Below are positions 1 to 64,000 of a stretch of DNA of 64,000 nucleotides, one piece after another. Numbering within the stretch: the first letter of the stretch is position 1; each line of letters starts with the position of its first letter. The notes beneath the pieces are model-generated. The model was not told where the DNA came from, searched no databases, and saw nothing but the letters and a program-made list of their open reading frames with translations. The translations under genes and the position numbers were made by a program. Origin of the DNA: Crossiella cryophila (GTDB lineage: Bacteria; Actinomycetota; Actinomycetes; Mycobacteriales; Pseudonocardiaceae); contig NZ_JACHMH010000001.1 of NCBI RefSeq assembly GCF_014204915.1, forward strand, positions 6,907,501-6,971,500, read 5' to 3'.

Positions 1-3000
1 AGCAGGGCGGGCGTGCCCAGTTCCCAGAGGCGGCGCACGGCGGAGTCCATCATGGCCCGCATCGCGCCGGAGGTGCTGCGCGCGATGATCAGGTGCAGTC
101 CGATGTGGACACTCTGGGCGAGCAGCGGCAGCAACGGTTCCAGCGGTCCGCCGGGCCGTCCGCCCGCGGTCAGCAGGTCGTAGTCGTCGACGATGAAGAA
201 CAGCCGGGGGCCGTCCCACCAGTCCCGGCGGCGCAGTCGCTCGCCGGTGATCTCGGTGCCGGGCAACCGTTTGGTCACCGAGGCCGCGGCCCGCTGGGCC
301 AGTTCGTGCACGGCGTCGCCGGTGATGGCGTGCCCGGCCCGGTACTCCTCGGGCACCAGGTCGTCGAAGCCGCGGCTGGGGTCGGCGAGCACGAACTTGG
401 CCTCGGCCGGACCGTACCGGCGCAGCACCGACTGGACCACCAGGCGCAGCGCGTTGCTCTTGCCGGTCTCGTCGTCCCCGAACACCAGCAGGTGCGGGGT
501 GGCGCCGAAGTCGTGCCACACCGGGGAAAGCCGCTGCTCGTCCAGGCCGAGGTCAACGCGCACATCGCCAGCGGGGGCGTTGAGCGCCTCGGCAGGCAGC
601 AGGTGCGGCAGCAGCCGGACCTCCGGCGCCCGCCTGCCGGACCAGAAGGTCTGGACCTCCTCGGCGAGGGTGCGGGTGGCGTCGGTGAGGTCCTCGGTGC
701 CGGAGCCGCCGTCCATCCGGGGCAGACCGGCCAGGAAGTGGAAGCCGTCGGTGGTCAGGCCGCGGCCGGGTTGTTCGGGCACGGTGGCCGCCTTGCGGGA
801 ACCCAGTTCGGACTCCATGGCATCGCCCAGTCGCAGCTCGAAGCGGGTGCCGATCAGGTCGCGCTGCCGGGGCCGGATCTCCGACCAGCGGGTGGCGGCC
901 ACGATCAGGTGCACGCCGAAGGTCAGCCCGCGGGCGGCGAGTTCACTGATCCGGTCCTCCAGGTCCGGGTAGTCCTGGCGCACGCTGTACCAGCCGTCGA
1001 CGAGCAGGAACACGTCGCCGTAGGGGTCGTCGATCTCGCCGAGAGCGCGCAGTTGCCGGTAGGCGGCCATGGATTCGATGCCGCGTTCGGTGAAGACCGC
1101 CTCGCGGCGCTCCATCACGTGCAGCAGTTCGGCCACCGTGCGCACCACCCGGTCGCGTTCCAGCCGGGTGGCCACCGAGCCGACGTGCGGCAGGCCGCTG
1201 ATCGACATGATGCCGCCGCCGCCGAAGTCCAGTCCGTAGAACTGGATCTCCTCGGGGGTGTGGGTGAGCGAGAGGGCCAGCACGAGCGTGCGCAGCAGGG
1301 TGGACTTGCCCGACTGCGGCGCGCCGACCACCGCGACGTGCCCGTTGGCCGCGGACAGGTCGGCGAAGAGCAGTTCGCGCACCTGCTCATACGGCCGGTC
1401 GACCATGCCGACGGGCACCCGCAGGCGGCCGCGTTCGGCCGGGTCGGCCACGGTCATGCCGCGCACCGGGTCCGGCAGCACGCCGGGCAGCAGCGAGTCC
1501 AGGCTGGGCGAGGCGCTCAGCGGCGGCAGCCAGACCTGGCGGGCCGCGGGACCCGCGCCGTGCAAGCGGTTCAGGAACGCCTCGGCCAGGGTCTGCTCAC
1601 CGGCGGCCGCGCCGAGCACCCGCTCGGGTTCGGCCTCGGTGACCGCGGTCTCGGCGGCGGGGAGCGCGAAGGTGTTGAAGGGCACCACTTCCTGGCTCAG
1701 CACCGCCTCGGTGGCCGCGCCGTTGGCGGCGGCGGGGACCGGTCCGGAGACGTAGGCGGCCTTGAACCGCACCAGGTTCGTCGTGTCGATCTTGAGGTAG
1801 CCGTTGCCGGGATCGGCGGGCAGTTCGTAGGCGCTGGCCGCGCCGATCACACTGCGGGACTCCATGGAGGAGAAGGTGCGCAGCGCGATCCGGTAGGACA
1901 GGTGACCCTCGACCCGGTTGATCCGGCCCTCGTCAAGTCGTTGCGAGGCAAGCAGAAGGTGCACGCCGAGGCTGCGTCCGAGCCGTCCGACGGAGACGAA
2001 CAGGTCCATGAACTCCGGCTTGCTGGCCAGCAGTTCGGAGAACTCGTCCACCACCAGGAACAGCGTGGGCATCGGGGCCAGCTGGGCACCGGCCGCGCGG
2101 GCCTTCTCGTACTCGAACAGCGAGGGATAACCGTTCTCCCGCAACTGTTCCTGCCGCCGGGTCAGCTCGCCGTTGAGCGAGTCCTGCATGCGGTCGACCA
2201 GGGGCAGTTCGTCGGCCAGGTTGGTGATCACCGCGGAGGTGTGCGGCAGGTGCTCCATGCCGAGGAAGGTCGCGCCGCCCTTGAAGTCGACCAGCACGAG
2301 GTTGAGGATCTCCGAGGAGTGCGTGGCGGCCAGCCCGAGCACCAGGGTGCGCAGCAGTTCACTCTTGCCGGAACCCGTTGCGCCGATGAGCATTCCGTGC
2401 GGACCCATGCCGCCCTGGGCGGATTCCTTGAGGTCGAGTTCGACCACCTCGCCGTCCTCGGTGACCCCGATCGGCACGGACAGCCGGGCCCGCTGCGGCA
2501 GCCGGGGCCGCCACTGCGCGGCCACGTCGAAGGTGTGCACATCGCGGATGTTGAGCAGCGTGGTGAGCCCGAAGTCGGAGTCCAGGGGCTGCTCGACCAG
2601 GTCCACCGTGCCGGAGGTGCGCTTGGGCGCCAGCAGCCGGGCCAGGGTCTCGGCCTGCTCGATGCTCAGCGAGTCGGGTGCGGCCTCGGCGTCGCCGCCC
2701 GCACCGGCCGGGTAGCTGAGCTTGCCGTCGGACACGGTCAGCCGCAGCACCTGCGGGCCGCCGGGCAGCATGCCGGTGACATCCAGCAGCACCACGTTGC
2801 GCAGGCCCGCGCCGAGCAGCCGGGAGGAGTCGGGCAGTTTCACCAGGTGCGCCACGATCACCACCAGGGGTTCGGTGGCGCTGGGCGGCACGGACTTGTC
2901 GTGGTCGCCGCGGTCGTTGACCTCCGGGCCGAGCAGGTCGAACAGCTCGTTGTGCTCGGTTGCCACCAGCCGGGCCGGTCCGGCCGCGGTGCGCACGGTG

Positions 3001-3812
3001 GGATGTGCGTTGTGCGGCAACCATTTCGCCCAGTCCCAGGCCGGCCGTTGCTCCTCGGTGGTGAGCACCGCGATGCGCAGTTCGTCCGGGGAGTGGAAGG
3101 TGGCCAGCTGGGCGAGCATGGCGCGGACCAGGCCGGTGGCGGCGGTGCGGTCGCCGTCGAACTCCACGCTGGTGAAGCTGCGCAGGCCGACCGCGATCGG
3201 GATTCCGGTGACGGTGCGGTATGCCTCGCTGAAGCGGCGCAACGACACCGCGGTCAGCGGCTCCAGGTCCTCGATCGGTTTGGTGGTGGGCGGCACCAGT
3301 TCCAGCGCGGCACGCTGGGCGCCGAGTCCGACCCGCACCCGCCCGAAGTCCTCGTGGCTGGCCCGGCGTTCCCACACCCGGTTGCCGACGGCGAGGGACC
3401 ACAGCGCGGAGGGCGCCGGGTTGTCCCACAGCACCGCACGGCGCTGTTCTTCCGCGGTGGAGCGGGCTTTGGCGCGCAGCTGGGCGATGTAGCGCAGGTA
3501 GTCCCGCCGCTCACCGCGCATCTTGCGCTTGCGGTCCGCGCCGGGGCGGCCCAACTGGGCCAGGCTCATCGCCATCATCGACACGCCCATGCCGCCACCG
3601 ATGAGGTAGGTCATCGGCGAGGTGCCGCCGATGCCGGAGAAGCTGAGCACCATGATGATCGAGCCGATGCCCATCGGCAGCATGCTCACCGCCGAGGTGA
3701 AGTCCCGGCTCGCGGGCTCCCCGAGGACCGGCGGTTCCTGGAGTTCGATCTGCCCGGCTGGTTGCGCCGGTCCGGCCTGGCGCGGCCCGCGCTTCGCGGT
3801 GACCGTGCTCAT
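1..3812 (-). CDS. eccC: Type VII secretion ATPase EccC (FtsK/SpoIIIE family), C-terminus beyond the window
   Basis: This is the membrane ATPase of an ESX (type VII) secretion system, which recognises and drives export of WXG100 substrates. At least 1270 residues are present and the frame runs off the left edge. Two hydrophobic stretches lie near residues 40-85 (around SMLPMGIGSIIMVLSF), followed by three FtsK-type ATPase domains. Their Walker A motifs are GATGSGKSE near residue 473, GAPQSGKST near 828 and GDDETGKSN near 1110. Only domain 1 has a classical Walker B ending in Asp-Glu (LFLVVDEFSE). Domain 2 reads LLVDGW and domain 3 reads FIVDDYD, which fits the family rule that domain 1 carries most ATPase activity. 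The single frame joins the parts that some systems split as EccCa and EccCb. The ATG overlaps the stop of the upstream gene as ATGA, so translational coupling is likely. Confidence 0.95.
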   Translation of the reverse strand, partial: MSTVTAKRGPRQAGPAQPAGQIELQEPPVLGEPASRDFTSAVSMLPMGIGSIIMVLSFSGIGGTSPMTYLIGGGMGVSMMAMSLAQLGRPGADRKRKMRGERRDYLRYIAQLRAKARSTAEEQRRAVLWDNPAPSALWSLAVGNRVWERRASHEDFGRVRVGLGAQRAALELVPPTTKPIEDLEPLTAVSLRRFSEAYRTVTGIPIAVGLRSFTSVEFDGDRTAATGLVRAMLAQLATFHSPDELRIAVLTTEEQRPAWDWAKWLPHNAHPTVRTAAGPARLVATEHNELFDLLGPEVNDRGDHDKSVPPSATEPLVVIVAHLVKLPDSSRLLGAGLRNVVLLDVTGMLPGGPQVLRLTVSDGKLSYPAGAGGDAEAAPDSLSIEQAETLARLLAPKRTSGTVDLVEQPLDSDFGLTTLLNIRDVHTFDVAAQWRPRLPQRARLSVPIGVTEDGEVVELDLKESAQGGMGPHGMLIGATGSGKSELLRTLVLGLAATHSSEILNLVLVDFKGGATFLGMEHLPHTSAVITNLADELPLVDRMQDSLNGELTRRQEQLRENGYPSLFEYEKARAAGAQLAPMPTLFLVVDEFSELLASKPEFMDLFVSVGRLGRSLGVHLLLASQRLDEGRINRVEGHLSYRIALRTFSSMESRSVIGAASAYELPADPGNGYLKIDTTNLVRFKAAYVSGPVPAAANGAATEAVLSQEVVPFNTFALPAAETAVTEAEPERVLGAAAGEQTLAEAFLNRLHGAGPAARQVWLPPLSASPSLDSLLPGVLPDPVRGMTVADPAERGRLRVPVGMVDRPYEQVRELLFADLSAANGHVAVVGAPQSGKSTLLRTLVLALSLTHTPEEIQFYGLDFGGGGIMSISGLPHVGSVATRLERDRVVRTVAELLHVMERREAVFTERGIESMAAYRQLRALGEIDDPYGDVFLLVDGWYSVRQDYPDLEDRISELAARGLTFGVHLIVAATRWSEIRPRQRDLIGTRFELRLGDAMESELGSRKAATVPEQPGRGLTTDGFHFLAGLPRMDGGSGTEDLTDATRTLAEEVQTFWSGRRAPEVRLLPHLLPAEALNAPAGDVRVDLGLDEQRLSPVWHDFGATPHLLVFGDDETGKSNALRLVVQSVLRRYGPAEAKFVLADPSRGFDDLVPEEYRAGHAITGDAVHELAQRAAASVTKRLPGTEITGERLRRRDWWDGPRLFFIVDDYDLLTAGGRPGGPLEPLLPLLAQSVHIGLHLIIARSTSGAMRAMMDSAVRRLWELGTPAL

Positions 3813-6535
3813 CCCAGCACCCCGTTCCCGTGGTCGTCGCGGCCGCCCCAGGCGGATTCGTCCAGGTTGAGCAGGTCGGCGGCGGTCCGCTCCGGCTCGT
3901 CTTCGTCTTCGTCCTCTTCCGGCTCGGGTTCGGGCTCCGGCTCCGGTTCGGGGAGGTCGCTGCTGCACAGCAGTGGTTTCTCGTCGACCAGGTCGCCGTC
4001 GCGGCGGCGCTGGTAGGCGGCGAGTTCGATCTCGCCGTCGGCGTTCTCGTCGAGGACGTACTGGAGTTCGGTTTCCGGTTCGGTTTCCGGCTCGACGGGG
4101 GCGGGCAGGAAGGCGGGGAGCAGGGCGGCGACGCCGGTGTTCCAGGCGTTGACGTCCTCGCGGTCGGTGACCGGTCGCACGACGGCGACCCGGGGGGTGT
4201 CCGGGGCCGGGGCGACCACCGGGATGGCGGATGGGGTCGCGACCGGGAAGTGCAGGACCGCGGGTTCCGCGGGTTCCACGGGTTGCGCGGTGGGCGCGGG
4301 TGGCGCGGTGGGCGCGGGTGGCTCGGTCGGGGCGGGTCGCACGGTGGGCGCGAGTTGCGCGGTCGGGGCGGGTTGCGCCGTGGGCTCGATTGGGGTGGGC
4401 GTGAGATTGACCGGGATCTGTTCGGCGGGTGCCGATTCCGCCGGGCCCCACACCTGCTCGCCGCTCTGGACAAGCAGGTTGGCCGCCTCTGGGCGTTCCG
4501 GCTTGGACTCCGCCGTCACCGGCGGCAGCACCGGGCCGAGCACGACCGGCGCGCTCGGGGCCGTCACGGATTCGTCCACAGTGGACTCCTCGGACACCCA
4601 GTCCCTCGGCTTGTCGGCCAGGGTCTCGCCGGTGATACCGGGATCGCCGAAGCCGACGGGCAGTTCCTCGCCTTCCCACAGGTGCGCGTTCTGGTCGCCT
4701 TCCAGCAGACCGGCCGCGTCCGGGCGCTCACCCTGGTTGGCCTGGCCGCCACCGCCGCCACCGGCGGGCGGGGGCATGACCGGGGCGCCGCCCTGGTTGC
4801 CGTTGCCGCCGTTGGATCCGTTGGCTCCGCCGCCGGTTCCGCCGCCAATGCCACCATTGGCGCCACCGCCCGCACCACCGCCACCGCCACCGTTCAGGCC
4901 ACCAAGACTGCCGCCACCGGAACCCCCGGTGCCGCCGCCGAGGCCGCCGATCGCCGGACCGTGCGCGCCGCCGCCCAGGCCACCGCCTCGGGTGTCGCCA
5001 AGACCTCCGCCGCCACCGGCGCCGCCGTGCGCGCCGCCGCCGTGGCCGCCACCGAGCAGGTCGCCGGCCCCGGGGGGCGGCGGGATCTGCAGGTGGTTGT
5101 TGCCCAGACCGTTGTTGCCCAGGCCGTTGTTTCCGCCGGAGCCGTTGCCCGTGCCGCCGTGGTTGCCGCCGAGCAGGTCGCTAGTGCTGGGCGGCGGGGG
5201 CACGTTGATGTTCGGGTTGCCGGTGCCGCCACCGTGGGTGCCGTTGTTGCCGGTGCCACCTTCGGTGCCGGGCGGCGGCGGGATCTGCGGCTTGGGCAGG
5301 TTGCCAACGCCGTTGTTGCCGCCGGTGCCGGGCTTGCCAGGGCCGTTGCCGCCACTGCCACCACCGATCGAGCCCGGGGGCGGGGGCACGTTGATGTTCT
5401 GGTTGCCCAGCCCGCCGATGCCACTGCCACCATCGGTGCCGCCAGGGCCGGAGCCGCCGGAGCCGGGGGGCGGCGGGATCTGCAGGTTCGGGATGTTGCC
5501 CAGACCGCCACCACCGCCACTGCCGCCACCGGTCGAACCGGGGGGCGGGGGAATGTTGGGCGGGGGGATCTGCAGGTTCGTGTTGCCCAGGCCGCCACCG
5601 CCACCGGAGCCGCTGCCGGAACCACCCGAGCCGGAGCCAGAGGGCGGGGGGATGTTCGGCGGCGGGATGTTCAGGCCGCCGTTGCCACCGCCACCATTGC
5701 CGCCACCACCGGTGCCGCCACTTCCACTGCCACCACTGCCGTTGCCGCTACCGGGCGGCGGCGGGATGTTGATGTTGTTGCCGTTGCCGCCCCCACCGCC
5801 ACCGCCGGAACCGCCACCGGTGGGCGGTGGGACGTTGCCCAGTCCGGGCGGGGTGTTCTGGTTGATCAGCGAGGTGTCCGGCTTGGTCACCTGGGCGATG
5901 GGCAGCTTGTAGATGCCGTTGAGGGCCTGCGCGACCTGGCGCATCTGCTCGGTCATCGCGGTCACCAGCTCCGGCTTGGTGCTGATGTAGACCAGCCCGC
6001 CGGTGCCGATCGGCGCACCCAGCTTCCTGGCCAGTTCGGCGTACCAGCTGTCGATGTAGCGGATCGCGCCCTGCGCCCAGTCCAGGTACCTGCCGTCGTT
6101 GTAGAGCTGGACCGGCACGTTGTACCCGCTGGTCCCGCTGCCGGAGAGCTGGTCGGCCCTGGACTGGAAGGTCTGCGCCAGGGTGAACATCAGGATGCTG
6201 AACTTCTTGGCCGCCTCGCCCTGCCACGGGCCGTCCTTGCCCGCGACCGCGTCGGCCTGCTCCTGGATGCTCTTGGCGATGACCTCCAGGCGCTTCTGCG
6301 CGCCGTAGAAGGCGTTGGCGGCGTAGAAGAAGGACTCCGGGTCGGCGATGCCCTTGGCCCGGCTGGCACCGTCGGCGGCGCTGACCTCGCTGCCGCCGAC
6401 GATGGAAGCCTCGATCTCCTTCCAGCCCCAGCCCGCGAAGTTGTCGTCGTGCTGACCGGCGGTGGAGGGATCACCGAAGGTGCCGCCGGTGTCGTGCACG
6501 ACGCCGGGGGTGGCGTTGTTGTTTGGCTGAGTCAT
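3809..6535 (-). CDS. Large WXG-domain protein with Pro/Gly-rich repeats, probable ESX substrate
   Basis: A 908-residue protein. The first ~210 residues form a helical, PPE/WXG100-like module with a W-Q-G turn in DGPWQGEAAKKF. Next comes a long Gly/Asn-rich region punctuated about ten times by (I/V)PPPPG-like motifs with short Gly-rich spacers. The tail is rich in Pro, Ala, Thr and Glu, with PAPT repeats, alternating Pro-Glu and a final acidic stretch. I chose the ATG that gives MTQPNNN; a longer frame starts 63 bases upstream but adds an unlikely leader. GAGGAA lies 12 bases before the chosen ATG. The last bases overlap eccC (ATGA). From the WXG module and its place between the small WXG genes and eccC, I infer a secreted or surface-exposed ESX substrate. 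The repeats suggest an extended, wall-spanning stalk. The function of the repeat region is unknown. Confidence 0.85.
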   Translation of the reverse strand: MTQPNNNATPGVVHDTGGTFGDPSTAGQHDDNFAGWGWKEIEASIVGGSEVSAADGASRAKGIADPESFFYAANAFYGAQKRLEVIAKSIQEQADAVAGKDGPWQGEAAKKFSILMFTLAQTFQSRADQLSGSGTSGYNVPVQLYNDGRYLDWAQGAIRYIDSWYAELARKLGAPIGTGGLVYISTKPELVTAMTEQMRQVAQALNGIYKLPIAQVTKPDTSLINQNTPPGLGNVPPPTGGGSGGGGGGGNGNNINIPPPPGSGNGSGGSGSGGTGGGGNGGGGNGGLNIPPPNIPPPSGSGSGGSGSGSGGGGGLGNTNLQIPPPNIPPPPGSTGGGSGGGGGLGNIPNLQIPPPPGSGGSGPGGTDGGSGIGGLGNQNINVPPPPGSIGGGSGGNGPGKPGTGGNNGVGNLPKPQIPPPPGTEGGTGNNGTHGGGTGNPNINVPPPPSTSDLLGGNHGGTGNGSGGNNGLGNNGLGNNHLQIPPPPGAGDLLGGGHGGGAHGGAGGGGGLGDTRGGGLGGGAHGPAIGGLGGGTGGSGGGSLGGLNGGGGGGAGGGANGGIGGGTGGGANGSNGGNGNQGGAPVMPPPAGGGGGGQANQGERPDAAGLLEGDQNAHLWEGEELPVGFGDPGITGETLADKPRDWVSEESTVDESVTAPSAPVVLGPVLPPVTAESKPERPEAANLLVQSGEQVWGPAESAPAEQIPVNLTPTPIEPTAQPAPTAQLAPTVRPAPTEPPAPTAPPAPTAQPVEPAEPAVLHFPVATPSAIPVVAPAPDTPRVAVVRPVTDREDVNAWNTGVAALLPAFLPAPVEPETEPETELQYVLDENADGEIELAAYQRRRDGDLVDEKPLLCSSDLPEPEPEPEPEPEEDEDEDEPERTAADLLNLDESAWGGRDDHGNGVLG

Positions 6536-6598
6536 CTTCGCTGCCCGTTCCTCGCCGCTGCCGGGGTGAAGGGGCCGCCCTGCGGCGGCCCCGACCAA

Positions 6599-7117
6599 CT
6601 AGTCGGTAGACCCGCCGCCCTTGGCGGCCGGGTTGCTGGCATCGCCGATGCCGATCAGGGTGTTGACGTCACCCATCGCGCCGGCCACATACCGGCCGTA
6701 GTCACTGACCGTGATGGAGTTCAGTTCCTCGGCCTTGTCGTAGTCGGCCGCGATCTTGCGCATCGCCGCCGCGGTGTCGGTGATGGTCTTCTTGCCGGTG
6801 ATGAAAACCTGGGTCACGGTGTCGGTGAGGCGGCCCGGCGCGTTGATGCTGTTGGCCAGGTTCACCGCGTTCGGAAAGGACCCGGCCCGGACGTTCACGC
6901 CATTGAGCTGGGCGACCGAGACATCGATGAGCGGGATGAGCTGCTCGATGTTCTCCGCGAATTTCCGCAACGCGTCCGGGCTCACCTTGATCTGCGGCCC
7001 GCCCCCGTTTCCGGTGCCCCCCGGAACCGGCGGACCTTTCGGCCCGAGGTCGAACAGCGGCGGGTGGTCGTCCGCACTCGGCGGCGGAGTGGTGGAGGCT
7101 GGTGGGATACCCGGCAT
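6599..7117 (-). CDS. Small helical ESX-associated protein, function unknown
   Basis: A 172-residue protein with a Pro/Gly-rich N-terminus (about 40 residues). A mostly helical region follows (KVSPDALRKFAENIEQL onward), of the size and pattern of WXG100/ESX-associated proteins. No clear W-x-G turn is seen. It starts with ATG and sits between the LuxR-type regulator and the large WXG protein on the same strand, so co-transcription is likely. From context it is probably a secreted partner or substrate of the ESX system. No enzymatic motif is visible. Confidence 0.75.
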   Translation of the reverse strand: MPGIPPASTTPPPSADDHPPLFDLGPKGPPVPGGTGNGGGPQIKVSPDALRKFAENIEQLIPLIDVSVAQLNGVNVRAGSFPNAVNLANSINAPGRLTDTVTQVFITGKKTITDTAAAMRKIAADYDKAEELNSITVSDYGRYVAGAMGDVNTLIGIGDASNPAAKGGGSTD

Positions 7118-7150
7118 GGCGACGAGTTCCTTTCCGGATTGCGCGGAACC

Positions 7151-7840
7151 TCAGATCGCGCCCACGCGCAGCGCATAGGAGACGGCGTGCGCCCGGTTGC
7201 GCAGTTCCAGGCGGGACATGAGGTCCTTGACGATTTTCTTGATGGTTCGTTCCGAATAGCTGAGGCTGCTGGCGATCCCGGCGGTTTCCTCGCCCTGGGC
7301 GATCAGCCGGATCACCTCGACCTCGCGGACGGTCAGCCCGCCCGCCGCCAGCCCCTGGGTGGCCAGCAGGTTGGTGCGCATGAACCGGGTCTCCTCGACC
7401 AGCCAGCGGGTCAGGCTGGCAGGCAGGACCGCCTGACCGCCGTGGCTGGCGATCACGGTCCGGATGACCTGGTGGGCGGTGACATCCCGGTACGGCAGGA
7501 TGCTGACCACCCCGGCGCCGAAGAGCTGCGCCAGGTGGCGTTCCCGCAGCGGGCCCGCGACCAGCACGATGCACTGGCCGGGGCGCCGCGCGGCCGCCGA
7601 CATCGCGGCCAGTTCGTCGACCAGGCTGTCGGTGACCATTTCACTGAAGACCAGCAGCACGTCTGCGAGAGCGCTCTCACCGGCAGCGAGAAGGCGCAGT
7701 TCGCGCGGCAGCGCGAGCGCTGGTTCGAGCTGGTCGGCCAGTCGCCGGTCGGCCGCGTGCACGGCCACCGCGATCCGGTCCGACCCGGGGTGCTGTCCTG
7801 CCCTGACCTCATCCGCCCTGCTGACCGTGACCACGCTCAT
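7151..7840 (-). CDS. Atypical LuxR/NarL-type response regulator inside the ESX operon
   Basis: A 229-residue protein. The C-terminal ~60 residues are a LuxR helix-turn-helix (LTVREVEVIRLIAQGEE, then SYSERTIKKIVKDLMSRL). The N-terminal ~140 residues look like a receiver fold, but the strand where the phosphorylated Asp normally sits reads ADVLLVFSEM. The acceptor Asp therefore seems to be missing and phosphorylation is doubtful. No histidine kinase lies nearby. It starts with ATG and is read in the same direction as the WXG100 genes and eccC, so it probably controls this locus. The 120 bases upstream, before the WXG100 stop, show no clear operator. Confidence 0.88.
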   Translation of the reverse strand: MSVVTVSRADEVRAGQHPGSDRIAVAVHAADRRLADQLEPALALPRELRLLAAGESALADVLLVFSEMVTDSLVDELAAMSAAARRPGQCIVLVAGPLRERHLAQLFGAGVVSILPYRDVTAHQVIRTVIASHGGQAVLPASLTRWLVEETRFMRTNLLATQGLAAGGLTVREVEVIRLIAQGEETAGIASSLSYSERTIKKIVKDLMSRLELRNRAHAVSYALRVGAI

Positions 7841-7960
7841 CGGTGGCGCCCTTCTCCCTCGTCGGCGCTTCCCGGTGGCGCCGTGACATCAGGAAACCGG
7901 GCGCCTGTCAACAGCTCATCAACAAGTCGTGACAGCCGCCGCAACGGATGAAACAGCAGG

Positions 7961-8251
7961 TCAGCCGCCCAGTGCGTTGACGTTGGACTGCTCGGTCCGC
8001 ACGTAGACGTCGTGGATGCTCTGCGCGGCGCCGCTGGCCACATCCAGCGTCCTCGGCATGGCCTGGGCCGCGGTGTTCCACTTCTTCTGCTGGATGTCGT
8101 ACTGCGACTGGGCCTGGCCGGTCCAGGTCTTGAGGGTGGCCTGCAGGTCGGCCTCCAGGGTGTGCAGCTCCCTGGTCACGTTGTTGGCGGCCTCCTTGGC
8201 GATGTCGACGAGCTGCTGGAGGTTGGCCGGGGTGACTCCGTATCCGGACAT
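7961..8251 (-). CDS. WXG100 (ESAT-6/CFP-10-like) protein
   Basis: A 96-residue all-helical protein with the W-T-G turn at residues 43-45 (LKTWTGQAQSQY) and the usual WXG100 length of about 100. These proteins form helical-hairpin dimers that are exported by EccC-driven ESX systems. The ATG gives MSGYGVTPANL, with a GGAA-type ribosome binding site just upstream. It lies 34 bases downstream of a second WXG100 gene, and the two probably form the heterodimeric pair of this locus. The C-terminus carries DVYVRTEQSN, somewhat like the YxxxD/E export signal of the family (Y83, with Glu at +4). Confidence 0.9.
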   Translation of the reverse strand: MSGYGVTPANLQQLVDIAKEAANNVTRELHTLEADLQATLKTWTGQAQSQYDIQQKKWNTAAQAMPRTLDVASGAAQSIHDVYVRTEQSNVNALGG

Positions 8252-8285
8252 GGTGGTTCCTTCCTGATTTCTCGGGCGCGCTGAC

Positions 8286-8639
8286 TCAGAATCCGGGCAG
8301 TTCGATGGAGGCGAAGTTGTCGTTGAGCGCGCGATTCGCCTGCTCAGCCTCGTCGGTGGACAGGTTGTGCGCCTTGGCGTATTCGACGGCGGCGACATCC
8401 ACCGCGCGCGCCAGGTCCAGCAGCGACTTGAGAATGACGTCCACCTCGTCGTCGAACTTCTGCATCGCGGCGATGTAGGTGGTGGAGGCGTCACCGGTCC
8501 ATTGGCCACGCAGGGAGTTGACCCCGGTGTGCACCGGTTCGAGCAGTTTGTGCACGTTCGAGTTCGCCTGGTCAAGGCGGGTGACCGCGTTGGTCATGTT
8601 CTCGAGGACGACATTGATTTCGGACGTGGGTGCTGACAT
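8286..8639 (-). CDS. WXG100-family protein, first gene of the ESX unit
   Basis: A 117-residue helical protein with a W-T-G motif (LRGQWTGDASTTY) in the middle, as in EsxA/EsxB-type proteins. The ATG at the right end is preceded by AGAGG; a longer frame adds 18 residues without support. It is the most upstream gene of the minus-strand ESX set and is followed 34 bases later by the second WXG100 gene. Its likely role is partner and substrate in the exported dimer. About 200 bases upstream, up to the TetR gene, hold no gene and should contain the operon promoter, but I could not identify a convincing -35/-10 pair. Confidence 0.9.
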   Translation of the reverse strand: MSAPTSEINVVLENMTNAVTRLDQANSNVHKLLEPVHTGVNSLRGQWTGDASTTYIAAMQKFDDEVDVILKSLLDLARAVDVAAVEYAKAHNLSTDEAEQANRALNDNFASIELPGF

Positions 8640-8837
8640 GGCACCGACCTCTTTCACTCGGCGAATGGGGTTGCCACGAGCACAAGGACACAAGGCCGGA
8701 AATCAACGGGCAAGCCGGAACGCCCACTGGTGCACCCGGGGTACCGCTTCCGTTCACCTGGAGCACCACGGAGAGTGACGGCGCTAACAACAACGGCCAG
8801 GCACGCAACCCCGGCGCCCGCCACCACTCAAGGGTTG

Positions 8838-9467
8838 CTACGCGGGCAGCTCAGCCCCGTCCCGCAGCAGCGCGAACGCCTCGGTGAGCGCGGCCACCGC
8901 CTCCGGGTACACCTCCGCCGCCGACCGACCGGCCGCGATCTGAACCGAGTTCTCCCACATCAGCAACGTCTCCAGGGCCCCGGCCTGCACCGCCACCAGC
9001 CGCGCCCGCCGGGGCGGATAACCGGCCGCGACCAGCGCGTCGGCCAGTAGGGCCTCGGCGTCCGTGGCATAGCGGCGCAGCCGGGCGGCCAGGCTCTCGG
9101 TGCCGGTGATCAACCGGTAGAACCGGACCACCTCGGGCAGGTCGCACAGCCCGGTGTTCGGGTCCTGGCGGCGCAACGCCTCCAGCCAGCCCCGCTCCAG
9201 CGCGGCCAGCGGCGACTCCCCCACCACCCGGGCCCGCACGTACCGCGCCGACTCGTCCTGGTGGTCGGCGAAACGCTGCACGACCAGGTCTTCCTTGCTG
9301 GGGAAGTACTTGAACAGGGTGCGCTTGGAGACCTCGGCGACCGCGGCCACCTCGGCGACGGAGACCTGGTCGAAGCCACGGTCCAGGAACAGCTCGATGG
9401 CCGCCTCCGCGATGGCCTCGCGGGTCCGCTGTTTCTTGCGTTCGCGCAGCCCTGCCGGTTCGCCCAT
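8838..9467 (-). CDS. TetR/AcrR-family transcriptional regulator
   Basis: A 209-residue repressor-type protein. The N-terminal TetR helix-turn-helix spans about residues 10-55 (TREAIAEAAIELFLDRGF, then VSKRTLFKYFPSKEDL). The rest is a helical ligand-binding and dimerisation domain. I chose ATG at 9467, with AGGA 7 bases upstream; a GTG lies two codons earlier. It is divergent from the FAD monooxygenase at 9554 across an 86-base gap that holds an operator-like inverted repeat. It therefore probably represses itself and the monooxygenase until a small aromatic or antibiotic-like ligand binds. The ligand is not predictable from sequence. Confidence 0.9.
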   Translation of the reverse strand: MGEPAGLRERKKQRTREAIAEAAIELFLDRGFDQVSVAEVAAVAEVSKRTLFKYFPSKEDLVVQRFADHQDESARYVRARVVGESPLAALERGWLEALRRQDPNTGLCDLPEVVRFYRLITGTESLAARLRRYATDAEALLADALVAAGYPPRRARLVAVQAGALETLLMWENSVQIAAGRSAAEVYPEAVAALTEAFALLRDGAELPA

Positions 9468-9512
9468 CGGCACATCCTAGCCAACTCGTACACCCGGGGC
9501 ATAAGTAGACCT

Positions 9513-9528
9513 GGTATACCTTGATACC
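9513..9528. promoter_or_regulatory. Inverted repeat, putative TetR operator
   Basis: GGTATACCTTGATACC carries GGTAT and ATACC arms around a 6-base centre, with a nested GGTATACC palindrome. It lies between the divergent TetR and monooxygenase genes, 26 bases before the monooxygenase ATG. The TATACC part could also serve as a -10. The operator role is inferred from position. Confidence 0.45.
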
Positions 9529-9553
9529 GAGTGGACCTTTTGAAGGGAGTGTC

Positions 9554-11044
9554 ATGCGAACTCAGGTGATCGTCGTGGGCGCCGGGCCGACCGGCCTGAT
9601 GCTGGCGCACGAACTGCGGCTGGCCGGGGTGTCGACACTGGTGCTGGAACGACTGACCGAGCCAAACCCGCAGTCCAGGGCGGGCAGCCTGCAACCACGC
9701 ACCGCCGAGGTGCTGGACCTGCGCGGCCTGCTCACGCCACTGCTGGACGGCGTGCCCCTGACCGGCCTGATCGGCGGCCACTTCGCCGCCCTGCCGGTCC
9801 CCCTGGACTGCACCCCGTGGCAAACCCGCTACCCCACCCCGGTGCCCGTCTCGCAGGGACGACTGGAGGAGTTCCTGGAACAGCGGGTGATCGCGAACGG
9901 CGGCGAGGTACGCCGCGGCACAGAGGTGCTCGCCGTCAGCCAGACCGAGCACGGCGTCCAGGTCAACACCACCACCGGCGACACCCTGCACGCGGACTAC
10001 CTGGTGGCCTGCGACGGAGCGCACAGCACGGTGCGCAAACACCTCGCGATGGCCTTCCCCGGTCAAGCCGCCACGATCCGCTCGGTGGTCGCCGACATCG
10101 TCCTCACCAACCGACCGGTAGGGACGTCCGAGGGCGGCAGGCACTTCAGCGAAATGGTCCGCGGCACCAACGACTACTGGACGGTCCTGCACCCACTGGG
10201 CGACGGCGTCTACCGATTCATGTTCGGCAGCCTCACCGAACCGAGCCCGCCCAGGGACCAGCCGGTCACCGAGGCGGAGACCCGCGCCGCGCTGCAGGCG
10301 GTGTACGGCCCGGAGATCGACCTGACCGAGATCCGCGCCGCCTCCCGCTTCTCCAACGCCTCCCGCCAACTGACCAACTACCGAGCCAACCGGGTGTTCT
10401 TCGCCGGCGACGCCGCCCACATCCACCTCCCGGTAGGCGGCCAGGGCGTCAACCTGGGCGTACAGGACGCGATGAACCTGGGCTGGAAACTCGCCGCCCA
10501 GTTGAGTGGCCAGGCACCCGAGGGATTGCTGGACACCTACCAGTCCGAACGCCACCCAGTCGCCGCCGGCGTACTGGCCAACACCCAGGCCCAGGGCGTA
10601 CTGCTCAACCCGGGCGGCGCCGCGGAGGTGGCCGCACTGCGCGACCTGATGACCGGGTTGTTGCGACTGCCGGAGGTCAACCGGCATCTGTCGGGCATGG
10701 TGTCCGGGCTGGACATTCGCTATGACCTGGCTGATGGCGCGGAGGAGTTGGTGGGCCGGCGGATGCCTGACCTGGATGTGGTGAGTGGTGGTGGGGTGGA
10801 GCGGGTTGCCGGGTTGACTCACGCGGGTCGTGGGTTGTTGCTGCGTTTTGACGATGGGGGGAGCGCGGGTGTGGTTGGGGGGTGGGCGGATCGGGTGGAT
10901 CAGGTGGAGGTGAAGGCTGATGGGTGGCGGGGGTCGGTGTTGGTTCGGCCGGATGGGCATGTGTGTTGGGCGGGGAGCGGGGATGGGGACGGAGGACTGG
11001 GTGCCGCGCTGACTCGCTGGTTCGGCGCGCCGACCGGACGGTAG
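9554..11044 (+). CDS. Class A FAD-dependent aromatic monooxygenase (PHBH/rifampicin monooxygenase-like)
   Basis: A 496-residue NAD(P)H- and FAD-dependent hydroxylase. The N-terminal Rossmann motif GAGPTG sits at residues 9-14. The DG-containing motif lies in LVACDGAHSTVRK, and the GD motif of the FAD domain in FFAGDAAHIHLP near residue 284. The C-terminal ~110 residues resemble the thioredoxin-like tail of this family. ATG at 9554 follows AAGGGAG. The overall layout is close to antibiotic-modifying or polyketide-tailoring monooxygenases, so either detoxification or tailoring is possible; divergent TetR control favours detoxification. The last five codons (APTGR) and the stop lie inside the first unit of the palindromic repeat array, and another repeat-like stretch occurs in frame at 10106-10126. 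Confidence 0.9.
   Translation: MRTQVIVVGAGPTGLMLAHELRLAGVSTLVLERLTEPNPQSRAGSLQPRTAEVLDLRGLLTPLLDGVPLTGLIGGHFAALPVPLDCTPWQTRYPTPVPVSQGRLEEFLEQRVIANGGEVRRGTEVLAVSQTEHGVQVNTTTGDTLHADYLVACDGAHSTVRKHLAMAFPGQAATIRSVVADIVLTNRPVGTSEGGRHFSEMVRGTNDYWTVLHPLGDGVYRFMFGSLTEPSPPRDQPVTEAETRAALQAVYGPEIDLTEIRAASRFSNASRQLTNYRANRVFFAGDAAHIHLPVGGQGVNLGVQDAMNLGWKLAAQLSGQAPEGLLDTYQSERHPVAAGVLANTQAQGVLLNPGGAAEVAALRDLMTGLLRLPEVNRHLSGMVSGLDIRYDLADGAEELVGRRMPDLDVVSGGGVERVAGLTHAGRGLLLRFDDGGSAGVVGGWADRVDQVEVKADGWRGSVLVRPDGHVCWAGSGDGDGGLGAALTRWFGAPTGR
10106..10126 (+). repeat. Repeat-like stretch inside the monooxygenase frame
   Basis: ACCAACCGACCGGTAGGG followed by ACG resembles the units of the array at 11031-12320. 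It matches 18 of 21 bases with 33861-33881 in the small SARP gene. It encodes part of LTNRPVGTSEG. It may be an embedded repeat copy or chance similarity in GC-rich coding DNA. Confidence 0.35.
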
Positions 11045-12240
11045 GTCGGGGGCGCGGGCGGGGCAGGGGCTGACACCGCGCCCGACCGGACGGTAGGTCG
11101 GGACGCGCGAGGGGGCTGATTCAGCCGCCGACCGACTGGTGGACAGGGGCGCGCGGACTGGTTCGGCTCGACGCCCCGACCGAACGGTTGGTCGAGGAGT
11201 CCGCAGGCCGGTTGCAGCCCGACCGAACGGTTGGCCGACGAGACCGCGGCTCGATTCACAGCCCGACCGAACGGTTGGTCGGCGAGGGCGCAGCTCAACC
11301 CACAACCCGACCAAACGGTTGGCCGACAAGAGCACAGCTCGACCCACAGCTCGACCAAACGGTTGGTCGGCAAGACCGCAGCTCAACTCACAGCCCGACC
11401 AAACGGTTGGTCGGCAAGAGCCAGCTCGGCCCACACCCCGACCGAATGGTTGGTCGGCAAGGGCGCGGGGCGACACTTGCGGCCCAACCGAACGGTTGGC
11501 CGGGACGCACGAGTGGGCTGTTGCAATTGCCCACCGAACGGTAGGGCGTGACGCGGGTCGGTCGCCCCTGGCACTGGGTAAGCAGAGCGGCGCACCCCTG
11601 CCTGGCCCGCGGCCCGACCGAGCGGTTGGTTCAGATACAGACGCGCCGGCCGATCCCGCGCCCCGACCAATCGGTAGACAGGCGGGTGATGCGGGCTGAC
11701 CGCCCCTACCGCTTGGCAGGCGAGCGGCCCGGCCCCGCCTGATTTGGCGCCCTGACCGAATGGTTGGTTGAGGCGTCGGGGCGGATAGATTCCGCGCCCC
11801 GACCGAACGGTAGGTCGGGGCGCGGATGCAGGCTGACCGCACCGACTGCCCCCACCGCCTGGCAGGCTGAACGGCACGACCCGCCTAACTCGTCGGCCTG
11901 ACCGAACGGTTGGTCGAGGCGCTGGGCGCTGACCGATCCAGCGTCCCAACCGAACGGTCGGCAGGGGTGCGCGGCGCTGGGCGGTTCAGCGCACCGACCA
12001 GGCGGTAGGCGACGGTGCGCGATGCCGATGGTTCGGCGCACCAACCAAGCGGTAGGCAACGGTGCGCAATGCTGGTGGTTCGGCTCACCAACCAAGCGCT
12101 AGACAACCGTGCGCGATGCCGACGGTTCGGCTCACCGACCGAACGGTTGGACGGGAAACGCGACATGGGCTGACTCGACGTCCCGACCGAACGGTCGGCA
12201 GAGGCCCGCAGCACTGAGGGGTTGGGCGTCCGGGCCTGTG

Positions 12241-12280
12241 GTTGGGTGTCCCGGCCTACCGATCGGTCGGGACACCCAAC
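12241..12280. repeat. Long near-perfect hairpin inside the palindromic array
   Basis: The outer arms GTTGGGTGTCCCG and CGGGACACCCAAC are perfectly complementary, and the core between them reads GCCTACCGATCGGT. Pairing can extend to nearly the whole 40 bases with one mismatch. It lies 53 bases downstream of the GNAT stop, in the direction of GNAT transcription. It could end transcripts from both flanking genes, although no T-tract follows on either strand. Confidence 0.6.
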
Positions 12281-12296
12281 GTCGGCTGGTTTCGTA

Positions 12297-12320
12297 CCCC
12301 GACCAACCGGTTGGTCGGGG
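12297..12320. repeat. Perfect 24-bp palindrome, end unit of the array
   Basis: CCCCGACCAACC is followed immediately by its exact reverse complement. This is the only fully symmetric unit of the array and probably shows the ancestral form of the repeat. It sits 12 bases beyond the stop codon of the GNAT gene. Confidence 0.8.
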
Positions 12321-12332
12321 CGCGCTACAAAA

Positions 12333-12989
12333 TCAGGTCGCGGGGCGGGGGCTGGTGGCCATGACCACGGTGGCCTGCGCGGTCCAGCCCAGCTTGGTGT
12401 ACAGCCGTTCACCATCCGGACTGGCGAACAGAATGCCCGTGGTCGCGCCCCGGTCCACCGCCTCCGCCATCAGCTCCCCCATCACCACGCTGCCCAGACC
12501 CCGGCGACGGTGCGCATCAGCAGTCTCGATCTTGTCCGGGATCACATCCGTGCCGATCACCCCGGCCAACCCACTGGCGGCGACCTCCCCCGACTCGTGG
12601 CGCACCTCGGTCGAGATCACCCTTCCCGTCACCGTGGTCCGGCAGGTGTACCCGGTGGGAGCGGATCGCCGCGGATGCGTTGCCGCGTCCCGCGTCATGA
12701 TCCACTCGCGGTAGCCCCGAATGGTGAGCCCAGCCGCGCGTAGGACCTGCTCGACCTCGTCCGGGTGGTGGGTGGGAACCGTGAGCAGGGTTGGTTCTTC
12801 TTGGGTGGCGACTACTTCCGCCAGGGGGCGGACGGAGTCTGGGGGTGCTTCGATGTGCAGGGTGATCAGCTCGCGGTGGCGGTCTGGTTGGGCGAGGAGG
12901 AAGTCCAGGGCGCCGTGGGACTCCAGGGGTGGGGTCCAGCCTCGGCATTCGCTCCAGCCTTGTTGCCAGCGGCGGATCAGTTCGGTCAT
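12333..12989 (-). CDS. GNAT-family N-acetyltransferase
   Basis: A 218-residue protein whose C-terminal half holds the acetyl-CoA-binding motif A of the GNAT fold (ADAHRRRGLGSVVMGEL, the Q/RxxGxG/A pattern), followed by a strand and ERLYTKLGW. The N-terminal ~110 residues are less conserved and could be a degenerate second GNAT domain. It starts with ATG. The substrate is unknown. It is convergent with the FAD monooxygenase across the repeat array and lies 40 bases downstream of the stop of the AfsR-like gene on the same strand. Confidence 0.85.
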   Translation of the reverse strand: MTELIRRWQQGWSECRGWTPPLESHGALDFLLAQPDRHRELITLHIEAPPDSVRPLAEVVATQEEPTLLTVPTHHPDEVEQVLRAAGLTIRGYREWIMTRDAATHPRRSAPTGYTCRTTVTGRVISTEVRHESGEVAASGLAGVIGTDVIPDKIETADAHRRRGLGSVVMGELMAEAVDRGATTGILFASPDGERLYTKLGWTAQATVVMATSPRPAT

Positions 12990-13029
12990 GCGGGGATCAT
13001 CTCTCAGGCGGGGGCCGGGGGTGGGGGAA

Positions 13030-15012
13030 TTACGGGTCCTCGGCTTGGGCGCGTTCGGTGGCGTAGAGGCGGAGTAGGTCGTCGAGGGTGTAGCTGCCTG
13101 CGGGGGCGGCTCGGATGAGGTGTTGGGCGGCCAGGCGGTCGAGCATGTGGTCGGCGTCGTGGGAGGTGCCGTCGATGAGCGCGGCCACGGTTTCGCCGGA
13201 GAAGCCGCCGTGCACCAGGCTCAATCGGCGGAACAGGCGTTGGGTGGCCAGGTCCAGGGTGCCGTAGGAGTGGTCGAAGGCGGCGCGCAGGGACAGGTGT
13301 TGGTCGCTGTCGACCTCCAGTGCTGCCAGGCGGTTTCCGTTGTGTAGGGCCAGGACGTAGTCGGCTATGCGGTGGTGGGGGTGGTTGACCAGGTTGGCGG
13401 CGGCGGCGCTGAGCGCGAGGGGGAGGTGGGCGCAGAGGCGGGTTAGTTCGGCCGCGGCTTTGGGTTCGGCTCGGACTCGGTCGGGGCCGAGCATGCGGGC
13501 CAGGGCACGTAGGGAGTCGACTGGGCTGAGGACGTCCAGGTTGAGTAGGTGGGCGCCGTCGCTGGCGGCCAGGCTGCCTAGGCGGTGTCGGCTGGTGATC
13601 ACCACGAAGCAGCTCGGGCTGCCGGGCAGCAGGGGGCGGATTTGGGCGGGGTGGGCGGCGTTGTCGAGTAGTACCAGTACTTTTCGGCTGGCGAGCAGGG
13701 TGCGGTAGAGGGCGGCTGCCTCGTCGGCCTCGGCTGGGACTTCGTCAGCGGGGACGCCGAGGGCGCGCAGGAATCGGGCCAGCACCCGGCTGGCCGAGAC
13801 GGGGGCGTTGCCGTGCAGGTTGACGAAGAGCTGGCCGTCCGGGAAGCGGCCGCTGGCCCGGTGCGCCCAGTGCACGGCCAGGGTGGTCTTGCCGACGCCT
13901 GCCGCGCCGACGATGGCGGCGGCGTTGACCGTGCCCGCGCCGATGTTCTCCGCGCCGGCGAGGAAGGCGTCCAGCTGGGCCAGATAACGGTCCCGCCCGG
14001 CCAGGCCGGGGGTGTCGCTGGGGAGCTGAGTGGGCACCGGGGCGCCGGGATCCCTTGGTGTGGCACGGGAAACGGTGACGGGTGGCAGCGGCAGCTCGCC
14101 GCGCAGCACCCGCAGGTGCGCCTCCTGGATCTCCGCGCCGGGGCCCACGCCCAGTTCCTCGGCCAGGCGGGCCCGGATCTCGGTGAACAACCGCAGTGCC
14201 TCGGCCTGTCTGCCGCAGCCGGCCAGGGCGAGCATCAGCCTGGCGTGCAAACCCTCGTGCAGCGGCTCGTCGTGCACCAGTGGGCGCAGTCGTTCCACCG
14301 CGGGTTCGTGCCTGCCCAGGGCGATGGACAGATCGGTATAGGTGAGCAGCGCGGCCAGGCGGCGCTGGGACAACGCGATCGCGGCCGGGTGCTGCCGCAG
14401 CCGGGGTCCGAGGTCGACCAGCACCGGGCCGCGCCAGCGGTGCAGGGCCGAGTCGAACAGTTCCAGCGCCGCGCCCGCGTCCTCGGCGGCACGTTCGGCG
14501 TGATGCACGAGTTCGTCGAACTCCAGCAGGTCGAGTTGACCGGCTTCCACCGGCATCCGGTAGCCGTCGCGGACCGCGGTGATCACCGATCCCCTGGCCC
14601 GGCCCTCGCGGCCGGGTTGCAGGCCGCGGCGCAGCCGGGAGACGTAGGAGTGCACCAGTCCGGCGCAGGTGCGTGGCGGGTTGACGCCCCAGAGGACGTC
14701 GATGATCTCGTCCCGGGTGACCACCCGATCAGGTTGCAGGGCCAGCAGGCCCAACAGACATCGTTGTTTGAGCGGACCGATGTCCACTGGCCGGTGTGCC
14801 TGGTAGACGGTGAGCGGGCCGAGGATGTTCAGCCGCAGTGGCTTGCGGCCGCGTGGCGGGGTGCCGCCGCGTGGCCGGACCAGTTCCCGCCGGGCGCCGA
14901 CTTCGGCCCGACCTTCCCGCAGTACTTCGCCTGATCTCCTGGTTAACGAACCATGTTCCAATGTCACGCCCGCAGCCCCCAGCCCTGGCGTTATGCCCTC
15001 CGACCACCGCAC
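13030..15012 (-). CDS. AfsR-like SARP regulator with NB-ARC ATPase domain
   Basis: Up to 660 residues. An OmpR-type winged helix (RLNILGPLTVYQ to YRMPVEAG) is followed by a bacterial transcriptional activation domain (about residues 155-300). An NB-ARC STAND ATPase comes next, with Walker A GAAGVGKTT and the LLVLLDNA Walker B region, and the protein ends soon after. A long TPR tail as in AfsR is absent. The start is uncertain: the frame opens at GTG 15012, other GTG/TTG codons lie at 14967 and 14961, and the recognisable domain begins only about residue 58. The AT-rich stretch 14940-15110 may be promoter. It is divergent from the class II cyclase and probably activates that operon. The last gene of its own unit may be the GNAT gene. 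Confidence 0.88.
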   Translation of the reverse strand: MRWSEGITPGLGAAGVTLEHGSLTRRSGEVLREGRAEVGARRELVRPRGGTPPRGRKPLRLNILGPLTVYQAHRPVDIGPLKQRCLLGLLALQPDRVVTRDEIIDVLWGVNPPRTCAGLVHSYVSRLRRGLQPGREGRARGSVITAVRDGYRMPVEAGQLDLLEFDELVHHAERAAEDAGAALELFDSALHRWRGPVLVDLGPRLRQHPAAIALSQRRLAALLTYTDLSIALGRHEPAVERLRPLVHDEPLHEGLHARLMLALAGCGRQAEALRLFTEIRARLAEELGVGPGAEIQEAHLRVLRGELPLPPVTVSRATPRDPGAPVPTQLPSDTPGLAGRDRYLAQLDAFLAGAENIGAGTVNAAAIVGAAGVGKTTLAVHWAHRASGRFPDGQLFVNLHGNAPVSASRVLARFLRALGVPADEVPAEADEAAALYRTLLASRKVLVLLDNAAHPAQIRPLLPGSPSCFVVITSRHRLGSLAASDGAHLLNLDVLSPVDSLRALARMLGPDRVRAEPKAAAELTRLCAHLPLALSAAAANLVNHPHHRIADYVLALHNGNRLAALEVDSDQHLSLRAAFDHSYGTLDLATQRLFRRLSLVHGGFSGETVAALIDGTSHDADHMLDRLAAQHLIRAAPAGSYTLDDLLRLYATERAQAEDP

Positions 15013-15159
15013 GACCTCAACAAGTGGCCAATACTGCCAGAGCGCGGACGCATTGACTACGCTTCTCCCCCGATCTCAGTTAGTTGATAGCATCGAAATA
15101 ATCCGGTTATCGTGATCTTAAGGTTCACGCCGCACTGCCCTCCACCGCGTTTCCACTGC

Positions 15160-15189
15160 TGCAGCCGGGTGCAGCCAAATGCAGAACCT
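15160..15189 (+). promoter_or_regulatory. Three direct repeats, possible SARP binding site before the cyclase operon
   Basis: TGCAGCC, TGCAGCC and TGCAGAA start at 15160, 15170 and 15180, a 10-base period. SARPs bind direct heptamer repeats spaced by about one helical turn, usually 11 bases. The site lies between the AfsR-like gene and the cyclase gene, with an AT-rich stretch (15080-15125) beside it. The 327-base gap from 15013 to 15339 holds no other recognisable element. The role is inferred. Confidence 0.4.
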
Positions 15190-15339
15190 CCGGCAAAACC
15201 CCAGCTCAGAGCCTGTTGCAGTGCGGCAGGCAGACGGGTGACCGGCTCCAGTTCCGGTCCAGCCGGGCGGCCAGGCGATCTCGGTACGGTAATGACCGGG
15301 CTCCTTACCTGAAACATCGGCAAATTGGGGTGGCCGCGC

Positions 15340-17058
15340 ATGGTTTTTGTGAACGAGCCAGTTGTGAATTCCACGGAGCTGACCGGGCGCGCGAGCGTGG
15401 GCGTGCACAAGGCCGTCGAGAATTTGTATACGCGGCAGCGCCCGGACGGCGCCTGGACGGACCGGCTTTCCTCCTCAACGGTCTCCACCGCACTGGGTTT
15501 GCTGGCACTGGCCAAGGCCGATCGGGAGCGGTACCGCGAGCGCCTGGAGCGCGGTATGGACTGGCTGCGTGCGCACCAGCGCGCCGACGGCGGCTGGAGC
15601 ATGGCCGACGCGCACCCGCCGAGCAGCCCCGGCATGACCGCTTTCGCCATCGCCGCCTGCCACGAACTGGACCCCGAGGGCTGCCGCGAGCGGATCGCCA
15701 AGGGGTTCGCCTTCATCGAGGCCAACGGCACCGACGCGGTCATCCCCGGCATGCGCGGCCCCGGCCCGAAAACCTGGCCTGCCGCCGCGCCGTTCGCGCT
15801 GTCCCTGGTGGGGCTGCGGGACATCACCGAGCAGCCGACGCTGCCGGTGGAGGTGATGTTGCTGCCGCCCAGGCTGCGCAACAAGGTCTCCATCGGCATG
15901 CCCGCGGTGCTCGCCCTCGGCCTGATGCAGGCCAGGGTGTTGCCCGCCAGCCCGCCGCGCCGGCTGCTGCAACGCCTGGCCCAGCCGCGGGCGCTGGCCT
16001 GGCTGCGCGCGGTGATGGCGCCCAACGGCGGCGTGGAGGAGTGCCCGATGCTCTCCGCGCTGATCTTCCTCGGGCTGCAGGCCGCCGACCTGGGCCCTGA
16101 CCTGCAACAGGGTTCGCTGGACTACCTCCTGGACACCCAGCGCGAGGACGGCTCCTGGGCGATCGACCGCGACCTGGAGATCGCGGTGACCTGCTACTCC
16201 GTGCTCGCCCTTGCCGAGCACACCGACGTCGCCGCCGACCCTCGGCTGCGGCCCACCAGGGACTGGCTGCTCTCCACTCAGTGGACCGAACCCTTCCGCC
16301 CGTTGAAGATCCCGGCGGGTGGCTGGTCCTGGAACGTGCCATCGGGCTGGCCGGAATCCGAGGACACCGCGGTGGTGCTGTCCACCCTCGGCCTGCTCGG
16401 CCTGGACCGCACGCACCCCGGGGTGGCGGCCGGACTGCGCTGGCTGCGGGTGCGGCAGAACCGCAACGGCTCCTGGTCGGAGTGGGTGCGCAACTCCTTC
16501 ATCCTCAACGACAAACCGTGCACCGGGGTCACCGCGCACGTGCTGATGGCCATGCACCAGCACAACGAGCCGCGCTCGCGCTGGGCGCCGATCGACCGCG
16601 GTCTGCGCTGGTATGAGAAGGACCAGCTGCCGGACGGATCGTTGCCCTCGCTGTGGTTCCGGGACGGCACGCACGGCACCGCCAAGGTGCTGGAGACCTA
16701 CGCCGAACTGGGCATCCCGCAGGATCCGGTGGCCCGGCGGGCAACACAGTGGCTCTGGGACAACCAGGCGCCCTCGGGTGGCTGGCCGTTGAGCGTGCAG
16801 ACCAGCGCGCCGGGTGAGACCGCCGAGGAGACCGCGTGGGCGGTGTACTCGTTGCTGCGGGCCGGGGAATCGCCGTGGGACCCGAGGGTGCTGCGCGCGG
16901 TGGACTGGCTGCTGGATCGCCAGGACGAGCAGGGCAGCTGGGCGCCGTCACCGACCGGGCTGTACTTCGAGGACCTCTGCTACAGCGACGACCTGATCAC
17001 GCACGCCTACACGCTGCGGGCGCTGGCGCGCTGGCTGCGGCAGGCCGAGCGGACATGA
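15340..17058 (+). CDS. Class II terpene cyclase, squalene-hopene cyclase/prenyltransferase-repeat family
   Basis: A 572-residue alpha-barrel protein with at least five QW-type repeats (QRPDGAW, QRADGGW, QREDGSW, QNRNGSW, QDEQGSW). These place it with squalene-hopene cyclases and bacterial class II diterpene synthases, which start cyclisation by protonation. The position of the DxDD acid motif reads ESED at residues 339-342 (GWPESEDTAVVLS). The catalytic central Asp is thus Glu, an unusual change. The size is nearer to class II diterpene cyclases (~530) than to hopene cyclases (~630). I chose ATG at 15340; a TTG lies five codons earlier and a GTG three codons later. The stop overlaps the next P450 start (ATGA), and a polyprenyl synthase follows, so the substrate is probably a linear prenyl chain made by that enzyme. 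Confidence 0.85.
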   Translation: MVFVNEPVVNSTELTGRASVGVHKAVENLYTRQRPDGAWTDRLSSSTVSTALGLLALAKADRERYRERLERGMDWLRAHQRADGGWSMADAHPPSSPGMTAFAIAACHELDPEGCRERIAKGFAFIEANGTDAVIPGMRGPGPKTWPAAAPFALSLVGLRDITEQPTLPVEVMLLPPRLRNKVSIGMPAVLALGLMQARVLPASPPRRLLQRLAQPRALAWLRAVMAPNGGVEECPMLSALIFLGLQAADLGPDLQQGSLDYLLDTQREDGSWAIDRDLEIAVTCYSVLALAEHTDVAADPRLRPTRDWLLSTQWTEPFRPLKIPAGGWSWNVPSGWPESEDTAVVLSTLGLLGLDRTHPGVAAGLRWLRVRQNRNGSWSEWVRNSFILNDKPCTGVTAHVLMAMHQHNEPRSRWAPIDRGLRWYEKDQLPDGSLPSLWFRDGTHGTAKVLETYAELGIPQDPVARRATQWLWDNQAPSGGWPLSVQTSAPGETAEETAWAVYSLLRAGESPWDPRVLRAVDWLLDRQDEQGSWAPSPTGLYFEDLCYSDDLITHAYTLRALARWLRQAERT

Positions 17059-18362
17059 CCGGGCTCCCGCCGGGTCCGCGCACACCGGTGCTCGCGCAGA
17101 CCGTGCTCTCCGCGGTGCGGCCACTGGCCTTCGCCGAGTCCTGCCGCCGAAAATACGGGGATCTGTTCACCATCAAGGTCTTCCCGGTCGGCACGGTGGT
17201 GTGCGCGGCCGATCCGGCGGTGATCCGGCGCGCGGTGACCGCGGAGTCCTCGACGCTGCTGGCCGGGGACGCCAACCGGGTGATGGACTTCGTGGTCGGG
17301 CCGCGCTCGGTGCTATTGCTGGACGGGCCGGAGCACGTGCGCTGCCGCCAGGTGCTGCTGCCACCCTTCCGCGGGCCCAGTGTGGTCGCCTACCAGGACA
17401 CCATCGCCGAGATCACCGCCGAGGCGGTGCGGGACTGGCCGGCCGGGGTGCCGGTGCGGTTGATGCCGCGGATGCAGCACCTGACCCTGGAGATCATGAT
17501 GCGGGTGGTCTTCGGCATCACCGACCTGCGCCGGCTGGCCGGGTTGCGTGCGCTGGTGCCGCAGCTGCTGCACATGAACCCGGCGGTGGTGCTGTTCCCG
17601 TTGCTGCGCAAGGACTGGGGCCGCTGGAGTCCGGGTGGCAAGTTCGCCAGGGTGCGCAACGCGGTGGACGAGATCCTCTTCGCCGAGATCGCCCGACGGC
17701 GGCGCGAGGACACCGACAGCACCGACGTGCTCTCGCTGCTGCTGCGGATGCGGCACGCCGACGGGCAGCCCGCCACCGACGAGGAGTTGCGGGACAATCT
17801 GATCACCGTGCTCGCGGTCGGCCACGAGACCACCGCCACCACGCTGTCCTGGGCCTTCGAGCGCCTGGTCCGGCACCCGGAGTCGTTGGCCCGCCTGGAA
17901 AGCGAGCTGGACGGCGGCGAGTACGGCTACCTGGACGCAGTGATCAACGAGACGCTGCGGGTGCGGCCGGTGGTCGGCGACATCGCCCGGATCCTGGCCG
18001 CCCCGGCCACCATCGGCGGCTACCGGCTCCCCGCCGGGATCATGCTCGCGCTCTCCCTCGGCCTGCTGCACTCCAGTCCGGAGCGCTACCCGGAACCGGC
18101 GGTGTTCCGGCCGGAGCGCTTCCTCGATCAGCCGCCGGGACCGGAGTTGTTCCTGCCCTTCGGCGGCGGGCCGCACCGGTGCCTCGGCGCGGCCTTCGCC
18201 ATGACCACCATGCGCACGGTGATCGCCACCGTGCTGGCGCGGACCCGGCCCCGGGCGGCGGCCCCGGGGGCGGAACGGCAGCGGGCACGTGGCCCGGTGC
18301 TGGCGCCCGCCAGAGGGGCGGAGGTGGTCCTGCACCGCCGCACGGCTTTCCGGACCAGGTGA
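17055..18362 (+). CDS. Cytochrome P450
   Basis: A 435-residue P450. The I-helix oxygen-activation motif is AVGHETTATTLSW (about residue 254), the ExxR motif is NETLR, and the heme-binding loop is FGGGPHRCLGA with Cys at residue 376. All key residues are present, so it should be an active monooxygenase. It is translationally coupled to the cyclase (ATGA) and followed 10 bases later by the polyprenyl synthase. It likely oxidises the cyclised terpenoid. Its motif style and length differ from the shorter P450s further along the cluster. The exact substrate is unknown. Confidence 0.93.
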   Translation: MTGLPPGPRTPVLAQTVLSAVRPLAFAESCRRKYGDLFTIKVFPVGTVVCAADPAVIRRAVTAESSTLLAGDANRVMDFVVGPRSVLLLDGPEHVRCRQVLLPPFRGPSVVAYQDTIAEITAEAVRDWPAGVPVRLMPRMQHLTLEIMMRVVFGITDLRRLAGLRALVPQLLHMNPAVVLFPLLRKDWGRWSPGGKFARVRNAVDEILFAEIARRRREDTDSTDVLSLLLRMRHADGQPATDEELRDNLITVLAVGHETTATTLSWAFERLVRHPESLARLESELDGGEYGYLDAVINETLRVRPVVGDIARILAAPATIGGYRLPAGIMLALSLGLLHSSPERYPEPAVFRPERFLDQPPGPELFLPFGGGPHRCLGAAFAMTTMRTVIATVLARTRPRAAAPGAERQRARGPVLAPARGAEVVLHRRTAFRTR

Positions 18363-18372
18363 GGAGCACAAC

Positions 18373-19377
18373 ATGCAGTCAGCTGATCCCCGACCCGAGC
18401 TGGTGCTGGCCGGGCTGGCCGAGGCCGCCGAAGAGAAGTTGCGCACCCGCTGGTCCCGCACGTCCAGCCTGCTGAGCACCATGTGCCACTACGCTTTGGT
18501 GCCCTCCGGCAAGTTGTTCCGGCCCATCCTGCTGCTGGAATCCGCCTGCGCGGTGGGCGGATCGGCGGAGATGGTGCTGCCGGCGGCGGTGGGCGCGGAG
18601 TGCGGGCACGTGGCCAGCCTGATCCACGACGACATCATCGACGGCGACGAACTGCGCCGCGGACGTCGTTCGGTGCACAGCCGGTTCGGCGCGGGCAACG
18701 CGATCGTGGCCGGGGACGCGCTGATCTTCGACCTGTTCGCCGGGCTGGCCGAATGCCGGTGGACCGGGGTGCCGGACAGCCGGGTGGCCGCCGCGCTGGA
18801 GGCGGTGGCCCGCTGTGGACTGGACCTGTGCCGGGGGCAGAGCATGGAGGAGGAACTGTGCCGGGGCCTGCGCTTCGACCTGGACTCCTACCTGACCATG
18901 ATCCGGCTCAAGACGGCCGCGTTCTTCCAGGGCGCCTGCGAGAGCGGCGCGATCCTGGCCGGTGGCACGCCGGAGGAGGTGGAGGCGCTGTCCCGGTACG
19001 CCCTGGCGCTGGGCACCGCCTTCCAGATCCAGGACGACATCCTGGGCTACACCAACACCACCGAGGAGATGGGCAAGGACAACACCAGCGACAGCCGCAA
19101 CGGCCGGCTGACCCTGCCGGTGATCCTGGCCTACCGCAACGGCGGCCACCCCGAGCGGCGGCTGTTGCGGCAGGCGCTGACCGGCGAGGAGGAGCTGGGG
19201 CACCGGCACGAGCTGATCCTGGACCTGCTGGACCGGACCGGCGCGCTGGCCGCGGCGAGCAAGATGGCCTGGCACTACGCCGAAGCCTCCGGCACCGCCC
19301 TGCTCCGCCTGCCGCCCTCGCCCAGCCGGGACCGGCTGGCCCTGTTCGGCCAGCTGGCCATCGACCGGGACCGCTAG
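18373..19377 (+). CDS. Polyprenyl diphosphate synthase (GGPP synthase-like)
   Basis: A 334-residue trans-prenyltransferase that condenses IPP with allylic diphosphates. The first Asp-rich motif is DDIID at residues 86-90 (LIHDDIIDGDELRRG) and the second is DDILG at 221-225 (FQIQDDILGY), both typical of actinobacterial enzymes. The residues four and five places before the first motif are small (Ala, Ser), which in this family allows longer products, so C20 or longer is likelier than C15. ATG at 18373 follows GAGGAG. It is the third gene of the cyclase operon, and its stop overlaps the stop of the convergent UbiA gene (CTAG). Confidence 0.93.
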   Translation: MQSADPRPELVLAGLAEAAEEKLRTRWSRTSSLLSTMCHYALVPSGKLFRPILLLESACAVGGSAEMVLPAAVGAECGHVASLIHDDIIDGDELRRGRRSVHSRFGAGNAIVAGDALIFDLFAGLAECRWTGVPDSRVAAALEAVARCGLDLCRGQSMEEELCRGLRFDLDSYLTMIRLKTAAFFQGACESGAILAGGTPEEVEALSRYALALGTAFQIQDDILGYTNTTEEMGKDNTSDSRNGRLTLPVILAYRNGGHPERRLLRQALTGEEELGHRHELILDLLDRTGALAAASKMAWHYAEASGTALLRLPPSPSRDRLALFGQLAIDRDR

Positions 19378-20351
19378 CGGCGCAGGCTGGGGTGGTCGCG
19401 CCGGCGCATGAACGCCCGTGCCACCCCGGTCAGCACCACCGCGGGGGCCAGCACCGCCACCGCGAGCCCTGGCCTGCCGGACACCGCGATGAAGCCGGTG
19501 GCCAGCACCAGGCGCTCCCCCACCAGGATCTCGTGCGCCCGCAACGCGGCGAGCCGCGGAATCGGGCGCGGGGCCCGGGTGAGGCGGAGTTGGCAGAGTG
19601 CGCACAGGGGCAGGGCGAGGGCCAGGAACGGCCACAGCCAGCCCAGGTCCAGCCGATCGGCCAGCAGCAGCGGCCAGCCGACGGCCAGGGCGATCCAGAG
19701 TCCATTGAGGACAGTCAGCATCCGCAGCGAGGCGGCGTCGCCGTGGCGCACCGGGTAGGTCCGGTAGCCGCCTTCGCGGTCGCTGTCGGTGTCGCAGAGC
19801 GCGCCGACCAGGTTGGAGGCCGAATCGTGCAGCCAGAACGCCAGTGCCAGCGGCAGCAGCTCCCACGGTGGTATCGCGGTGCTCGCCGTGGTGCCCACCA
19901 GGAAGGCCAGTGCGGTCGGCACCCCGCGCATCAGGTTCCCGGCGATGCCGCGGGCTTTGAAGGTGCGGCTGTAGGAGATCCCGGAGACCACCGCGATCGC
20001 GCCGAGCACCAGGTTGAGCGGGTTGAGCACGATGGCGAACACCAGGCCGAGCACGATGGTCAGGACCATGCCGGTGAACGCGGTGCGCGGGCTCATCCGA
20101 CCGGACGGGATGGGGCGGTGTGGTTTGGCGGTGGCGTCGAGTTCGCGGTCGAAGTAGTCGCCGCCGTACAGCGACGCGATCCAGCCGCAGGTGGGTGCGG
20201 CCCAGGCGGCGAACAACCGCCAGGTGTCCGGGTCGGTCTGGCCGAGGCGGGCGGCCAGCACGGCCCCGGCCAGGCCGACCAGCCCGGCGTAGAACATCGA
20301 GTCGGGGCGGCAGATCTCCAGGTGGGCCAGCAGGACCCGTCGGGCGTTCAC
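19374..20351 (-). CDS. UbiA-family prenyltransferase or UbiA-type terpene cyclase
   Basis: A 325-residue integral membrane protein with about eight to nine hydrophobic helices. The first Asp-rich motif is altered at its first position (GGDYFDRELDATAKPHRP, where Asn is usual), while the three Asp are kept. The second motif is CDTDSDREGGYRTYP. Members either attach a prenyl chain to an aromatic acceptor or, in some bacterial terpenoid clusters, cyclise prenyl diphosphates. GTG at 20351 follows GGAAGGGAG closely; a TTG seven codons earlier also opens the frame. It is divergent from the FAD monooxygenase with only 26 bases between them. Which reaction it performs cannot be told from sequence; the absence of an obvious aromatic-acceptor pathway nearby keeps the cyclase option open. 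Confidence 0.88.
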   Translation of the reverse strand: MNARRVLLAHLEICRPDSMFYAGLVGLAGAVLAARLGQTDPDTWRLFAAWAAPTCGWIASLYGGDYFDRELDATAKPHRPIPSGRMSPRTAFTGMVLTIVLGLVFAIVLNPLNLVLGAIAVVSGISYSRTFKARGIAGNLMRGVPTALAFLVGTTASTAIPPWELLPLALAFWLHDSASNLVGALCDTDSDREGGYRTYPVRHGDAASLRMLTVLNGLWIALAVGWPLLLADRLDLGWLWPFLALALPLCALCQLRLTRAPRPIPRLAALRAHEILVGERLVLATGFIAVSGRPGLAVAVLAPAVVLTGVARAFMRRRDHPSLRR

Positions 20352-20377
20352 ACGGACTCCCTTCCAGGACAACGGTC

Positions 20378-21568
20378 ATGACCCCGCTGGCGGTGATCGC
20401 CGGGGCCGGGGTGGCCGGACTCACCACCGCGGTGGCGCTGAGTCAGGCGGGCTGGCGGGTGCGGGTCTTCGACCGCGACCCGGTGCTGGAACCGCTGGGC
20501 GCCGGGCTCGGCCTGACCCCGAACGCCTTGCGTGCCTTGGATGTGCTCGGTCTGGGTGACGCGGTGCGGGACCGGGGCGCGGTGCAGGAGACCGGCGGCA
20601 TCCGCCGTCCGGACGGCCGCTGGCTCGCCCGCTCGGACCTGGCCTTCATCCGGGCCCGCTTCGGTGACCCGGTGCTCGGCCTGCACCGCCGCGACCTGAT
20701 CACCCTGCTGGCCGACGCGCTGCCCGCCGGAACCCTGCGCACCGGGGTCACCGTCACCTCGGCCACCCCGGGTGATGCCGACCGACTTTCTTTGGTGCGC
20801 ACCACGATCGGCGAGCTGACCGCGAACCTGGTGGTGGCCGCCGACGGCATCGGGTCCAGGCTGCGGACAGCGCTGTTCCCCGAGCACCCCGGGCCGGTCT
20901 ACGCCGGGTACACCAGCTGGCGGATGGTGGTGCCGATGCCGGACTATCCGGTCGCGGCCACCGAGACCTGGGGCCGCGGCACCCGCTTCGGCGTGATGCA
21001 CCTGCCCGACGGCCTGCTGCACCTCTCCGCCAACTCGGTCGCCCCACCCCGGCAACGGGCCCGCGACGAACGCGCCGAGGTGCTGGCCCGCTTCGGGAAC
21101 TGGCACGCGCCGATCCCGGAACTGCTGGCCGCGGTGCGACCGGGTGCGGTGCTGCACCACGATGTTGCCGAACTCCTCCGTCCACTGCCGACATTCCACA
21201 GTGGACGGATGGTGCTGGTCGGTGACGCCGCGCATGCCATGACCCCCAACATCGGACCGGCCTGCCTGGCCATGGAGGACGCGGTGACCCTCGGTCTGCT
21301 GCTGCCCGCGGCCAGGGTGTCGGAGCAGGCAGCGGCCCTGGCCGCATACACCGCGTTGCGCCTGCCGCGGGCCGTGGCGTTGGCCCGCCGGTCCCGCCGG
21401 GTGGGGCTGGCCGGGCAGTGGACCTGGCCGCCGGCGGTGGCTGCGCGCAACCTCGGTATCCGGCTCGGCGGGCTGCTGCCGAGCAGGGTCACCGCGCGGG
21501 CGCTGGACGGTTCGGTGGACTGGTGGCCGCCCGCCAGGCCACCGGCAGCGCGGTCAGCCCGCGGATGA
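20378..21568 (+). CDS. FAD-dependent monooxygenase/epoxidase
   Basis: A 396-residue class A flavoprotein with GAGVAG at residues 9-14, the middle motif VVAADGIGSRLR, and the FAD-domain GD motif in GDAAHAMTPNIG near residue 281. In terpenoid clusters with UbiA and GGPP synthase genes, enzymes of this family epoxidise prenyl chains before acid-triggered cyclisation; hydroxylation of a ring is the alternative. ATG at 20378 has AGGA 9 bases upstream. Its 3' end overlaps the 3' end of the convergent P450 by 80 bases. Confidence 0.9.
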   Translation: MTPLAVIAGAGVAGLTTAVALSQAGWRVRVFDRDPVLEPLGAGLGLTPNALRALDVLGLGDAVRDRGAVQETGGIRRPDGRWLARSDLAFIRARFGDPVLGLHRRDLITLLADALPAGTLRTGVTVTSATPGDADRLSLVRTTIGELTANLVVAADGIGSRLRTALFPEHPGPVYAGYTSWRMVVPMPDYPVAATETWGRGTRFGVMHLPDGLLHLSANSVAPPRQRARDERAEVLARFGNWHAPIPELLAAVRPGAVLHHDVAELLRPLPTFHSGRMVLVGDAAHAMTPNIGPACLAMEDAVTLGLLLPAARVSEQAAALAAYTALRLPRAVALARRSRRVGLAGQWTWPPAVAARNLGIRLGGLLPSRVTARALDGSVDWWPPARPPAARSARG

Positions 21569-22721
21569 GCTGCTGGGTCTTCCAGACCAGTTCGTCCTCG
21601 GGCACCGCCAGCCGCAGCTCGGGCAGGCGGGCCAGCAGCCGGTCCAGCGCGACCTGCAGCACCATCCGGGCCGCCGAGGCGCCCAGGCAGTGGTGCGGGC
21701 CGTGGCTGAAGGCCAGGTGCGGGTTCTCCGGGCGGTGGAAGTCGACCCGCTCCGGACAGCCGAAGGCGGCCGGATCGTGGTTGGCGGCAGCGGGATCCAC
21801 CAGCACCGGCTCGCCGGCGCGGATGAGCACCCCGCCGACCTCGACGTCCTCGGTGGCGTACCGGGGCAGGCCCGCGCCCGCCTCCAAGGGCACCCAGCGC
21901 AGCAGTTCCTCCACCGCGGCCGGCATCAGGTCCGGGTCGGTGCGCAAGGCGTCGAGGAGGTGCTGGTTGGTGAGCAGTACGTAGGCGAAGTTGGGGATGT
22001 GCGAGGCGGTGGTCTCGTACCCGGCGACCAGCACGGTCATCGCCAGCATGATCAGTTCCGGTTCGGACAGGTCGGCCTCGCCCTTGGTGACCATCGCGCC
22101 GAGCACGTCGTCGGTGCGGTCGGTGCGGCGGCGGCGCAGCAATCCCTCCAGGTAGTCCCACATCTGCCCGGCGACCTCCTCGGATCGCTCGGGGCTGACC
22201 GCGGCGGACAGGGCCAGGTCCGACCACTCGCGGAACTGGTCCTGGTCCTCGCGCGGGATGCCTAGCACCTCCGAGATCACCGTGTTGGTCAGCGGCAAGG
22301 CGTAGCGGGCCACCAGGTCCTGCACCGGACCGGCCGCGAGCATGTCATCGAGGAGACTGTCGGCGACCTCGATCGTCCTGGGGCGCAAGGCTTCCGCGCG
22401 GCGCTGGGTGAAGGCGCGGGCGACCAGGGTGCGCACCCGGCTGTGCTGCGGCGGGTCCATGGTCACGATGCCGGTGGTGGAGTTGTAGGGCATGGAGCGC
22501 GGCACGTCCCTGCCGTGCATGGCCTCCCGGGAGAACCGCTGGTCGACCAGCACGAACTTGGCGTCCTGGTATCGGGTGACCAGCCAGGCCTGTTCGCCGA
22601 AGGGCAGGCGCACCCGCAGCACCGGTTCCTCCCGGCGCAGCCGGTCATAGAGCGGGTCCAGGCGCAGGCCTTCCACGGCGAAGGGGAAGGCCCGCGCCTG
22701 GGTGGCGGGATCGGCGGTCAT
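21489..22721 (-). CDS. Cytochrome P450 with canonical oxygen-activation motif
   Basis: A 410-residue soluble P450 of the CYP105/107-like bacterial type. The I-helix reads VLVAGYETTASH with the acid-alcohol pair intact, ExxR is in EELLR, and the heme loop is FSHGPHHCLGA (Ser in place of the usual Gly). It starts with ATG and overlaps the methyltransferase stop as ATGA. It is the last gene of a five-gene minus-strand unit: P450, P450, radical SAM, methyltransferase, P450. It is the only one of the four P450s at 21.5-31.1 kb that keeps the Glu of the AGxET motif. Confidence 0.93.
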   Translation of the reverse strand: MTADPATQARAFPFAVEGLRLDPLYDRLRREEPVLRVRLPFGEQAWLVTRYQDAKFVLVDQRFSREAMHGRDVPRSMPYNSTTGIVTMDPPQHSRVRTLVARAFTQRRAEALRPRTIEVADSLLDDMLAAGPVQDLVARYALPLTNTVISEVLGIPREDQDQFREWSDLALSAAVSPERSEEVAGQMWDYLEGLLRRRRTDRTDDVLGAMVTKGEADLSEPELIMLAMTVLVAGYETTASHIPNFAYVLLTNQHLLDALRTDPDLMPAAVEELLRWVPLEAGAGLPRYATEDVEVGGVLIRAGEPVLVDPAAANHDPAAFGCPERVDFHRPENPHLAFSHGPHHCLGASAARMVLQVALDRLLARLPELRLAVPEDELVWKTQQLIRGLTALPVAWRAATSPPNRPAPAR

Positions 22722-23422
22722 CGCAGGCGCCAGCCCAGCAGCTCGTCCGGCGCGTCGGCCCGGTCGAATCCGGCCGCGGCCAGTTCGGCGTCCAGCTCCG
22801 CCTCGGTGATCGGATAGGCGTCGATCTCCTCGCGTTCCTCGATCCCCGGCTCCTCGCCGACGGTGATCCGGTAGGACCAGCTCAGTCGCAGCACGCCTTC
22901 GCGCACCGGGCGGCCCTCGTACTCGATGTCGTAGCGGGCCCGGCCGACCTGGAGGCTGCCCGCGGCGGGCGGGATGGCCTCGGCGGAGGAGGGTTCGGGC
23001 CGGTCCTGCAACAACAATCCGCCGGGGTTGAGCGAATCAGCGCAGACCTGCCAGAGTTTCTGGCGTTCTTCCGGGGAGAAGCAGAGCAGCATGCTGATCA
23101 GCACCACCGCGTCCACCCGCACCGGCAACCGCACCGCCAGCGCGCTCATCGGCATGACGGTGACCCGGCGTTGCAGGTCGGGTCTGCGGGCCAGGCGGGA
23201 CATCAGCACCGCGCGCATCGGCGCGGCCGGTTCCACCGCGAACACCTCGCCGGGACTGGCATCGGCGATGGTCTCGGTGACCAGTCCGGTGCCAGCGCCC
23301 ATTTCGAGGACGCCGTTGGCGCAGTCGGCCACCGCCTTGGCCACCGCGCGCTGGGTGGGTTCCTTGTACGGCAGGGCGAAGAGTTCGTGGTACTGGGCCA
23401 TATACGTGTAACGGTCAGTCAT
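22718..23422 (-). CDS. SAM-dependent methyltransferase
   Basis: A 234-residue class I methyltransferase. Motif I is VLEMGAGTGLVTETIA, with an acidic residue after the next strand (VFAVEPAAPM) and the post-motif LNPGGLLLQDRPEP. I chose ATG at 23422, with GGAGAGG 11 bases upstream; a GTG nine codons earlier is possible. It overlaps the radical SAM gene upstream by 8 bases and the P450 downstream by 4, so all three should be translated together. The substrate is probably an O or N site on the cluster product. Confidence 0.88.
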   Translation of the reverse strand: MTDRYTYMAQYHELFALPYKEPTQRAVAKAVADCANGVLEMGAGTGLVTETIADASPGEVFAVEPAAPMRAVLMSRLARRPDLQRRVTVMPMSALAVRLPVRVDAVVLISMLLCFSPEERQKLWQVCADSLNPGGLLLQDRPEPSSAEAIPPAAGSLQVGRARYDIEYEGRPVREGVLRLSWSYRITVGEEPGIEEREEIDAYPITEAELDAELAAAGFDRADAPDELLGWRLR

Positions 23423-25364
23423 GGGATACCACGCCTCTCCGGTTGTCACTGAACATCTCCCGCGCCAGCCTGCCCATGTAGTAGACGATCTCCTCGTGGT
23501 TGGTGGAGGTCACGAAGTTGCGGGCGCCCGCCTTGTAGTACAGCGAGGTCTCCTGCTCGCCGACGGTGTGTGCGTAGGACTCGCCGCGGCGCAGCGCCAG
23601 GCACATCGCGGGCACGTCGCAGGCCAGCGTGATGTGGTGGCGAACGTGGAACAGGTCGCCCTCGACCTCCACCAGTGGCAGGGTCTCGTTGGCGTACAAC
23701 GGCGAGGGCTCCCGGCCGGGGCTGCTGTAGGCGGGCAGGGTGAGCAGGTCGTACTCGAACGCGGTGTCCAATAAGGACGCGTGCTCGCTGGGCACCTGTG
23801 GCAGCAACGATTCCCGCCACCACCGGCGCAGCTCGTCCTTGGCCTCCACCGTGCCGTAGACGTACTCCACCACCGGGCCGAGCACGTCGGAGTCGGTGAA
23901 GGAGCTGTTCAGCCCGTGCTGGAAGGGTTCGGCGGCCGGGGCGGTGCTGCGCTCGAACCAGTCGATCAGCGAGCGGATGGCCTGGGACTGGGTGATGCCG
24001 CCGAGTTCGCGCAGCGGGCCCCACAGGAAGCGGAACACCGGGTTCTCCGCGACCAGGCGGGAGAAGAAGATGAACCGGTGCATGTACCGGTTGTCCTGCG
24101 GGGTCATCGTGTTGTGCGCGATGAGGTACATGAAGTCGTCGTTGTTGCCGCGCACCGTGATCAGCCCGTGCTTGGCCCGGTCCTCGGCGTAGGCGGTGTT
24201 GGGCAGGATCAGCATCGGGTAGACCGCGACCCTGGAGACGTGGTTGGCCAGCCGGTCATAGCCTTCCATGAAGGACTGCACGGTCTCCCCCGGCGCGCCC
24301 CAGATCAGTTCGGCGTAGCAGGCCATGCCTTCCTTGCCCAGCCATTCGGCCAGGCTCTCCCAGTCGTTGACCTTCATGTTGCGCCGCTGCATGCCTTCCA
24401 GCGCATCGGGATTGAGGGTTTGCAACGCCAGGGTGAACGAGCTGTGCAGCCCGGCCTCCTTCATGGCGCTGACGATCTGGTAGAAGAGCTTGGACTTGTT
24501 CTTGGCCCAGGAAGTCTCGATGCTCTTGGGGAAACCGAGCCGTTGCCGGATCTCGATGACGTCCTCGACGAACTCCAGGTCGATGGGCAGCATGCCGAAG
24601 TTGGCGTCGCACATGACGATGGTGTGCACCTTGTGCTTGGCGAACAGCTCCACCTCCTGGCGCAGCCGCTCCCGGGAGAAGGCCCGCACCCGCTGCCCGA
24701 CCGCCCCGCCCCAGTAGCAGAAGGAGCAGCGGTACGGGCAGCCGCGGTTGGTCTCCATCAGGGCCACGTCGTAGCGGAAGTTCCCGTCATCGTCGGTGAG
24801 TTCCAGGGTGCCGGTGAGCACCGGGGAGGCGATGATGTCCAGGTCGTCGATGCGCGGGCGTTCCTCGGTGGTGACGAACCCGCCGTAGCCGGACTGGAAG
24901 GAGATGCCCAGGATGCCGCCGAGTTCGTTGCGCGCCTTGCCGTCCAGGTGCGCGTGCAGGATGTCGCGGAAGGTCAGCTCGCCCTCGCCGTTGACCACGA
25001 TGTCCACGTCCGGGAACATGCCGAAGACCCGCTTGGCCTGATTGGCCACGTGGTTGCCGCCGAAGACCACCCAGCCATCCGGGTTGACCTGCTTGAAGGT
25101 CTCGGCCAGCGCGGCGAAGGACCGGTAGTTCCAGCCCAGCACGGAGAAGGCGATGATGTCCGGCGCCTGTTCGGCGAAGAGTTCGCTGGCCATGCCGAAC
25201 AGGGTTTTGCCGCCGTCGAAGTTGATGATCCGGATGTCCATGGCCGCGGCCAGCCGTTCGTCCTGCAACGCGGTCGCCTTGAGGTACCCGGCGGCCAGCG
25301 GCATGGATTCCAGGGCCATCTCCCAGATTCCCTGCTGGATCAGCCACACCCGTGTCCGCGTCAT
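23415..25364 (-). CDS. Cobalamin-binding radical SAM enzyme, probable C-methyltransferase
   Basis: A 649-residue class B radical SAM protein. The N-terminal ~135 residues form a B12-binding Rossmann-like domain (SVLGWNYRSF, WVVFGGNHV, VNGEGELTFRDIL) without the DxHxxG histidine motif, as is usual in this class. The iron-sulfur motif CxxxCxxC is at Cys209, Cys213 and Cys216 (GCPYRCSFCYWGG). A ~250-residue C-terminal extension follows the radical SAM barrel. It resembles the group around the kedarcidin protein KedN5, annotated as methylcobalamin-dependent methylases of unactivated carbons; that link is from memory. ATG at 25364 follows GAGG. Its operon partners are a methyltransferase and three P450s. 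A paralogue lies 2.6 kb away on the other strand. Confidence 0.88.
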   Translation of the reverse strand: MTRTRVWLIQQGIWEMALESMPLAAGYLKATALQDERLAAAMDIRIINFDGGKTLFGMASELFAEQAPDIIAFSVLGWNYRSFAALAETFKQVNPDGWVVFGGNHVANQAKRVFGMFPDVDIVVNGEGELTFRDILHAHLDGKARNELGGILGISFQSGYGGFVTTEERPRIDDLDIIASPVLTGTLELTDDDGNFRYDVALMETNRGCPYRCSFCYWGGAVGQRVRAFSRERLRQEVELFAKHKVHTIVMCDANFGMLPIDLEFVEDVIEIRQRLGFPKSIETSWAKNKSKLFYQIVSAMKEAGLHSSFTLALQTLNPDALEGMQRRNMKVNDWESLAEWLGKEGMACYAELIWGAPGETVQSFMEGYDRLANHVSRVAVYPMLILPNTAYAEDRAKHGLITVRGNNDDFMYLIAHNTMTPQDNRYMHRFIFFSRLVAENPVFRFLWGPLRELGGITQSQAIRSLIDWFERSTAPAAEPFQHGLNSSFTDSDVLGPVVEYVYGTVEAKDELRRWWRESLLPQVPSEHASLLDTAFEYDLLTLPAYSSPGREPSPLYANETLPLVEVEGDLFHVRHHITLACDVPAMCLALRRGESYAHTVGEQETSLYYKAGARNFVTSTNHEEIVYYMGRLAREMFSDNRRGVVSHD

Positions 25365-25407
25365 GGGCTCCGTCCTCACCTCAGTGTCCGAAGTAGACAG
25401 TGCGTGC

Positions 25408-26565
25408 TCACCAGGCGACCGGCAGGGCGCTGGGGCCCTGGTCGAGCAGGCCGGCCCGTTGCGGCAGTTCGTCCACTGGCACCGCCAGCCGCAGGGTGGG
25501 GAAGGTCTGGGTCAGCGCGGTGAAGGCTTCCTGGAGTTCGAGTCGGCCGACCGCGGCGCCCAGGCAGTGGTGCACGCCGTGCCCGAAGGCCAGGTGCAGG
25601 TTGGCCGGGCGGGTGCGGTCGAAGCGGCCGGAGTCCGGGAAGCGTTGCTCGTCCCGGTTGGCGCAGGCCGGTGGCGCGATCACGGTGTCCCCTGCCTTGA
25701 TCAGCACCTCGCCGATCCGGACGTCCTCCTGGGCGATCCGCACCAGGCCGCCGATTTCCGAGGCGTAGCGCAGGATCTCCTCGATCGCGCCGGGCACCAG
25801 GGACGGGTCCTCGACCAGTTCGAGGTAGTCCTGTGGGTGGGTGAGCAGGGTGAGCGCGCCAAGGCCGATGGTGTTGCCTGCGGTGACGTAACCGGCGATC
25901 AGGATGCTCTCGGCCATGGTGAGCAGTTCCCGCTCGTTGAGCCGGTCGTTGTCCTCCTCCCGCACCGAGATCAGGTCGCTCAACAGGTCTGGGCCGGGGT
26001 TGCGTTGCTTGTCCGCGATCAGCCCGGCGCAGTACTCGTCCAGGCTCTTGCCGGCGGCCATCACCTCCTCCTGGCTGAACGCGTCCAGCGACAGGATCGC
26101 CTCCGACCAGCGCCGGAAGTCGGCCTGGTCGACCACTGGCACGCCGAGCAGTTCGGTGATCACCCCGATGGACATGGGGAAGGCGAATATCTCCACCAGG
26201 TCCGCGGGCGGTCCGGCCGCGGCCAGGTCCCCGGCCAGTCGCTTGGCCAGGTCCTGCACCTTGGGGCGTAAGGCTTCCACCCCGCGCACGGTGAACGCCT
26301 TGGACACCAGCCTGCGCAACCGGGTGTGCCCCGGCGGGTCCTGGAACAGCGAGTCCTCGGTGGCCGCGGCCGCGCCGGGCGCGCGCACCCCGAAGCGCAG
26401 ATCCGAGAGCACGAAACGGATGTCCTCGTACCGGGTGACCAGCCAGGCCGGTTCGCCGGAGTTGGTGGTGACCCGGCTGACCGGCTCCTGGGCCCGCAGC
26501 CGCGCGTACTCCACCGGCGGTTCGGTGACGGACGGGCGGGCGAACGGGAAGGGCGGTGCCCCCAT
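25408..26565 (-). CDS. Cytochrome P450 lacking the I-helix acid
   Basis: A 385-residue P450 with a normal heme loop (FGHGVHHCLGA) and ExxR (EEILR). Its I-helix reads LIAGYVTAGNTIG: the Glu/Asp of AGxE/DT is Val, though the Thr is kept. The proton-delivery pair is therefore incomplete and catalysis may rely on substrate or water, as known for some P450s acting on unusual substrates. ATG at 26565 follows AAGGAG. It is 14 bases downstream of a similar P450 and 43 bases upstream of the radical SAM gene. The two neighbouring P450s are clear paralogues (shared LFQDPPGH and HHCLGAA). Confidence 0.92.
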   Translation of the reverse strand: MGAPPFPFARPSVTEPPVEYARLRAQEPVSRVTTNSGEPAWLVTRYEDIRFVLSDLRFGVRAPGAAAATEDSLFQDPPGHTRLRRLVSKAFTVRGVEALRPKVQDLAKRLAGDLAAAGPPADLVEIFAFPMSIGVITELLGVPVVDQADFRRWSEAILSLDAFSQEEVMAAGKSLDEYCAGLIADKQRNPGPDLLSDLISVREEDNDRLNERELLTMAESILIAGYVTAGNTIGLGALTLLTHPQDYLELVEDPSLVPGAIEEILRYASEIGGLVRIAQEDVRIGEVLIKAGDTVIAPPACANRDEQRFPDSGRFDRTRPANLHLAFGHGVHHCLGAAVGRLELQEAFTALTQTFPTLRLAVPVDELPQRAGLLDQGPSALPVAW

Positions 26566-26579
26566 CGGCGTCTCCTTCG

Positions 26580-27770
26580 TTACCAGGTCACGAGCAGGGC
26601 GGCGGGGCTCTGGTCGAGCAGGCCGGTGCGCATCGGGATGCGCTCCACCGGCAGCACGGTCCGCAGCAACGGGAAGGCCGAGCTGAGCACCTCCAGGGTC
26701 ACCTGGAGTTCCATCCGGCCCAGCGCGGCGCCCAGGCAGTGGTGGATGCCGTGGCCGAAGGCCAGGTGCGGATTGTCCGGCCGGGTGATGTCGAAGCGGG
26801 CCGGTTCGGTGAACAGCTCCGCATCGCAGTTGGCCGCGCCCAGCTCGGCGAAGACGGTGTCGCCCTTGCGGATCAGCGCCGGACCCAGTGGCACGTCTTC
26901 CTTGGCGATGCGCATCAGGCCGCGTTTGCCGAACTGGCAGCGCAGGATCTCCTCCACCGCGCCCTCGATCAGCCCGGGATCGGCGACCAGGCGGTCGTAC
27001 TGGGCGCGGTTGCTCAGCAGGGTGAGCATGCCGAGGGTGATCGCGTTGACCGTGCTGACGTGCCCGGCCACCAGCAGGGTGACCGCCATGGTGCGCAGTT
27101 CGCCGGTGCTGAGCCGGTCGTCCTCGTTGTCCCGCACCGCGATCAGCGCACTCATCAGGTCGCTGCCGGGCTTCTGGCGCTTGGCCTCGATGAGTTCGGC
27201 CACGTACCCGTTGAGGTTCTGCCAGGCCGCGCCGATCTGCTCGGGGGTGTGCGCGGTCATGCTGACCACGGCTTCGGACCAGGCGCGGAACTCGGCCCGG
27301 TCCGGCGCGGGCACGCCGAGCAGTTCGCTGATCACGGTGATGGACAACGGGAAGGCGAAGTCGGTGACCAGTTCGGCAGGCGGGTAGTCCGTGGCCATCG
27401 CCCCGGCCAGCCGGTCGGCGGTGCGCACCACGGCGGGCCGCAGCTCGGCCATCCGGCGGGCGGTGAAGGCCCGGCCGACCAGGCGGCGCAACCGGCTGTG
27501 CCCCGGCGGGTCCTGGAACAGCGACTCCTCCGGCCCGTCCTCGGCGTTGTCCCCGGCCGCGCCGGCGAAGCGGATGCTGAAGCGGGGATCGGCGAGCACG
27601 AACCGGACGTCCTCGTACCGGGTCACCATCCAGGCGTGCGTGCCGTTCTCGGTGATCACCCTGGCCACCGGGTTCTCCGCGCGCAGCCGGGCATAGGCCG
27701 CGGGCGGTTCGGTGATCGAGGGCTGGGCCAGCGGCAGCGACACCGCCGGGGCACGCTCGGGTGCGCTCAT
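26580..27770 (-). CDS. Cytochrome P450 lacking the I-helix acid, first gene of the unit
   Basis: A 396-residue P450 with heme loop FGHGIHHCLGAA and ExxR in EEILR. The I-helix reads LLVAGHVSTVNA, so the acidic residue is Val and the Thr position is Ser. It starts with ATG, with GGAG 6 bases upstream. It is the first gene of the five-gene minus-strand unit and divergent from the second radical SAM gene; the ~200-base gap (27771-27973) must hold both promoters. It is similar along its length to the P450 downstream, which suggests tandem duplication. Confidence 0.92.
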   Translation of the reverse strand: MSAPERAPAVSLPLAQPSITEPPAAYARLRAENPVARVITENGTHAWMVTRYEDVRFVLADPRFSIRFAGAAGDNAEDGPEESLFQDPPGHSRLRRLVGRAFTARRMAELRPAVVRTADRLAGAMATDYPPAELVTDFAFPLSITVISELLGVPAPDRAEFRAWSEAVVSMTAHTPEQIGAAWQNLNGYVAELIEAKRQKPGSDLMSALIAVRDNEDDRLSTGELRTMAVTLLVAGHVSTVNAITLGMLTLLSNRAQYDRLVADPGLIEGAVEEILRCQFGKRGLMRIAKEDVPLGPALIRKGDTVFAELGAANCDAELFTEPARFDITRPDNPHLAFGHGIHHCLGAALGRMELQVTLEVLSSAFPLLRTVLPVERIPMRTGLLDQSPAALLVTW

Positions 27771-27973
27771 GCACGTCTCCTCACACCGCCGCCGGGGATC
27801 CGGAATCGAGTACTGACGCTAGAGAACGGCGCTGGTCATGCGGCTGCACCCGCACTGGAGCGAACCGGCGCCGCCGTCCAGTTCTGGTGCAGTCCGGCGC
27901 CAAGCGGACCGCCGTAGGGTCCGGGACCGACATCGCCTTGGGCTGTGTGCCCAGTGGACGGAGGCGCACCGAG

Positions 27974-29881
27974 ATGACGACCGTGGCACTGGTGGAGATC
28001 CACTCCTGGCACAGCTTCCTACCGCTGGTATCCGGCTACCTGCAGAGCTACGCCCGCCAGGACGAGGCGGTCGCGCAGCGGTACGAGTTCGAGATCCTGT
28101 CCCGGCACACCTCCGACGGCCGGGTCAACCTGGTCGCCGAACTGGCCGAGCTGGACAGCGATATCTACGCGTTCAGCTGCTACATCTGGAACGGCACGCT
28201 GGTCCGCGAGGTGCTGGAGGACCTGGTCCGGTTGCGGCCTGACGCGCAGTACCTGCTGGGCGGGCCGCAGGTGATGAACCACGGCGAGGACTACATCCCG
28301 GCCGGGGCGCACAACGTGGCGGTGTGCAACGGCGAGGGCGAGATCACCTTCCTGGAGTACCTGCGCGAACTGGCCGCCGAGTCACCGGATCTGGGGCGGG
28401 TGCCCGGGTTGAGCTTCCGCCGGGACGGCCGGGTGACCACCACCCTGCCCGCGGCCCGGATCAAGGAACTCACCGAGGTGCCGAGTCCGTTCGTGGCCAA
28501 CCTGTTCACCGATTCGACCTACCACGTGGCGGTGCTGGAGACCAACCGCGGCTGCCCGTTCCGCTGCGGTTTCTGTTACTGGGGCGCGGCCACCAACGAC
28601 AAGGTGCACCGCTTCGAGATCGACCGGGTCAAGGCCGACATCGAGTGGATCGCCCGCAACAACATCTACGCGGTGATGATCGCCGACGCCAACTGGGGCC
28701 TGTCCGCACGCGATATCGAGCTGACCGAGTACATCGTGGAGTGCAAGGAGAAGTACGGCTTCCCGTACTGGGTGACCATCCAGTCGGCCAAGAACAGCCC
28801 GGAGCGGGTGTCCAAGATCGTGGACATCCTGTTGCGCGGCGGGCTGATCACCCGCCAGCCCATCTCGCTGCAGAGCGTCAGCGACGAGGCGCTCACCCTG
28901 ATCGAACGCAAGAACATCAAGCGGGAGACCTACTCCGAACTCCAGGCCGACCTGCGGGCCCGCAACATCCCCTCCTTCATCGAGCTGATCTGGCCACTGC
29001 CCGGGGAGACCCTGGCGTCCTATGTGGACGGAATCGTGCAGCTGTGCCGCACCGGCGCGGACATGATCAACGTGTACCCGCAGCTGTTGCTGCACAACAC
29101 GCCGATCTACGAGCAGCGGGAGATCTTCGGCGTGGTGACCGAGCGGGTGCCCAACCCGGTGGGCGAGGCCGAGCTGGTGGTGCGCACCAAGTGGGTCGAC
29201 CGGGAGCAGTACGACGAGGGTGTGTGGTTCTGGTACGCGCTGCTGTCCCTGTACGACTCGCGCGGGCTGTACTTCGTCTCCAGCTACCTGGACCGCAACG
29301 GGATCGCGCCCTTCGACGAGGTGTTCAAGGCGGCGATCGCGTTCTTCAAGCAGCGGCAGGACTTCGAGCTGTGCCGCTACATCAAGCACTCGGTGGAGAC
29401 CCTGGACCACTACGAGTACAGCAACGGCGGCCTGGTGGCACACCGGATCCAGCACAGCATGCGCCAGGACAACGACCGGCTGATGCACGAGTTCGCCTCC
29501 AGCCAGCCATGGTGGTCGGATCCGACCGTGCGCGCGCTGTTCGAGCTGGACATGGTGGCCCGGCCCTACCCCTACATCGAACCGGTGCAGGAACCCGGGG
29601 TTCCGTTGAAGGAGGTGGACATCTTCGAGCTGGGCGAGCACCACCTCACCGTGGACCTGCCGCCGCACCTGGTCGCCGAACTCATCGAGCGCAAGCTGCT
29701 GGACGATCCCGCCGTCCGCCGGGTCCGGCTGGACTTCACCGGCAAGAACAAGCAGGTCTGCGCGGATGAGGACGACGCGCTCGCCAACGGCCTGTACTGC
29801 GCCAACCTGCTGGAGCAGATGCTGGACATGCTGCCCGAGTACCAGGTCTGCGATGCCGCACTGACGGGAGAGACCCGATGA
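27974..29881 (+). CDS. Second cobalamin-binding radical SAM enzyme
   Basis: A 635-residue class B radical SAM protein with an N-terminal B12-binding-type domain (YAFSCYIWNG, YLLGGPQVMNHG, VCNGEGEITFLEYL). The [4Fe-4S] motif is at Cys194, Cys198 and Cys201 (GCPFRCGFCYWGA). It shares the layout of the protein at 23415-25364, including VxETNRGCP and SAKNSPERVSK-like barrel segments, and so is a diverged paralogue. The C-terminal 250 residues contain no known motif. ATG at 27974 follows GGAGG with a 10-base gap. The next P450 starts within its stop (ATGA). A C-methylation or other radical step on the cluster product is likely. Confidence 0.88.
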   Translation: MTTVALVEIHSWHSFLPLVSGYLQSYARQDEAVAQRYEFEILSRHTSDGRVNLVAELAELDSDIYAFSCYIWNGTLVREVLEDLVRLRPDAQYLLGGPQVMNHGEDYIPAGAHNVAVCNGEGEITFLEYLRELAAESPDLGRVPGLSFRRDGRVTTTLPAARIKELTEVPSPFVANLFTDSTYHVAVLETNRGCPFRCGFCYWGAATNDKVHRFEIDRVKADIEWIARNNIYAVMIADANWGLSARDIELTEYIVECKEKYGFPYWVTIQSAKNSPERVSKIVDILLRGGLITRQPISLQSVSDEALTLIERKNIKRETYSELQADLRARNIPSFIELIWPLPGETLASYVDGIVQLCRTGADMINVYPQLLLHNTPIYEQREIFGVVTERVPNPVGEAELVVRTKWVDREQYDEGVWFWYALLSLYDSRGLYFVSSYLDRNGIAPFDEVFKAAIAFFKQRQDFELCRYIKHSVETLDHYEYSNGGLVAHRIQHSMRQDNDRLMHEFASSQPWWSDPTVRALFELDMVARPYPYIEPVQEPGVPLKEVDIFELGEHHLTVDLPPHLVAELIERKLLDDPAVRRVRLDFTGKNKQVCADEDDALANGLYCANLLEQMLDMLPEYQVCDAALTGETR

Positions 29882-31068
29882 CCACCCAGGACATGCCCGC
29901 CCTGCCCTTCGACCGTCCGACCATCCTGGACATCCCGCCGATGCTGCGGATCCTCCAGGCCGAGCGCCCGATCACCAAGGTGCGCACCATGATGGGCGAT
30001 GAGGCCTGGCTGGTCACCCGCTACGACGAGGCCAAGTACCTGTTCACCGACCCGCGCCTGATCCGCTCGCACCCGGACCCGGAGAACGCGGCCAAGGTCA
30101 GCGAGTCGGCGATGATGGGCGGCCCGGTCGGCACCTACGAGACCGAGGACTACGACCACACCCTGATGCGCTCCCTGCTCGGCGGTTCCTTCTCCGCCAA
30201 GCGGATGCGGATGCTGCGGCCCCGGATCGGCGGCCTGGTCGACGACCTGCTGGACGAGATGGCCAAGAAGACCCCGCCGGTGGACCTGCACCAGGAACTC
30301 GCCTTCCCGTTGCCGGTGCTGGTGATCTGCGAACTGCTGGGCGTGCCGTATGAGGACCGCGAGCAGTTCCGGATCTGGTCCGAGGGCGCCGCGGACATGT
30401 TCAACGGCGAGCACTCGCTGGAACAACTCACCGAACTGCGTGCCTACACCGGATCGCTGATCGAGAAGCGCCGCAAGGACCCCGGCGAGGACGTGATCTC
30501 CGACATCGCCCGCGCCTACGACGAGGGCAAGCTGAACATGGACTACGCGGTCGGCCTGGCCACCGGCCTGCTCTTCGCCGGCCACATGACCACCGTGGTG
30601 CTGGTCGAGTTCGGCACCCTGCACCTGTTGACCTATCCCGAACAGCGCCAGCGGATGCTCGACGACCCGGCACTGGTGGAGCCCGCGGTGGAGGAGATGC
30701 TGCGGTTCACCGACGCCGGCGGCGGCAACTTCGTCCGCTACGCCCGCGACGAGATCAAGATCGGCGACGTCACCATCAACTTCGGCGAGGCGGTGCTGAT
30801 CAGCGGCATCGCCGCCAACCGGGACCCGCGCTTCTGGGACGACCCGGACACCTTCGACATCGGCCGGGAGACCAACTCGCACCTGTCCTTCGGCAGCGGC
30901 AGGCACCTGTGCATTGGCGCGACCCTGGCCAGGGTGGAGCTGGAGGCGGTGTTCAGCCGGTTGTTCCAACGCTTCCCGACCATGCGGTTGGCGGTGCCGG
31001 TGGAGGAACTCGAACTCCTGGACAACCTGCTGCCGGGCGGGTTGGTGAGCCTGCCGGTCACCTGGTAG
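29878..31068 (+). CDS. Cytochrome P450 with Met in place of the I-helix acid
   Basis: A 396-residue P450, heme loop FGSGRHLCIGA and ExxR in EEMLR. The I-helix is LLFAGHMTTVVLVEFG, so the acid is Met while both Thr are kept. ATGA overlap with the radical SAM gene implies coupled expression and probably linked chemistry. The alpha/beta hydrolase gene follows after 10 bases. Together with the two P450s on the opposite strand it makes three cluster P450s without the usual acidic residue. Confidence 0.92.
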   Translation: MTTQDMPALPFDRPTILDIPPMLRILQAERPITKVRTMMGDEAWLVTRYDEAKYLFTDPRLIRSHPDPENAAKVSESAMMGGPVGTYETEDYDHTLMRSLLGGSFSAKRMRMLRPRIGGLVDDLLDEMAKKTPPVDLHQELAFPLPVLVICELLGVPYEDREQFRIWSEGAADMFNGEHSLEQLTELRAYTGSLIEKRRKDPGEDVISDIARAYDEGKLNMDYAVGLATGLLFAGHMTTVVLVEFGTLHLLTYPEQRQRMLDDPALVEPAVEEMLRFTDAGGGNFVRYARDEIKIGDVTINFGEAVLISGIAANRDPRFWDDPDTFDIGRETNSHLSFGSGRHLCIGATLARVELEAVFSRLFQRFPTMRLAVPVEELELLDNLLPGGLVSLPVTW

Positions 31069-31078
31069 TCAGGTAGGC

Positions 31079-31894
31079 ATGCATGGGGGCCAGACGATCG
31101 AGCAGCGCGCGGCGGAGTTCCACCGGGTGCACCGGACCAAGGACCTGGGCGAGTGGCGGTACTACACCGCGGGCGCGGGCGAGGCGGTGCTGCTGTTGCC
31201 CGGTGGCGCGGGCATCGGCATCGGCTGGCTGGATCTCGCGCTCGCGCTGCACCCCGCCTACCGCACGGTCACCGTCGACTACCCGCCGACCGCGGCCACC
31301 CTGGCCCAGCTCGCCGACGGGGTCCTGACCGTCCTGGACGCCGAGGGCATCGGCCGGGTGCACCTGGTCGGGCAGTCCGCGGGCGGCATGCTGGCCGAGG
31401 TGCTGATCCAGCGGGCGCCGGAGCGGGTGGCCTCGGTGGTGTTCAGCGGGACCGGGCTCTACGGCGCGGAGGACGTGGACCGGCTGGCGGGCAAGGTCGA
31501 CGGGATCCGGAACACGCCGTGGGAGCAGACCATCGACGCCGCGCGGACCGCGTTGCGTGCCGTCTGGCAGGGCTCGGCCGAGGGTGAGTTCTGGATCGGC
31601 CAGGTCGAGGCGGGCTACCGGCGGTCCGGGCGGGATGGGCTGGCCAACTCCCTGGCCATGCTGCTTGATCTCGCCCGCGACTCCGGCGCACTGCGACCAG
31701 GCTGGGACGGTCCGGCGTTGTTCCTGGCCGCCGAGGACGACCCGTTGATCACCGCGACCCATCGGCAGCGGCTGCTCGACCTGCACCCCGGGCACACGCT
31801 GCGGCTCTTCCCCGACGGTGGGCACTCGCTGCTGATCACCCGGCCCGCCGACTACCTGGCCGAGATCAGCGCGCACCTGGCGGCCGTGGTCTGA
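31079..31894 (+). CDS. Alpha/beta hydrolase
   Basis: A 271-residue alpha/beta hydrolase. The nucleophile elbow GQSAGG has Ser100, an acidic residue follows in LAAEDDP, and the catalytic His is in FPDGGHSLL. The oxyanion region is PGGAGIG. No signal peptide is seen, so it acts in the cytoplasm. ATG at 31079 follows AGGTAGG. It is the third gene of the radical SAM-P450-hydrolase unit and is convergent with the GH16-SARP gene (9 bases between stops). It could hydrolyse an ester, epoxide or enol-lactone in the pathway; the sequence does not decide. Confidence 0.88.
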   Translation: MHGGQTIEQRAAEFHRVHRTKDLGEWRYYTAGAGEAVLLLPGGAGIGIGWLDLALALHPAYRTVTVDYPPTAATLAQLADGVLTVLDAEGIGRVHLVGQSAGGMLAEVLIQRAPERVASVVFSGTGLYGAEDVDRLAGKVDGIRNTPWEQTIDAARTALRAVWQGSAEGEFWIGQVEAGYRRSGRDGLANSLAMLLDLARDSGALRPGWDGPALFLAAEDDPLITATHRQRLLDLHPGHTLRLFPDGGHSLLITRPADYLAEISAHLAAVV

Positions 31895-31903
31895 GGCCGG
31901 GGG

Positions 31904-33574
31904 TCACACCGGGTACTGGCGGATCCAGTCGATCTCCATGCTGGCCGGTCGCAGGTCGTTCTCCTGTGCCAGGTCCAACTTGATGGTCGGGCGCATCCGG
32001 CGGGGTGGCAGCCGGTCCTGCTCCGCGGTGTGGAACCACTTCTCGCCGTTGACGTAGCCGGTGAGGCCGTGCTCGGTCCATTCGACCGCGAAGTGGTTCC
32101 ACTGGGTCAGGTCGACCGCGCGCTGGGCGTTGTACCGGTCCGGGTATTTGCCGCTGGACAGGAAGAACTGCGCGCGTTGCCGTTCCGGGTCGAAGACCTC
32201 CAGGTAGACGATCTCGCCGCCGGCCGGGGAGTCGTTGGCGACCGGCCACAGGGTGAGCAGCGGGCGGTAGCAGGCGCAGCCGGGAGGGAGCCGGACGCGG
32301 GCTTCCCAGCGGCCGCGGAAGGTGCCTTCGTTGCGGGTCAGGTAGCCGGTGTTGCCGCTGGCGTCGCCGGTGATGGTCACCAGGTCGTCCCGGACGCTCA
32401 CCCGCTCCGGGATTTGCTGCCCTCGGCCCTCGTGACCCGGTCTGGGACCGGCCGGGGTCCAGCCGTCCAGACCGGTGCTGAACTCGGCGGCGTGCGCCGG
32501 GATGCCCCAGCCGTACCGGTCGGCGGCGGTGATCGCGGCTCCGCCGGAGGTCTTCGGCCACCACTGGATGGCGATCACCAGTCCGGCGGCCAGCACCGCG
32601 GTCAGCGCGAGCGAGGCGGCCACGATCACCCGGGACCGGCGCGGCCGCCGCCTGCTCGGCGGTGGCGCGGGTACCGACCGAGCGGTCGGCGCGGGCGCGT
32701 CTACCGACCGAGCGGTCGGCGCGGGTGCGTCTACCAACCGTCCGGTCGGCGCAGGTGCCTCTACCGACCGTCCGGTCGGCGCGGGCGCGGGCCTGGGTGG
32801 TGCGGGCGCTGGTTGGCGCTTGCTCGGTGTGCTGGGTTCGTCGGCCGCCAGCAGGCGTTGGTGGGCCGCGCGTAACGCGGTGCCCGGCTCGATGCCGAGT
32901 TCGTCCACGATGACCCGGCGCGCGTCCTGGTAGGCCAGCAGCGCCTCGGCCCGGCGGCCGCCCGCGTCCAGCGCGTCCAGCAGACGTAGCCAGGTCGGTT
33001 CCTTGAGCGGGTCCTCGGTGGTCATCGCGCGCAGCTGGCCGATGGCCTCGCTGTGCCTGCCCGCCGCGACCAGTGCGTCGGCCAGGGTGGTGCGGGCCGA
33101 CCAGCGCAACTCGGTCAGCCGGGCCAGTTCGACCTTGGCCGCCTCGATCTCCAGTGACTCGAACGGCTCACCGCGCCACAGCGCCAGCGCCTCGGTCACC
33201 AGCGCCACCGCACACGCCGGGTCCGCCGCGAGCGCGGCGCCTGCCTGGCCGATGAGGTCCGCGAAGGTCATCGTGTCGAGTTCGGCGCGGGCCACGGTGA
33301 GCCGGTAGGCGCCGGGCTGTCGTTCCAGGCGGTTGGCGTGCGTGTCGACCGGGGCGAGCAGTTTGCGCACCTGGCTCACGTAGCTCTTCAGGTTGCCCGC
33401 CGCCGACGGGGGCGGGCCCGCGGGCCAGATCGCCTCGATCAACTCGTCGTCGGGCACCCAGCGGTTGGCGTGCAGCAGCAGGGCGGACAACATCCGGCGG
33501 GGCTTGTCCGCGGCGAAGGCCAGCACCCCGGCAGGCCCGTGCACCTCGAGTACGCCGAATACCCGGAACAGCAC
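31904..33574 (-). CDS. Membrane-anchored SARP regulator with C-terminal GH16-like extracellular domain
   Basis: A 556-residue fusion. Residues 1-95 are a SARP winged-helix DNA-binding domain, 100-245 a BTAD domain, and 250-310 a Pro/Ala-rich linker with four 10-residue repeats (APAPTGRSVE type). A membrane helix spans 315-338 (VIVAASLALTAVLAAGL), preceded by Arg-rich SRRRPRRSR, which predicts N-in/C-out topology. Residues 355-556 form a GH16-like beta-sandwich (GRWEARVRLPPGCACY, LTQWNHFAVEW, GYVNGEKWFHT). The GH16 ExDxxE signature reads EIVYLE (Glu454 to Glu459), with the central Asp replaced by Val, so hydrolysis is doubtful and glycan sensing more likely. GTG at 33574 follows GAGGGGGCAAGG. 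It is divergent from a small SARP. The linker repeats are encoded by palindromic DNA of the array family. Confidence 0.88.
   Translation of the reverse strand: MLFRVFGVLEVHGPAGVLAFAADKPRRMLSALLLHANRWVPDDELIEAIWPAGPPPSAAGNLKSYVSQVRKLLAPVDTHANRLERQPGAYRLTVARAELDTMTFADLIGQAGAALAADPACAVALVTEALALWRGEPFESLEIEAAKVELARLTELRWSARTTLADALVAAGRHSEAIGQLRAMTTEDPLKEPTWLRLLDALDAGGRRAEALLAYQDARRVIVDELGIEPGTALRAAHQRLLAADEPSTPSKRQPAPAPPRPAPAPTGRSVEAPAPTGRLVDAPAPTARSVDAPAPTARSVPAPPPSRRRPRRSRVIVAASLALTAVLAAGLVIAIQWWPKTSGGAAITAADRYGWGIPAHAAEFSTGLDGWTPAGPRPGHEGRGQQIPERVSVRDDLVTITGDASGNTGYLTRNEGTFRGRWEARVRLPPGCACYRPLLTLWPVANDSPAGGEIVYLEVFDPERQRAQFFLSSGKYPDRYNAQRAVDLTQWNHFAVEWTEHGLTGYVNGEKWFHTAEQDRLPPRRMRPTIKLDLAQENDLRPASMEIDWIRQYPV
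32671..32790. repeat. Four tandem 30-bp palindromic repeats inside the GH16-SARP gene
   Basis: Units begin at 32671, 32701, 32731 and 32761. The core CCGACCGAGCGGTCGG in the first two units is a palindrome with 7-base arms; units three and four carry TCCGG in the centre. The core closely matches array units such as 11944 and 12182 (CCGAACGGTCGGCAG). The exact 30-base period keeps the frame and encodes the repeated Pro-rich linker. Confidence 0.85.
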
Positions 33575-33654
33575 CCTTGCCCCCTCGGACTCCGCCCAGC
33601 GCGGCCGAGCATCGCACAGCGAATGTGCGGGGCGGGAACACCGTCAGCTTCCTG

Positions 33655-33683
33655 CCGAACCGTCCCTGAACGCCTGCTGAACC
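33655..33683 (+). promoter_or_regulatory. Three heptamer direct repeats at 11-bp spacing, likely SARP box
   Basis: CCGAACC, CTGAACG and CTGAACC begin at 33655, 33666 and 33677, exactly one helical turn apart. This is the classical arrangement bound by SARP activators. A CAGGGT that could act as -10 lies about 8 bases downstream (33692-33697). The site is in the 154-base gap between the two divergent SARP genes, 45 bases before the ATG of the small SARP. Either SARP could bind it. Confidence 0.6.
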
Positions 33684-33728
33684 CCGGATGCCCAGGGTGG
33701 GTCCTTCCCCGAGGAGGAGAGGCAACCC

Positions 33729-34472
33729 ATGAGCGAGACCGTGCTCCGGTTGTTCGGCCACCTGGAGTTGTGGCACGCGGACCGGCCGCTACCGCTGCCA
33801 CCGGCCAGACCCCAGGCCCTGCTGACCGCACTGGCACTCTGGCGCGGCCAGTGGTGCGATACCGACCGATTGGTAGGGACGCTGTGGGGCGAGCACCCAC
33901 CCCCGTCCGCGCTGGTCAACCTGCGCGCCTTCATCTGCCAGTGGCGCAAGCTACTGACCCCCCAGAACACCCTGTCCATCGACAGTAGACGCGGCGCCTA
34001 TCGCCTCAACCCTGGCGACACCGTCATCGACATCGCCGAGTTCGAAACCCTGCTCGCCGACGGCGACCGCGCCCTGGCCGCGGTGGACCCCGGCACCGCG
34101 GCCAGCCGGTTCGAGGCCGCCCTGGAGCTGTGGCGCGGCACGCCGTTCAGCGCGCTGGGGCTGTGCGCGCTGGCCGAACAAACCCGGCTGACCGAGCTAC
34201 GGGACCGCGGCCGCTCCGGGCTGGTGACCGCGTTGCTGGCGCAGGACCGGCACGCGGAGGCGGTCACGGTGCTGCGCCAGGCGGTGGCGGCGCAACCGTA
34301 TGACGAGCGGGTGTGGGCGCGGCTGGTGAGCACGCTGGAGGTGGCGGGGCGGCGGGCGGACGCGCTGGCGGCGTACCGGCACATCCAGGGGCTGCTGTGG
34401 GAGGAGCTGGGGATCGCGCCGGGGCGGGAACTCCAGGCCGCCCGGCTGCGGGTGCTGGCGCCGACCTCCTGA
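33729..34472 (+). CDS. Small SARP-family transcriptional activator
   Basis: A 247-residue SARP. The winged helix covers residues 1-95 (LRLFGHLELWHADRPL, TDRLVGTLWGEHPPPSA, RGAYRLNPGD) and the BTAD domain about 100-245, with no further domains. This is the size of cluster-situated activators of antibiotic genes. ATG at 33729 follows AGAGG. It is divergent from the GH16-SARP and followed by an SDR gene on the same strand. A three-heptamer SARP box lies upstream. The recognition-helix region overlaps a repeat-like stretch (33861-33881). Confidence 0.9.
   Translation: MSETVLRLFGHLELWHADRPLPLPPARPQALLTALALWRGQWCDTDRLVGTLWGEHPPPSALVNLRAFICQWRKLLTPQNTLSIDSRRGAYRLNPGDTVIDIAEFETLLADGDRALAAVDPGTAASRFEAALELWRGTPFSALGLCALAEQTRLTELRDRGRSGLVTALLAQDRHAEAVTVLRQAVAAQPYDERVWARLVSTLEVAGRRADALAAYRHIQGLLWEELGIAPGRELQAARLRVLAPTS
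33861..33881 (+). repeat. Repeat-like stretch inside the small SARP gene
   Basis: ACCGACCGATTGGTAGGG followed by ACG matches 18 of 21 bases with 10106-10126 and resembles units of the 11-12 kb array. It encodes TDRLVGT, a normal SARP sequence, so it may be coincidence rather than insertion. Confidence 0.3.
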
Positions 34473-34526
34473 GCAGGCTCGACATCATGGTCATCGGTGC
34501 ACCACCCGCTCTGCTTGACTGTCGCG

Positions 34527-35306
34527 GTGGACAGTAGAGACGACCGGTACATCGCCGGTGCACCAGCGCCGATCTCCGTGGTGACCGGCGCGGGCTCGGG
34601 CGTCGGCCGCGCGGTCGCCCGCGAACTGCTCGCCGCCGGGCACCGGGTGGCACTCGCGGGTCGCCGCCCCGAGGCACTGACCGAGACCGCGGGCGACACC
34701 GCACCCGACTCGGTCCTGGTGGTGCCCACCGACGTCACCAGACCCGAGTCGGTGGAGGCGTTGTTCACCGCCGTGCGCGAGCGCTGGGGCCGCCTCGACG
34801 TGCTGTTCAACAACGCCGGCGTCAACGCACCGGCCACTCCCCTGGCCGAGTTCACCCTCGATCAGTGGCAACGGGTGCTGGACACCAACCTCACCGGCGC
34901 GTTCCTGTGTGCCCAGGCCGCGTTCCGGCTCATGCGGGACCAGGATCCGCAGGGTGGGCGGATCATCAACAACGGCTCGATCTCCGCCCAGGTGCCGCGG
35001 CCGAACGCGATCGCCTACAACGCCAGCAAGCACGCGATCACCGGGTTGACCAAGTCGATCTCGTTGGAGGGCAGGGCTTTCGGCATCGCCTGCGGGCAGA
35101 TCGACATCGGCAACGCGGCCACCGAGCTGACCGAGCGGATGAAGGCCGGGGTGCTCCAGGCCGACGGGTCGGTGGCGCCGGAGCCGACCATGGACGTGAC
35201 GCATGTGGCCGAGGCGGTGCGCTACATGGCCGGTCTGCCCCTGGCCGCCAACGTGCAGTTCATGACCGTGATGGCCACGACCATGCCGTTGATCGGCCGG
35301 GGCTGA
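34527..35306 (+). CDS. Short-chain dehydrogenase/reductase
   Basis: A 259-residue classical SDR. The cofactor-binding TGAGSGVG is followed by a basic residue pair after strand 2 (LAGRRPE), which favours NADP(H). NNAGV, the catalytic Ser in NGSIS, and Tyr/Lys in YNASK are all present. I chose GTG at 34527; another GTG ten codons upstream is equally open and neither has a strong ribosome site. It follows the small SARP by 54 bases and is convergent with the aldo/keto reductase. It probably oxidises or reduces an alcohol/ketone in the cluster product. Confidence 0.88.
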
Positions 35307-35322
35307 CCGGACCTGCTCAGCA

Positions 35323-36303
35323 CTACCAGCGGTTGGCGACCTGCGGGGCGATCAGCTCGTCGTAGACCTCGCGCACCGTGGCCAGGGTCTGCTCGTCCAG
35401 TGGCGCGAGATCGGCCGCGGCGGCGTTGCCGCGGGCCTGTTCGGCGTTGCGAGCGCCCGGGATCACCACACTCACCCCGGGCTGGTCGATGATCCAGCGC
35501 AGCGCGAACTGCGCCATCGTCGCCGCGTCCGGGACCAGCGGGGCCAGGCGCCGCACGGCTTCCAGGCCGGTGGTGTAGTCGACGCCGGAGAAGGTCTCGC
35601 CGACGTCGAAGGCCTCGCCGTGCCGGTTGTAGGTGCGGTGGTCGTTCGCGGCGAAGACGGTGTTCTCGTTGTACCGGCCGGAAAGCAGGCCGCTGGCCAA
35701 CGGGACGCGGGCCAGGATGCCGACGCCCGCTGCCGCGGCGGCAGGCAGGACCTCGGCGAGGGGGGCCAGGCGGAGCATGTTGAGGATGATCTGCACGCTG
35801 GCCACGCCGGGGCGGGCGATCGCGGTCAGGGCTTCGGCCCTGGTCTCCACGCTGACGCCGTAGGCGGCGATCCGCTTCTCCGCGACCAGGGTGTCCAGGT
35901 TGTCGAAGACCTCGTCCGAGGAGAAGACCGCGGTGGGCGGGCAGTGCAGCTGGACCAGGTCCAGGGTGTCCACGCCCAGGTTGGTGCGGGAGCGGTCGGT
36001 CCAGGCGCGGAAGTTGTCCAGGGTGTAGTTGGCCGGGTCCTGTTCGACCCGGCGGCCCATCTTGGTGGCCACGGTGATGCCGTCGCCGTGGGAGGCCAGG
36101 AACTGGCCGACCAGGCGTTCGCTGCGGCCGTCGCCGTAGACGTCGGCGGTGTCGATCAGCGTCATGCCCGCCGCGGCGGCCGCCTCCAGCACGGCCAGGG
36201 CCTGGTCCTCCTCGACCTCGCCCCAGTCCGCGCCGAGCTGCCAGGCGCCCAGCCCGACCACGCCGACCTGCCTGCCGGTCCGCCCCAGAACTCGCTTCTC
36301 CAC
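35323..36303 (-). CDS. Aldo/keto reductase
   Basis: A 326-residue NADPH-dependent reductase with the (beta/alpha)8 AKR fold. The catalytic Asp and Tyr are in IDTADVYGDGRSE, Lys in TVATKMGR, and His in LVQLHCPP; the cofactor-binding end is VVIPGARNAEQ. I prefer GTG at 36303, with AGAGG 6 bases upstream; ATG at 36318 adds five residues (MERNT). It is divergent from the terpene synthase-P450 gene across ~170 bases. It is possibly a tailoring reductase, though such genes are also common outside clusters. Confidence 0.88.
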   Translation of the reverse strand: MEKRVLGRTGRQVGVVGLGAWQLGADWGEVEEDQALAVLEAAAAAGMTLIDTADVYGDGRSERLVGQFLASHGDGITVATKMGRRVEQDPANYTLDNFRAWTDRSRTNLGVDTLDLVQLHCPPTAVFSSDEVFDNLDTLVAEKRIAAYGVSVETRAEALTAIARPGVASVQIILNMLRLAPLAEVLPAAAAAGVGILARVPLASGLLSGRYNENTVFAANDHRTYNRHGEAFDVGETFSGVDYTTGLEAVRRLAPLVPDAATMAQFALRWIIDQPGVSVVIPGARNAEQARGNAAAADLAPLDEQTLATVREVYDELIAPQVANRW

Positions 36304-36476
36304 CGTGTTCCTCTCCATCACCAGGTGCTCGACTCCGCAAGCATCTCACGCAACGTAGCAACCCTTAGGACAATCCGGAACTTCGCCACCTCCGTGGGGT
36401 TAACCAGGTTGTCCGGCCGGATTTGCGCTGCTTACCATCGTGAATCAGCCACCGCACCGGACCCGGGAAGTCACAT

Positions 36477-38708
36477 GTGCTCAGCCAGGATCACCCGCCG
36501 GGCCAGCGCATGACGGATACGCTGCGTGACGCGATTCGCTACCGGCTGCCGGACCTGGTCGCCCCGTTCCCACCTCCGCCGCGCCGGGCCGACTGGGCCG
36601 GTTTGCGGGCGCGGACCTGCCGGTGGGGCGAGCGGCACGGGGTGATCAGCCTGCGCGGGCGTGGGCGGCTGCTCGGGTCGAATCTGCTGGACCTGGGTGG
36701 CGCGATGCTGGGCGGCGCCGACCCGGGGCGGGCCTCGGTGCTGCTGGACTGGTTCCTGTGGATGCTGCTGCTGGACGACCGGGTGGACAACGGTCCGTGG
36801 GCGGAGCAGGACGGGCTGGCCGCCTTCGCCGTCGCGGTGGCCGAGGCGACCCGGCCGACAGCGCTCCCACCGCCGATCCGGCCGCCTGATCCCGCCGCCG
36901 CCGAGCCGATGAGCGCGGTGCTGGCCAACGACCTGTGGCCACGCACCGCCGCTCTGGGCGGGCTTGACTGGCAACGGCGGTTCACCCGGCACCTGGCCGA
37001 ACATCTTGCCGCGCAAAGGGAATCGGTCCGACTGCGTGGCCTGCCGGACGCCGTGCTGCCGGAATCCGCCTACGCCCCGCTGCGTCGGGCGCTCTTCGGC
37101 GCGGACGTCTTCTTCGACCTCATCGAGGTGCTGGACGGTCCGGAGTCCGAACCGAACGAGTCCACCCAGCGCCTGCGGGAGTGCGCCGCGGACGCGATCG
37201 CCTGGACCAACGACGTGTACTCGCTGGAGAAGGATCTCGGCTTCGGCGAGTCGGCGAACCTGGTGCTGGTGCTCAGGAACGAGCTGGACCTGTCCTGGCA
37301 ACAGGCCGTGGACGCCGCCGAGCAGGCGATCATGCGGCGCACCAAGGAGTTCGAACGCCTTGCGGCGCAAGCGGAAAGCTCGTTCCCGCGACGGCTGGGC
37401 GAGACGATCCGCGCCTCGCTGGACTGGCATCGGGACAGCAGTCGCTACCGCAGGCAGCAGGCCATTCCCGGTCCGGCGCTGGACCTGGTGGACAGTGCGC
37501 GCACGGTGCCGAGTCTGCTGTGGCCGGACTGCGAGCACGACCCGTACGCCTTCTATGCCTTGCTGCGCAACCGTTTCCCACTCTTCTACGACGAGCCGAT
37601 CGACACCTGGTTGCTGAGTCGCTACGAGGACGTCCGCCTCGTCCTCACCGATCCCCGGTTCAACTCGGCCAACTACGTCTGGCAGCTCGCGCCGGTGGTC
37701 GGCCCCACCATCATGCAGATGGACGGCCCGGAACACAGCAAGCACCGCGCGGTGATCACCCCCGCCTTCCTCGGCAAGGCACTGGCCGGGCTGCGGGTGG
37801 AGGTCCAGCGGATCACCGACGACCTGGTGGCCGGGGTGCTGGAGCGGTTGCGGCACGGGCCGGTCGACCTGGTCGAGCACTTCACCCGGCTGCTGCCGCA
37901 CCGCACGGTGATCTCCGTGCTCGGCCTGCCGCCCGCCGACGAAGCCCATTTCCTGCGCTGGTTCCCGACCCAGATCTCCTTCCTGGCCAACGATCGGCAG
38001 GACCCGTCCCTGTTCGCGCGGGGCCGCACCGTGCGCGCGGAGTTCTCCGCCTACCTCGACGACCAGATCGCCCAGCGCCGCCGGAATCCTGGCCCCGACC
38101 TGCTTTCCAACCTGTGTCAGGCCACTGTGGACGGACAGCCGCTGGCCGACGAGTTGATCAGGGGCTTCTGCGCCAACCTGGTCGGCGCGGGCAGTGAGAG
38201 CACCGACAAGGCGATGGCCTCCTACCTGGTCAACCTGCTGGAGAACCCGTTGGCGCTAAACGAAGTCCGGGCTGATCCGGCCGAGGTCACCCCGCGGGCC
38301 TGGGCGGAGAGCCTGCGGCGCAACCCGCCCTTCCACGTGGTCAGCAGGCAGACCAGCGAGGCGGTCGAGCTGCCGATCGGGCGGATCCCGGCGGGGGCCA
38401 CCGTCGGCTGCGTGGTGGGCTCGGCCAACCGCGATCCGGTGCGCTTCCCCGACCCGGACGCCTACGACCTCACCAGGTTCGCCGAGGCCACGGTGGCCAG
38501 GGAGTTCACCGCCAGGGCCAGTCAGCTGAGCCTGGGCGCGGGCAGGCACTTCTGTCTGGGCGCCCGATTGTCCTTGGTGGAGGCCGAGATCGGCGTCGGC
38601 ACCCTGCTGCGCGCCCTGCCCACCCTGCGCTGGGCACCCGGCTTCACCCCCCGGGAGATCGGCAGGCTGGTGCGGGCACCCGCGGAGCTGCTCGTGGTCG
38701 CGCCCTGA
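36477..38708 (+). CDS. Terpene synthase-cytochrome P450 fusion protein
   Basis: A single 743-residue frame joins two enzymes. Residues ~12-330 are a class I terpene synthase. Its Asp-rich motif is DDRVD at 100-104, the NSE triad NDVYSLEKD at 245-253 and the C-terminal RY pair at 323-324, all intact. From about residue 345 to 743 it is a P450. Its I-helix is AGSEST at 571-576, ExxR is ESLR at 611-614, and the heme loop is LGAGRHFCLG with Cys693 (Leu replaces the usual Phe at the start of the loop). The linker is only about 15-20 residues. The P450 would oxidise the hydrocarbon made by the first domain. GTG at 36477 follows GGGAAG by 6 bases; ATG at 36510 is the alternative. No polyprenyl synthase gene directly adjoins it. 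A C15 product is likeliest by size, but that is inference. Confidence 0.93.
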   Translation: MLSQDHPPGQRMTDTLRDAIRYRLPDLVAPFPPPPRRADWAGLRARTCRWGERHGVISLRGRGRLLGSNLLDLGGAMLGGADPGRASVLLDWFLWMLLLDDRVDNGPWAEQDGLAAFAVAVAEATRPTALPPPIRPPDPAAAEPMSAVLANDLWPRTAALGGLDWQRRFTRHLAEHLAAQRESVRLRGLPDAVLPESAYAPLRRALFGADVFFDLIEVLDGPESEPNESTQRLRECAADAIAWTNDVYSLEKDLGFGESANLVLVLRNELDLSWQQAVDAAEQAIMRRTKEFERLAAQAESSFPRRLGETIRASLDWHRDSSRYRRQQAIPGPALDLVDSARTVPSLLWPDCEHDPYAFYALLRNRFPLFYDEPIDTWLLSRYEDVRLVLTDPRFNSANYVWQLAPVVGPTIMQMDGPEHSKHRAVITPAFLGKALAGLRVEVQRITDDLVAGVLERLRHGPVDLVEHFTRLLPHRTVISVLGLPPADEAHFLRWFPTQISFLANDRQDPSLFARGRTVRAEFSAYLDDQIAQRRRNPGPDLLSNLCQATVDGQPLADELIRGFCANLVGAGSESTDKAMASYLVNLLENPLALNEVRADPAEVTPRAWAESLRRNPPFHVVSRQTSEAVELPIGRIPAGATVGCVVGSANRDPVRFPDPDAYDLTRFAEATVAREFTARASQLSLGAGRHFCLGARLSLVEAEIGVGTLLRALPTLRWAPGFTPREIGRLVRAPAELLVVAP

Positions 38709-38749
38709 GTGCGGCGTGCTAGCTTGGAGGTGGTCGTCGGCGACGGCGG

Positions 38750-38801
38750 CCCCGGACGAGCGCGTCGTACCCGGCTTCGACAAGACGGCGCAGTGGGCAA
38801 T
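38750..38801 (+). ncRNA. Guanidine-III riboswitch (mini-ykkC/PRK-III class)
   Basis: CCGGACGAGCGCGTCGTACC then CGGCTTCGACAAGACGGCGC matches the conserved guanidine-III aptamer (CCGGACGAGG, GTACCCGG and ACAAGACGGCGC). CCGG at 38752 pairs with CCGG at 38771 (P1). GCGTCGT pairs with ACGGCGC, with one G-U, to form the pseudoknot stem. It lies 30 bases upstream of an SMR exporter gene, the usual target. It should switch on expression when guanidinium binds. The ribosome site GAGG is at 38821. Confidence 0.9.
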
Positions 38802-38830
38802 GTCGGTTTCTTGCTGCTGCGAGGTGTCTG

Positions 38831-39142
38831 ATGGCGTGGGTTGTGCTGGTCATTTCCGGTGTTTTCGAGGCGGTGTGGGCGGTCGCGCTCAGCGTGTCCG
38901 ACGGTCTGCGCCGCCCGGTGCCGACGATCGTGTTCGTGGTGGGGCTGGTGCTGAGCATGGGCGGACTGGCCTACGCGTTGCGCCAGATCCCGGTCGGCAC
39001 CGGTTATCTGGCCTGGGTGGGCATTGGCGCGGTGGGCGCGACCGTCTACGGCATGGTGGCCAACCAGGATCCGGTGACCGTGGCCAGGGTGCTCTGCCTC
39101 GGGCTGGTCGTGGCCGGTGTGGTGGGGCTGAAGGTGCTGTGA
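38831..39142 (+). CDS. gdx: SMR-family guanidinium exporter (Gdx/SugE type)
   Basis: A 103-residue, four-helix membrane protein of the small multidrug resistance family. The essential Glu is in ISGVFEAVWAVAL of helix 1, and helix 3 has IPVGTGYLAWVGIGAVG. Subtype is set by the guanidine-III riboswitch directly upstream, since riboswitch-linked SMR proteins export guanidinium in exchange for protons. It works as a dual-topology dimer, so one gene is enough. ATG at 38831 follows GAGGTGTCTG. A strong hairpin starts at its stop codon. Confidence 0.9.
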   Translation: MAWVVLVISGVFEAVWAVALSVSDGLRRPVPTIVFVVGLVLSMGGLAYALRQIPVGTGYLAWVGIGAVGATVYGMVANQDPVTVARVLCLGLVVAGVVGLKVL

Positions 39143-39176
39143 CGCGGGCGGCCGTCGCGCAACGGCCGCCCGCGTC
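39141..39176. terminator. Strong hairpin, likely bidirectional terminator
   Basis: GACGCGGGCGGCCGT and ACGGCCGCCCGCGTC pair perfectly over 15 bases around the loop CGCGCA. It fills the 39-base gap between the convergent SMR and cellulase genes. There is no T-tract on either side, as is common in high-GC actinomycetes. Confidence 0.85.
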
Positions 39177-39181
39177 CTCGA

Positions 39182-40888
39182 TCAGCCGGTCGGGAACTCG
39201 TCCGGAGTCCGCATGCGATCGCGGATCCAGATCCCGGCCGGCTTCAGCACGCCGGTGCCGGTGAAGTTGCTGCCTGCGCAGGTGCCGGGCTTGAACACCG
39301 CGCCGGAGCGGTTGTCGTCGGAGAAGTTCCAGTTCGTCCAGCCGATCTTGTTGGCCGCCAGGAAGTCCAGGTACTTCTGCGAGTAGGCGAAGTCGTTTCC
39401 GCCGTCACCGCTGGAGGTCTGGGTGCCGAACTCGGTGATGAAGATCGGGATCCTGGAGGCGGCCCGCTGCAACGAGTTGAAGTACTCGTCGTGGTGCGAG
39501 GCCGCGTAGAAGTGGAAGGTGTACATGAAGTTGGTGGCGTTGATCGGGTTGTTGATGATGTCGGACTCGTCGCGGCCGTCGGAGATGCCGAAGGAGCCCC
39601 AGCCGTGCGTGCCCACGAAGACCACGCCGTCCGGGTCCTGCGCGCGGATCACCGGGATCATCTGCTCCGCGTAGGTCTTGATCTTCGCCCACGCGGTGCC
39701 GTTGGGCTCGTTGGCGATGTCGTAGATGATGTTGGTCTTGTCCTTGTGCCGCTGGGCGATCTCGGTGAAGAAGGTCTTGGCCCGCGCCAGGTTGTAGTTC
39801 GGGTCGCCAGGGGTCAGCTGGTGCCAGTCGACCAGGGCGTACATGCCGCGCTTGGTGGCCTCCTCGATGTAGCCGTGCACCATGTCGGTGAACTTGCGCG
39901 GGTCGGTCTCGTAGCCGCCCTCCTGGATGTACATGGCGATGCGCAGGACATCGCCGCCCCAGTCGGTGGCCAGCGCGTCCAGCGAGGCCGTCTTCACGCA
40001 CTGGCTGTACCACTGGATGCCGTGCGTGCTCATGCCGCGCAACTGGATCGGCTTGCCGTACTGGTTGCACAGCTTGACGCCACAGACGTGCAACTGCCCG
40101 TTGATGTCGGCCGGGCGGCCACCGCCGCCGCCCGTCGAGGTCTTGACCTGGATGCTCGCGCTCCAGCCGGACAGGTTGCCAGCGGCGTCCTTGGCCCGCA
40201 CCGAGAACGTGTAGTTCGTGTTCGGGCTCAGGCCGCTGACGGTGGTGCCGGTGTCGGTCGGGTTGCCCGCGGTCACACCGTCCCGCTGGACCTCGTACCC
40301 GGCCACGCCCACGTTGTCGGTGGAAGGGTTCCAGGCCAGCGTGACGCTGGTGGCCGAGACCGCGGTGGAGCGCAGATTCCCCGGGATGGTGGGCGGTTCG
40401 GTGTCCGGCTCACCACTGGCGGTCTCCGCGTCCAGGCGGTCCAGGTTCGGGCCGCCGTTGGCCGTGGTCGCGGTGCCGCGGATCTTGTTGGCCCCGGCGG
40501 TCAGGGTGACCGAGGCGGTGGCGGTGCGCCAGGTGGTCCAGGCGCCCGTGCCGGGGAAGGCCAGTCCGCTGACCGCGGCCCGGCCGTTCACCGTGACGTT
40601 CAGCGGCCGATTGGCCGTGGTTCCGTTGGCGTAACGGAAGATCAGCGTGGCCGGTCCCGCCGTGGCGGCGTTGACCGTGAACTCCACGTAGCTGCCGGTC
40701 TCGTTGTCGTAGTTGACAAAGCCGGTGCCGGTGAACCCGGCGTGATTGGACTCGACCACGCCGTTGGAGATGGTCGCGGTCTCGGCCTGGTACTCGGTCG
40801 CGACCGCGACCGCGTTGGCCAGGGCTGGGGTTGGCGCTGCCAATGCCAAGGCCGCCAACAGGGCGAGTAATCGGGGGCGGAGTGCCAC
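39182..40888 (-). CDS. Secreted multidomain endoglucanase (CBM6/35-like, FnIII, GH5)
   Basis: A 568-residue secreted cellulase. The signal peptide covers residues 1-~25 (LLALLAALALAAPTPALANA). A carbohydrate-binding beta-sandwich of CBM35/CBM6 type follows (~30-160, AETATISNGVVESNH), then a fibronectin type III domain (~168-255) and a Gly-rich linker. A GH5 barrel covers ~260-568, with the acid/base Glu in YDIANEPNG and the nucleophile Glu in IFITEFGT. It hydrolyses beta-1,4-glucans outside the cell. GTG at 40888 follows GGGAGG. A 13-base palindrome lies 52 bases upstream. No CebR box is seen here, unlike at the LPMO gene. Confidence 0.92.
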   Translation of the reverse strand: MALRPRLLALLAALALAAPTPALANAVAVATEYQAETATISNGVVESNHAGFTGTGFVNYDNETGSYVEFTVNAATAGPATLIFRYANGTTANRPLNVTVNGRAAVSGLAFPGTGAWTTWRTATASVTLTAGANKIRGTATTANGGPNLDRLDAETASGEPDTEPPTIPGNLRSTAVSATSVTLAWNPSTDNVGVAGYEVQRDGVTAGNPTDTGTTVSGLSPNTNYTFSVRAKDAAGNLSGWSASIQVKTSTGGGGGRPADINGQLHVCGVKLCNQYGKPIQLRGMSTHGIQWYSQCVKTASLDALATDWGGDVLRIAMYIQEGGYETDPRKFTDMVHGYIEEATKRGMYALVDWHQLTPGDPNYNLARAKTFFTEIAQRHKDKTNIIYDIANEPNGTAWAKIKTYAEQMIPVIRAQDPDGVVFVGTHGWGSFGISDGRDESDIINNPINATNFMYTFHFYAASHHDEYFNSLQRAASRIPIFITEFGTQTSSGDGGNDFAYSQKYLDFLAANKIGWTNWNFSDDNRSGAVFKPGTCAGSNFTGTGVLKPAGIWIRDRMRTPDEFPTG

Positions 40889-40939
40889 TTGTGCCTCCCA
40901 GTGAACTGACAGGGATGGGACGAGCAGCGGCGGTTAGTT

Positions 40940-40952
40940 AGGAAGGCTTCCT
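40940..40952. promoter_or_regulatory. Palindrome upstream of the GH5 cellulase
   Basis: AGGAAG, a central G and CTTCCT form a 13-base inverted repeat between the PucR regulator stop and the cellulase start. The position suits a regulator binding site for the cellulase promoter. It has no T-tract, so a terminator for the upstream gene is less likely. Confidence 0.4.
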
Positions 40953-40986
40953 TTGTTTGGCCAGGATGTCAACGATTTCCCGGCAA

Positions 40987-42564
40987 TCAGCCCAGGGCCG
41001 CGGTCAGCTCCAGCCACAGCGCGAGCCGCACCCCGGGGTGGCCAAGATCGATCCCGAACAGCTCGCCCGCCCGGCGCAGCCGCTGGCGCACGGTGTTCTG
41101 GTGCACGTGCAGGGTTTCCGCGGTGGCGCTGATGTCGCCGGAAGCCCGCAGGTAGGTGAGCAGGGTGTGCCCGTACTCGGTGCCGCCGCGCTCGTCGTGC
41201 GCGCGGATCCGCTCGGCCAGGCCGGTGCGCAGTTCGGGGCGGGAGGCCACCAGGTCGGTGACCCGGCGCAGCACGATCTCGGTGCGCAGCCCGTCCAGCT
41301 CGGCCAGGCCGGTGGTGCCGGTGCGGTGCAGGTGGGTCAGGGCCGCGTCGGCGTCGGCGCGTTGCGCGCACAACTCCGCCGGGGTGGTGATCAACGCGCC
41401 CAGCACCGCCCGGCACGGCCCGCGCAGACTCGCCCTGGCCCGCTCCAGGAGCTGTCCGGCGAAGATCACCGCCTGCGCGCGCTCGGGTTCGCCGCCGGGC
41501 AGCAGCAGGTAGAGCCGGTCCTGGGCCAGGGTGGCGGCCACCTCGATACCGAAGGCGCGCCCGGCCAGCACGGCCAGGTCGAGCAGGTGGCTGCCGGTGA
41601 GCCTGCGCTGGGTGGGTTCGGCCTCCGCCGGTGGCGCGAGGGCGAGCAGGTGGGCGGGCAGGTCCAGGCCGGTGGCGTGTTCGGCGGAGTCCAGTGCGGT
41701 GCGCAGGGCGGCGTTGCGGCGGTCCTGGTCGGCGTCGGCGTGCCTGCGCAGCTGCAACAGGTGCAGCGCGGCGAGGTGGGCGGCCTGGTGCAGGGCAGGC
41801 GCGCAGGCGGCCGGATCGACCTCGTCCTCCACCAGCATCCACAGCGAGCCCAGCACCTCCGGCCCGGCGCGGATGACCAGGCCGAGTCGGACCATGTCGC
41901 CGGGCCGGGCCACCCGGACCGGTTCCTGGCTGTTCCAGACCTCGGCGAGCAGGTGGTAGGGCAGCGCGTCCTCGGGTACCCGGCGGAGCAGGATGCCGCG
42001 GCGGCGGGTCTCGTCGATGCGCTGGCCTGCCAGGCTGGAGTAGGCCAGCACCACGTGGTCGGTGTCCATGATCGCCACCGCCCCGCCGACCAGTGCCGCG
42101 GTGGCGTTGGCCAGCGCGAACAGGTCGCCGGTCGGCACCGTGACCAGTGGCGCGATCAGCGGCGGGACCGGGCCGGAGGCGCTGGGGTCCGAGCGCAACA
42201 CGGTGGCGCACAACAGTTGCAGCCGCGGCCAGGGCAGTTCGGCTGCCGCGTCCAGCACCGCCAGCCCGGCCAGTTCGCCTGCCGCGCGCACCGTGTCCAC
42301 CGAGTGGCCCCTGCTCTTGATCACCAGCGCCGCGGCCGGTCCGGCGGCGGCCCGCTGGATGGCGGTGGTGAGCCGGAGCTGGCCGGGGACCAGTCCGATG
42401 CCCAGCAGCAGCGCACCGGGTTCGACCGGGGCCGGATCGGTGGTGTCCAGCAGTTCCGGCGTGCCCACCGGGTGGTCCAGGCCGTGTGGCGCGCAGACGA
42501 CTCCGGCCAGTGCGGGGCCGAGCAGGTCGACCAGCTCGGCCAGGGTGATGCGGGCGGTGGTCAC
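40987..42564 (-). CDS. PucR/CdaR-type transcriptional regulator
   Basis: A 525-residue regulator. It has an N-terminal PucR ligand-sensing domain (ITLAELVDLLGPALAGVV onward), a GGDEF-like middle region, and a C-terminal HTH of the PucR family (GHTLLTYLRASGDIS, HVHQNTVRQRLRRA). GTG at 42564 follows GAGGAGGAGCC; a longer frame to 42666 is unlikely. It is divergent from the FAH-RraA gene, with an 18-base perfect palindrome between them. It probably controls that gene in response to a catabolic intermediate such as a ring-cleavage or purine breakdown product. Confidence 0.9.
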   Translation of the reverse strand: MTTARITLAELVDLLGPALAGVVCAPHGLDHPVGTPELLDTTDPAPVEPGALLLGIGLVPGQLRLTTAIQRAAAGPAAALVIKSRGHSVDTVRAAGELAGLAVLDAAAELPWPRLQLLCATVLRSDPSASGPVPPLIAPLVTVPTGDLFALANATAALVGGAVAIMDTDHVVLAYSSLAGQRIDETRRRGILLRRVPEDALPYHLLAEVWNSQEPVRVARPGDMVRLGLVIRAGPEVLGSLWMLVEDEVDPAACAPALHQAAHLAALHLLQLRRHADADQDRRNAALRTALDSAEHATGLDLPAHLLALAPPAEAEPTQRRLTGSHLLDLAVLAGRAFGIEVAATLAQDRLYLLLPGGEPERAQAVIFAGQLLERARASLRGPCRAVLGALITTPAELCAQRADADAALTHLHRTGTTGLAELDGLRTEIVLRRVTDLVASRPELRTGLAERIRAHDERGGTEYGHTLLTYLRASGDISATAETLHVHQNTVRQRLRRAGELFGIDLGHPGVRLALWLELTAALG

Positions 42565-42579
42565 GGCTCCTCCTCGGCT

Positions 42580-42597
42580 GATGTCGGATCCGACATC
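42580..42597. promoter_or_regulatory. Perfect 18-bp palindrome, operator candidate
   Basis: GATGTCGGATCCGACATC is its own reverse complement. It lies 15 bases upstream of the PucR-type start and 93 bases upstream of the FAH-RraA start. TGTCGGA/TCCGACA dyads resemble operators of GntR-type factors, so the binder could be a protein encoded elsewhere as well as the adjacent regulator. Confidence 0.6.
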
Positions 42598-42690
42598 GGG
42601 TGCCCGGTGAAGTGTGGCGGGACCGCCATTGTCCAGATTGACGCCGGGGTAGCAAGCTGCCAGCACCCCCGACTGCGGAAGGGACCACCC

Positions 42691-44076
42691 GTGTCCGGAG
42701 ACGACGATGGCCCGCTAGCCCAGCGCCCTGGCAAGGTCATCGCGGTCCGGGCGCACCGGCCGGGCCACCCCTCCTACTACCTGAAACCGGCCACCGCGCT
42801 GACCGGCTCCGACCAGGTGGTGCTGCGCCCGCAGGGCTGCCTGGCGCTGGGCGTGACCGCGCGGTTCGCGCTGGTGATCGGCGAACGGGCCCGCCGGGTG
42901 CCGCGCGCGGAGGCGTTCGGGCACCTGGCCGGGCTGGCCGCGGCGCTGGAGTTCACCGTGTTCGACCTGCACGCCGCCGACGACGGTTCGGCCTTGCGCA
43001 GCAACGGCATCGACGGCTCCACCCCACTCGGCCCGGCGTTGCCCGCCATCCCCGCCGACCTGTCCGGGCTGGAACTGAGCTGCCACGTCAACGGCGAACT
43101 CGCGCACCGGGTCACCGCCGAGGAGCTGGCCTTCGACTTCGGCTACCTGGTCGCCGACCTCTCCCGCACCCTCACCCTGGAACCCGGCGACCTCATCCTC
43201 ACCGGCGGCCCGCCGCGCGCCCCGCTGGTCGAGCCCGGCGACCGGGTCGAGGTCACCCTCACCGGCTGCCCGCCACTGCGCGCCCGCATCCGCCAGGACC
43301 CCGAACCCCTGGGCGTGCCCGGCGCCCAACCGGCCTTCGGCGAGACCGAACGCCAGGCCGCGCACGGCCCCGGCACCCTGGCCGCCGAGACCATCACCCG
43401 GCTGCGCGAGGTCAGCACCGCCACCGTGGCCGCCCAGCTCCGCCAGCACGGCGTGGCCGGCCACCTGATCACCGGCGTCCGCCCCACCCGCCCCGACCTG
43501 CGCCTGGTCGGCCTGGCCCGCACCCTGCGCTGCCTGCCGCTGCGCGAGGACGTCTGGCGGCTGGACCCCGCAGGCCTGGACGTGCGCGCCCGCACGGTGG
43601 AGGAGATCGCCCCCGGCGAGGTCCTGGTGATCGACGCCCGCCAGGACCCCGGCGCGGGCACCATCGGCGACATCCTGGCCCTGCGCGCGGCCGGCCGGGG
43701 CGCGGCGGGCATCGTCACCGACGGCCCGCTGCTGGCCGCGGACTCCTTCGCCGGGCTGCCCCTGCCGGTGTACCACCGCGGCGGGCACCCGGCCGGGCTG
43801 GAGGCGCGGCACGTGCCGTGGGAGTCCCAGGTCGCGGTGGCCTGCGGCGGCGTGCTGGTGCAGCCGGGGGACGTGCTGGTCGGCGACGCGGAGGGGGTGC
43901 TGGTGGTGCCCGCGGGGCTGGCCGAGGAGGTGGCGCGGTCGGCGGTGGAGCAGGAGGCGCGGGAGGGGTTCGTCCGGGAGCAGGTGCGGGCGGGGGCCGG
44001 GCTCTCGGGCTTGTACCCGATGAACACGGTGTGGACCAACCGGTTCCGGGCCGGCGGGGCCGAGCAGGCGGGCTAG
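42691..44076 (+). CDS. FAH-RraA fusion: fumarylacetoacetate hydrolase domain joined to RraA/aldolase-like domain
   Basis: A 461-residue protein. Residues ~15-200 are a FAH-family domain (LGPALPAIP, LEPGDLILTGGPP), the fold of hydrolases and decarboxylases in aromatic meta-cleavage pathways. Residues ~230-440 are an RraA/HMG-aldolase-like domain (STATVAAQLRQHG, GAAGIVTDG, PGDVLVGDAEGVLVVP). The usual DGxxRD metal/substrate motif of the aldolases reads DGPLLA, so the Arg and Asp are missing. The FAH metal ligands are also not clearly preserved. GTG at 42691 follows GGAAGGGA. Its likely role is two steps of a dicarboxylic keto acid pathway, under control of the divergent PucR-type regulator. The exact substrate is unknown. 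Confidence 0.82.
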   Translation: MSGDDDGPLAQRPGKVIAVRAHRPGHPSYYLKPATALTGSDQVVLRPQGCLALGVTARFALVIGERARRVPRAEAFGHLAGLAAALEFTVFDLHAADDGSALRSNGIDGSTPLGPALPAIPADLSGLELSCHVNGELAHRVTAEELAFDFGYLVADLSRTLTLEPGDLILTGGPPRAPLVEPGDRVEVTLTGCPPLRARIRQDPEPLGVPGAQPAFGETERQAAHGPGTLAAETITRLREVSTATVAAQLRQHGVAGHLITGVRPTRPDLRLVGLARTLRCLPLREDVWRLDPAGLDVRARTVEEIAPGEVLVIDARQDPGAGTIGDILALRAAGRGAAGIVTDGPLLAADSFAGLPLPVYHRGGHPAGLEARHVPWESQVAVACGGVLVQPGDVLVGDAEGVLVVPAGLAEEVARSAVEQEAREGFVREQVRAGAGLSGLYPMNTVWTNRFRAGGAEQAG

Positions 44077-44186
44077 ACCAGTCCGAAGTGGACATCGCGG
44101 ACACCAACGGGCACAGCGGGTTGCGGGATCCGGGAAGTGCGCGGAATGATCGCGGCGCCGGTCACCACAACCTGGAGATGATCACT

Positions 44187-45452
44187 GTGCGCACGATGTC
44201 CCCGCGCAAGGCCACCGCTGTGCTGTTGTGCGCCGCGCTCGGCCTGCTCGCCGGTGTCACCCCGGCCCAGGCCGCGCCGGCCGGCGAGTCCGCGCACTGC
44301 CCGCGCCTCGACCCGAGCCTGCCCTGGCACGGCGACAACCGGGCCAAGCTGCAGCGGATGATCGACGAACGCGGCACCTGCGCGGGCAAGCCCGGTCCGC
44401 GCCCGGTGGCGGTGTTCGACTGGGACAACACGGTGATCAAGAACGACATCACCGACGCCACCCTGGCCTGGGCGCTCAAGCACGACAAGATCCTGCGCCC
44501 CAAGACCTGGACCAGCACCAGCAAGTGGCTCTCCCCCGCCGCCGATCAGGCCCTCACCGCCGCCTGCGGCACCGGCACCCCGGTCGGCAGGCCGCTGCCC
44601 ACCTCCACCAACACCGCCTGCACCGACGAGATCATGGAGATCCGCGAGCGCTCGCGGACCATGGGCGGCGCGGCGGCCTTCGTCGGCGACTGGAACCACC
44701 GCCGCACCGAGCCCTCCTACGTCTGGGTGCCGAACCTGTTCGCCGGGCACACCCCCGCGACGCTGATGTCCTTCGCCCGCAAGGCCCGCACCGAGCAGCT
44801 GCGTGCCCCCATCGGCGCGAGGCAGACCGTCGGCACGCACACCATCGCCGGCTACATCCGCTACTACGACCAGCAGAAGGACCTCATCCGCACCCTGCGA
44901 CGGGCCGGGTTCGAGGTCTACATCGTCTCCGCCAGCGCCGAACCGATCGCCGAGGCCTGGTCCGGCGGCGTGGGCGTCGGCCGTAGTCACACCATCGGCA
45001 TCCGCAACCAGACCCGGCACGGCCGCCTCACCACCGAGTCCCTCGGCTGCGGCGACGACCCCGAAGCGCTGCCCTACATCGACGGCAAGCGCTGCCTGGT
45101 CAACCAGGAGATCTTCGGTATCAAGGGCAAGGCGGCCTGGAACCAGCAGGACCCGGCGCACCGGATCGCGCTGGGCGCCGGTGACGCCGACACCGACGTC
45201 AGCTTCGTCGCCGACGCCACCGGCGCGCACCTCACGCTCAACCGCAACAAGCCCGAACTGATGTGCCGCGCCTACGACAACGCCGACGGCCGCTGGCTGC
45301 CCAACCCGATGTTCATCGACCCGATGCCGGCCAAGACCGGCCCGTACCCGTGCTCGACGGCGGGCGCGGTGCACCCTGACGGCACTCGCGGCCCACTGCT
45401 GCGTGCCGACGGCACCGTGGTCCCGGACCAGCAGGACCGGGCGCACGGCTAG
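44187..45452 (+). CDS. Secreted HAD-superfamily phosphatase
   Basis: A 421-residue protein with an N-terminal signal peptide (KATAVLLCAALGLLAGVTPAQAAPA). HAD motif I is VAVFDWDNTVIKND, motif II is in VYIVSASAEP, and the motif III/IV acidic pair is in LGAGDADTDVSF. Several Cys pairs fit an extracytoplasmic location. GTG at 44187 has GGAG 9 bases upstream; ATG at 44178 and 44196 are alternatives. It lies 110 bases after the FAH-RraA gene and is convergent with the peptidase gene. The substrate is unknown; acid-phosphatase-like activity is likely. Confidence 0.85.
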   Translation: MRTMSPRKATAVLLCAALGLLAGVTPAQAAPAGESAHCPRLDPSLPWHGDNRAKLQRMIDERGTCAGKPGPRPVAVFDWDNTVIKNDITDATLAWALKHDKILRPKTWTSTSKWLSPAADQALTAACGTGTPVGRPLPTSTNTACTDEIMEIRERSRTMGGAAAFVGDWNHRRTEPSYVWVPNLFAGHTPATLMSFARKARTEQLRAPIGARQTVGTHTIAGYIRYYDQQKDLIRTLRRAGFEVYIVSASAEPIAEAWSGGVGVGRSHTIGIRNQTRHGRLTTESLGCGDDPEALPYIDGKRCLVNQEIFGIKGKAAWNQQDPAHRIALGAGDADTDVSFVADATGAHLTLNRNKPELMCRAYDNADGRWLPNPMFIDPMPAKTGPYPCSTAGAVHPDGTRGPLLRADGTVVPDQQDRAHG

Positions 45453-45492
45453 GGCCGGTACTGCCGCTTGCGCCACGGCGTGCGGTACTGGG

Positions 45493-46995
45493 TCAGCGCC
45501 CGCTGGCCATCTGCGACATCGGCGTACTGCCCTGCTGTTCCGGCGGCACCGCTGGGCAGTGCGTGTCCGGCTTCGGCATGGTCAGCTCGACCAGATACCG
45601 GTCGGCGGCCCGCAAGGTGCACTGATTGCGGGCGTACACCCCGTGACCCCCACCGTCGTAGGTCAACAGCTCGGCGCTTCTCACCTGACGGTCCACATTG
45701 GTCGCCCAGTTGTAGCCACTCACCGGATCGTGCAGCGCGTTCATGATCAGCACCGGCGCCGGTCCGTGCAGCCTCGGCTTATGCTGTGGGTTTTTCGTCT
45801 CCGCCGGCCAGAAGGCACACAGCGAGGCGAATTTCCAAAGCATGCTGTAACGCAGGTGCGGCGCGGCCTTCTCCTGCCTGTCCCACAACTCTTGGAAGTG
45901 TCGCGCGGAGTCGATGCGCGTGTTCCAGTCCGCGCAGAACAATGCCGTCTCGTCGGGACTGGTTTTCTGTTTGTCGGGAAGGGTTTCCTGGCTGCGCGCT
46001 GCCACGTCCGCAGTGCCCCCGTCCCGCAACCTCGTCAAATACGTGGCCATCGATGGCCAGACCGGACCGTAGCCCCCACGGGTCACTATCTCGCTCAGCG
46101 CGGTCTGGGTCATCTTCTCGTTCGATCCGGGCCTGTGCAGCTCACCGCGCTTCGCGCGCTCGTACAAGGTATCGAACAGTGCAGGCAGGTCCTCGCCATG
46201 CAGCGCGCACGACTGGGTGTCCGCGCACCACTTCACGAACGCGTTGAAGCTGTCCTCCGCCGAGGCTGCCCCGGTGGTAACGAATTCCTCGGTGTCCAGG
46301 CTGTGGTCCACCACGCTGTCCAGCAGCAGAGCGCGAACCCGGTTCGGGAATCGCTCAGCGTACATCTGGCCGGTCAATGTTCCGTAGGAGAAGCCAAAAA
46401 GACTGACCTGCTCTTCTCCGAGACCCGCGCGGAGCACATCGATGTCGTTGGCCACACTCGCGGTATCGAGGTTGTCCAGCAGCGCGCCACTGTGCTGCCG
46501 ACAGCTGTCCCCGAGTCGCTTGACGTAGCCGCGGACCCGTTCGAATTGTTCGGGCGTACCGTCCGGAACGAACTCAGGCATGTCACGAAGTAGCTCCATA
46601 TCGCATCGCACACCCGCGCTGCGGGCGACACCGCGTGCGTCAAAGCTGACGATGTCGAACTTGGCGGCAATCTCGGGCGAGAACGGGACCGCGTTGAGCA
46701 CGGTCGAGACGCCGGACACACCCGGCCCACCTTGCAGGTAGAGCAGTGAGCCGATTCGCTGTTCTGGACTGCCGGCCTTGCGTCGGACGACTGCCATCTG
46801 GATGGTCGCACCGTTCGGCTTCGACCAATCCACCGGCACTTCCACCGTGCCGCACTCCGCCTCCGGTTTCTCCGCACAAGGCTGCCAGTTGATCGGTGGC
46901 GCTGGTGGCGCGGCAGGCTCGGCGAACGCGGGCGCCGCCGCGAGCGTGCTCGCGATCGCTATCACGCCGATGAGCGGCAGAACTCGTCGACTCAT
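45493..46995 (-). CDS. Secreted alpha/beta-hydrolase peptidase (tripeptidyl aminopeptidase-like, S33)
   Basis: A 500-residue secreted protein with signal peptide (PLIGVIAIASTLAAAPAFA). The alpha/beta-hydrolase core has the oxyanion stretch LYLQGGPGVSG, catalytic Ser in LFGFSYGTLTG, Asp in MNALHDPVSGY and His in DGGGHGVYA. These are hallmarks of the SlpD/E and TAP family of actinomycete mycelial peptidases, which remove N-terminal peptides. It starts with ATG. The region around 45.8-46.6 kb uses somewhat less G/C at third positions than its neighbours, possibly a sign of different origin. Confidence 0.9.
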   Translation of the reverse strand: MSRRVLPLIGVIAIASTLAAAPAFAEPAAPPAPPINWQPCAEKPEAECGTVEVPVDWSKPNGATIQMAVVRRKAGSPEQRIGSLLYLQGGPGVSGVSTVLNAVPFSPEIAAKFDIVSFDARGVARSAGVRCDMELLRDMPEFVPDGTPEQFERVRGYVKRLGDSCRQHSGALLDNLDTASVANDIDVLRAGLGEEQVSLFGFSYGTLTGQMYAERFPNRVRALLLDSVVDHSLDTEEFVTTGAASAEDSFNAFVKWCADTQSCALHGEDLPALFDTLYERAKRGELHRPGSNEKMTQTALSEIVTRGGYGPVWPSMATYLTRLRDGGTADVAARSQETLPDKQKTSPDETALFCADWNTRIDSARHFQELWDRQEKAAPHLRYSMLWKFASLCAFWPAETKNPQHKPRLHGPAPVLIMNALHDPVSGYNWATNVDRQVRSAELLTYDGGGHGVYARNQCTLRAADRYLVELTMPKPDTHCPAVPPEQQGSTPMSQMASGR

Positions 46996-47079
46996 GTGAC
47001 TCCTCTCCGGTCCTACGCGGATCCAGCCTGCCCGGAGAAGATCACTCGCGGTATCGGGTTATCCCCGGATCGGCCCCCT

Positions 47080-47255
47080 AGGGCGTGTCCGCGAAGCCGG
47101 CTGAGGAGTGTGGCCAGCTCGATCATGGCCCGGTAGGACAGAGCGGTCTTGGCTTAGAACAGCATCCCGTTGATCACCCGTCGGTCACCCACCCGGGGAC
47201 GGCCCTGCACCCCTGAAGCGGGCAGCAACGGCTGGATCATTCGAGGACACGCCCT
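47080..47255. mobile_element. 176-bp IS5-like MITE or insertion sequence relic
   Basis: The ends AGGGCGTGTCC (47080-47090) and GGACACGCCCT (47245-47255) are perfect inverted repeats, flanked by CTA/TAG as expected for IS5-type insertion at a YTAR target. The inside carries short stretches that look like the end of an IS transposase gene (antisense ALSYRAMIELATLL), but there is no usable frame. It is too short to move alone. It ends exactly at the stop codon of the neighbouring lipoprotein gene. Confidence 0.75.
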
Positions 47256-47694
47256 AGTCCCGGAAGGTGCCGGACAGGTTGGCGGTATTGGTGCTGCCCG
47301 GCGACCCACGCCCGGCGGTCTGGGTCACCAGCTTCCCGTTCACCGTGCCGGTGGCGGCCATGGTCCCACCGCTGTGCCGCAGGCTCAGCTGCCACTCGTG
47401 CTTGCCGCCGCCTGCCGGCACCTCGACCGTCTTGCGCCAGGGCAGCTTGACCTGCTGCTCCTCGCTGACCTGCCCGTCCAGGGTGAAGGTCAGCGTGGCG
47501 ATGACGGCAGAGCCGGTCACCTCCAGCTCCAGCACATGCGGCTTCGCCACCGGACTCGCCGAGGTCGGCACGGTCGTCACGCTCACCTCAGCCGAGGTCG
47601 GCGCCGAGGTGCCCGGCGGCGCCGGATTCCCGCACGCCCCAAGCAATCCCAGCCCGAGCACCAACCCGGCCGATCCCCTTCGACACCACCACAT
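47254..47694 (-). CDS. Putative lipoprotein, stop codon at a MITE end
   Basis: A 146-residue protein with a lipoprotein signal (LVLGLGLLGACG, lipobox LGAC with Cys21), a Thr/Ser/Pro-rich spacer (22-50) and a ~95-residue beta-rich domain of unknown function (VLELEVTGSAVIATLTFTL). I chose ATG at 47694, behind a GGGGGAGGG stretch. The TAG stop overlaps the inverted repeat and target site of the 176-base MITE, so the original C-terminus may have been cut short. It probably faces outward, anchored to the membrane. Confidence 0.75.
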   Translation of the reverse strand: MWWCRRGSAGLVLGLGLLGACGNPAPPGTSAPTSAEVSVTTVPTSASPVAKPHVLELEVTGSAVIATLTFTLDGQVSEEQQVKLPWRKTVEVPAGGGKHEWQLSLRHSGGTMAATGTVNGKLVTQTAGRGSPGSTNTANLSGTFRD

Positions 47695-47761
47695 CACCCG
47701 GCAACCCTCCCCCGGCGTGATCACTCCGGCCACTCGACGGCAGCATCCTGCCAGCCCGCGG

Positions 47762-48169
47762 TCAGCCGACCCGACGCCACTCCGCCCGCCCGAGCCGCAC
47801 CGCCGAGCCAGGGAACCCGAGCTGTCCCCCACTGGCCCGCAACGCCCGGTAACCACCATCGCCCAGGTCCACCAGGACCTCCAGCTCGCCACGGCAATAG
47901 GCCCGCAGCACGTGTTCCAGATCCCGCAGATCCTGCTCGTCATCCTCGGCGAACTCCATCGCCGCGGACCCATCCACATCCAGCAGCGCCCCACCCTGCT
48001 GCACCCGCAACACCAGCCGGTGCGGCGTGGGCCCGGTAAGTTCGACCTTGATCACCTGGTCCCCCCGGACCTGCGAGAACCGCACCTCGATCCGGTGCAC
48101 CAGCCCCGCCTCAATCGCATCCCCGACCAACTCGGTAACCCAGGCCTCAAACTCAACGCTCACCGCCAT
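47762..48169 (-). CDS. Conserved-looking hypothetical protein
   Basis: A 135-residue acidic protein beginning with ATG (MAVSVEFEAWVTELVGDAI). Alternating strands and an acidic segment (AMEFAEDDEQDLRDLEHVL) suggest a small alpha/beta domain. There is no signal peptide, membrane helix or known motif. It lies 67 bases upstream of the lipoprotein gene on the same strand, so the two may be expressed together. I do not recognise the family. Confidence 0.6.
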   Translation of the reverse strand: MAVSVEFEAWVTELVGDAIEAGLVHRIEVRFSQVRGDQVIKVELTGPTPHRLVLRVQQGGALLDVDGSAAMEFAEDDEQDLRDLEHVLRAYCRGELEVLVDLGDGGYRALRASGGQLGFPGSAVRLGRAEWRRVG

Positions 48170-48239
48170 ACCCTAGGCCGAACACCTGGCGATGCCCGCG
48201 AGCGGTGTCCGCATACTCCCGGGCCCGGTGAATCAGGCC

Positions 48240-48650
48240 GTCCCGCTGCTCGACGACGAAGCAGTGGTCGTTGGCGAAGAACCGCACAATCGCCGCCCGC
48301 CCTACCAGGTGATGGGTTGTGCGGCTGATGTGCGAGTGGTGCCGCATCCGGCGGTCACGTTGGTACTGGGGTTCGGTGACGGGCCGGTGGTGGTAGGCGT
48401 CGCGAGTGGTGATCAGCGGCGGGGGAATCTGGTTGCCGGGTATTTGCGTGGTGGGTTGCGCTTGCGGAGCTGGATGGGGTTGTGGCAGCGGTTTCGGGGG
48501 CAGGTGGGGTTGGGGCCCAAGCGGGCGGCTCGGTTGGTTCGGTTTGATTGGGCGGTGCATCGGGAGGTGGTGGGGTTCAGCGGGGTTACGCCGGGGGTGG
48601 TGGCTGGGGAGGAGTGGTTGGCGGTGGATGGGTTGGCTTGGCCTGTGTGA
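48240..48650 (+). pseudogene. AraC-family regulator relic with internal deletion
   Basis: The frame keeps an N-terminal AraC-type piece (VVPHPAVTLVLGFGDGPVVVG). It then jumps directly to the end of an AraC helix-turn-helix (LWQRFRGQVGLGPKRAARLVRFDWAV). About 100 or more residues that normally lie between, including the first helix of the DNA-binding domain, are missing. A functional start is not evident. Its 3' end runs into the convergent NB-ARC/TPR gene. It is best read as a decayed regulator gene. Confidence 0.6.
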
Positions 48651-50721
48651 GCAGGGCTTGCACGCTCGTTGCCCGGTGGTCGCCGAAGTCCTCGAAGATG
48701 GCCAGCGCTTCCTGCCAGCACTCGATCGCCCGAGCGGTCTCACCCATGTGACACAAAGAGATCCCCAACATCTGAAGGCATCTGGCCCTCCCATACGGGC
48801 GATACTCGTTAGTGGACAAGGATTGCTCGTACAAGGCAACGGCCTGCCGATGTGCCCTCAATCCCTGGTGAGCACGGGCCATCAGTTCGAGTGACCACGA
48901 TTCGGCCAATCGATCAGGTGCTTGACGCTGGAGGACAACGGCGCGCTTGGCGTGACGGAGGGCCTGTTCGTAGTTGCCGAGCCCGGCGTGCGCCACGCTG
49001 AGGTGACTCTCGATGGCTCCTTCCTGTCGCCCGCGCTGGGCACCACCACTCAGGGGAAGCGCCTCTTGGAGGTAGTCGAGAGCTTCGACGTACCGTTCCT
49101 GGTGGTTGCACCAGTACCCGAGGTTCAGCAGTGCGCCCGCTTCGCGCCGCCGATCGCCCAGCTCTCGTGCCAATCCCGCCGCCCCCTGATACGCCTGGAA
49201 CGCCTCTTCCAGAAGGGAAAGCTCCTGCAACGTCACACCCATGCAGTTCAGTGCGGCGACCTCGGCGACCCGATTACCGACACGTCGCGCCAGCTGCAGA
49301 CGAAGCCGGTTGAGTTCCAACTCGTCGACGGCAGACTCCCGTGCGAACAGGAATCCCACCACTGCGGTGAGAAGCACGAGCGCGAGATCTTCCTCGGCAC
49401 AGTCGGCGCTGCTCCGGGCAACGGCGACAAGATTGTCACGCTCCTCGGCCGCCCATCCCCAGGCGACAGCCGCCTCACTGAAAGTGATCACCGGATGAGC
49501 CGCGGTGGGTGTCTCCAGGATTGGGAACCAAGATGCGAGGGCGGGCGCGGCGACCTGGTAGGCGACCTTGGCGTGGTGGGCGTACCACTCGAACAGAATT
49601 CGTTGTAGGCGGGCACAATCCTCAGTCTCGACGAGTTCGGCAGCGTAGGCACGGAGCAAGTCGTGCAGACGGTAGCGATCCCGGGCTACCCGTTGCAGGA
49701 GGTGTGCGTCGGCGAGTGCGCTGAGCAGTCGCCGGGCTGGGTTGAGGCCGGTTTCGCCAAGTGCGGCAGCCACCGGCAGGCTGATCTCGGGGCCCGGATG
49801 CAGCCCCAGTCGTCGAAACATCCGCGCTTGCTCGTCGGCGAGCTTGCGATAGGACCAGTCGAAGACCGCCCGCACCGCCAGGGTCTGGTCCCCGGTGTCG
49901 CTGAGGATGTCCAGTCGGGCCCGATCTTCGGCCATCTCCGTGACGAGTTCGCCAACCGTCGCGTATGGATGGGCGGCGGCGATACGCAACGCCAATGGCA
50001 GCCGGGCGCAGTAGCGGATCAGCGCGGCGACCGCCAGGGGTTCGGCGGCGATCCGGGCTTCGCCGAGTGTTGTTCGCAGGAGTTGGTATGCCTCAGCGGG
50101 ATTGAGCAGATCCAGAGTGAAACGGTTGGCCGCCTCACCGACCACCAATCCGGTCAGGCTGGACCGACTCGTTATCAGCACCATGCAGCCGGGACTGCCC
50201 GGCAGTAACGAACGAACCTGCTCGACCGCGTTCGCGTTGTCCAGCACGATCAGCACCCGCCGCCCCGCCAGCACCGACCGATACAACCCGGCCTGCGCCT
50301 CCACCCCCAACGGAATCCGTTCCGCCGCAACACCAAGTGCCTGGAGAAATCCCGCCAGCACCTCCTCCGGATTCGCCGGCGTGGCAGGACCGTACCCGCG
50401 CAGGTTGACGAACAGCGTCCCGTCCGGGAAGTGCTGCTGCACCCGGTGCGCCCAGTGCACCGCCAGCGTCGTCTTGCCGACCCCCGCGGTCCCGTCCACC
50501 GCCGAGATCACCACCGCCCCGCCCTCCGCCAGCAGGGCATCCAGTGCCGCCAGCTGTTCCGCCCGGCCGGTGAACCCCGGCACCGCCAATGGCAGTTGCC
50601 GGGGAACGACCGGTGGCGTTCCGGTGCCGGTGAAGGTCAGGTGGTGGATGGAGCCCGCCTGCACCACCGCGCCCGGATCGCCACCACGAAACTGGTTGTG
50701 CGCGCCCGGGGGGTCGGCCAT
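48586..50721 (-). CDS. NB-ARC ATPase with TPR repeats (AfsR-like without DNA-binding domain)
   Basis: A 711-residue STAND protein. A short N-terminal segment (AGSIHHLTFTG) precedes an NB-ARC module with the FTGR motif at ~50, Walker A GTAGVGKTT and the VLIVLDNAN Walker B. A winged-helix part follows (FDWSYRKLADEQARMFRRLGL), then about six tetratricopeptide repeats from ~430 to 690. The SARP DNA-binding domain of AfsR is absent, so it probably signals through protein contacts. The tail is Pro-rich and overlaps the AraC relic. It starts with ATG. The LPMO gene ends 14 bases upstream on the same strand. Confidence 0.88.
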   Translation of the reverse strand: MADPPGAHNQFRGGDPGAVVQAGSIHHLTFTGTGTPPVVPRQLPLAVPGFTGRAEQLAALDALLAEGGAVVISAVDGTAGVGKTTLAVHWAHRVQQHFPDGTLFVNLRGYGPATPANPEEVLAGFLQALGVAAERIPLGVEAQAGLYRSVLAGRRVLIVLDNANAVEQVRSLLPGSPGCMVLITSRSSLTGLVVGEAANRFTLDLLNPAEAYQLLRTTLGEARIAAEPLAVAALIRYCARLPLALRIAAAHPYATVGELVTEMAEDRARLDILSDTGDQTLAVRAVFDWSYRKLADEQARMFRRLGLHPGPEISLPVAAALGETGLNPARRLLSALADAHLLQRVARDRYRLHDLLRAYAAELVETEDCARLQRILFEWYAHHAKVAYQVAAPALASWFPILETPTAAHPVITFSEAAVAWGWAAEERDNLVAVARSSADCAEEDLALVLLTAVVGFLFARESAVDELELNRLRLQLARRVGNRVAEVAALNCMGVTLQELSLLEEAFQAYQGAAGLARELGDRRREAGALLNLGYWCNHQERYVEALDYLQEALPLSGGAQRGRQEGAIESHLSVAHAGLGNYEQALRHAKRAVVLQRQAPDRLAESWSLELMARAHQGLRAHRQAVALYEQSLSTNEYRPYGRARCLQMLGISLCHMGETARAIECWQEALAIFEDFGDHRATSVQALLTQAKPTHPPPTTPPQPPPPA

Positions 50722-50734
50722 GGAAGCCAGTGTG

Positions 50735-51391
50735 TCAGGCGGTGAAGACCACGTCGCTGCACAAACAATAGGACTGGTCCATGTGGCTGGCCTGCCAGAT
50801 GGTGCACAGCAGGTGGCGGCCGGTTCGGTTGCCCGCGTTGACTTCCACTCGGTAGGCGCTGCTGGGGGCGTAGCGGCCGGTGTGGGTGAGCAGTTCCAGG
50901 TGGTCCCAGGACAGGGGTTGGGTTACCGGGTTGTAGCCGGGTTTGGTGGCGTAGACCTGGATGTGGTCGGCGCCGTGTTTGGCTTCGTCGGTCAGGGTGA
51001 GGGTGAAGCGGCGGGGTTTGGTGGCCGGCTGCCAGTTTCCTACGGCGTCCAGGGAGTTGTAGCGGCCGTTCTCCGCTCGGCCGCCGCTGCAGAGTTGGCC
51101 GTTGGGGATGTTGGCTCGGTGGTTGCCGTTGAGGTGTTCGCGGTAGAGGCCGTTCCAGTTCCACATGGTGGTGGGGTTGGCCTGCCAGGCTTGCCAGCAC
51201 ATGGGGTCGCGGGTGGCCATGGCGGGGTTGAGGTGGTCGCCGCCCCAGCGTTTCCAGCAGCCGTAGTTGCGGGTGGGTGGGTCGGTGACTGAGCCGTGGG
51301 CGGTCGCGATGCCGGTCAGCAGGCCCGCGAGCAGGGTGGTGATCGCGGTCAGGATCAAGAGTGCGCGGGGGGCGGATCTGTTGCGCGCCAT
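50735..51391 (-). CDS. AA10 lytic polysaccharide monooxygenase
   Basis: A 218-residue secreted copper enzyme. The signal peptide ends at IATA, leaving His32 as the mature N-terminus (HGSVTDPPTRNYGCW), which with the His in WQASHMDQSYC forms the copper histidine brace. Pairs of Cys and the ending CSDVVF are typical of AA10 proteins on cellulose or chitin. No carbohydrate-binding module is attached. ATG at 51391 follows GAGGAGG. A CebR-type box upstream argues for cellulose as the trigger and likely substrate. Confidence 0.93.
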   Translation of the reverse strand: MARNRSAPRALLILTAITTLLAGLLTGIATAHGSVTDPPTRNYGCWKRWGGDHLNPAMATRDPMCWQAWQANPTTMWNWNGLYREHLNGNHRANIPNGQLCSGGRAENGRYNSLDAVGNWQPATKPRRFTLTLTDEAKHGADHIQVYATKPGYNPVTQPLSWDHLELLTHTGRYAPSSAYRVEVNAGNRTGRHLLCTIWQASHMDQSYCLCSDVVFTA

Positions 51392-51430
51392 GCCGTCCTC
51401 CTCTTTGAGGATCGAGGTGCAGGGGATTTC

Positions 51431-51444
51431 TGGGAGCGCTCCCA
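51431..51444. promoter_or_regulatory. CebR-type operator
   Basis: TGGGAGCGCTCCCA is the exact consensus palindrome bound by the LacI-family cellobiose sensor CebR in actinomycetes. It lies 40 bases upstream of the LPMO ATG, a position suited to repression that is released by cello-oligosaccharides. The regulator gene is not in the window. Confidence 0.88.
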
Positions 51445-51650
51445 GAACTCACTGTAGCCAGCTTCGGCGGGAGTGGGAACCGACGGACGGCGGGGTGCGG
51501 GGTGGCGGGTTTCGGGGTGGCGGCCGTGCGGTGCCGAGGCTGAACGGCCGGATCGCTACTTGAAAAATTGGGCTGAACTTCTCCGAGACTGAACGGAGGT
51601 AGCGGTTCCGGCCGGCCCGCGGGTATTCATGTGGGCCGGAGGTGGCGAGG

Positions 51651-54506
51651 ATGAGCCTGTCGAGCCGGATGTTGCTCGGCCGGGCCGCGGAACTGGCCCG
51701 GATCGATCCGTTGCTCGACGAGGTGGTCGCCGGGGCGGGGCACGCGGTGCTGCTCGACGGCGATCCGGGCTGTGGCAAGACCGCTTTGCTCGGTGTGGTG
51801 CAGGAATCCGCGCTGCACCGGGGAATCCAGCTCTTCGCCGGCTGTGCGGAGGAGATCGAGCAGCACCTGCCCTTCGCCGCGGTCTCCGGTGCGCTGGACC
51901 TGCGGACCTCTTCCACCGACTGGCGCCGGGCCACGATCGCGCACCAGATCCGGCACGGTGGGCGGCTGGCGGTGCCGGTGGCCGACCGGGAACTGGTGGT
52001 GGTGGTGGAGTCGATCCTGTCGCTGCTGGACGAGCTGTGCGTGGACGGACCACTCGCCCTGGTGGTGGACGATCTGCACTGGGCCGACTCCTCCAGCGTC
52101 CAGGTGCTGCACCAGGTGGGCAAGGCCCTTCGGGACCTGCCGGTGTTGTTGATCGCGGCGACTCGCTCCGTCCCGCGCACCTCGGCGCTGGAACGGTTGC
52201 GGCGCAGCCTGGTCAGCCGGGGCGGGGTGCTGGTGCCGGTGGGTCCACTGCCCGCGCCGGACGTGCGTGAGCTGGCCGAGCAGGCGCTCGGCGCGCGAGT
52301 GGGACCGGTGTTGCTGGAGCTGCTGGGCACCGCTGGCGGCAATCCGCTGTACGTGCGGGAGCTGCTGGACGGACTGCTGCGGCACGGGGGCATCGCGATC
52401 ACCGGCGGCACCGCCGAGGCCACCGTGCGCCGGGCGCCCGGATCGCTGAGCGCGGCCATCCTGGACCGGCTGGACTTCCTCACCCCGCGCACCACCGAGG
52501 CGCTCGGGGCCTGCGCGCTGCTCGGGTCCGGGCACACCGTCAGCGAGATCGCCGTCGTCACCGGGCAGTCGGTGCCGCACACCACCTCGGCACTGGCCGA
52601 CGCGGTGGCCGCCGGGGTGCTCATCGTCGAGCAGGACCGCCTGGTCTTCCAGCACGACCTGGTCCGGCAGGCCCTGCACGACGCGATGCCCGCACCCCTG
52701 CGCGCCGTCCGGCACCTGGAGGCGGGGCTGGCGCTGGCGGGCGCCGGGGTCACGGTGGAGCGGGTGGCCGAACAACTCGCCGCCGGCGAACCCTCCGGTG
52801 ACGCGCGGGTGCTGGCCTGGCTGGGCGAGTACGCCGAGCAGCTCACCCTGCGCATGCCGGAGACCGCGGTGGCGCTGCTGGGCACGGCCACCGCGCTCGG
52901 CGATCCGGCCGACCCGCTGCTCCCCCGGCTGCGGGTGCACCTGGCCTGCGCGCTGATGCGCTGCGGGCAGGTCAGCGCGGCCGAGGACCAGGCCCGGCGG
53001 GCACTGGCCTCCCGGCCCGAACCCGCGGAGGAGTGCACGCTGCGCTGGCTGCTCGCGCACGCGCCCTACGCGGACGGGCGCCCCGACCTGGCGCTGACCG
53101 AGATCCGGCACGCGCTCGACTCCCCCGCGGTGTCCGCGCTGGAGGCGACCCGGTTCCGCGCCTTCGCCTCGGTGGTGCTGTTCACCCTTGGCGAGTTCGG
53201 CCGGGCCGAGGGCTACGCGTGGCAGGCCGAGCGGCAGGCCCGCGAACTCGGTGACACCCGGTCCCTGGTCGACGCCTACGAGACCCTGGCCATGGTGCAC
53301 CGACTACGCGGGCACAGCCAGGACGCGATGGACTTCACCGCCCGCGCGCTGCGGCTGGCCCCGGCCGCGGAGATCACCGGCGACCGGCTGATCGCACTGC
53401 ACCTGATCCGCGCCTACGCGCTGCTCGAACTCGGCCGGGCCGAGGCGGCCGAGGCCGAGACCGGGCTGGCCCGGCGGATCGCCGAGCAGCGCTGGGGCAC
53501 CCTGGTCGCGCAGTGCAGGCTCGATCGCGCGGTGGTGTTGCTGGCCGGGGGCGACTGGGACGACGCGCTGGCCGAGGTGCGGTCCGGGCCGGAGCCGGAT
53601 GAGCGGTGGGAGGCGTTGCCGCTGCACAGCCTGGCCGCGATCATCGAGGCGCACCGGGGCAACCTGGCCGCCGCCCGCGGTTACCTGGACGCGGTGGCCC
53701 GCACCGTGCGCCCCACCACCGGCGCGCCCTTCTACGAGTTCCTGCCGCTGTGGGCGCACAGCCTGCTCGAGCTGTGCGAACGCGGGCCGCAGGAGGCGCT
53801 GCGCCGGTTCCTGACCACCGCCGACCGCGGGCTGACGCCGAAGATCCGCGCCTCACTGGCCTGGCTGTTCCCCGGGCTGGTGAGCCTGGCCCTGGACGCC
53901 GGCAACCAGGTCCTCGCCGAGCGGCTGACCAACGACATCCGGGTGCTGCTCGGACCCGGTTCGGGCGCGGGTCTGCACGCGGTGGACCGGCACTGTCAGG
54001 GCTTGCTGCACCAGGATCCTGCCCCGTTGCGTGCGGCGGCCCAGCTGTACGAGGGGACTTCCTGGGTGCTGTTCCGGGCCCGCTGCGACGAGGACCTGGC
54101 CGCGGTGCTGGCCGCCACCGGCGATCCGGTCGCGGCCAGGGCGCCCTTCGACGCCGCGCTCGCGGTGTACCTGCGGCTGGGCGCGGACTGGGATGTGCAC
54201 CGGGCCGAGTCCCGGCTGCGCGCGCACGGCGTGTACCGGGGCGCCAGGGGCACCCGCGGCAGGCCCAAGACCGGCCTGGTCAGCCTGACCGGGACCGAGC
54301 GCCGGGTGGCCGGACTGGTCGCGGCCGGGCTGTCCAATCCGGCGGTGGCCGAGCGGTTGTTCGTCTCCCGGCGGACCGTGCAGTTCCACGTCTCCAACAT
54401 CCTGGCCAAGCTCGGCCTCAGCTCCCGGGTGGAACTGGCCACGCTGCTGGCTCGCGAACCCGACGGCGCCGGCAACCGTCTCCCGCGCCAAGTTACTGGC
54501 GAGTAA
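51651..54506 (+). CDS. LAL-family (large ATP-binding LuxR) transcriptional regulator
   Basis: A 951-residue regulator. An AAA/STAND ATPase lies at the N-terminus (GDPGCGKTA near residue 37, LALVVDDLHWAD near 140), a long helical TPR-like middle follows, and a LuxR helix-turn-helix ends the protein (LTGTERRVAGLVAAGLSN, SRRTVQFHVSNILAKLG). LAL proteins often activate carbohydrate or secondary-metabolite genes. ATG at 51651 has GGAGG 8 bases upstream; the GTG three codons earlier sits directly on the ribosome site. The gap 51445-51650 should hold its promoter. Another regulator follows on the same strand. Confidence 0.92.
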   Translation: MSLSSRMLLGRAAELARIDPLLDEVVAGAGHAVLLDGDPGCGKTALLGVVQESALHRGIQLFAGCAEEIEQHLPFAAVSGALDLRTSSTDWRRATIAHQIRHGGRLAVPVADRELVVVVESILSLLDELCVDGPLALVVDDLHWADSSSVQVLHQVGKALRDLPVLLIAATRSVPRTSALERLRRSLVSRGGVLVPVGPLPAPDVRELAEQALGARVGPVLLELLGTAGGNPLYVRELLDGLLRHGGIAITGGTAEATVRRAPGSLSAAILDRLDFLTPRTTEALGACALLGSGHTVSEIAVVTGQSVPHTTSALADAVAAGVLIVEQDRLVFQHDLVRQALHDAMPAPLRAVRHLEAGLALAGAGVTVERVAEQLAAGEPSGDARVLAWLGEYAEQLTLRMPETAVALLGTATALGDPADPLLPRLRVHLACALMRCGQVSAAEDQARRALASRPEPAEECTLRWLLAHAPYADGRPDLALTEIRHALDSPAVSALEATRFRAFASVVLFTLGEFGRAEGYAWQAERQARELGDTRSLVDAYETLAMVHRLRGHSQDAMDFTARALRLAPAAEITGDRLIALHLIRAYALLELGRAEAAEAETGLARRIAEQRWGTLVAQCRLDRAVVLLAGGDWDDALAEVRSGPEPDERWEALPLHSLAAIIEAHRGNLAAARGYLDAVARTVRPTTGAPFYEFLPLWAHSLLELCERGPQEALRRFLTTADRGLTPKIRASLAWLFPGLVSLALDAGNQVLAERLTNDIRVLLGPGSGAGLHAVDRHCQGLLHQDPAPLRAAAQLYEGTSWVLFRARCDEDLAAVLAATGDPVAARAPFDAALAVYLRLGADWDVHRAESRLRAHGVYRGARGTRGRPKTGLVSLTGTERRVAGLVAAGLSNPAVAERLFVSRRTVQFHVSNILAKLGLSSRVELATLLAREPDGAGNRLPRQVTGE

Positions 54507-54604
54507 CCCGCAATCTGGCCAGTGTTTCGCCTCGCCCACTGGCCGAACCTCTCCCACATCCCGGGTTCGTCCGCTCAGCCGTCGACAATCACCGAGGCCA
54601 CCCT

Positions 54605-55747
54605 GTGCTTCCCGCGTCACTGGCGGAACTGCTGGATCCCCTCGTCGCGCAGACGAGTGAGTCGATCTGGCGTGAAATGGTGGCCAGGCCACCGATGTGC
54701 ACCATGCCCGACTCGACTTTCCTGCGTGAAGGCGCGCGGCTGCTGATCGAGTTGTTCATCAGCGGCATCCGGGACGGCCGGCCACCGGGACCGGAACGGC
54801 TGGAGGTCTGCTGGTCGCTGGGCCGCAGGCTCTGCCACCACCGGGTGGCGGTAGAGGTGGTGCGCTGCTGTCTGGCGGTGGCCACCAAGGTGGTCTGGCA
54901 GCACGTGGCCGCGGTGAACGCGGGGCGGCACCTGGACTCGGCCGCGCTCGCCCGGCTCGGCGTGCAGGTGCTGGACTACATGGACGAGGTCGCCACCGAG
55001 GTGGTCACCGCGTACAAGGAGACCGCGGCCAGGATCAGCGACCGGCAGCGCTGCCGGCGGCAGCAGCTCCTGGAGGCGGTGCTCACCGAGGACTTCGCCG
55101 GGTCGGCGCTGGTCAGGGAGCTGGCCGAGCGCAACGACTGGCCGCTGCCCTCGACCATCGCCGCGGTGGCGCTGGCCGATCCGGGGGTGGGTCAGCACCG
55201 GTTGCTGATGCTGCCGCCGGACGTGCTCATCGACGTGGACCGCAGGCGGCCGGTGCTGCTGGTGCCCGATCCGGACGGGCCGGGGCGGGCCGCGCTACTG
55301 GCCAGGACGTTGCGCGGGTGGACCGCGGCGGTGGGCCCGACCGTGTCACTGCACCAGGCCGGGCAGTCGCTGGGCTGGGCCCGCGATCTGCTCGCGGTCA
55401 CCACCGTTGACGCCGGACTGGTGCACTGCACCGATCATCTGAGCACGCTGATGTTGTTGCGGGACAAGGACCTGGCCCGGTTGCTGGTGCGCACCCGGCT
55501 GGCCCCGCTGCTGGCGTTGCGGGCGGACAAGCAGGAGTTGCTGGCCGAGACGCTGTCGCACTGGTTGCGGAGCGGGCAGGACACCGAGTCGGTGGCGGCC
55601 AGGTTGTACGTGCACGCGCAGACCGTGCGCAACCGGATCCGGCAGCTGCGGGTGCTGTTCGGCCCGGCGCTGGTGGAGCCGAGGGCGCGGCTGGAGCTGA
55701 TGATGGCCTTGTCCGCGCGGAAACTGCTGCCCGCGCACCGGGACTGA
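54605..55747 (+). CDS. PucR C-terminal HTH family regulator
   Basis: A 380-residue protein. The N-terminal ~170 residues are helical with no catalytic motif, a middle region resembles the GGDEF-like domain of CdaR/PucR proteins, and the C-terminus has the PucR helix-turn-helix (LLAETLSHWLRSGQDTESVA, HAQTVRNRIRQLRVLFG). GTG at 54605 follows GAGG by 7 bases. It lies 98 bases after the LAL gene. Its targets are unknown; the O-methyltransferase and BTAD genes nearby are candidates. Confidence 0.85.
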   Translation: MLPASLAELLDPLVAQTSESIWREMVARPPMCTMPDSTFLREGARLLIELFISGIRDGRPPGPERLEVCWSLGRRLCHHRVAVEVVRCCLAVATKVVWQHVAAVNAGRHLDSAALARLGVQVLDYMDEVATEVVTAYKETAARISDRQRCRRQQLLEAVLTEDFAGSALVRELAERNDWPLPSTIAAVALADPGVGQHRLLMLPPDVLIDVDRRRPVLLVPDPDGPGRAALLARTLRGWTAAVGPTVSLHQAGQSLGWARDLLAVTTVDAGLVHCTDHLSTLMLLRDKDLARLLVRTRLAPLLALRADKQELLAETLSHWLRSGQDTESVAARLYVHAQTVRNRIRQLRVLFGPALVEPRARLELMMALSARKLLPAHRD

Positions 55748-55772
55748 GCCCGCCCGGCCGCCCCGGTCCGGT

Positions 55773-56534
55773 TCACCGGCCGGGCAGGGGTGGCAGTTCG
55801 TGCCGGAGGATGGCCAGTTCGGTGTCCCGCAACTCCGGTCCCGGCCGCAGGCCCAGTCGTTCGGCCAGCATGATCCGGCTGCGCCGCCCGGCCGCGAGCG
55901 CGTCCGCCTGCCGTCCGGCGGCGTACAGCCCGCGCATCAGCAGCACGCACAACCGTTCCCGGGTCGGCTCGGCCCGCACCAGTGGTTCCAGCTCATCGGC
56001 GACCCGGCGCTGCCCGCCCGCACACAGCTCGGCCACCGCCCAATCCTCCATTGTGGACAGGAACTCCTGGCGCAACCCGGCCACCTCCGGCCAGTTCCTG
56101 GTCATCGGCAGGTCGGACAGGGCGGGTCCGCGCCACAACGCGGCCGCCGCCCACAGCGATCCCGCTGCCGCCAACGGTTCCCCGGCGGCCAGTTCCGCCC
56201 GGCCCCGGCGGGTCAGGCGGCGGAACCGGACCAGGTCGAGATCGTCCTCGGCCACCCGCAGCAGGTAGCCGGGCGGATGGGTCAGCAGCAGGGGGGAACC
56301 CGGTCCGGCCGCCTCCGCCGCCAGTGCGCTCCGGAGTCCGCACACCGCGTTCTGCAGCATCTTGCGGGCCGTGCGCGGCCGGTTGCCCGGCCAGAGCGCG
56401 CCGAGCAGCTCGCCGGTGGCGACCACCGAGTTGTGCCGCAGCAGCAACAGGGCCAGCACACCCCGCTGGTAACCGGCGCGCACCGGCCGCACGCCCAGGG
56501 GTAACTCCAGTGCGCCGAGCACCCGAAACCGCAC
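55773..56534 (-). CDS. BTAD-domain (SARP-like) regulator
   Basis: A 253-residue SARP-type protein. A winged helix occupies the first ~95 residues (RFRVLGALELPLGV, ELLGALWPGNRPRTA, GYLLRVAEDDLD) and a BTAD domain the rest (VRFRRLTRRGRAEL, LVRAEPTRERLCVLLMRGL). GTG at 56534 is preceded by AAGGAG and GGAG; longer frames are not supported. It is convergent with the PucR-like gene and 151 bases downstream of the methyltransferase stop on the same strand. It is likely a cluster-type activator, perhaps for the methyltransferase. Confidence 0.85.
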   Translation of the reverse strand: MRFRVLGALELPLGVRPVRAGYQRGVLALLLLRHNSVVATGELLGALWPGNRPRTARKMLQNAVCGLRSALAAEAAGPGSPLLLTHPPGYLLRVAEDDLDLVRFRRLTRRGRAELAAGEPLAAAGSLWAAAALWRGPALSDLPMTRNWPEVAGLRQEFLSTMEDWAVAELCAGGQRRVADELEPLVRAEPTRERLCVLLMRGLYAAGRQADALAAGRRSRIMLAERLGLRPGPELRDTELAILRHELPPLPGR

Positions 56535-56685
56535 AGCTCCGCCATCTCCTTCGCAGGTCGGGGACTGGTGTCGCGTGTTCAGTCTGGCCTGGCCGGGGTG
56601 GCGCGGTCTTGTCACCGGACGCGCGTGCCGGGCGCGGATCCGGGTGGTTTTGTGTTGGCTGGACAACAAGTCCGGACGGCGGGAG

Positions 56686-57678
56686 TCAGCTAACGCGGAA
56701 CTCCAGCAGGCAGCGCTGGTCGGTCAGGTCGGTCACCGCGTCCAGGGTCAGCCCGTGTGCCGAGCCCAGGGCGCGGAACTCCTCGACGGTGCGCTCCCGG
56801 CCGCCGAAGATCACCAGCATGGCCAGGTCGAACTCGGTGTCGGCCTTGCGTCCGGCGACCGCTTCGATGACCAGGATCCGCCCGTCGGCGGGCAGGGCCT
56901 GGACGCAGCGGGCCAGGACGCGGTGCGCGTGCTCGTCGTCCCAGTCGTGCAGGATGTCGCACAGCAGATACGCCTGCGCGCCGGGTGGGAGCGGGTCGAA
57001 GAAGCTGCCCGCACTGGCCAGGGCCCGGTCGTCGAGTCCCTGCTCGCGGAAGGTGTGGCCGGCCGCGGTCGCGGTGGGTTCGAGGTCGACCAGGTGGCCG
57101 CGCAGGCCGGGGTGGGCGGTCAGGATCGCGGCGAGCAGGGTGCCGACCCCGCCGCCGACGTCGACCAGCTCCGTGAAGCGGCCCCAGTCGAAACCGGCCA
57201 CGATTCCCGGCACCTGCGCGCGGAAGCGGTGCGTCATCTGCCGGTCGAAGGACTCGCGCAGGTGCGGCTGTCCGGCCAGGTCAGCCCAGAAGTCGCGACC
57301 GTGTTTGCGGGCGTACCCGGCCTCGCCGGTGGTGACGCTGTGCAGTAGTTCGGTGAAGGCCAGGTCGGCGCGGCCACCGGCCAGGTCGAAGTGCAGGAAG
57401 TTGGTCAGGCCGTTGTCCGCGTCGGTGCACAGGGTCGCGCCGAACTCGGTGGTCCGGTAGCCGCCGCCGGTGTGTTCGAGGATCTCCAGCGTGGCCAGAT
57501 GGGCCAGCAGGAGTTCCAGCGCGATCGGGGACAGCCGCTGCTCGGCGGCCAGCTGCCCGGCGGTGGCGGCGGTGCCGCGCAGGCGGTCCGGCAGGCCAAG
57601 GGTCACCGCGACCCGCAGCGCCATCGGGGTGGCCAGCCCGGCCAGTTGCCGGATCTTGACGACGTCGTGGTCACTCAC
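56686..57678 (-). CDS. O-methyltransferase (COMT-like, methyltransf_2 family)
   Basis: A 330-residue enzyme of the actinobacterial natural-product O-methyltransferase family. The N-terminal winged-helix dimerisation domain covers residues 1-~90, followed by a Rossmann SAM domain with motif I ELVDVGGGVGTLLAAIL and the acidic LVDLEPTA. The catalytic stretch is CDILHDWDDEHAHRVLA, where the His acts as base in this family. The start is probably GTG 57678 (MSDHDVVKIRQLAGL); GTG 57696 is an alternative. It is divergent from the nSTAND gene. The substrate is probably a phenolic or polyketide hydroxyl. Confidence 0.88.
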   Translation of the reverse strand: MSDHDVVKIRQLAGLATPMALRVAVTLGLPDRLRGTAATAGQLAAEQRLSPIALELLLAHLATLEILEHTGGGYRTTEFGATLCTDADNGLTNFLHFDLAGGRADLAFTELLHSVTTGEAGYARKHGRDFWADLAGQPHLRESFDRQMTHRFRAQVPGIVAGFDWGRFTELVDVGGGVGTLLAAILTAHPGLRGHLVDLEPTATAAGHTFREQGLDDRALASAGSFFDPLPPGAQAYLLCDILHDWDDEHAHRVLARCVQALPADGRILVIEAVAGRKADTEFDLAMLVIFGGRERTVEEFRALGSAHGLTLDAVTDLTDQRCLLEFRVS

Positions 57679-57779
57679 GGAGATCCACGGTGGCACACCT
57701 GTCAACGCCAAATCGGTCCGCACCACACCCGGCGTGTAGAACGGACCCGCACAGTCGCCACAAGCCGGGAGGGAGCGCC

Positions 57780-60700
57780 GTGCCACGCGCGGAGCAGCCG
57801 CTGGAATCCGGTGACGGCGCCCTGACGCGCTTCGCCGCCGACCTGCGCGCACTGCGCAGGCTTGCCGGCGGCATCACCTACCGTGAGCTGGCGAAACTCG
57901 CGCACGTGTCGGCCTCCGTGCTGTCCTCGGCCGCCGGTGGCCGCACCCTGCCGAGCCTGCAGGTCACCCTGGCCTACGTCCGGGCCTGCGGTGGTGACGT
58001 GGGTGGCTGGGAACGGCGCTGGCACGAGGTGGCCGCCGAACTCGCCGACACTCCCCCGCCCGCGACCCCCGGCCCGGAGCCCTATGTGGGACTCGGCGCG
58101 TTCCAGGTCGGCGACGCCGCCCGGTTCTTCGGCCGGGAGCAGCTGGTCGCGGAACTGGACGACCTGGTGCGGCGGCACCGGTTCGTCGCGGTGGTCGGGC
58201 CGTCCGGCTCGGGCAAGTCCTCGCTGCTGCGGGCCGGGCTGCTGCACCGGGTGCGCGCCCGCGGGCTGCCCACCGTGCTGCTGACCCCTGGGCCGCGGCC
58301 GGTGGAGGAGTGCGCGGTGCGGCTGGCCGCGCTGACCGGCCGGTCGGCAGGCGACCTCGTCCGGGAGTTCGCCGAGCCGGGCGCCCTGCACCTGACCGTG
58401 TCGCGGGCGCTGGCGCACCGGCCGCCGGAGACCGATCTGGTGCTGGTGGCCGACCAGTTCGAGGAGTTGTTCACGCTGTGCGCCGACGAGGCCGAGCGCG
58501 GGCGGTTCCTGGCCCTGCTGAGCACCGCGGCCGGGGCGCCGGACAGCCGGGTGCGGATCGTGCTGGGGGTGCGGGCCGACTTCTACGAGCACTGCACCCG
58601 GTACCCGGACCTGGTGCCGGTGCTGCGTGCGGCGCAACTCGTGGTCGGGCCGATGAGCACCGCGGAACTGCGCGAGGTGATCACCCGGCCCGCGCTCGAG
58701 GCCGGTGCGGTGCCGGAGGCCGCGCTGGTGTCGCAGGTGATCGCCGAGGCGACCGGGCGGCCGGGGGTGCTGCCGCTGGTCTCGCACGCCTTGCTGGAGA
58801 CCTGGCGGCGACGGCGGGGCAATGCGCTCACCCTGTCCGGCTACCAGGCCAGCGGCGGGATCACGGACGCCATCGCGCACACCGCGGAGACCGTCTACAC
58901 CGGACTCGGCGGCGAGCGGCAGCTGTGGGCGCGGCAGTTGTTCCTGCGGCTGATCGCCCTCGGCGAGGGCGGTGAGGACACCGGGCGGCGGGTGCGCCGG
59001 GCCGAGCTGGACCTGACCGATCCGGCCGCGGCCGAGGTGCTGGACCGGCTGGCCGAGGCGCGGTTGATCGTGCTGGACGCCGACAGCGTGCAGATCACCC
59101 ACGAGGCGCTGATCCGCTGCTGGCCGCGGCTGCGCGAATGGCTGGCCACCGACCGCGAGGGCCTGCGGCTGCACCGCCAGCTCACCGAGGCCGCGGCCCA
59201 GTGGGAGTCCCTCGACCGCGATCCCGGCGCGCTCTACCGTGGCACCCGGCTGTCCCTGGCCAGGGATTTCGCCGGGACGCACCGGCCGATGCTCACCGAG
59301 CGGGAGACCGGGTTCCTGCGGGCCAGCGTGGCCGTGCACGAGGACGAGACGGCCAGGGCGGCCAGGCAGAACCGCAGGCTGCGTCGGCTGGTGGCCGCGG
59401 TGGTGGGGTTCGCGCTGGTCGCGGCGACCGCGGCGGTGGTGGCCGGGCAGCAGCGCTCGACCGCGCTGGCCCAGCGGGACGAGGCGGTGTTCCGGCAGAC
59501 CGTGGCCGAGGCGGACCGGCTGCGGGACAGCGATCCCTCGCTGTCCGCGCAGCTGCTGCTGACCGCGCACCGGCTGCGCCCGGCCGAGGACCGGGTGCGC
59601 ACCCGGCTGCTCGGCACCCAGCGGACCGCGCTGGCCACCGCACTGCCGGGGCACCGCGGCAACGTCTACCTGACCACCTTCAGCCCGCGCGGCGACCTGC
59701 TGGCCAGTGCGGGTGAGGACGGCACGGTCCGGCTGTGGGACGTGCGCGACCGGACCAGCCCGCGCCAGCTCGGGCAGCCGCTGACCGGGCACCGGGGCTG
59801 GCTCAGCGCCGCGGTGTTCAGCCCGGACGGCCGCACCCTGGCCAGCTCCGGCAAGGACGGCACGGTGCTGCTGTGGGACCTCACCAACCCGGACCGCCCG
59901 CTCCGGCTGGGTGAGCCGCTGAGCACCGGCGAGGGCTCGATCTACCTGGTCGCGTTCAGCCCGGACGGCCGGATCCTGGCCGCGGGCAACGACAATCGCA
60001 CCGTCCGGCTGTGGCAGGTCGCCGACCCGGCCCGCCCGGTGCCGCTGGACCGGCCGCTGGCCGGGCACACCGGTCCGGTGCGGTCGCTGGCGTTCAGCCC
60101 GGACGGGCGTTCGCTGGCCTCCGGTGGCGACGACACCACCGCGTTGCTGTGGGACATCAGCGATCCGGCCCGTCCGCAGCGCCGCGGCAAAGCGTTGACC
60201 GGGCACGGTTTCCTGGTGCACTCGGTGACCTTCAGCCCCGACGGCCGCACGGTGGCCACCGGCAGTCAGGACAACACGGTCCGGTTGTGGAGCGCCGCCG
60301 ACGGCAGTCCGCTCGGACCGCCGCTGACCGGGCACACCGGCGGGGTCTGGTCGGTCGCGTTCAGCCCGCTGAACCCGGCGATCCTGGCCTCCGGCGCGGC
60401 CGATGGCACGGCCAGGCTGTGGAACGTGGCCAACCCGGCCACCGCCGCCCCGCTCGGCACGCCACTGGCCGGCGGCGGCGATGTGTACGCGGTCGGTTTC
60501 AGCCCCGACGGCGCCACCCTGGCCACCGGCAGCTCCGACCACCTCGTCCGGCTGTGGTCACTGCCCGCCGCGCAGCTGATCGGGCATCGCTCCACGGTCA
60601 ACATGGTCGCCTTCACCAGGGACGGCAGGCTCGCCGCGACCGGGGCCAAGGACAACTCGGTCCGCCTGTGGAACACCGCCGACCCGGCCAATCCCCGGCA

Positions 60701-61622
60701 GTGGGGCGAGATCCCGGCCATCCCCGGCGTGCTCAAGTCCTGTAGTGCCTGCCGCACCTACAACCGGTTCAGCCCCGACGGCCGCACCCTGGCGGTGCTC
60801 AGCCATGCCAAGATCCTCCAGCTCTGGGACCTCGCCGACCCCGCCCGGCCAAGGCCGATCTCACCGGTGCTCACCCTGGGCACCCGGCACACCGCCGCGC
60901 TGGCCTTCAGTCCCGACGGCCGCACCCTGGCCACCGGCGACAGCGAGGAAACCGCGCAGCTGTGGGACATCAGCGATCCGGCCCACCCCGTGTCGGTGGC
61001 CAGGCTGACCGGACACGAGGGCTACGTCGGGCACGCCGAGTTCAGCCCCGACGGCAAGATCCTGGCCACCGCGGGCGGCGACCACACCGTGCGGCTGTGG
61101 CAGGTCGACAACCCGCGCGAACCCCGGCCGCTCGGCAAGGTCACCGGCCACCAGGGCGCCGTGGTCACGGTCGCCTTCAGCGCCGACGGCCGGTCCCTGG
61201 CCACCGCGAGCGCCGACCAGAGCGTCCGCCGGTGGCGCGTCACCAACCCCGCCGCCCCGGAGCAGATCGGCGAGCCCCTGACCGGGCACAGCCGATCCGT
61301 CTCCGCGGTCGCCATCAGCCCCGATGGCGCCACCGTGGCCAGCACCAGCACCGACGCCACCCTCCGCCTCTGGCACACCGGCCCGGCGCCGGGTCCGCTG
61401 GGCGAGCCGATCAGCACCGGCAACGGCGACGGCTACGCGCTGGCCTTCACCCCAGACGGCCGCCACCTGGCCACCGCCGACGGCTCCGGCGCCGTGCACC
61501 TGCTGGACCTGGACCTCGAACACGCCATCCAGCGGATCTGCGCCACCACCCGCGGTGTGCTGACCGACCACAAACGCGAACAACACCTGCCCGGCGTGGC
61601 CAACCCGCGCCCCTGCGGTTGA
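57780..61622 (+). CDS. HTH-nSTAND1-TM-WD40 signalling protein
   Basis: A 1280-residue multidomain protein. Residues ~14-75 are an XRE-like helix-turn-helix (ITYRELAKLAHVSASVLSS). An nSTAND1 NTPase follows with Walker A GPSGSGKSS at 140-148 and Walker B-like LVLVADQFEEL. A membrane helix lies near 536-556, and from ~624 there are 14 WD40 repeats (FSPDGRTLAS...VRLWD), enough for two seven-bladed propellers. The propellers would be outside the cell if the N-terminus is inside. GTG at 57780 follows GGGAGGGAG. Related proteins act as sensors with inducible oligomerisation. Its ligand and output are unknown. Confidence 0.92.
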   Translation: MPRAEQPLESGDGALTRFAADLRALRRLAGGITYRELAKLAHVSASVLSSAAGGRTLPSLQVTLAYVRACGGDVGGWERRWHEVAAELADTPPPATPGPEPYVGLGAFQVGDAARFFGREQLVAELDDLVRRHRFVAVVGPSGSGKSSLLRAGLLHRVRARGLPTVLLTPGPRPVEECAVRLAALTGRSAGDLVREFAEPGALHLTVSRALAHRPPETDLVLVADQFEELFTLCADEAERGRFLALLSTAAGAPDSRVRIVLGVRADFYEHCTRYPDLVPVLRAAQLVVGPMSTAELREVITRPALEAGAVPEAALVSQVIAEATGRPGVLPLVSHALLETWRRRRGNALTLSGYQASGGITDAIAHTAETVYTGLGGERQLWARQLFLRLIALGEGGEDTGRRVRRAELDLTDPAAAEVLDRLAEARLIVLDADSVQITHEALIRCWPRLREWLATDREGLRLHRQLTEAAAQWESLDRDPGALYRGTRLSLARDFAGTHRPMLTERETGFLRASVAVHEDETARAARQNRRLRRLVAAVVGFALVAATAAVVAGQQRSTALAQRDEAVFRQTVAEADRLRDSDPSLSAQLLLTAHRLRPAEDRVRTRLLGTQRTALATALPGHRGNVYLTTFSPRGDLLASAGEDGTVRLWDVRDRTSPRQLGQPLTGHRGWLSAAVFSPDGRTLASSGKDGTVLLWDLTNPDRPLRLGEPLSTGEGSIYLVAFSPDGRILAAGNDNRTVRLWQVADPARPVPLDRPLAGHTGPVRSLAFSPDGRSLASGGDDTTALLWDISDPARPQRRGKALTGHGFLVHSVTFSPDGRTVATGSQDNTVRLWSAADGSPLGPPLTGHTGGVWSVAFSPLNPAILASGAADGTARLWNVANPATAAPLGTPLAGGGDVYAVGFSPDGATLATGSSDHLVRLWSLPAAQLIGHRSTVNMVAFTRDGRLAATGAKDNSVRLWNTADPANPRQWGEIPAIPGVLKSCSACRTYNRFSPDGRTLAVLSHAKILQLWDLADPARPRPISPVLTLGTRHTAALAFSPDGRTLATGDSEETAQLWDISDPAHPVSVARLTGHEGYVGHAEFSPDGKILATAGGDHTVRLWQVDNPREPRPLGKVTGHQGAVVTVAFSADGRSLATASADQSVRRWRVTNPAAPEQIGEPLTGHSRSVSAVAISPDGATVASTSTDATLRLWHTGPAPGPLGEPISTGNGDGYALAFTPDGRHLATADGSGAVHLLDLDLEHAIQRICATTRGVLTDHKREQHLPGVANPRPCG

Positions 61623-61696
61623 CCAACCCGGGAATCAGCGGCCCGCCGCAACTGTTGCAATTGGACAGTGATCATCACGTTCTGAGGGGGCTGTTC

Positions 61697-62602
61697 ATGC
61701 GTGCTGTCCGGATCCACCAGTTCGGCGGACCCGAGGTCCTGCGGGTCGAGGAAGTCGCCGAGCCGACCCCGGGCCCCGGCGAGGTGCTCATCCGCACCAT
61801 CGCCACCAGCATCAACCCGGTCGACGACAAGACCCGCACCGGCGCCATCGGCGACGCCACCCCACCCCTGCCACTCACCCTGGGCTGGGACCTGGCCGGG
61901 GTGATCGTCGACGGCGGCACCAGCGAGTTCCGCCCCGGCGACCGCGTCATCGCCATGTCCCACCAACTCGCCACCACCCGCGGCACCTGGGCCGACCTGG
62001 TCGTCCTGGCCGCCGACGTGCTCGCCCCCGCCCCCACCACCGTCAGCCTCACCGAAGCCGCCACCCTGCCCCTGCCCGGTCTCACCGCCGTCCAGACACT
62101 GGACTGGCTGGCCGTCGCCGCGGGTGACCGCCTGCTCATCGCGGGCGCGGCGGGCGCGGTCGGCGGCCTGGCCGTGCAGCTCGCGCGCACCCGCGGCGCC
62201 CAGGTGCACGCGCTGGTCTCCCGCGAGGCCCAGCTGCCGGTGGTCAAGGAGTTCGGCGCGGAGTTCGCCACCACCGATCCGGCTGACCTGGCCGACGGCG
62301 GTTACGACGCGGTGTTCGACACCTTTGGCGCGTTCGTCACCGATGCGGTGGTCGACGGGGGGCGGTACGCCTCGATCGCCAGTCAGGCTGGGCCGGTGCC
62401 CGATCTGTCGGCGCGGGGGGTGCGGACGACGATCAACCAGGTGGTCGAGGACGGGGCTGGGTTGCGTGAACTCAGCGGGCTGGTCGACTCGGGGGCGCTG
62501 GTGTTGCGGGTGGCGGAGAGTTTCCCGGTGCGGGAGGTGCGGGCGGCGCACGAGCGGTTCGCGGTGGGTGGCGGGAACGGGAAAATCACGCTGACCTTCT
62601 GA
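61697..62602 (+). CDS. Zinc-independent quinone oxidoreductase (MDR family)
   Basis: A 301-residue NADPH-dependent MDR protein (MRAVRIHQFGGPEVLRVEEV). The cofactor loop is IAGAAGAVGGLAVQLAR, the GroES-like N-domain has SINPVDDKTR, and structural zinc Cys residues are absent. It reduces quinones or enones in the cytoplasm. ATG at 61697 follows GAGGGGGCT. It begins 74 bases after the nSTAND gene and is followed by a strong hairpin. Confidence 0.9.
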   Translation: MRAVRIHQFGGPEVLRVEEVAEPTPGPGEVLIRTIATSINPVDDKTRTGAIGDATPPLPLTLGWDLAGVIVDGGTSEFRPGDRVIAMSHQLATTRGTWADLVVLAADVLAPAPTTVSLTEAATLPLPGLTAVQTLDWLAVAAGDRLLIAGAAGAVGGLAVQLARTRGAQVHALVSREAQLPVVKEFGAEFATTDPADLADGGYDAVFDTFGAFVTDAVVDGGRYASIASQAGPVPDLSARGVRTTINQVVEDGAGLRELSGLVDSGALVLRVAESFPVREVRAAHERFAVGGGNGKITLTF

Positions 62603-62605
62603 CCT

Positions 62606-62640
62606 GTCGGCCCCGGACACAACGAGTGTCCGGGGCCGGC
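62606..62640. terminator. Strong hairpin, bidirectional terminator candidate
   Basis: GGCCCCGGACAC (62609-62620) and GTGTCCGGGGCC (62626-62637) pair perfectly around the loop AACGA, with three more pairs possible outside. It occupies the gap between the convergent oxidoreductase and RHS genes. No T-tract is present. Confidence 0.85.
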
Positions 62641-62659
62641 ATTCGCTACTGGGCTTTAC

Positions 62660-64000
62660 TCAGAAGCACCACCCGAACTTGGCACAGCCCAACCATTTGG
62701 CCACCGATTTGGAGTAGTCCCACAGGCCTTCCGCCAGTGCCCGGGAATTCTCGTGCCGGTCAGACCGATAGAAGCTGTTGATCAGATTCCGGTAGATGTT
62801 GACCGCCATCCCCCGGATGTAGTGCTTGGCCAGATAGTTGGCCACCGCGTATCGGGCCACCGCCCGGGAAGCGCTGGCGGCGATCTTCCGGGCCAGCAGG
62901 CGCCCCGCCACCACCACTACCTGGAAAGCCAGCCGGGCGACAACCCACCAGAACTTCCCGTCCAGGTCGAGCTTGTTGATCGGGTCCGCGGCCGTGTAGT
63001 CGTAATCGTTGGCCGAACCCCCCTCAACCGGATCCACCGACAGGAACCGCCCCAGCACCGGCAGATAAGGCCGGGCGCCCATCTGCACAACCGCGAGTGC
63101 CCCGGCATGTTCATACGGCCGCTGATGCTGCCCAAGCCAGCCATAATCCATCTGCCCCGGCTGGTTGTCCGGCACATTGTCCGGCGCGACAACACCATCG
63201 GCCTTCACCGGCTCACCGAACGGCGTGTAGGTCCGCAACTCGCCGACCTGCTTGCCATCCACCCCGGTGGTCAGCGAGATGTCGCCGCGCACACTCGGGT
63301 GATCCCAGGTTGACGCCGCACCGCCCTTGAGCGTGTGCAGCACACCCCCTGGCAATGCGATGGACCGGGAAATCAGTCGCTTGTCCGGGCCGAGGGTGAT
63401 TTCCGAAGTGTCCCCGTCGGCCGTATGGCCTTGCCGGACAACGCCGTTCTCACTGCTGTTGACCGCGGTGCGTTGCACGATGCGGTCGGTGGCGTCCCGG
63501 ATGTAGCTGACCTCCGCCGGATCCGGACCCGTGGTGCGGGCGGAGATGTTGCGGTCCGCGCCGTCCCAGCCGAGCACGGTGGTGGCCGGGCCGCTGGTGA
63601 AGCCGGTGGTGTTGCCGCGGCTGTCGTAGCTGAATCCGGTCAGCGCGTTGGCGCCGATGGTCCTGGTGATGCGGTCGGCCGCGTCGTAGCAGTAGGCGGT
63701 GGTCGCGGTGCCCGCCGCGGTCTGGTCGTGCAGCCACATCCGGTTGGTGTTGCGGCCCGCGTTGGCCTGCGTGCCGCTGGGGCACTCGGCGTGGCTGTCG
63801 CTGGTGTAGTCGTAGCGGTACTTGTGCCCTGCCACCCAGGCTTCTTGCAACCGTCCGGTGGGATCGTAGCTGTAGTTCGGGCCGTCCGGGCGGGGGTCGA
63901 CCCCACCCAGTGACTCGTCGATGACGGTGCCCGCGCTGGTGCGCTTGACGGTCGAGGCGATTTCCTTGCCGTCGCTGAGTTTCCAGGTGAGTCCGACCAG
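62660..64000 (-). CDS. RHS/YD-repeat protein, C-terminal part (N-terminus beyond the window)
   Basis: At least 446 residues, open to the right edge, so the start lies outside. YD-type repeats (YSYDPTGRLQEAW, FSYDSRGNTTGF) lead into the conserved RHS core end (GARPYLPVLGRFLSVDPVEGG, NDYDYTAADPINKLDLDG). About 100 variable residues follow (FWWVVARLAFQVVVVAGRLLA onward to the end at WCF). In RHS proteins this C-terminal tip is usually a toxin released by autoproteolysis at the core end. The tip here is hydrophobic and basic at first, without a recognised nuclease or deaminase motif. No immunity gene lies downstream, because the next gene is convergent and only 57 bases away. Confidence 0.88.
   Translation of the reverse strand: MVGLTWKLSDGKEIASTVKRTSAGTVIDESLGGVDPRPDGPNYSYDPTGRLQEAWVAGHKYRYDYTSDSHAECPSGTQANAGRNTNRMWLHDQTAAGTATTAYCYDAADRITRTIGANALTGFSYDSRGNTTGFTSGPATTVLGWDGADRNISARTTGPDPAEVSYIRDATDRIVQRTAVNSSENGVVRQGHTADGDTSEITLGPDKRLISRSIALPGGVLHTLKGGAASTWDHPSVRGDISLTTGVDGKQVGELRTYTPFGEPVKADGVVAPDNVPDNQPGQMDYGWLGQHQRPYEHAGALAVVQMGARPYLPVLGRFLSVDPVEGGSANDYDYTAADPINKLDLDGKFWWVVARLAFQVVVVAGRLLARKIAASASRAVARYAVANYLAKHYIRGMAVNIYRNLINSFYRSDRHENSRALAEGLWDYSKSVAKWLGCAKFGWCF

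Follow-up and report, generated by a model that had tools for sequence, protein, structure and literature searches.

A terpene synthase-cytochrome P450 fusion gene of Crossiella cryophila belongs to a rare, conserved family of candidate terpenoid enzymes

The stretch of 64,000 nucleotides analysed here (the window) carries at 36477-38708 of the plus strand a reading frame in which a terpene synthase appears to continue directly into a cytochrome P450. The question is whether this frame encodes one genuine two-domain protein and, if so, which reaction that protein would catalyse. The ORF translation was unbroken over 743 residues, and the motifs that a first-pass annotation had read in it (DDRVD, NDVYSLEKD, RY, AGSEST, ESLR and the heme Cys) were all found at their places (Table 1). 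The Pfam search returned Terpene_syn_C_2 at residues 91-291 (E 7.6e-28; 98.1 bits against a cut-off of 23.7) and p450 at residues 517-713 (E 2e-24; 86.7 bits against a cut-off of 22.8), and no ferredoxin or reductase domain was detected by Pfam within the 743-aa protein. The synthase domain spans residues ~20-324, whereas residues 1 to ~20 are poorly conserved, and translation may start at either GTG 36477 or ATG 36510 (residue 12).

Table 1. Positions of the fusion gene, its parts and the surrounding block in the window
Feature	Position	Strand	Basis or remark
2397-bp block, absent from same-genus genome G001 (45 bp instead)	36317..38713		flanks align at 92.5% and 95.2%
Fusion gene, terpene synthase + cytochrome P450, 743 aa	36477..38708	+	open frame, both Pfam domains, full-length homologues
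Class I terpene synthase half, residues 1-324	36477..37448	+	Terpene_syn_C_2 91-291, alignment, model
DDRVD metal-binding motif, residues 100-104	36774..36788	+	LDDR(V/I)D in 10/10 fusions
NDVYSLEKD, NSE-type with Asp as third ligand, residues 245-253	37209..37235	+	Asp in 10/10 fusions
RY pair, residues 323-324	37443..37448	+	SRY in 10/10 fusions
Interdomain linker, residues 325-354, including GTG 338	37449..37538	+	SRY-to-DP spacing across fusions
P450 core, residues 355-743	37539..38705	+	Pfam p450 517-713; TIGR04538 profile match 350-740
I-helix AGSEST, residues 571-576	38187..38204	+	sequence, alignment
ESLR, ExxR motif, residues 611-614	38307..38318	+	E(S/T)LRR in 10/10 fusions
Heme loop LGAGRHFCLG, Cys = C693	38532..38561	+	alignments

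The linker between the two domains comprises 20-30 residues: 20 from RY to the first residues conserved among P450s (PSLL, 345) and 29 from SRYR to DPY (355), so that the earlier estimate of 15-20 residues was about right. The third-position GC content was 0.85-0.88 in 60-residue windows spanning the junction, as expected for a single coding frame. To obtain a structural view of the junction, the window protein was modelled from an alignment of 45 rows, which superseded a poor initial model from 7 rows (pLDDT 72.2, pTM 0.51). The resulting model contained two domains, with a mean pLDDT of 92.5 and a pTM of 0.90; blocks of the linker scored 66-89, and residues 1-10 were the sole segment of at least three residues with a pLDDT below 50. 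The pTM value agrees with a well-defined arrangement of the two domains in the model and does not show a channel between them. A search of a viral fold library returned P450 matches and one weak terpenoid synthase.

Next, full-length homologues were sought in genome and plasmid collections, and two-domain proteins were found both in other genomes and on a Pantoea plasmid. The fusion occurred in 7 of 390 genomes of the same family, the window's own included (G000, G137, G282, G121, G120, G132 and G278); the copy of G137 is 55% identical to the window protein over residues 19-739. A scan of genome contigs gave 15 loci, of which only that of Nocardia vinacea was full-length (740 aa; 49-50% identity, aligned over residues 22-740). 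Of 150 genomes from the genus of G571 searched with the synthase-half profile, two carry the fusion: G1193, which is apparently N. vinacea because its match begins at the same contig base, and G1172, whose fusion is 94% identical to that of G1193 over 740 residues. Among 72,556 plasmid records, one match covered at least 80% of the query: gene PAT9B_RS30320 of plasmid pPAT9B01 of Pantoea sp. At-9b (match H1), with 41% identity to the window protein. This copy is annotated merely as "cytochrome P450", so that the fusion is hidden by its annotation. In another plasmid match (H7), the synthase and the P450 are separate genes. The count is thus ten fusions in sequenced bacteria or plasmids of two phyla, including the close pairs G121-G120, G282-G278 and G1193-G1172.

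Nine of the ten fusions are read in one frame, and the tenth, in G278, is interrupted by contig ends. Its two matches overlap at query residues 459-467 and break off close to contig ends, one 8 bases short of the end in a contig of 16,951 bases and the other 60 bases short in a contig of 6,231 bases; they were taken as a single gene divided by a contig gap. The spacing between SRY(H/R) and DP(Y/H) is 25-31 residues in nine fusions and 85 in that of G132 (L057 8766-11174), the linker of which is an in-frame repeat of the PGDNGRGD type of ~60 residues. Outside these genomes the gene was scarce. No match at E 1e-45 came from the other four genomes of the window's genus. In an even sample across the order (397 genomes), full-length matches at E 1e-120 were confined to G000 and G137, and in one across the class (394 genomes, likewise evenly sampled) the synthase profile found nothing above 151 bits except the window's own gene. 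Judged from the aligned sequences, the terpene synthase-P450 fusion is a genuine, conserved family and, at the same time, a rare, patchy and sporadic accessory gene.

The active-site motifs were then compared across the family. LDDR(V/I)D, NDxxSxxKD, SRY, E(S/T)LRR and GAGRH(F/Y)CLG, including the heme Cys, aligned in all ten fusions. Some positions within or near these motifs deviate from the common pattern. The NSE motif retains its N and S, but its third ligand is Asp in every fusion, compared with Glu in all 16 standalone synthase rows examined; the first residue of the heme loop is Leu in the window protein and Phe in the other nine; and the I-helix acid is replaced by Val in the Pantoea protein. 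In addition, the heme loop of the fused P450s reads GAG, whereas in the 11 nearest free rows the Gly is preceded by L or P, and that residue in turn by A, C or I. The Asp ligand, the Leu of the window protein and the Val of the Pantoea protein may tune or weaken activity, or may mean that activity has been lost.

To trace the origin of the fusion, a tree was built for each half from rows above 165 bits (P450s) or 80 bits (synthases) in BLAST, with exact repeats removed and weaker relatives absent. All ten fused rows formed one clade with a support of 100/100 in the P450-half tree (48 rows) as well as in the synthase-half tree (39 rows). Given this single clade for each half, the fusion most likely arose once, after which the halves would have descended jointly. 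Trees of the two halves with nine fusion rows did not conflict at the starred nodes (Pantoea with G132, G121 and G120; G282 with G278), whereas they disagreed at unstarred ones: G282 and G278 were grouped with N. vinacea in the synthase tree (89/78) and with the Pantoea group in the P450 tree (86). The position of the Pantoea row as sister to three actinobacterial rows suggests a transfer between Actinomycetota and Pseudomonadota, in a direction that we infer; that row is long-branched and has a letter composition unlike the others.

The pairwise dN/dS values of the halves (Nei-Gojobori), which are rough owing to codon bias and saturation, were 0.445 (synthase) and 0.348 (P450) for G121-G132; 0.228 for the synthase and 0.191 and 0.263 for the P450, in two pieces, for G282-G278; and 0.467 and 0.588 for the window and G137. 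The near-identical pair G121-G120, with few changes, gave 0.559 and 0.21. The linker (25-26 codons) gave 1.24, 1.34, 0.74 and 0 over the four pairs. With dN/dS below 1 in the four pairs compared, both halves look constrained.

The two halves differ in their closest relatives. Among the 390 same-family genomes, no close standalone relative turned up for the synthase half: the best non-fused match reached 94 bits, compared with at least 212 for the fusions. For the P450 half, free relatives are numerous, at ~40-47% identity. The earlier statement that the two enzymes are normally separate genes in actinomycetes fits these results, the nearest non-fused relatives of the P450 half being free P450s. 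As a separate observation, a gene on a plasmid of Actinarchaeum halophilum (L146 2158-3579), annotated as "SRPBCC family protein", is 36% identical to the synthase half and lies near two polyprenyl synthetase genes.

In the window, the fusion gene stands alone between an aldo/keto reductase gene (35323-36321, minus strand) and an SMR transporter gene that is preceded by a Guanidine-III riboswitch. The block of ~2.4 kb that is lacking in G001 holds only the fusion gene and 160 bp upstream of it, and in G002 the fusion gene plus the SMR part is missing between the same outer flanks. Either a gain in the window genome or a loss in G001 could explain the block, at the edges of which no insertion-element ends or target duplications were seen in the repeat list. 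The SMR transporter (38831-39142) was set aside as a terpene exporter, and because a Guanidine-III riboswitch (38730-38794) precedes its gene, it is most likely a guanidine exporter; its SugE-like match (100.3 bits) lies below the cut-off of 126.

Several other regions of the window were recorded alongside the fusion. Upstream, the genes at 15325-20372 encode a squalene-hopene-cyclase-like protein, a P450, a polyprenyl synthetase and a UbiA prenyltransferase, which suggests a separate meroterpenoid-like cluster. The region 21489-31068 contains several P450s and two B12-binding radical SAM proteins, one of the KedN5 methylase family (23415-25379; 996.3 against a cut-off of 700) and the other a diverged relative (27761-29881; 305.6). 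Downstream, FAA-hydrolase and RraA-like domains share a single long frame at 40957-44076, which could represent a second fusion unless the frame is over-long.

The neighbours of the fusion gene were compared among loci, leaving out L127 and L157, and gene calling was incomplete in the Nocardia locus, which is less GC-rich. No immediate neighbour was common to the fusion loci generally, and the idea that they share a gene cluster was rejected. Apart from the P450s of cluster C0, C4 was the only cluster, among those present in at least three loci, that occurred in three fusion loci (window 48586-50721, L057 and L059); it does not adjoin the fusion and is present in two free-P450 loci too. A SAM methyltransferase gene overlaps the 3' end of the Pantoea fusion by 4 bp, and a gene resembling 3-beta-HSD/2-alkyl-3-oxoalkanoate reductase, below the family cut-off, follows the fusion of G137 by 75 bp. 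EF-hand and Leg1 proteins are encoded near the fusion of G121 and a response regulator near that of G278, while the neighbours tested near the fusions of G282 and G132 had no Pfam match.

In N. vinacea, a GGPP synthase gene starts 94 bp past the fusion (IdsB equivalog; 499.2 bits against a cut-off of 475), and in G1172 the fusion, a standalone synthase, a standalone P450 and a GGPP synthase (IdsB; 504 against 475) lie in this order on one strand (L157 5355-11079). The presence of a GGPP synthase downstream of both Nocardia fusions suggests GGPP as the substrate, and a diterpene as the product, in these two loci only. In the eight non-Nocardia loci or stretches tested, several of them limited by contig ends, a search for GGPP synthase homologues at E 1e-4 returned nothing but a 32% match in the window, 17 kb away. 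The idea of a single-gene route to an oxygenated terpene is only roughly right: no ferredoxin or reductase domain was detected in the protein, and G1172 has an additional synthase, P450 and GGPP synthase in a row with its fusion.

Taken together, the motifs and domains indicate that the protein is probably a bifunctional terpenoid enzyme, in which cyclisation would be followed by P450 oxidation of the product. The N-terminal half would bind a prenyl diphosphate via Mg2+ held by DDRVD and by the NSE motif in its NSD form, ionise it and cyclise it, and the attached P450 would oxidise the resulting hydrocarbon or alcohol if the two steps are coupled. Electrons would come from a ferredoxin and a reductase encoded elsewhere. 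By analogy with the Nocardia members, GGPP is the most likely substrate and FPP the alternative, and the oxygenated terpenoid formed would most likely be a diterpenoid. The fusion was most likely born once, and it would have spread among actinobacteria and reached the Pantoea plasmid.

One observation against bifunctional catalysis is that the free relatives of the P450 half often adjoin conservon operons, not terpene genes. Clusters C1 and C2, which are conservon-like, adjoin the free P450 in 7 of 13 loci (L060-L072). In L072, Pfam confirmed a set of HATPase, roadblock, DUF742 and ATP-binding genes together with a P450-like gene that had no Pfam match, whereas in L066 the roadblock gene alone was confirmed among the conservon-like neighbours. 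Both halves might accordingly be active on different substrates, with the fusion merely fixing co-expression and stoichiometry and the P450 acting on another metabolite, and the second synthase and second P450 alongside the fusion of G1172 agree with such a division. This explanation is improbable, however, as the free P450 relatives fall outside the fused clade, GGPP synthase genes neighbour the fusions in Nocardia, and P450s are described as the commonest modifying enzymes in terpene clusters (PMC11574762).

It is unlikely to a similar degree that one half only is catalytic and that the other acts as a lid or a structural partner, the role suggested for the reductase remnant in EutB, a bacterial cyclase fused to a truncated HMBPP reductase (PMC11574762). 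That precedent, the Asp ligand of the NSE motif and the unusual heme loop of the window protein and I-helix of the Pantoea protein speak for it, but the catalytic motifs of both halves are retained, with those changes, throughout the family, both halves appear constrained, and neither domain is truncated in comparison with the profiles or in the model.

Finally, the junction was examined for signs that the bifunctional protein is accompanied or replaced by a free P450. Of 12 free P450 frames as called, 7 begin 13-17 residues before the conserved DP and 5 exactly 17, and GTG 338 of the window (37488-37490) also lies 17 residues ahead of the DP motif. At this position Val is found in six of the ten fusions, with the codon GTG in three of them (window, G132, Pantoea) and GTC in the other three (G137, G282, G278); the remaining fusions have Ile (ATC; N. 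vinacea and G1172) or Ala (GCG; G121 and G120), so that a start codon is not conserved there. The junctions of G282 and G278 contain no ATG, GTG or TTG anywhere, and an ATG at -18 in N. vinacea is AGG in the 94%-identical G1172. A ribosome-site score gave 1-4 of 6 for start codons in the junctions and 2-5 of 6 for the starts of free P450s, a poor separation and hence a weak test. These codons suggest that the one at -17 is likely a fossil start of a former P450 gene that has lost this role, and that production of a free P450 is not conserved among the fusion genes. Separate products for the two halves, which the first-pass annotation had named as a refuting outcome, are thus unlikely, although the window does keep a GTG at the common start. 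Assembly or sequencing error and chance joining, the former also named there, are ruled out by the full-length homologues in other assemblies. That a sequencing error joins two genes, or that a free P450 is made from an internal start, either in addition to the fusion or in its place, is accordingly highly improbable: in its favour stands the GTG exactly where free P450s often begin, and against it the nine fusions of other assemblies in a single frame, or broken solely by a contig end, the unconserved start codon and the in-frame linker repeat of G132.

The candidate bifunctional enzyme was compared with known systems. Standalone actinobacterial class I synthases (pentalenene, caryolan-1-ol and isoafricanol synthases; PDB 9m25) belong to the same family and share the motif order, but they lack a P450 and have the NSE Glu where the fusions have Asp; 9m25 was the top PDB match of the synthase-half profile (146 bits). 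When the whole protein was compared with PDB sequences, CYP134A1/CypX (PDB 3nc3) ranked first, over residues 345-741, and it also led the fold matches of the initial, weaker model; it has no synthase domain. The window protein scored below the cut-offs of both TIGR04538, the cyclodipeptide synthase-associated P450 family (246.6 against 500), and NF051859, the bifunctional albaflavenone monooxygenase/terpene synthase family (41.8 against 700). Albaflavenone synthase CYP170A1 likewise combines P450 and terpene synthase activity in one polypeptide, but both of its active sites lie within one P450 fold and it is not known as a two-domain fusion. In geosmin synthase and the prenyltransferase-cyclase chimeras, a terpene synthase is joined to a second isoprenoid enzyme, that is, another synthase or a prenyltransferase and not an oxidising enzyme.

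Full-text searches of an open-access library, in which most subscription papers are missing, turned up no published terpene synthase-P450 fusion; the nearest system was EutB. This cyclase likewise carries a second enzyme-derived domain, but its partner is a degenerate reductase, not a P450, and of the P450s in its cluster one is a separate gene and one is split over three fragments (PMC11574762). In PMC12298776 and PMC11234867, the passages retrieved refer to P450s solely as genes that are adjacent or clustered.

Terpenoid chemistry has two core catalysts, cyclases and P450s, which normally are separate proteins. Artificial cyclase-P450 fusions have been engineered to speed the hand-over between them. 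In the natural fusion, rigidly packed halves might channel the nascent hydrocarbon out of the cyclase pocket and directly into the heme pocket, and the gene might constitute a terpenoid module transferable between Actinomycetota and Pseudomonadota; this extension of the proposed function is rather doubtful. Since nature has retained this fusion in ten genomes or plasmids, the family would offer a ready test of whether joining the two catalysts improves flux or selectivity.
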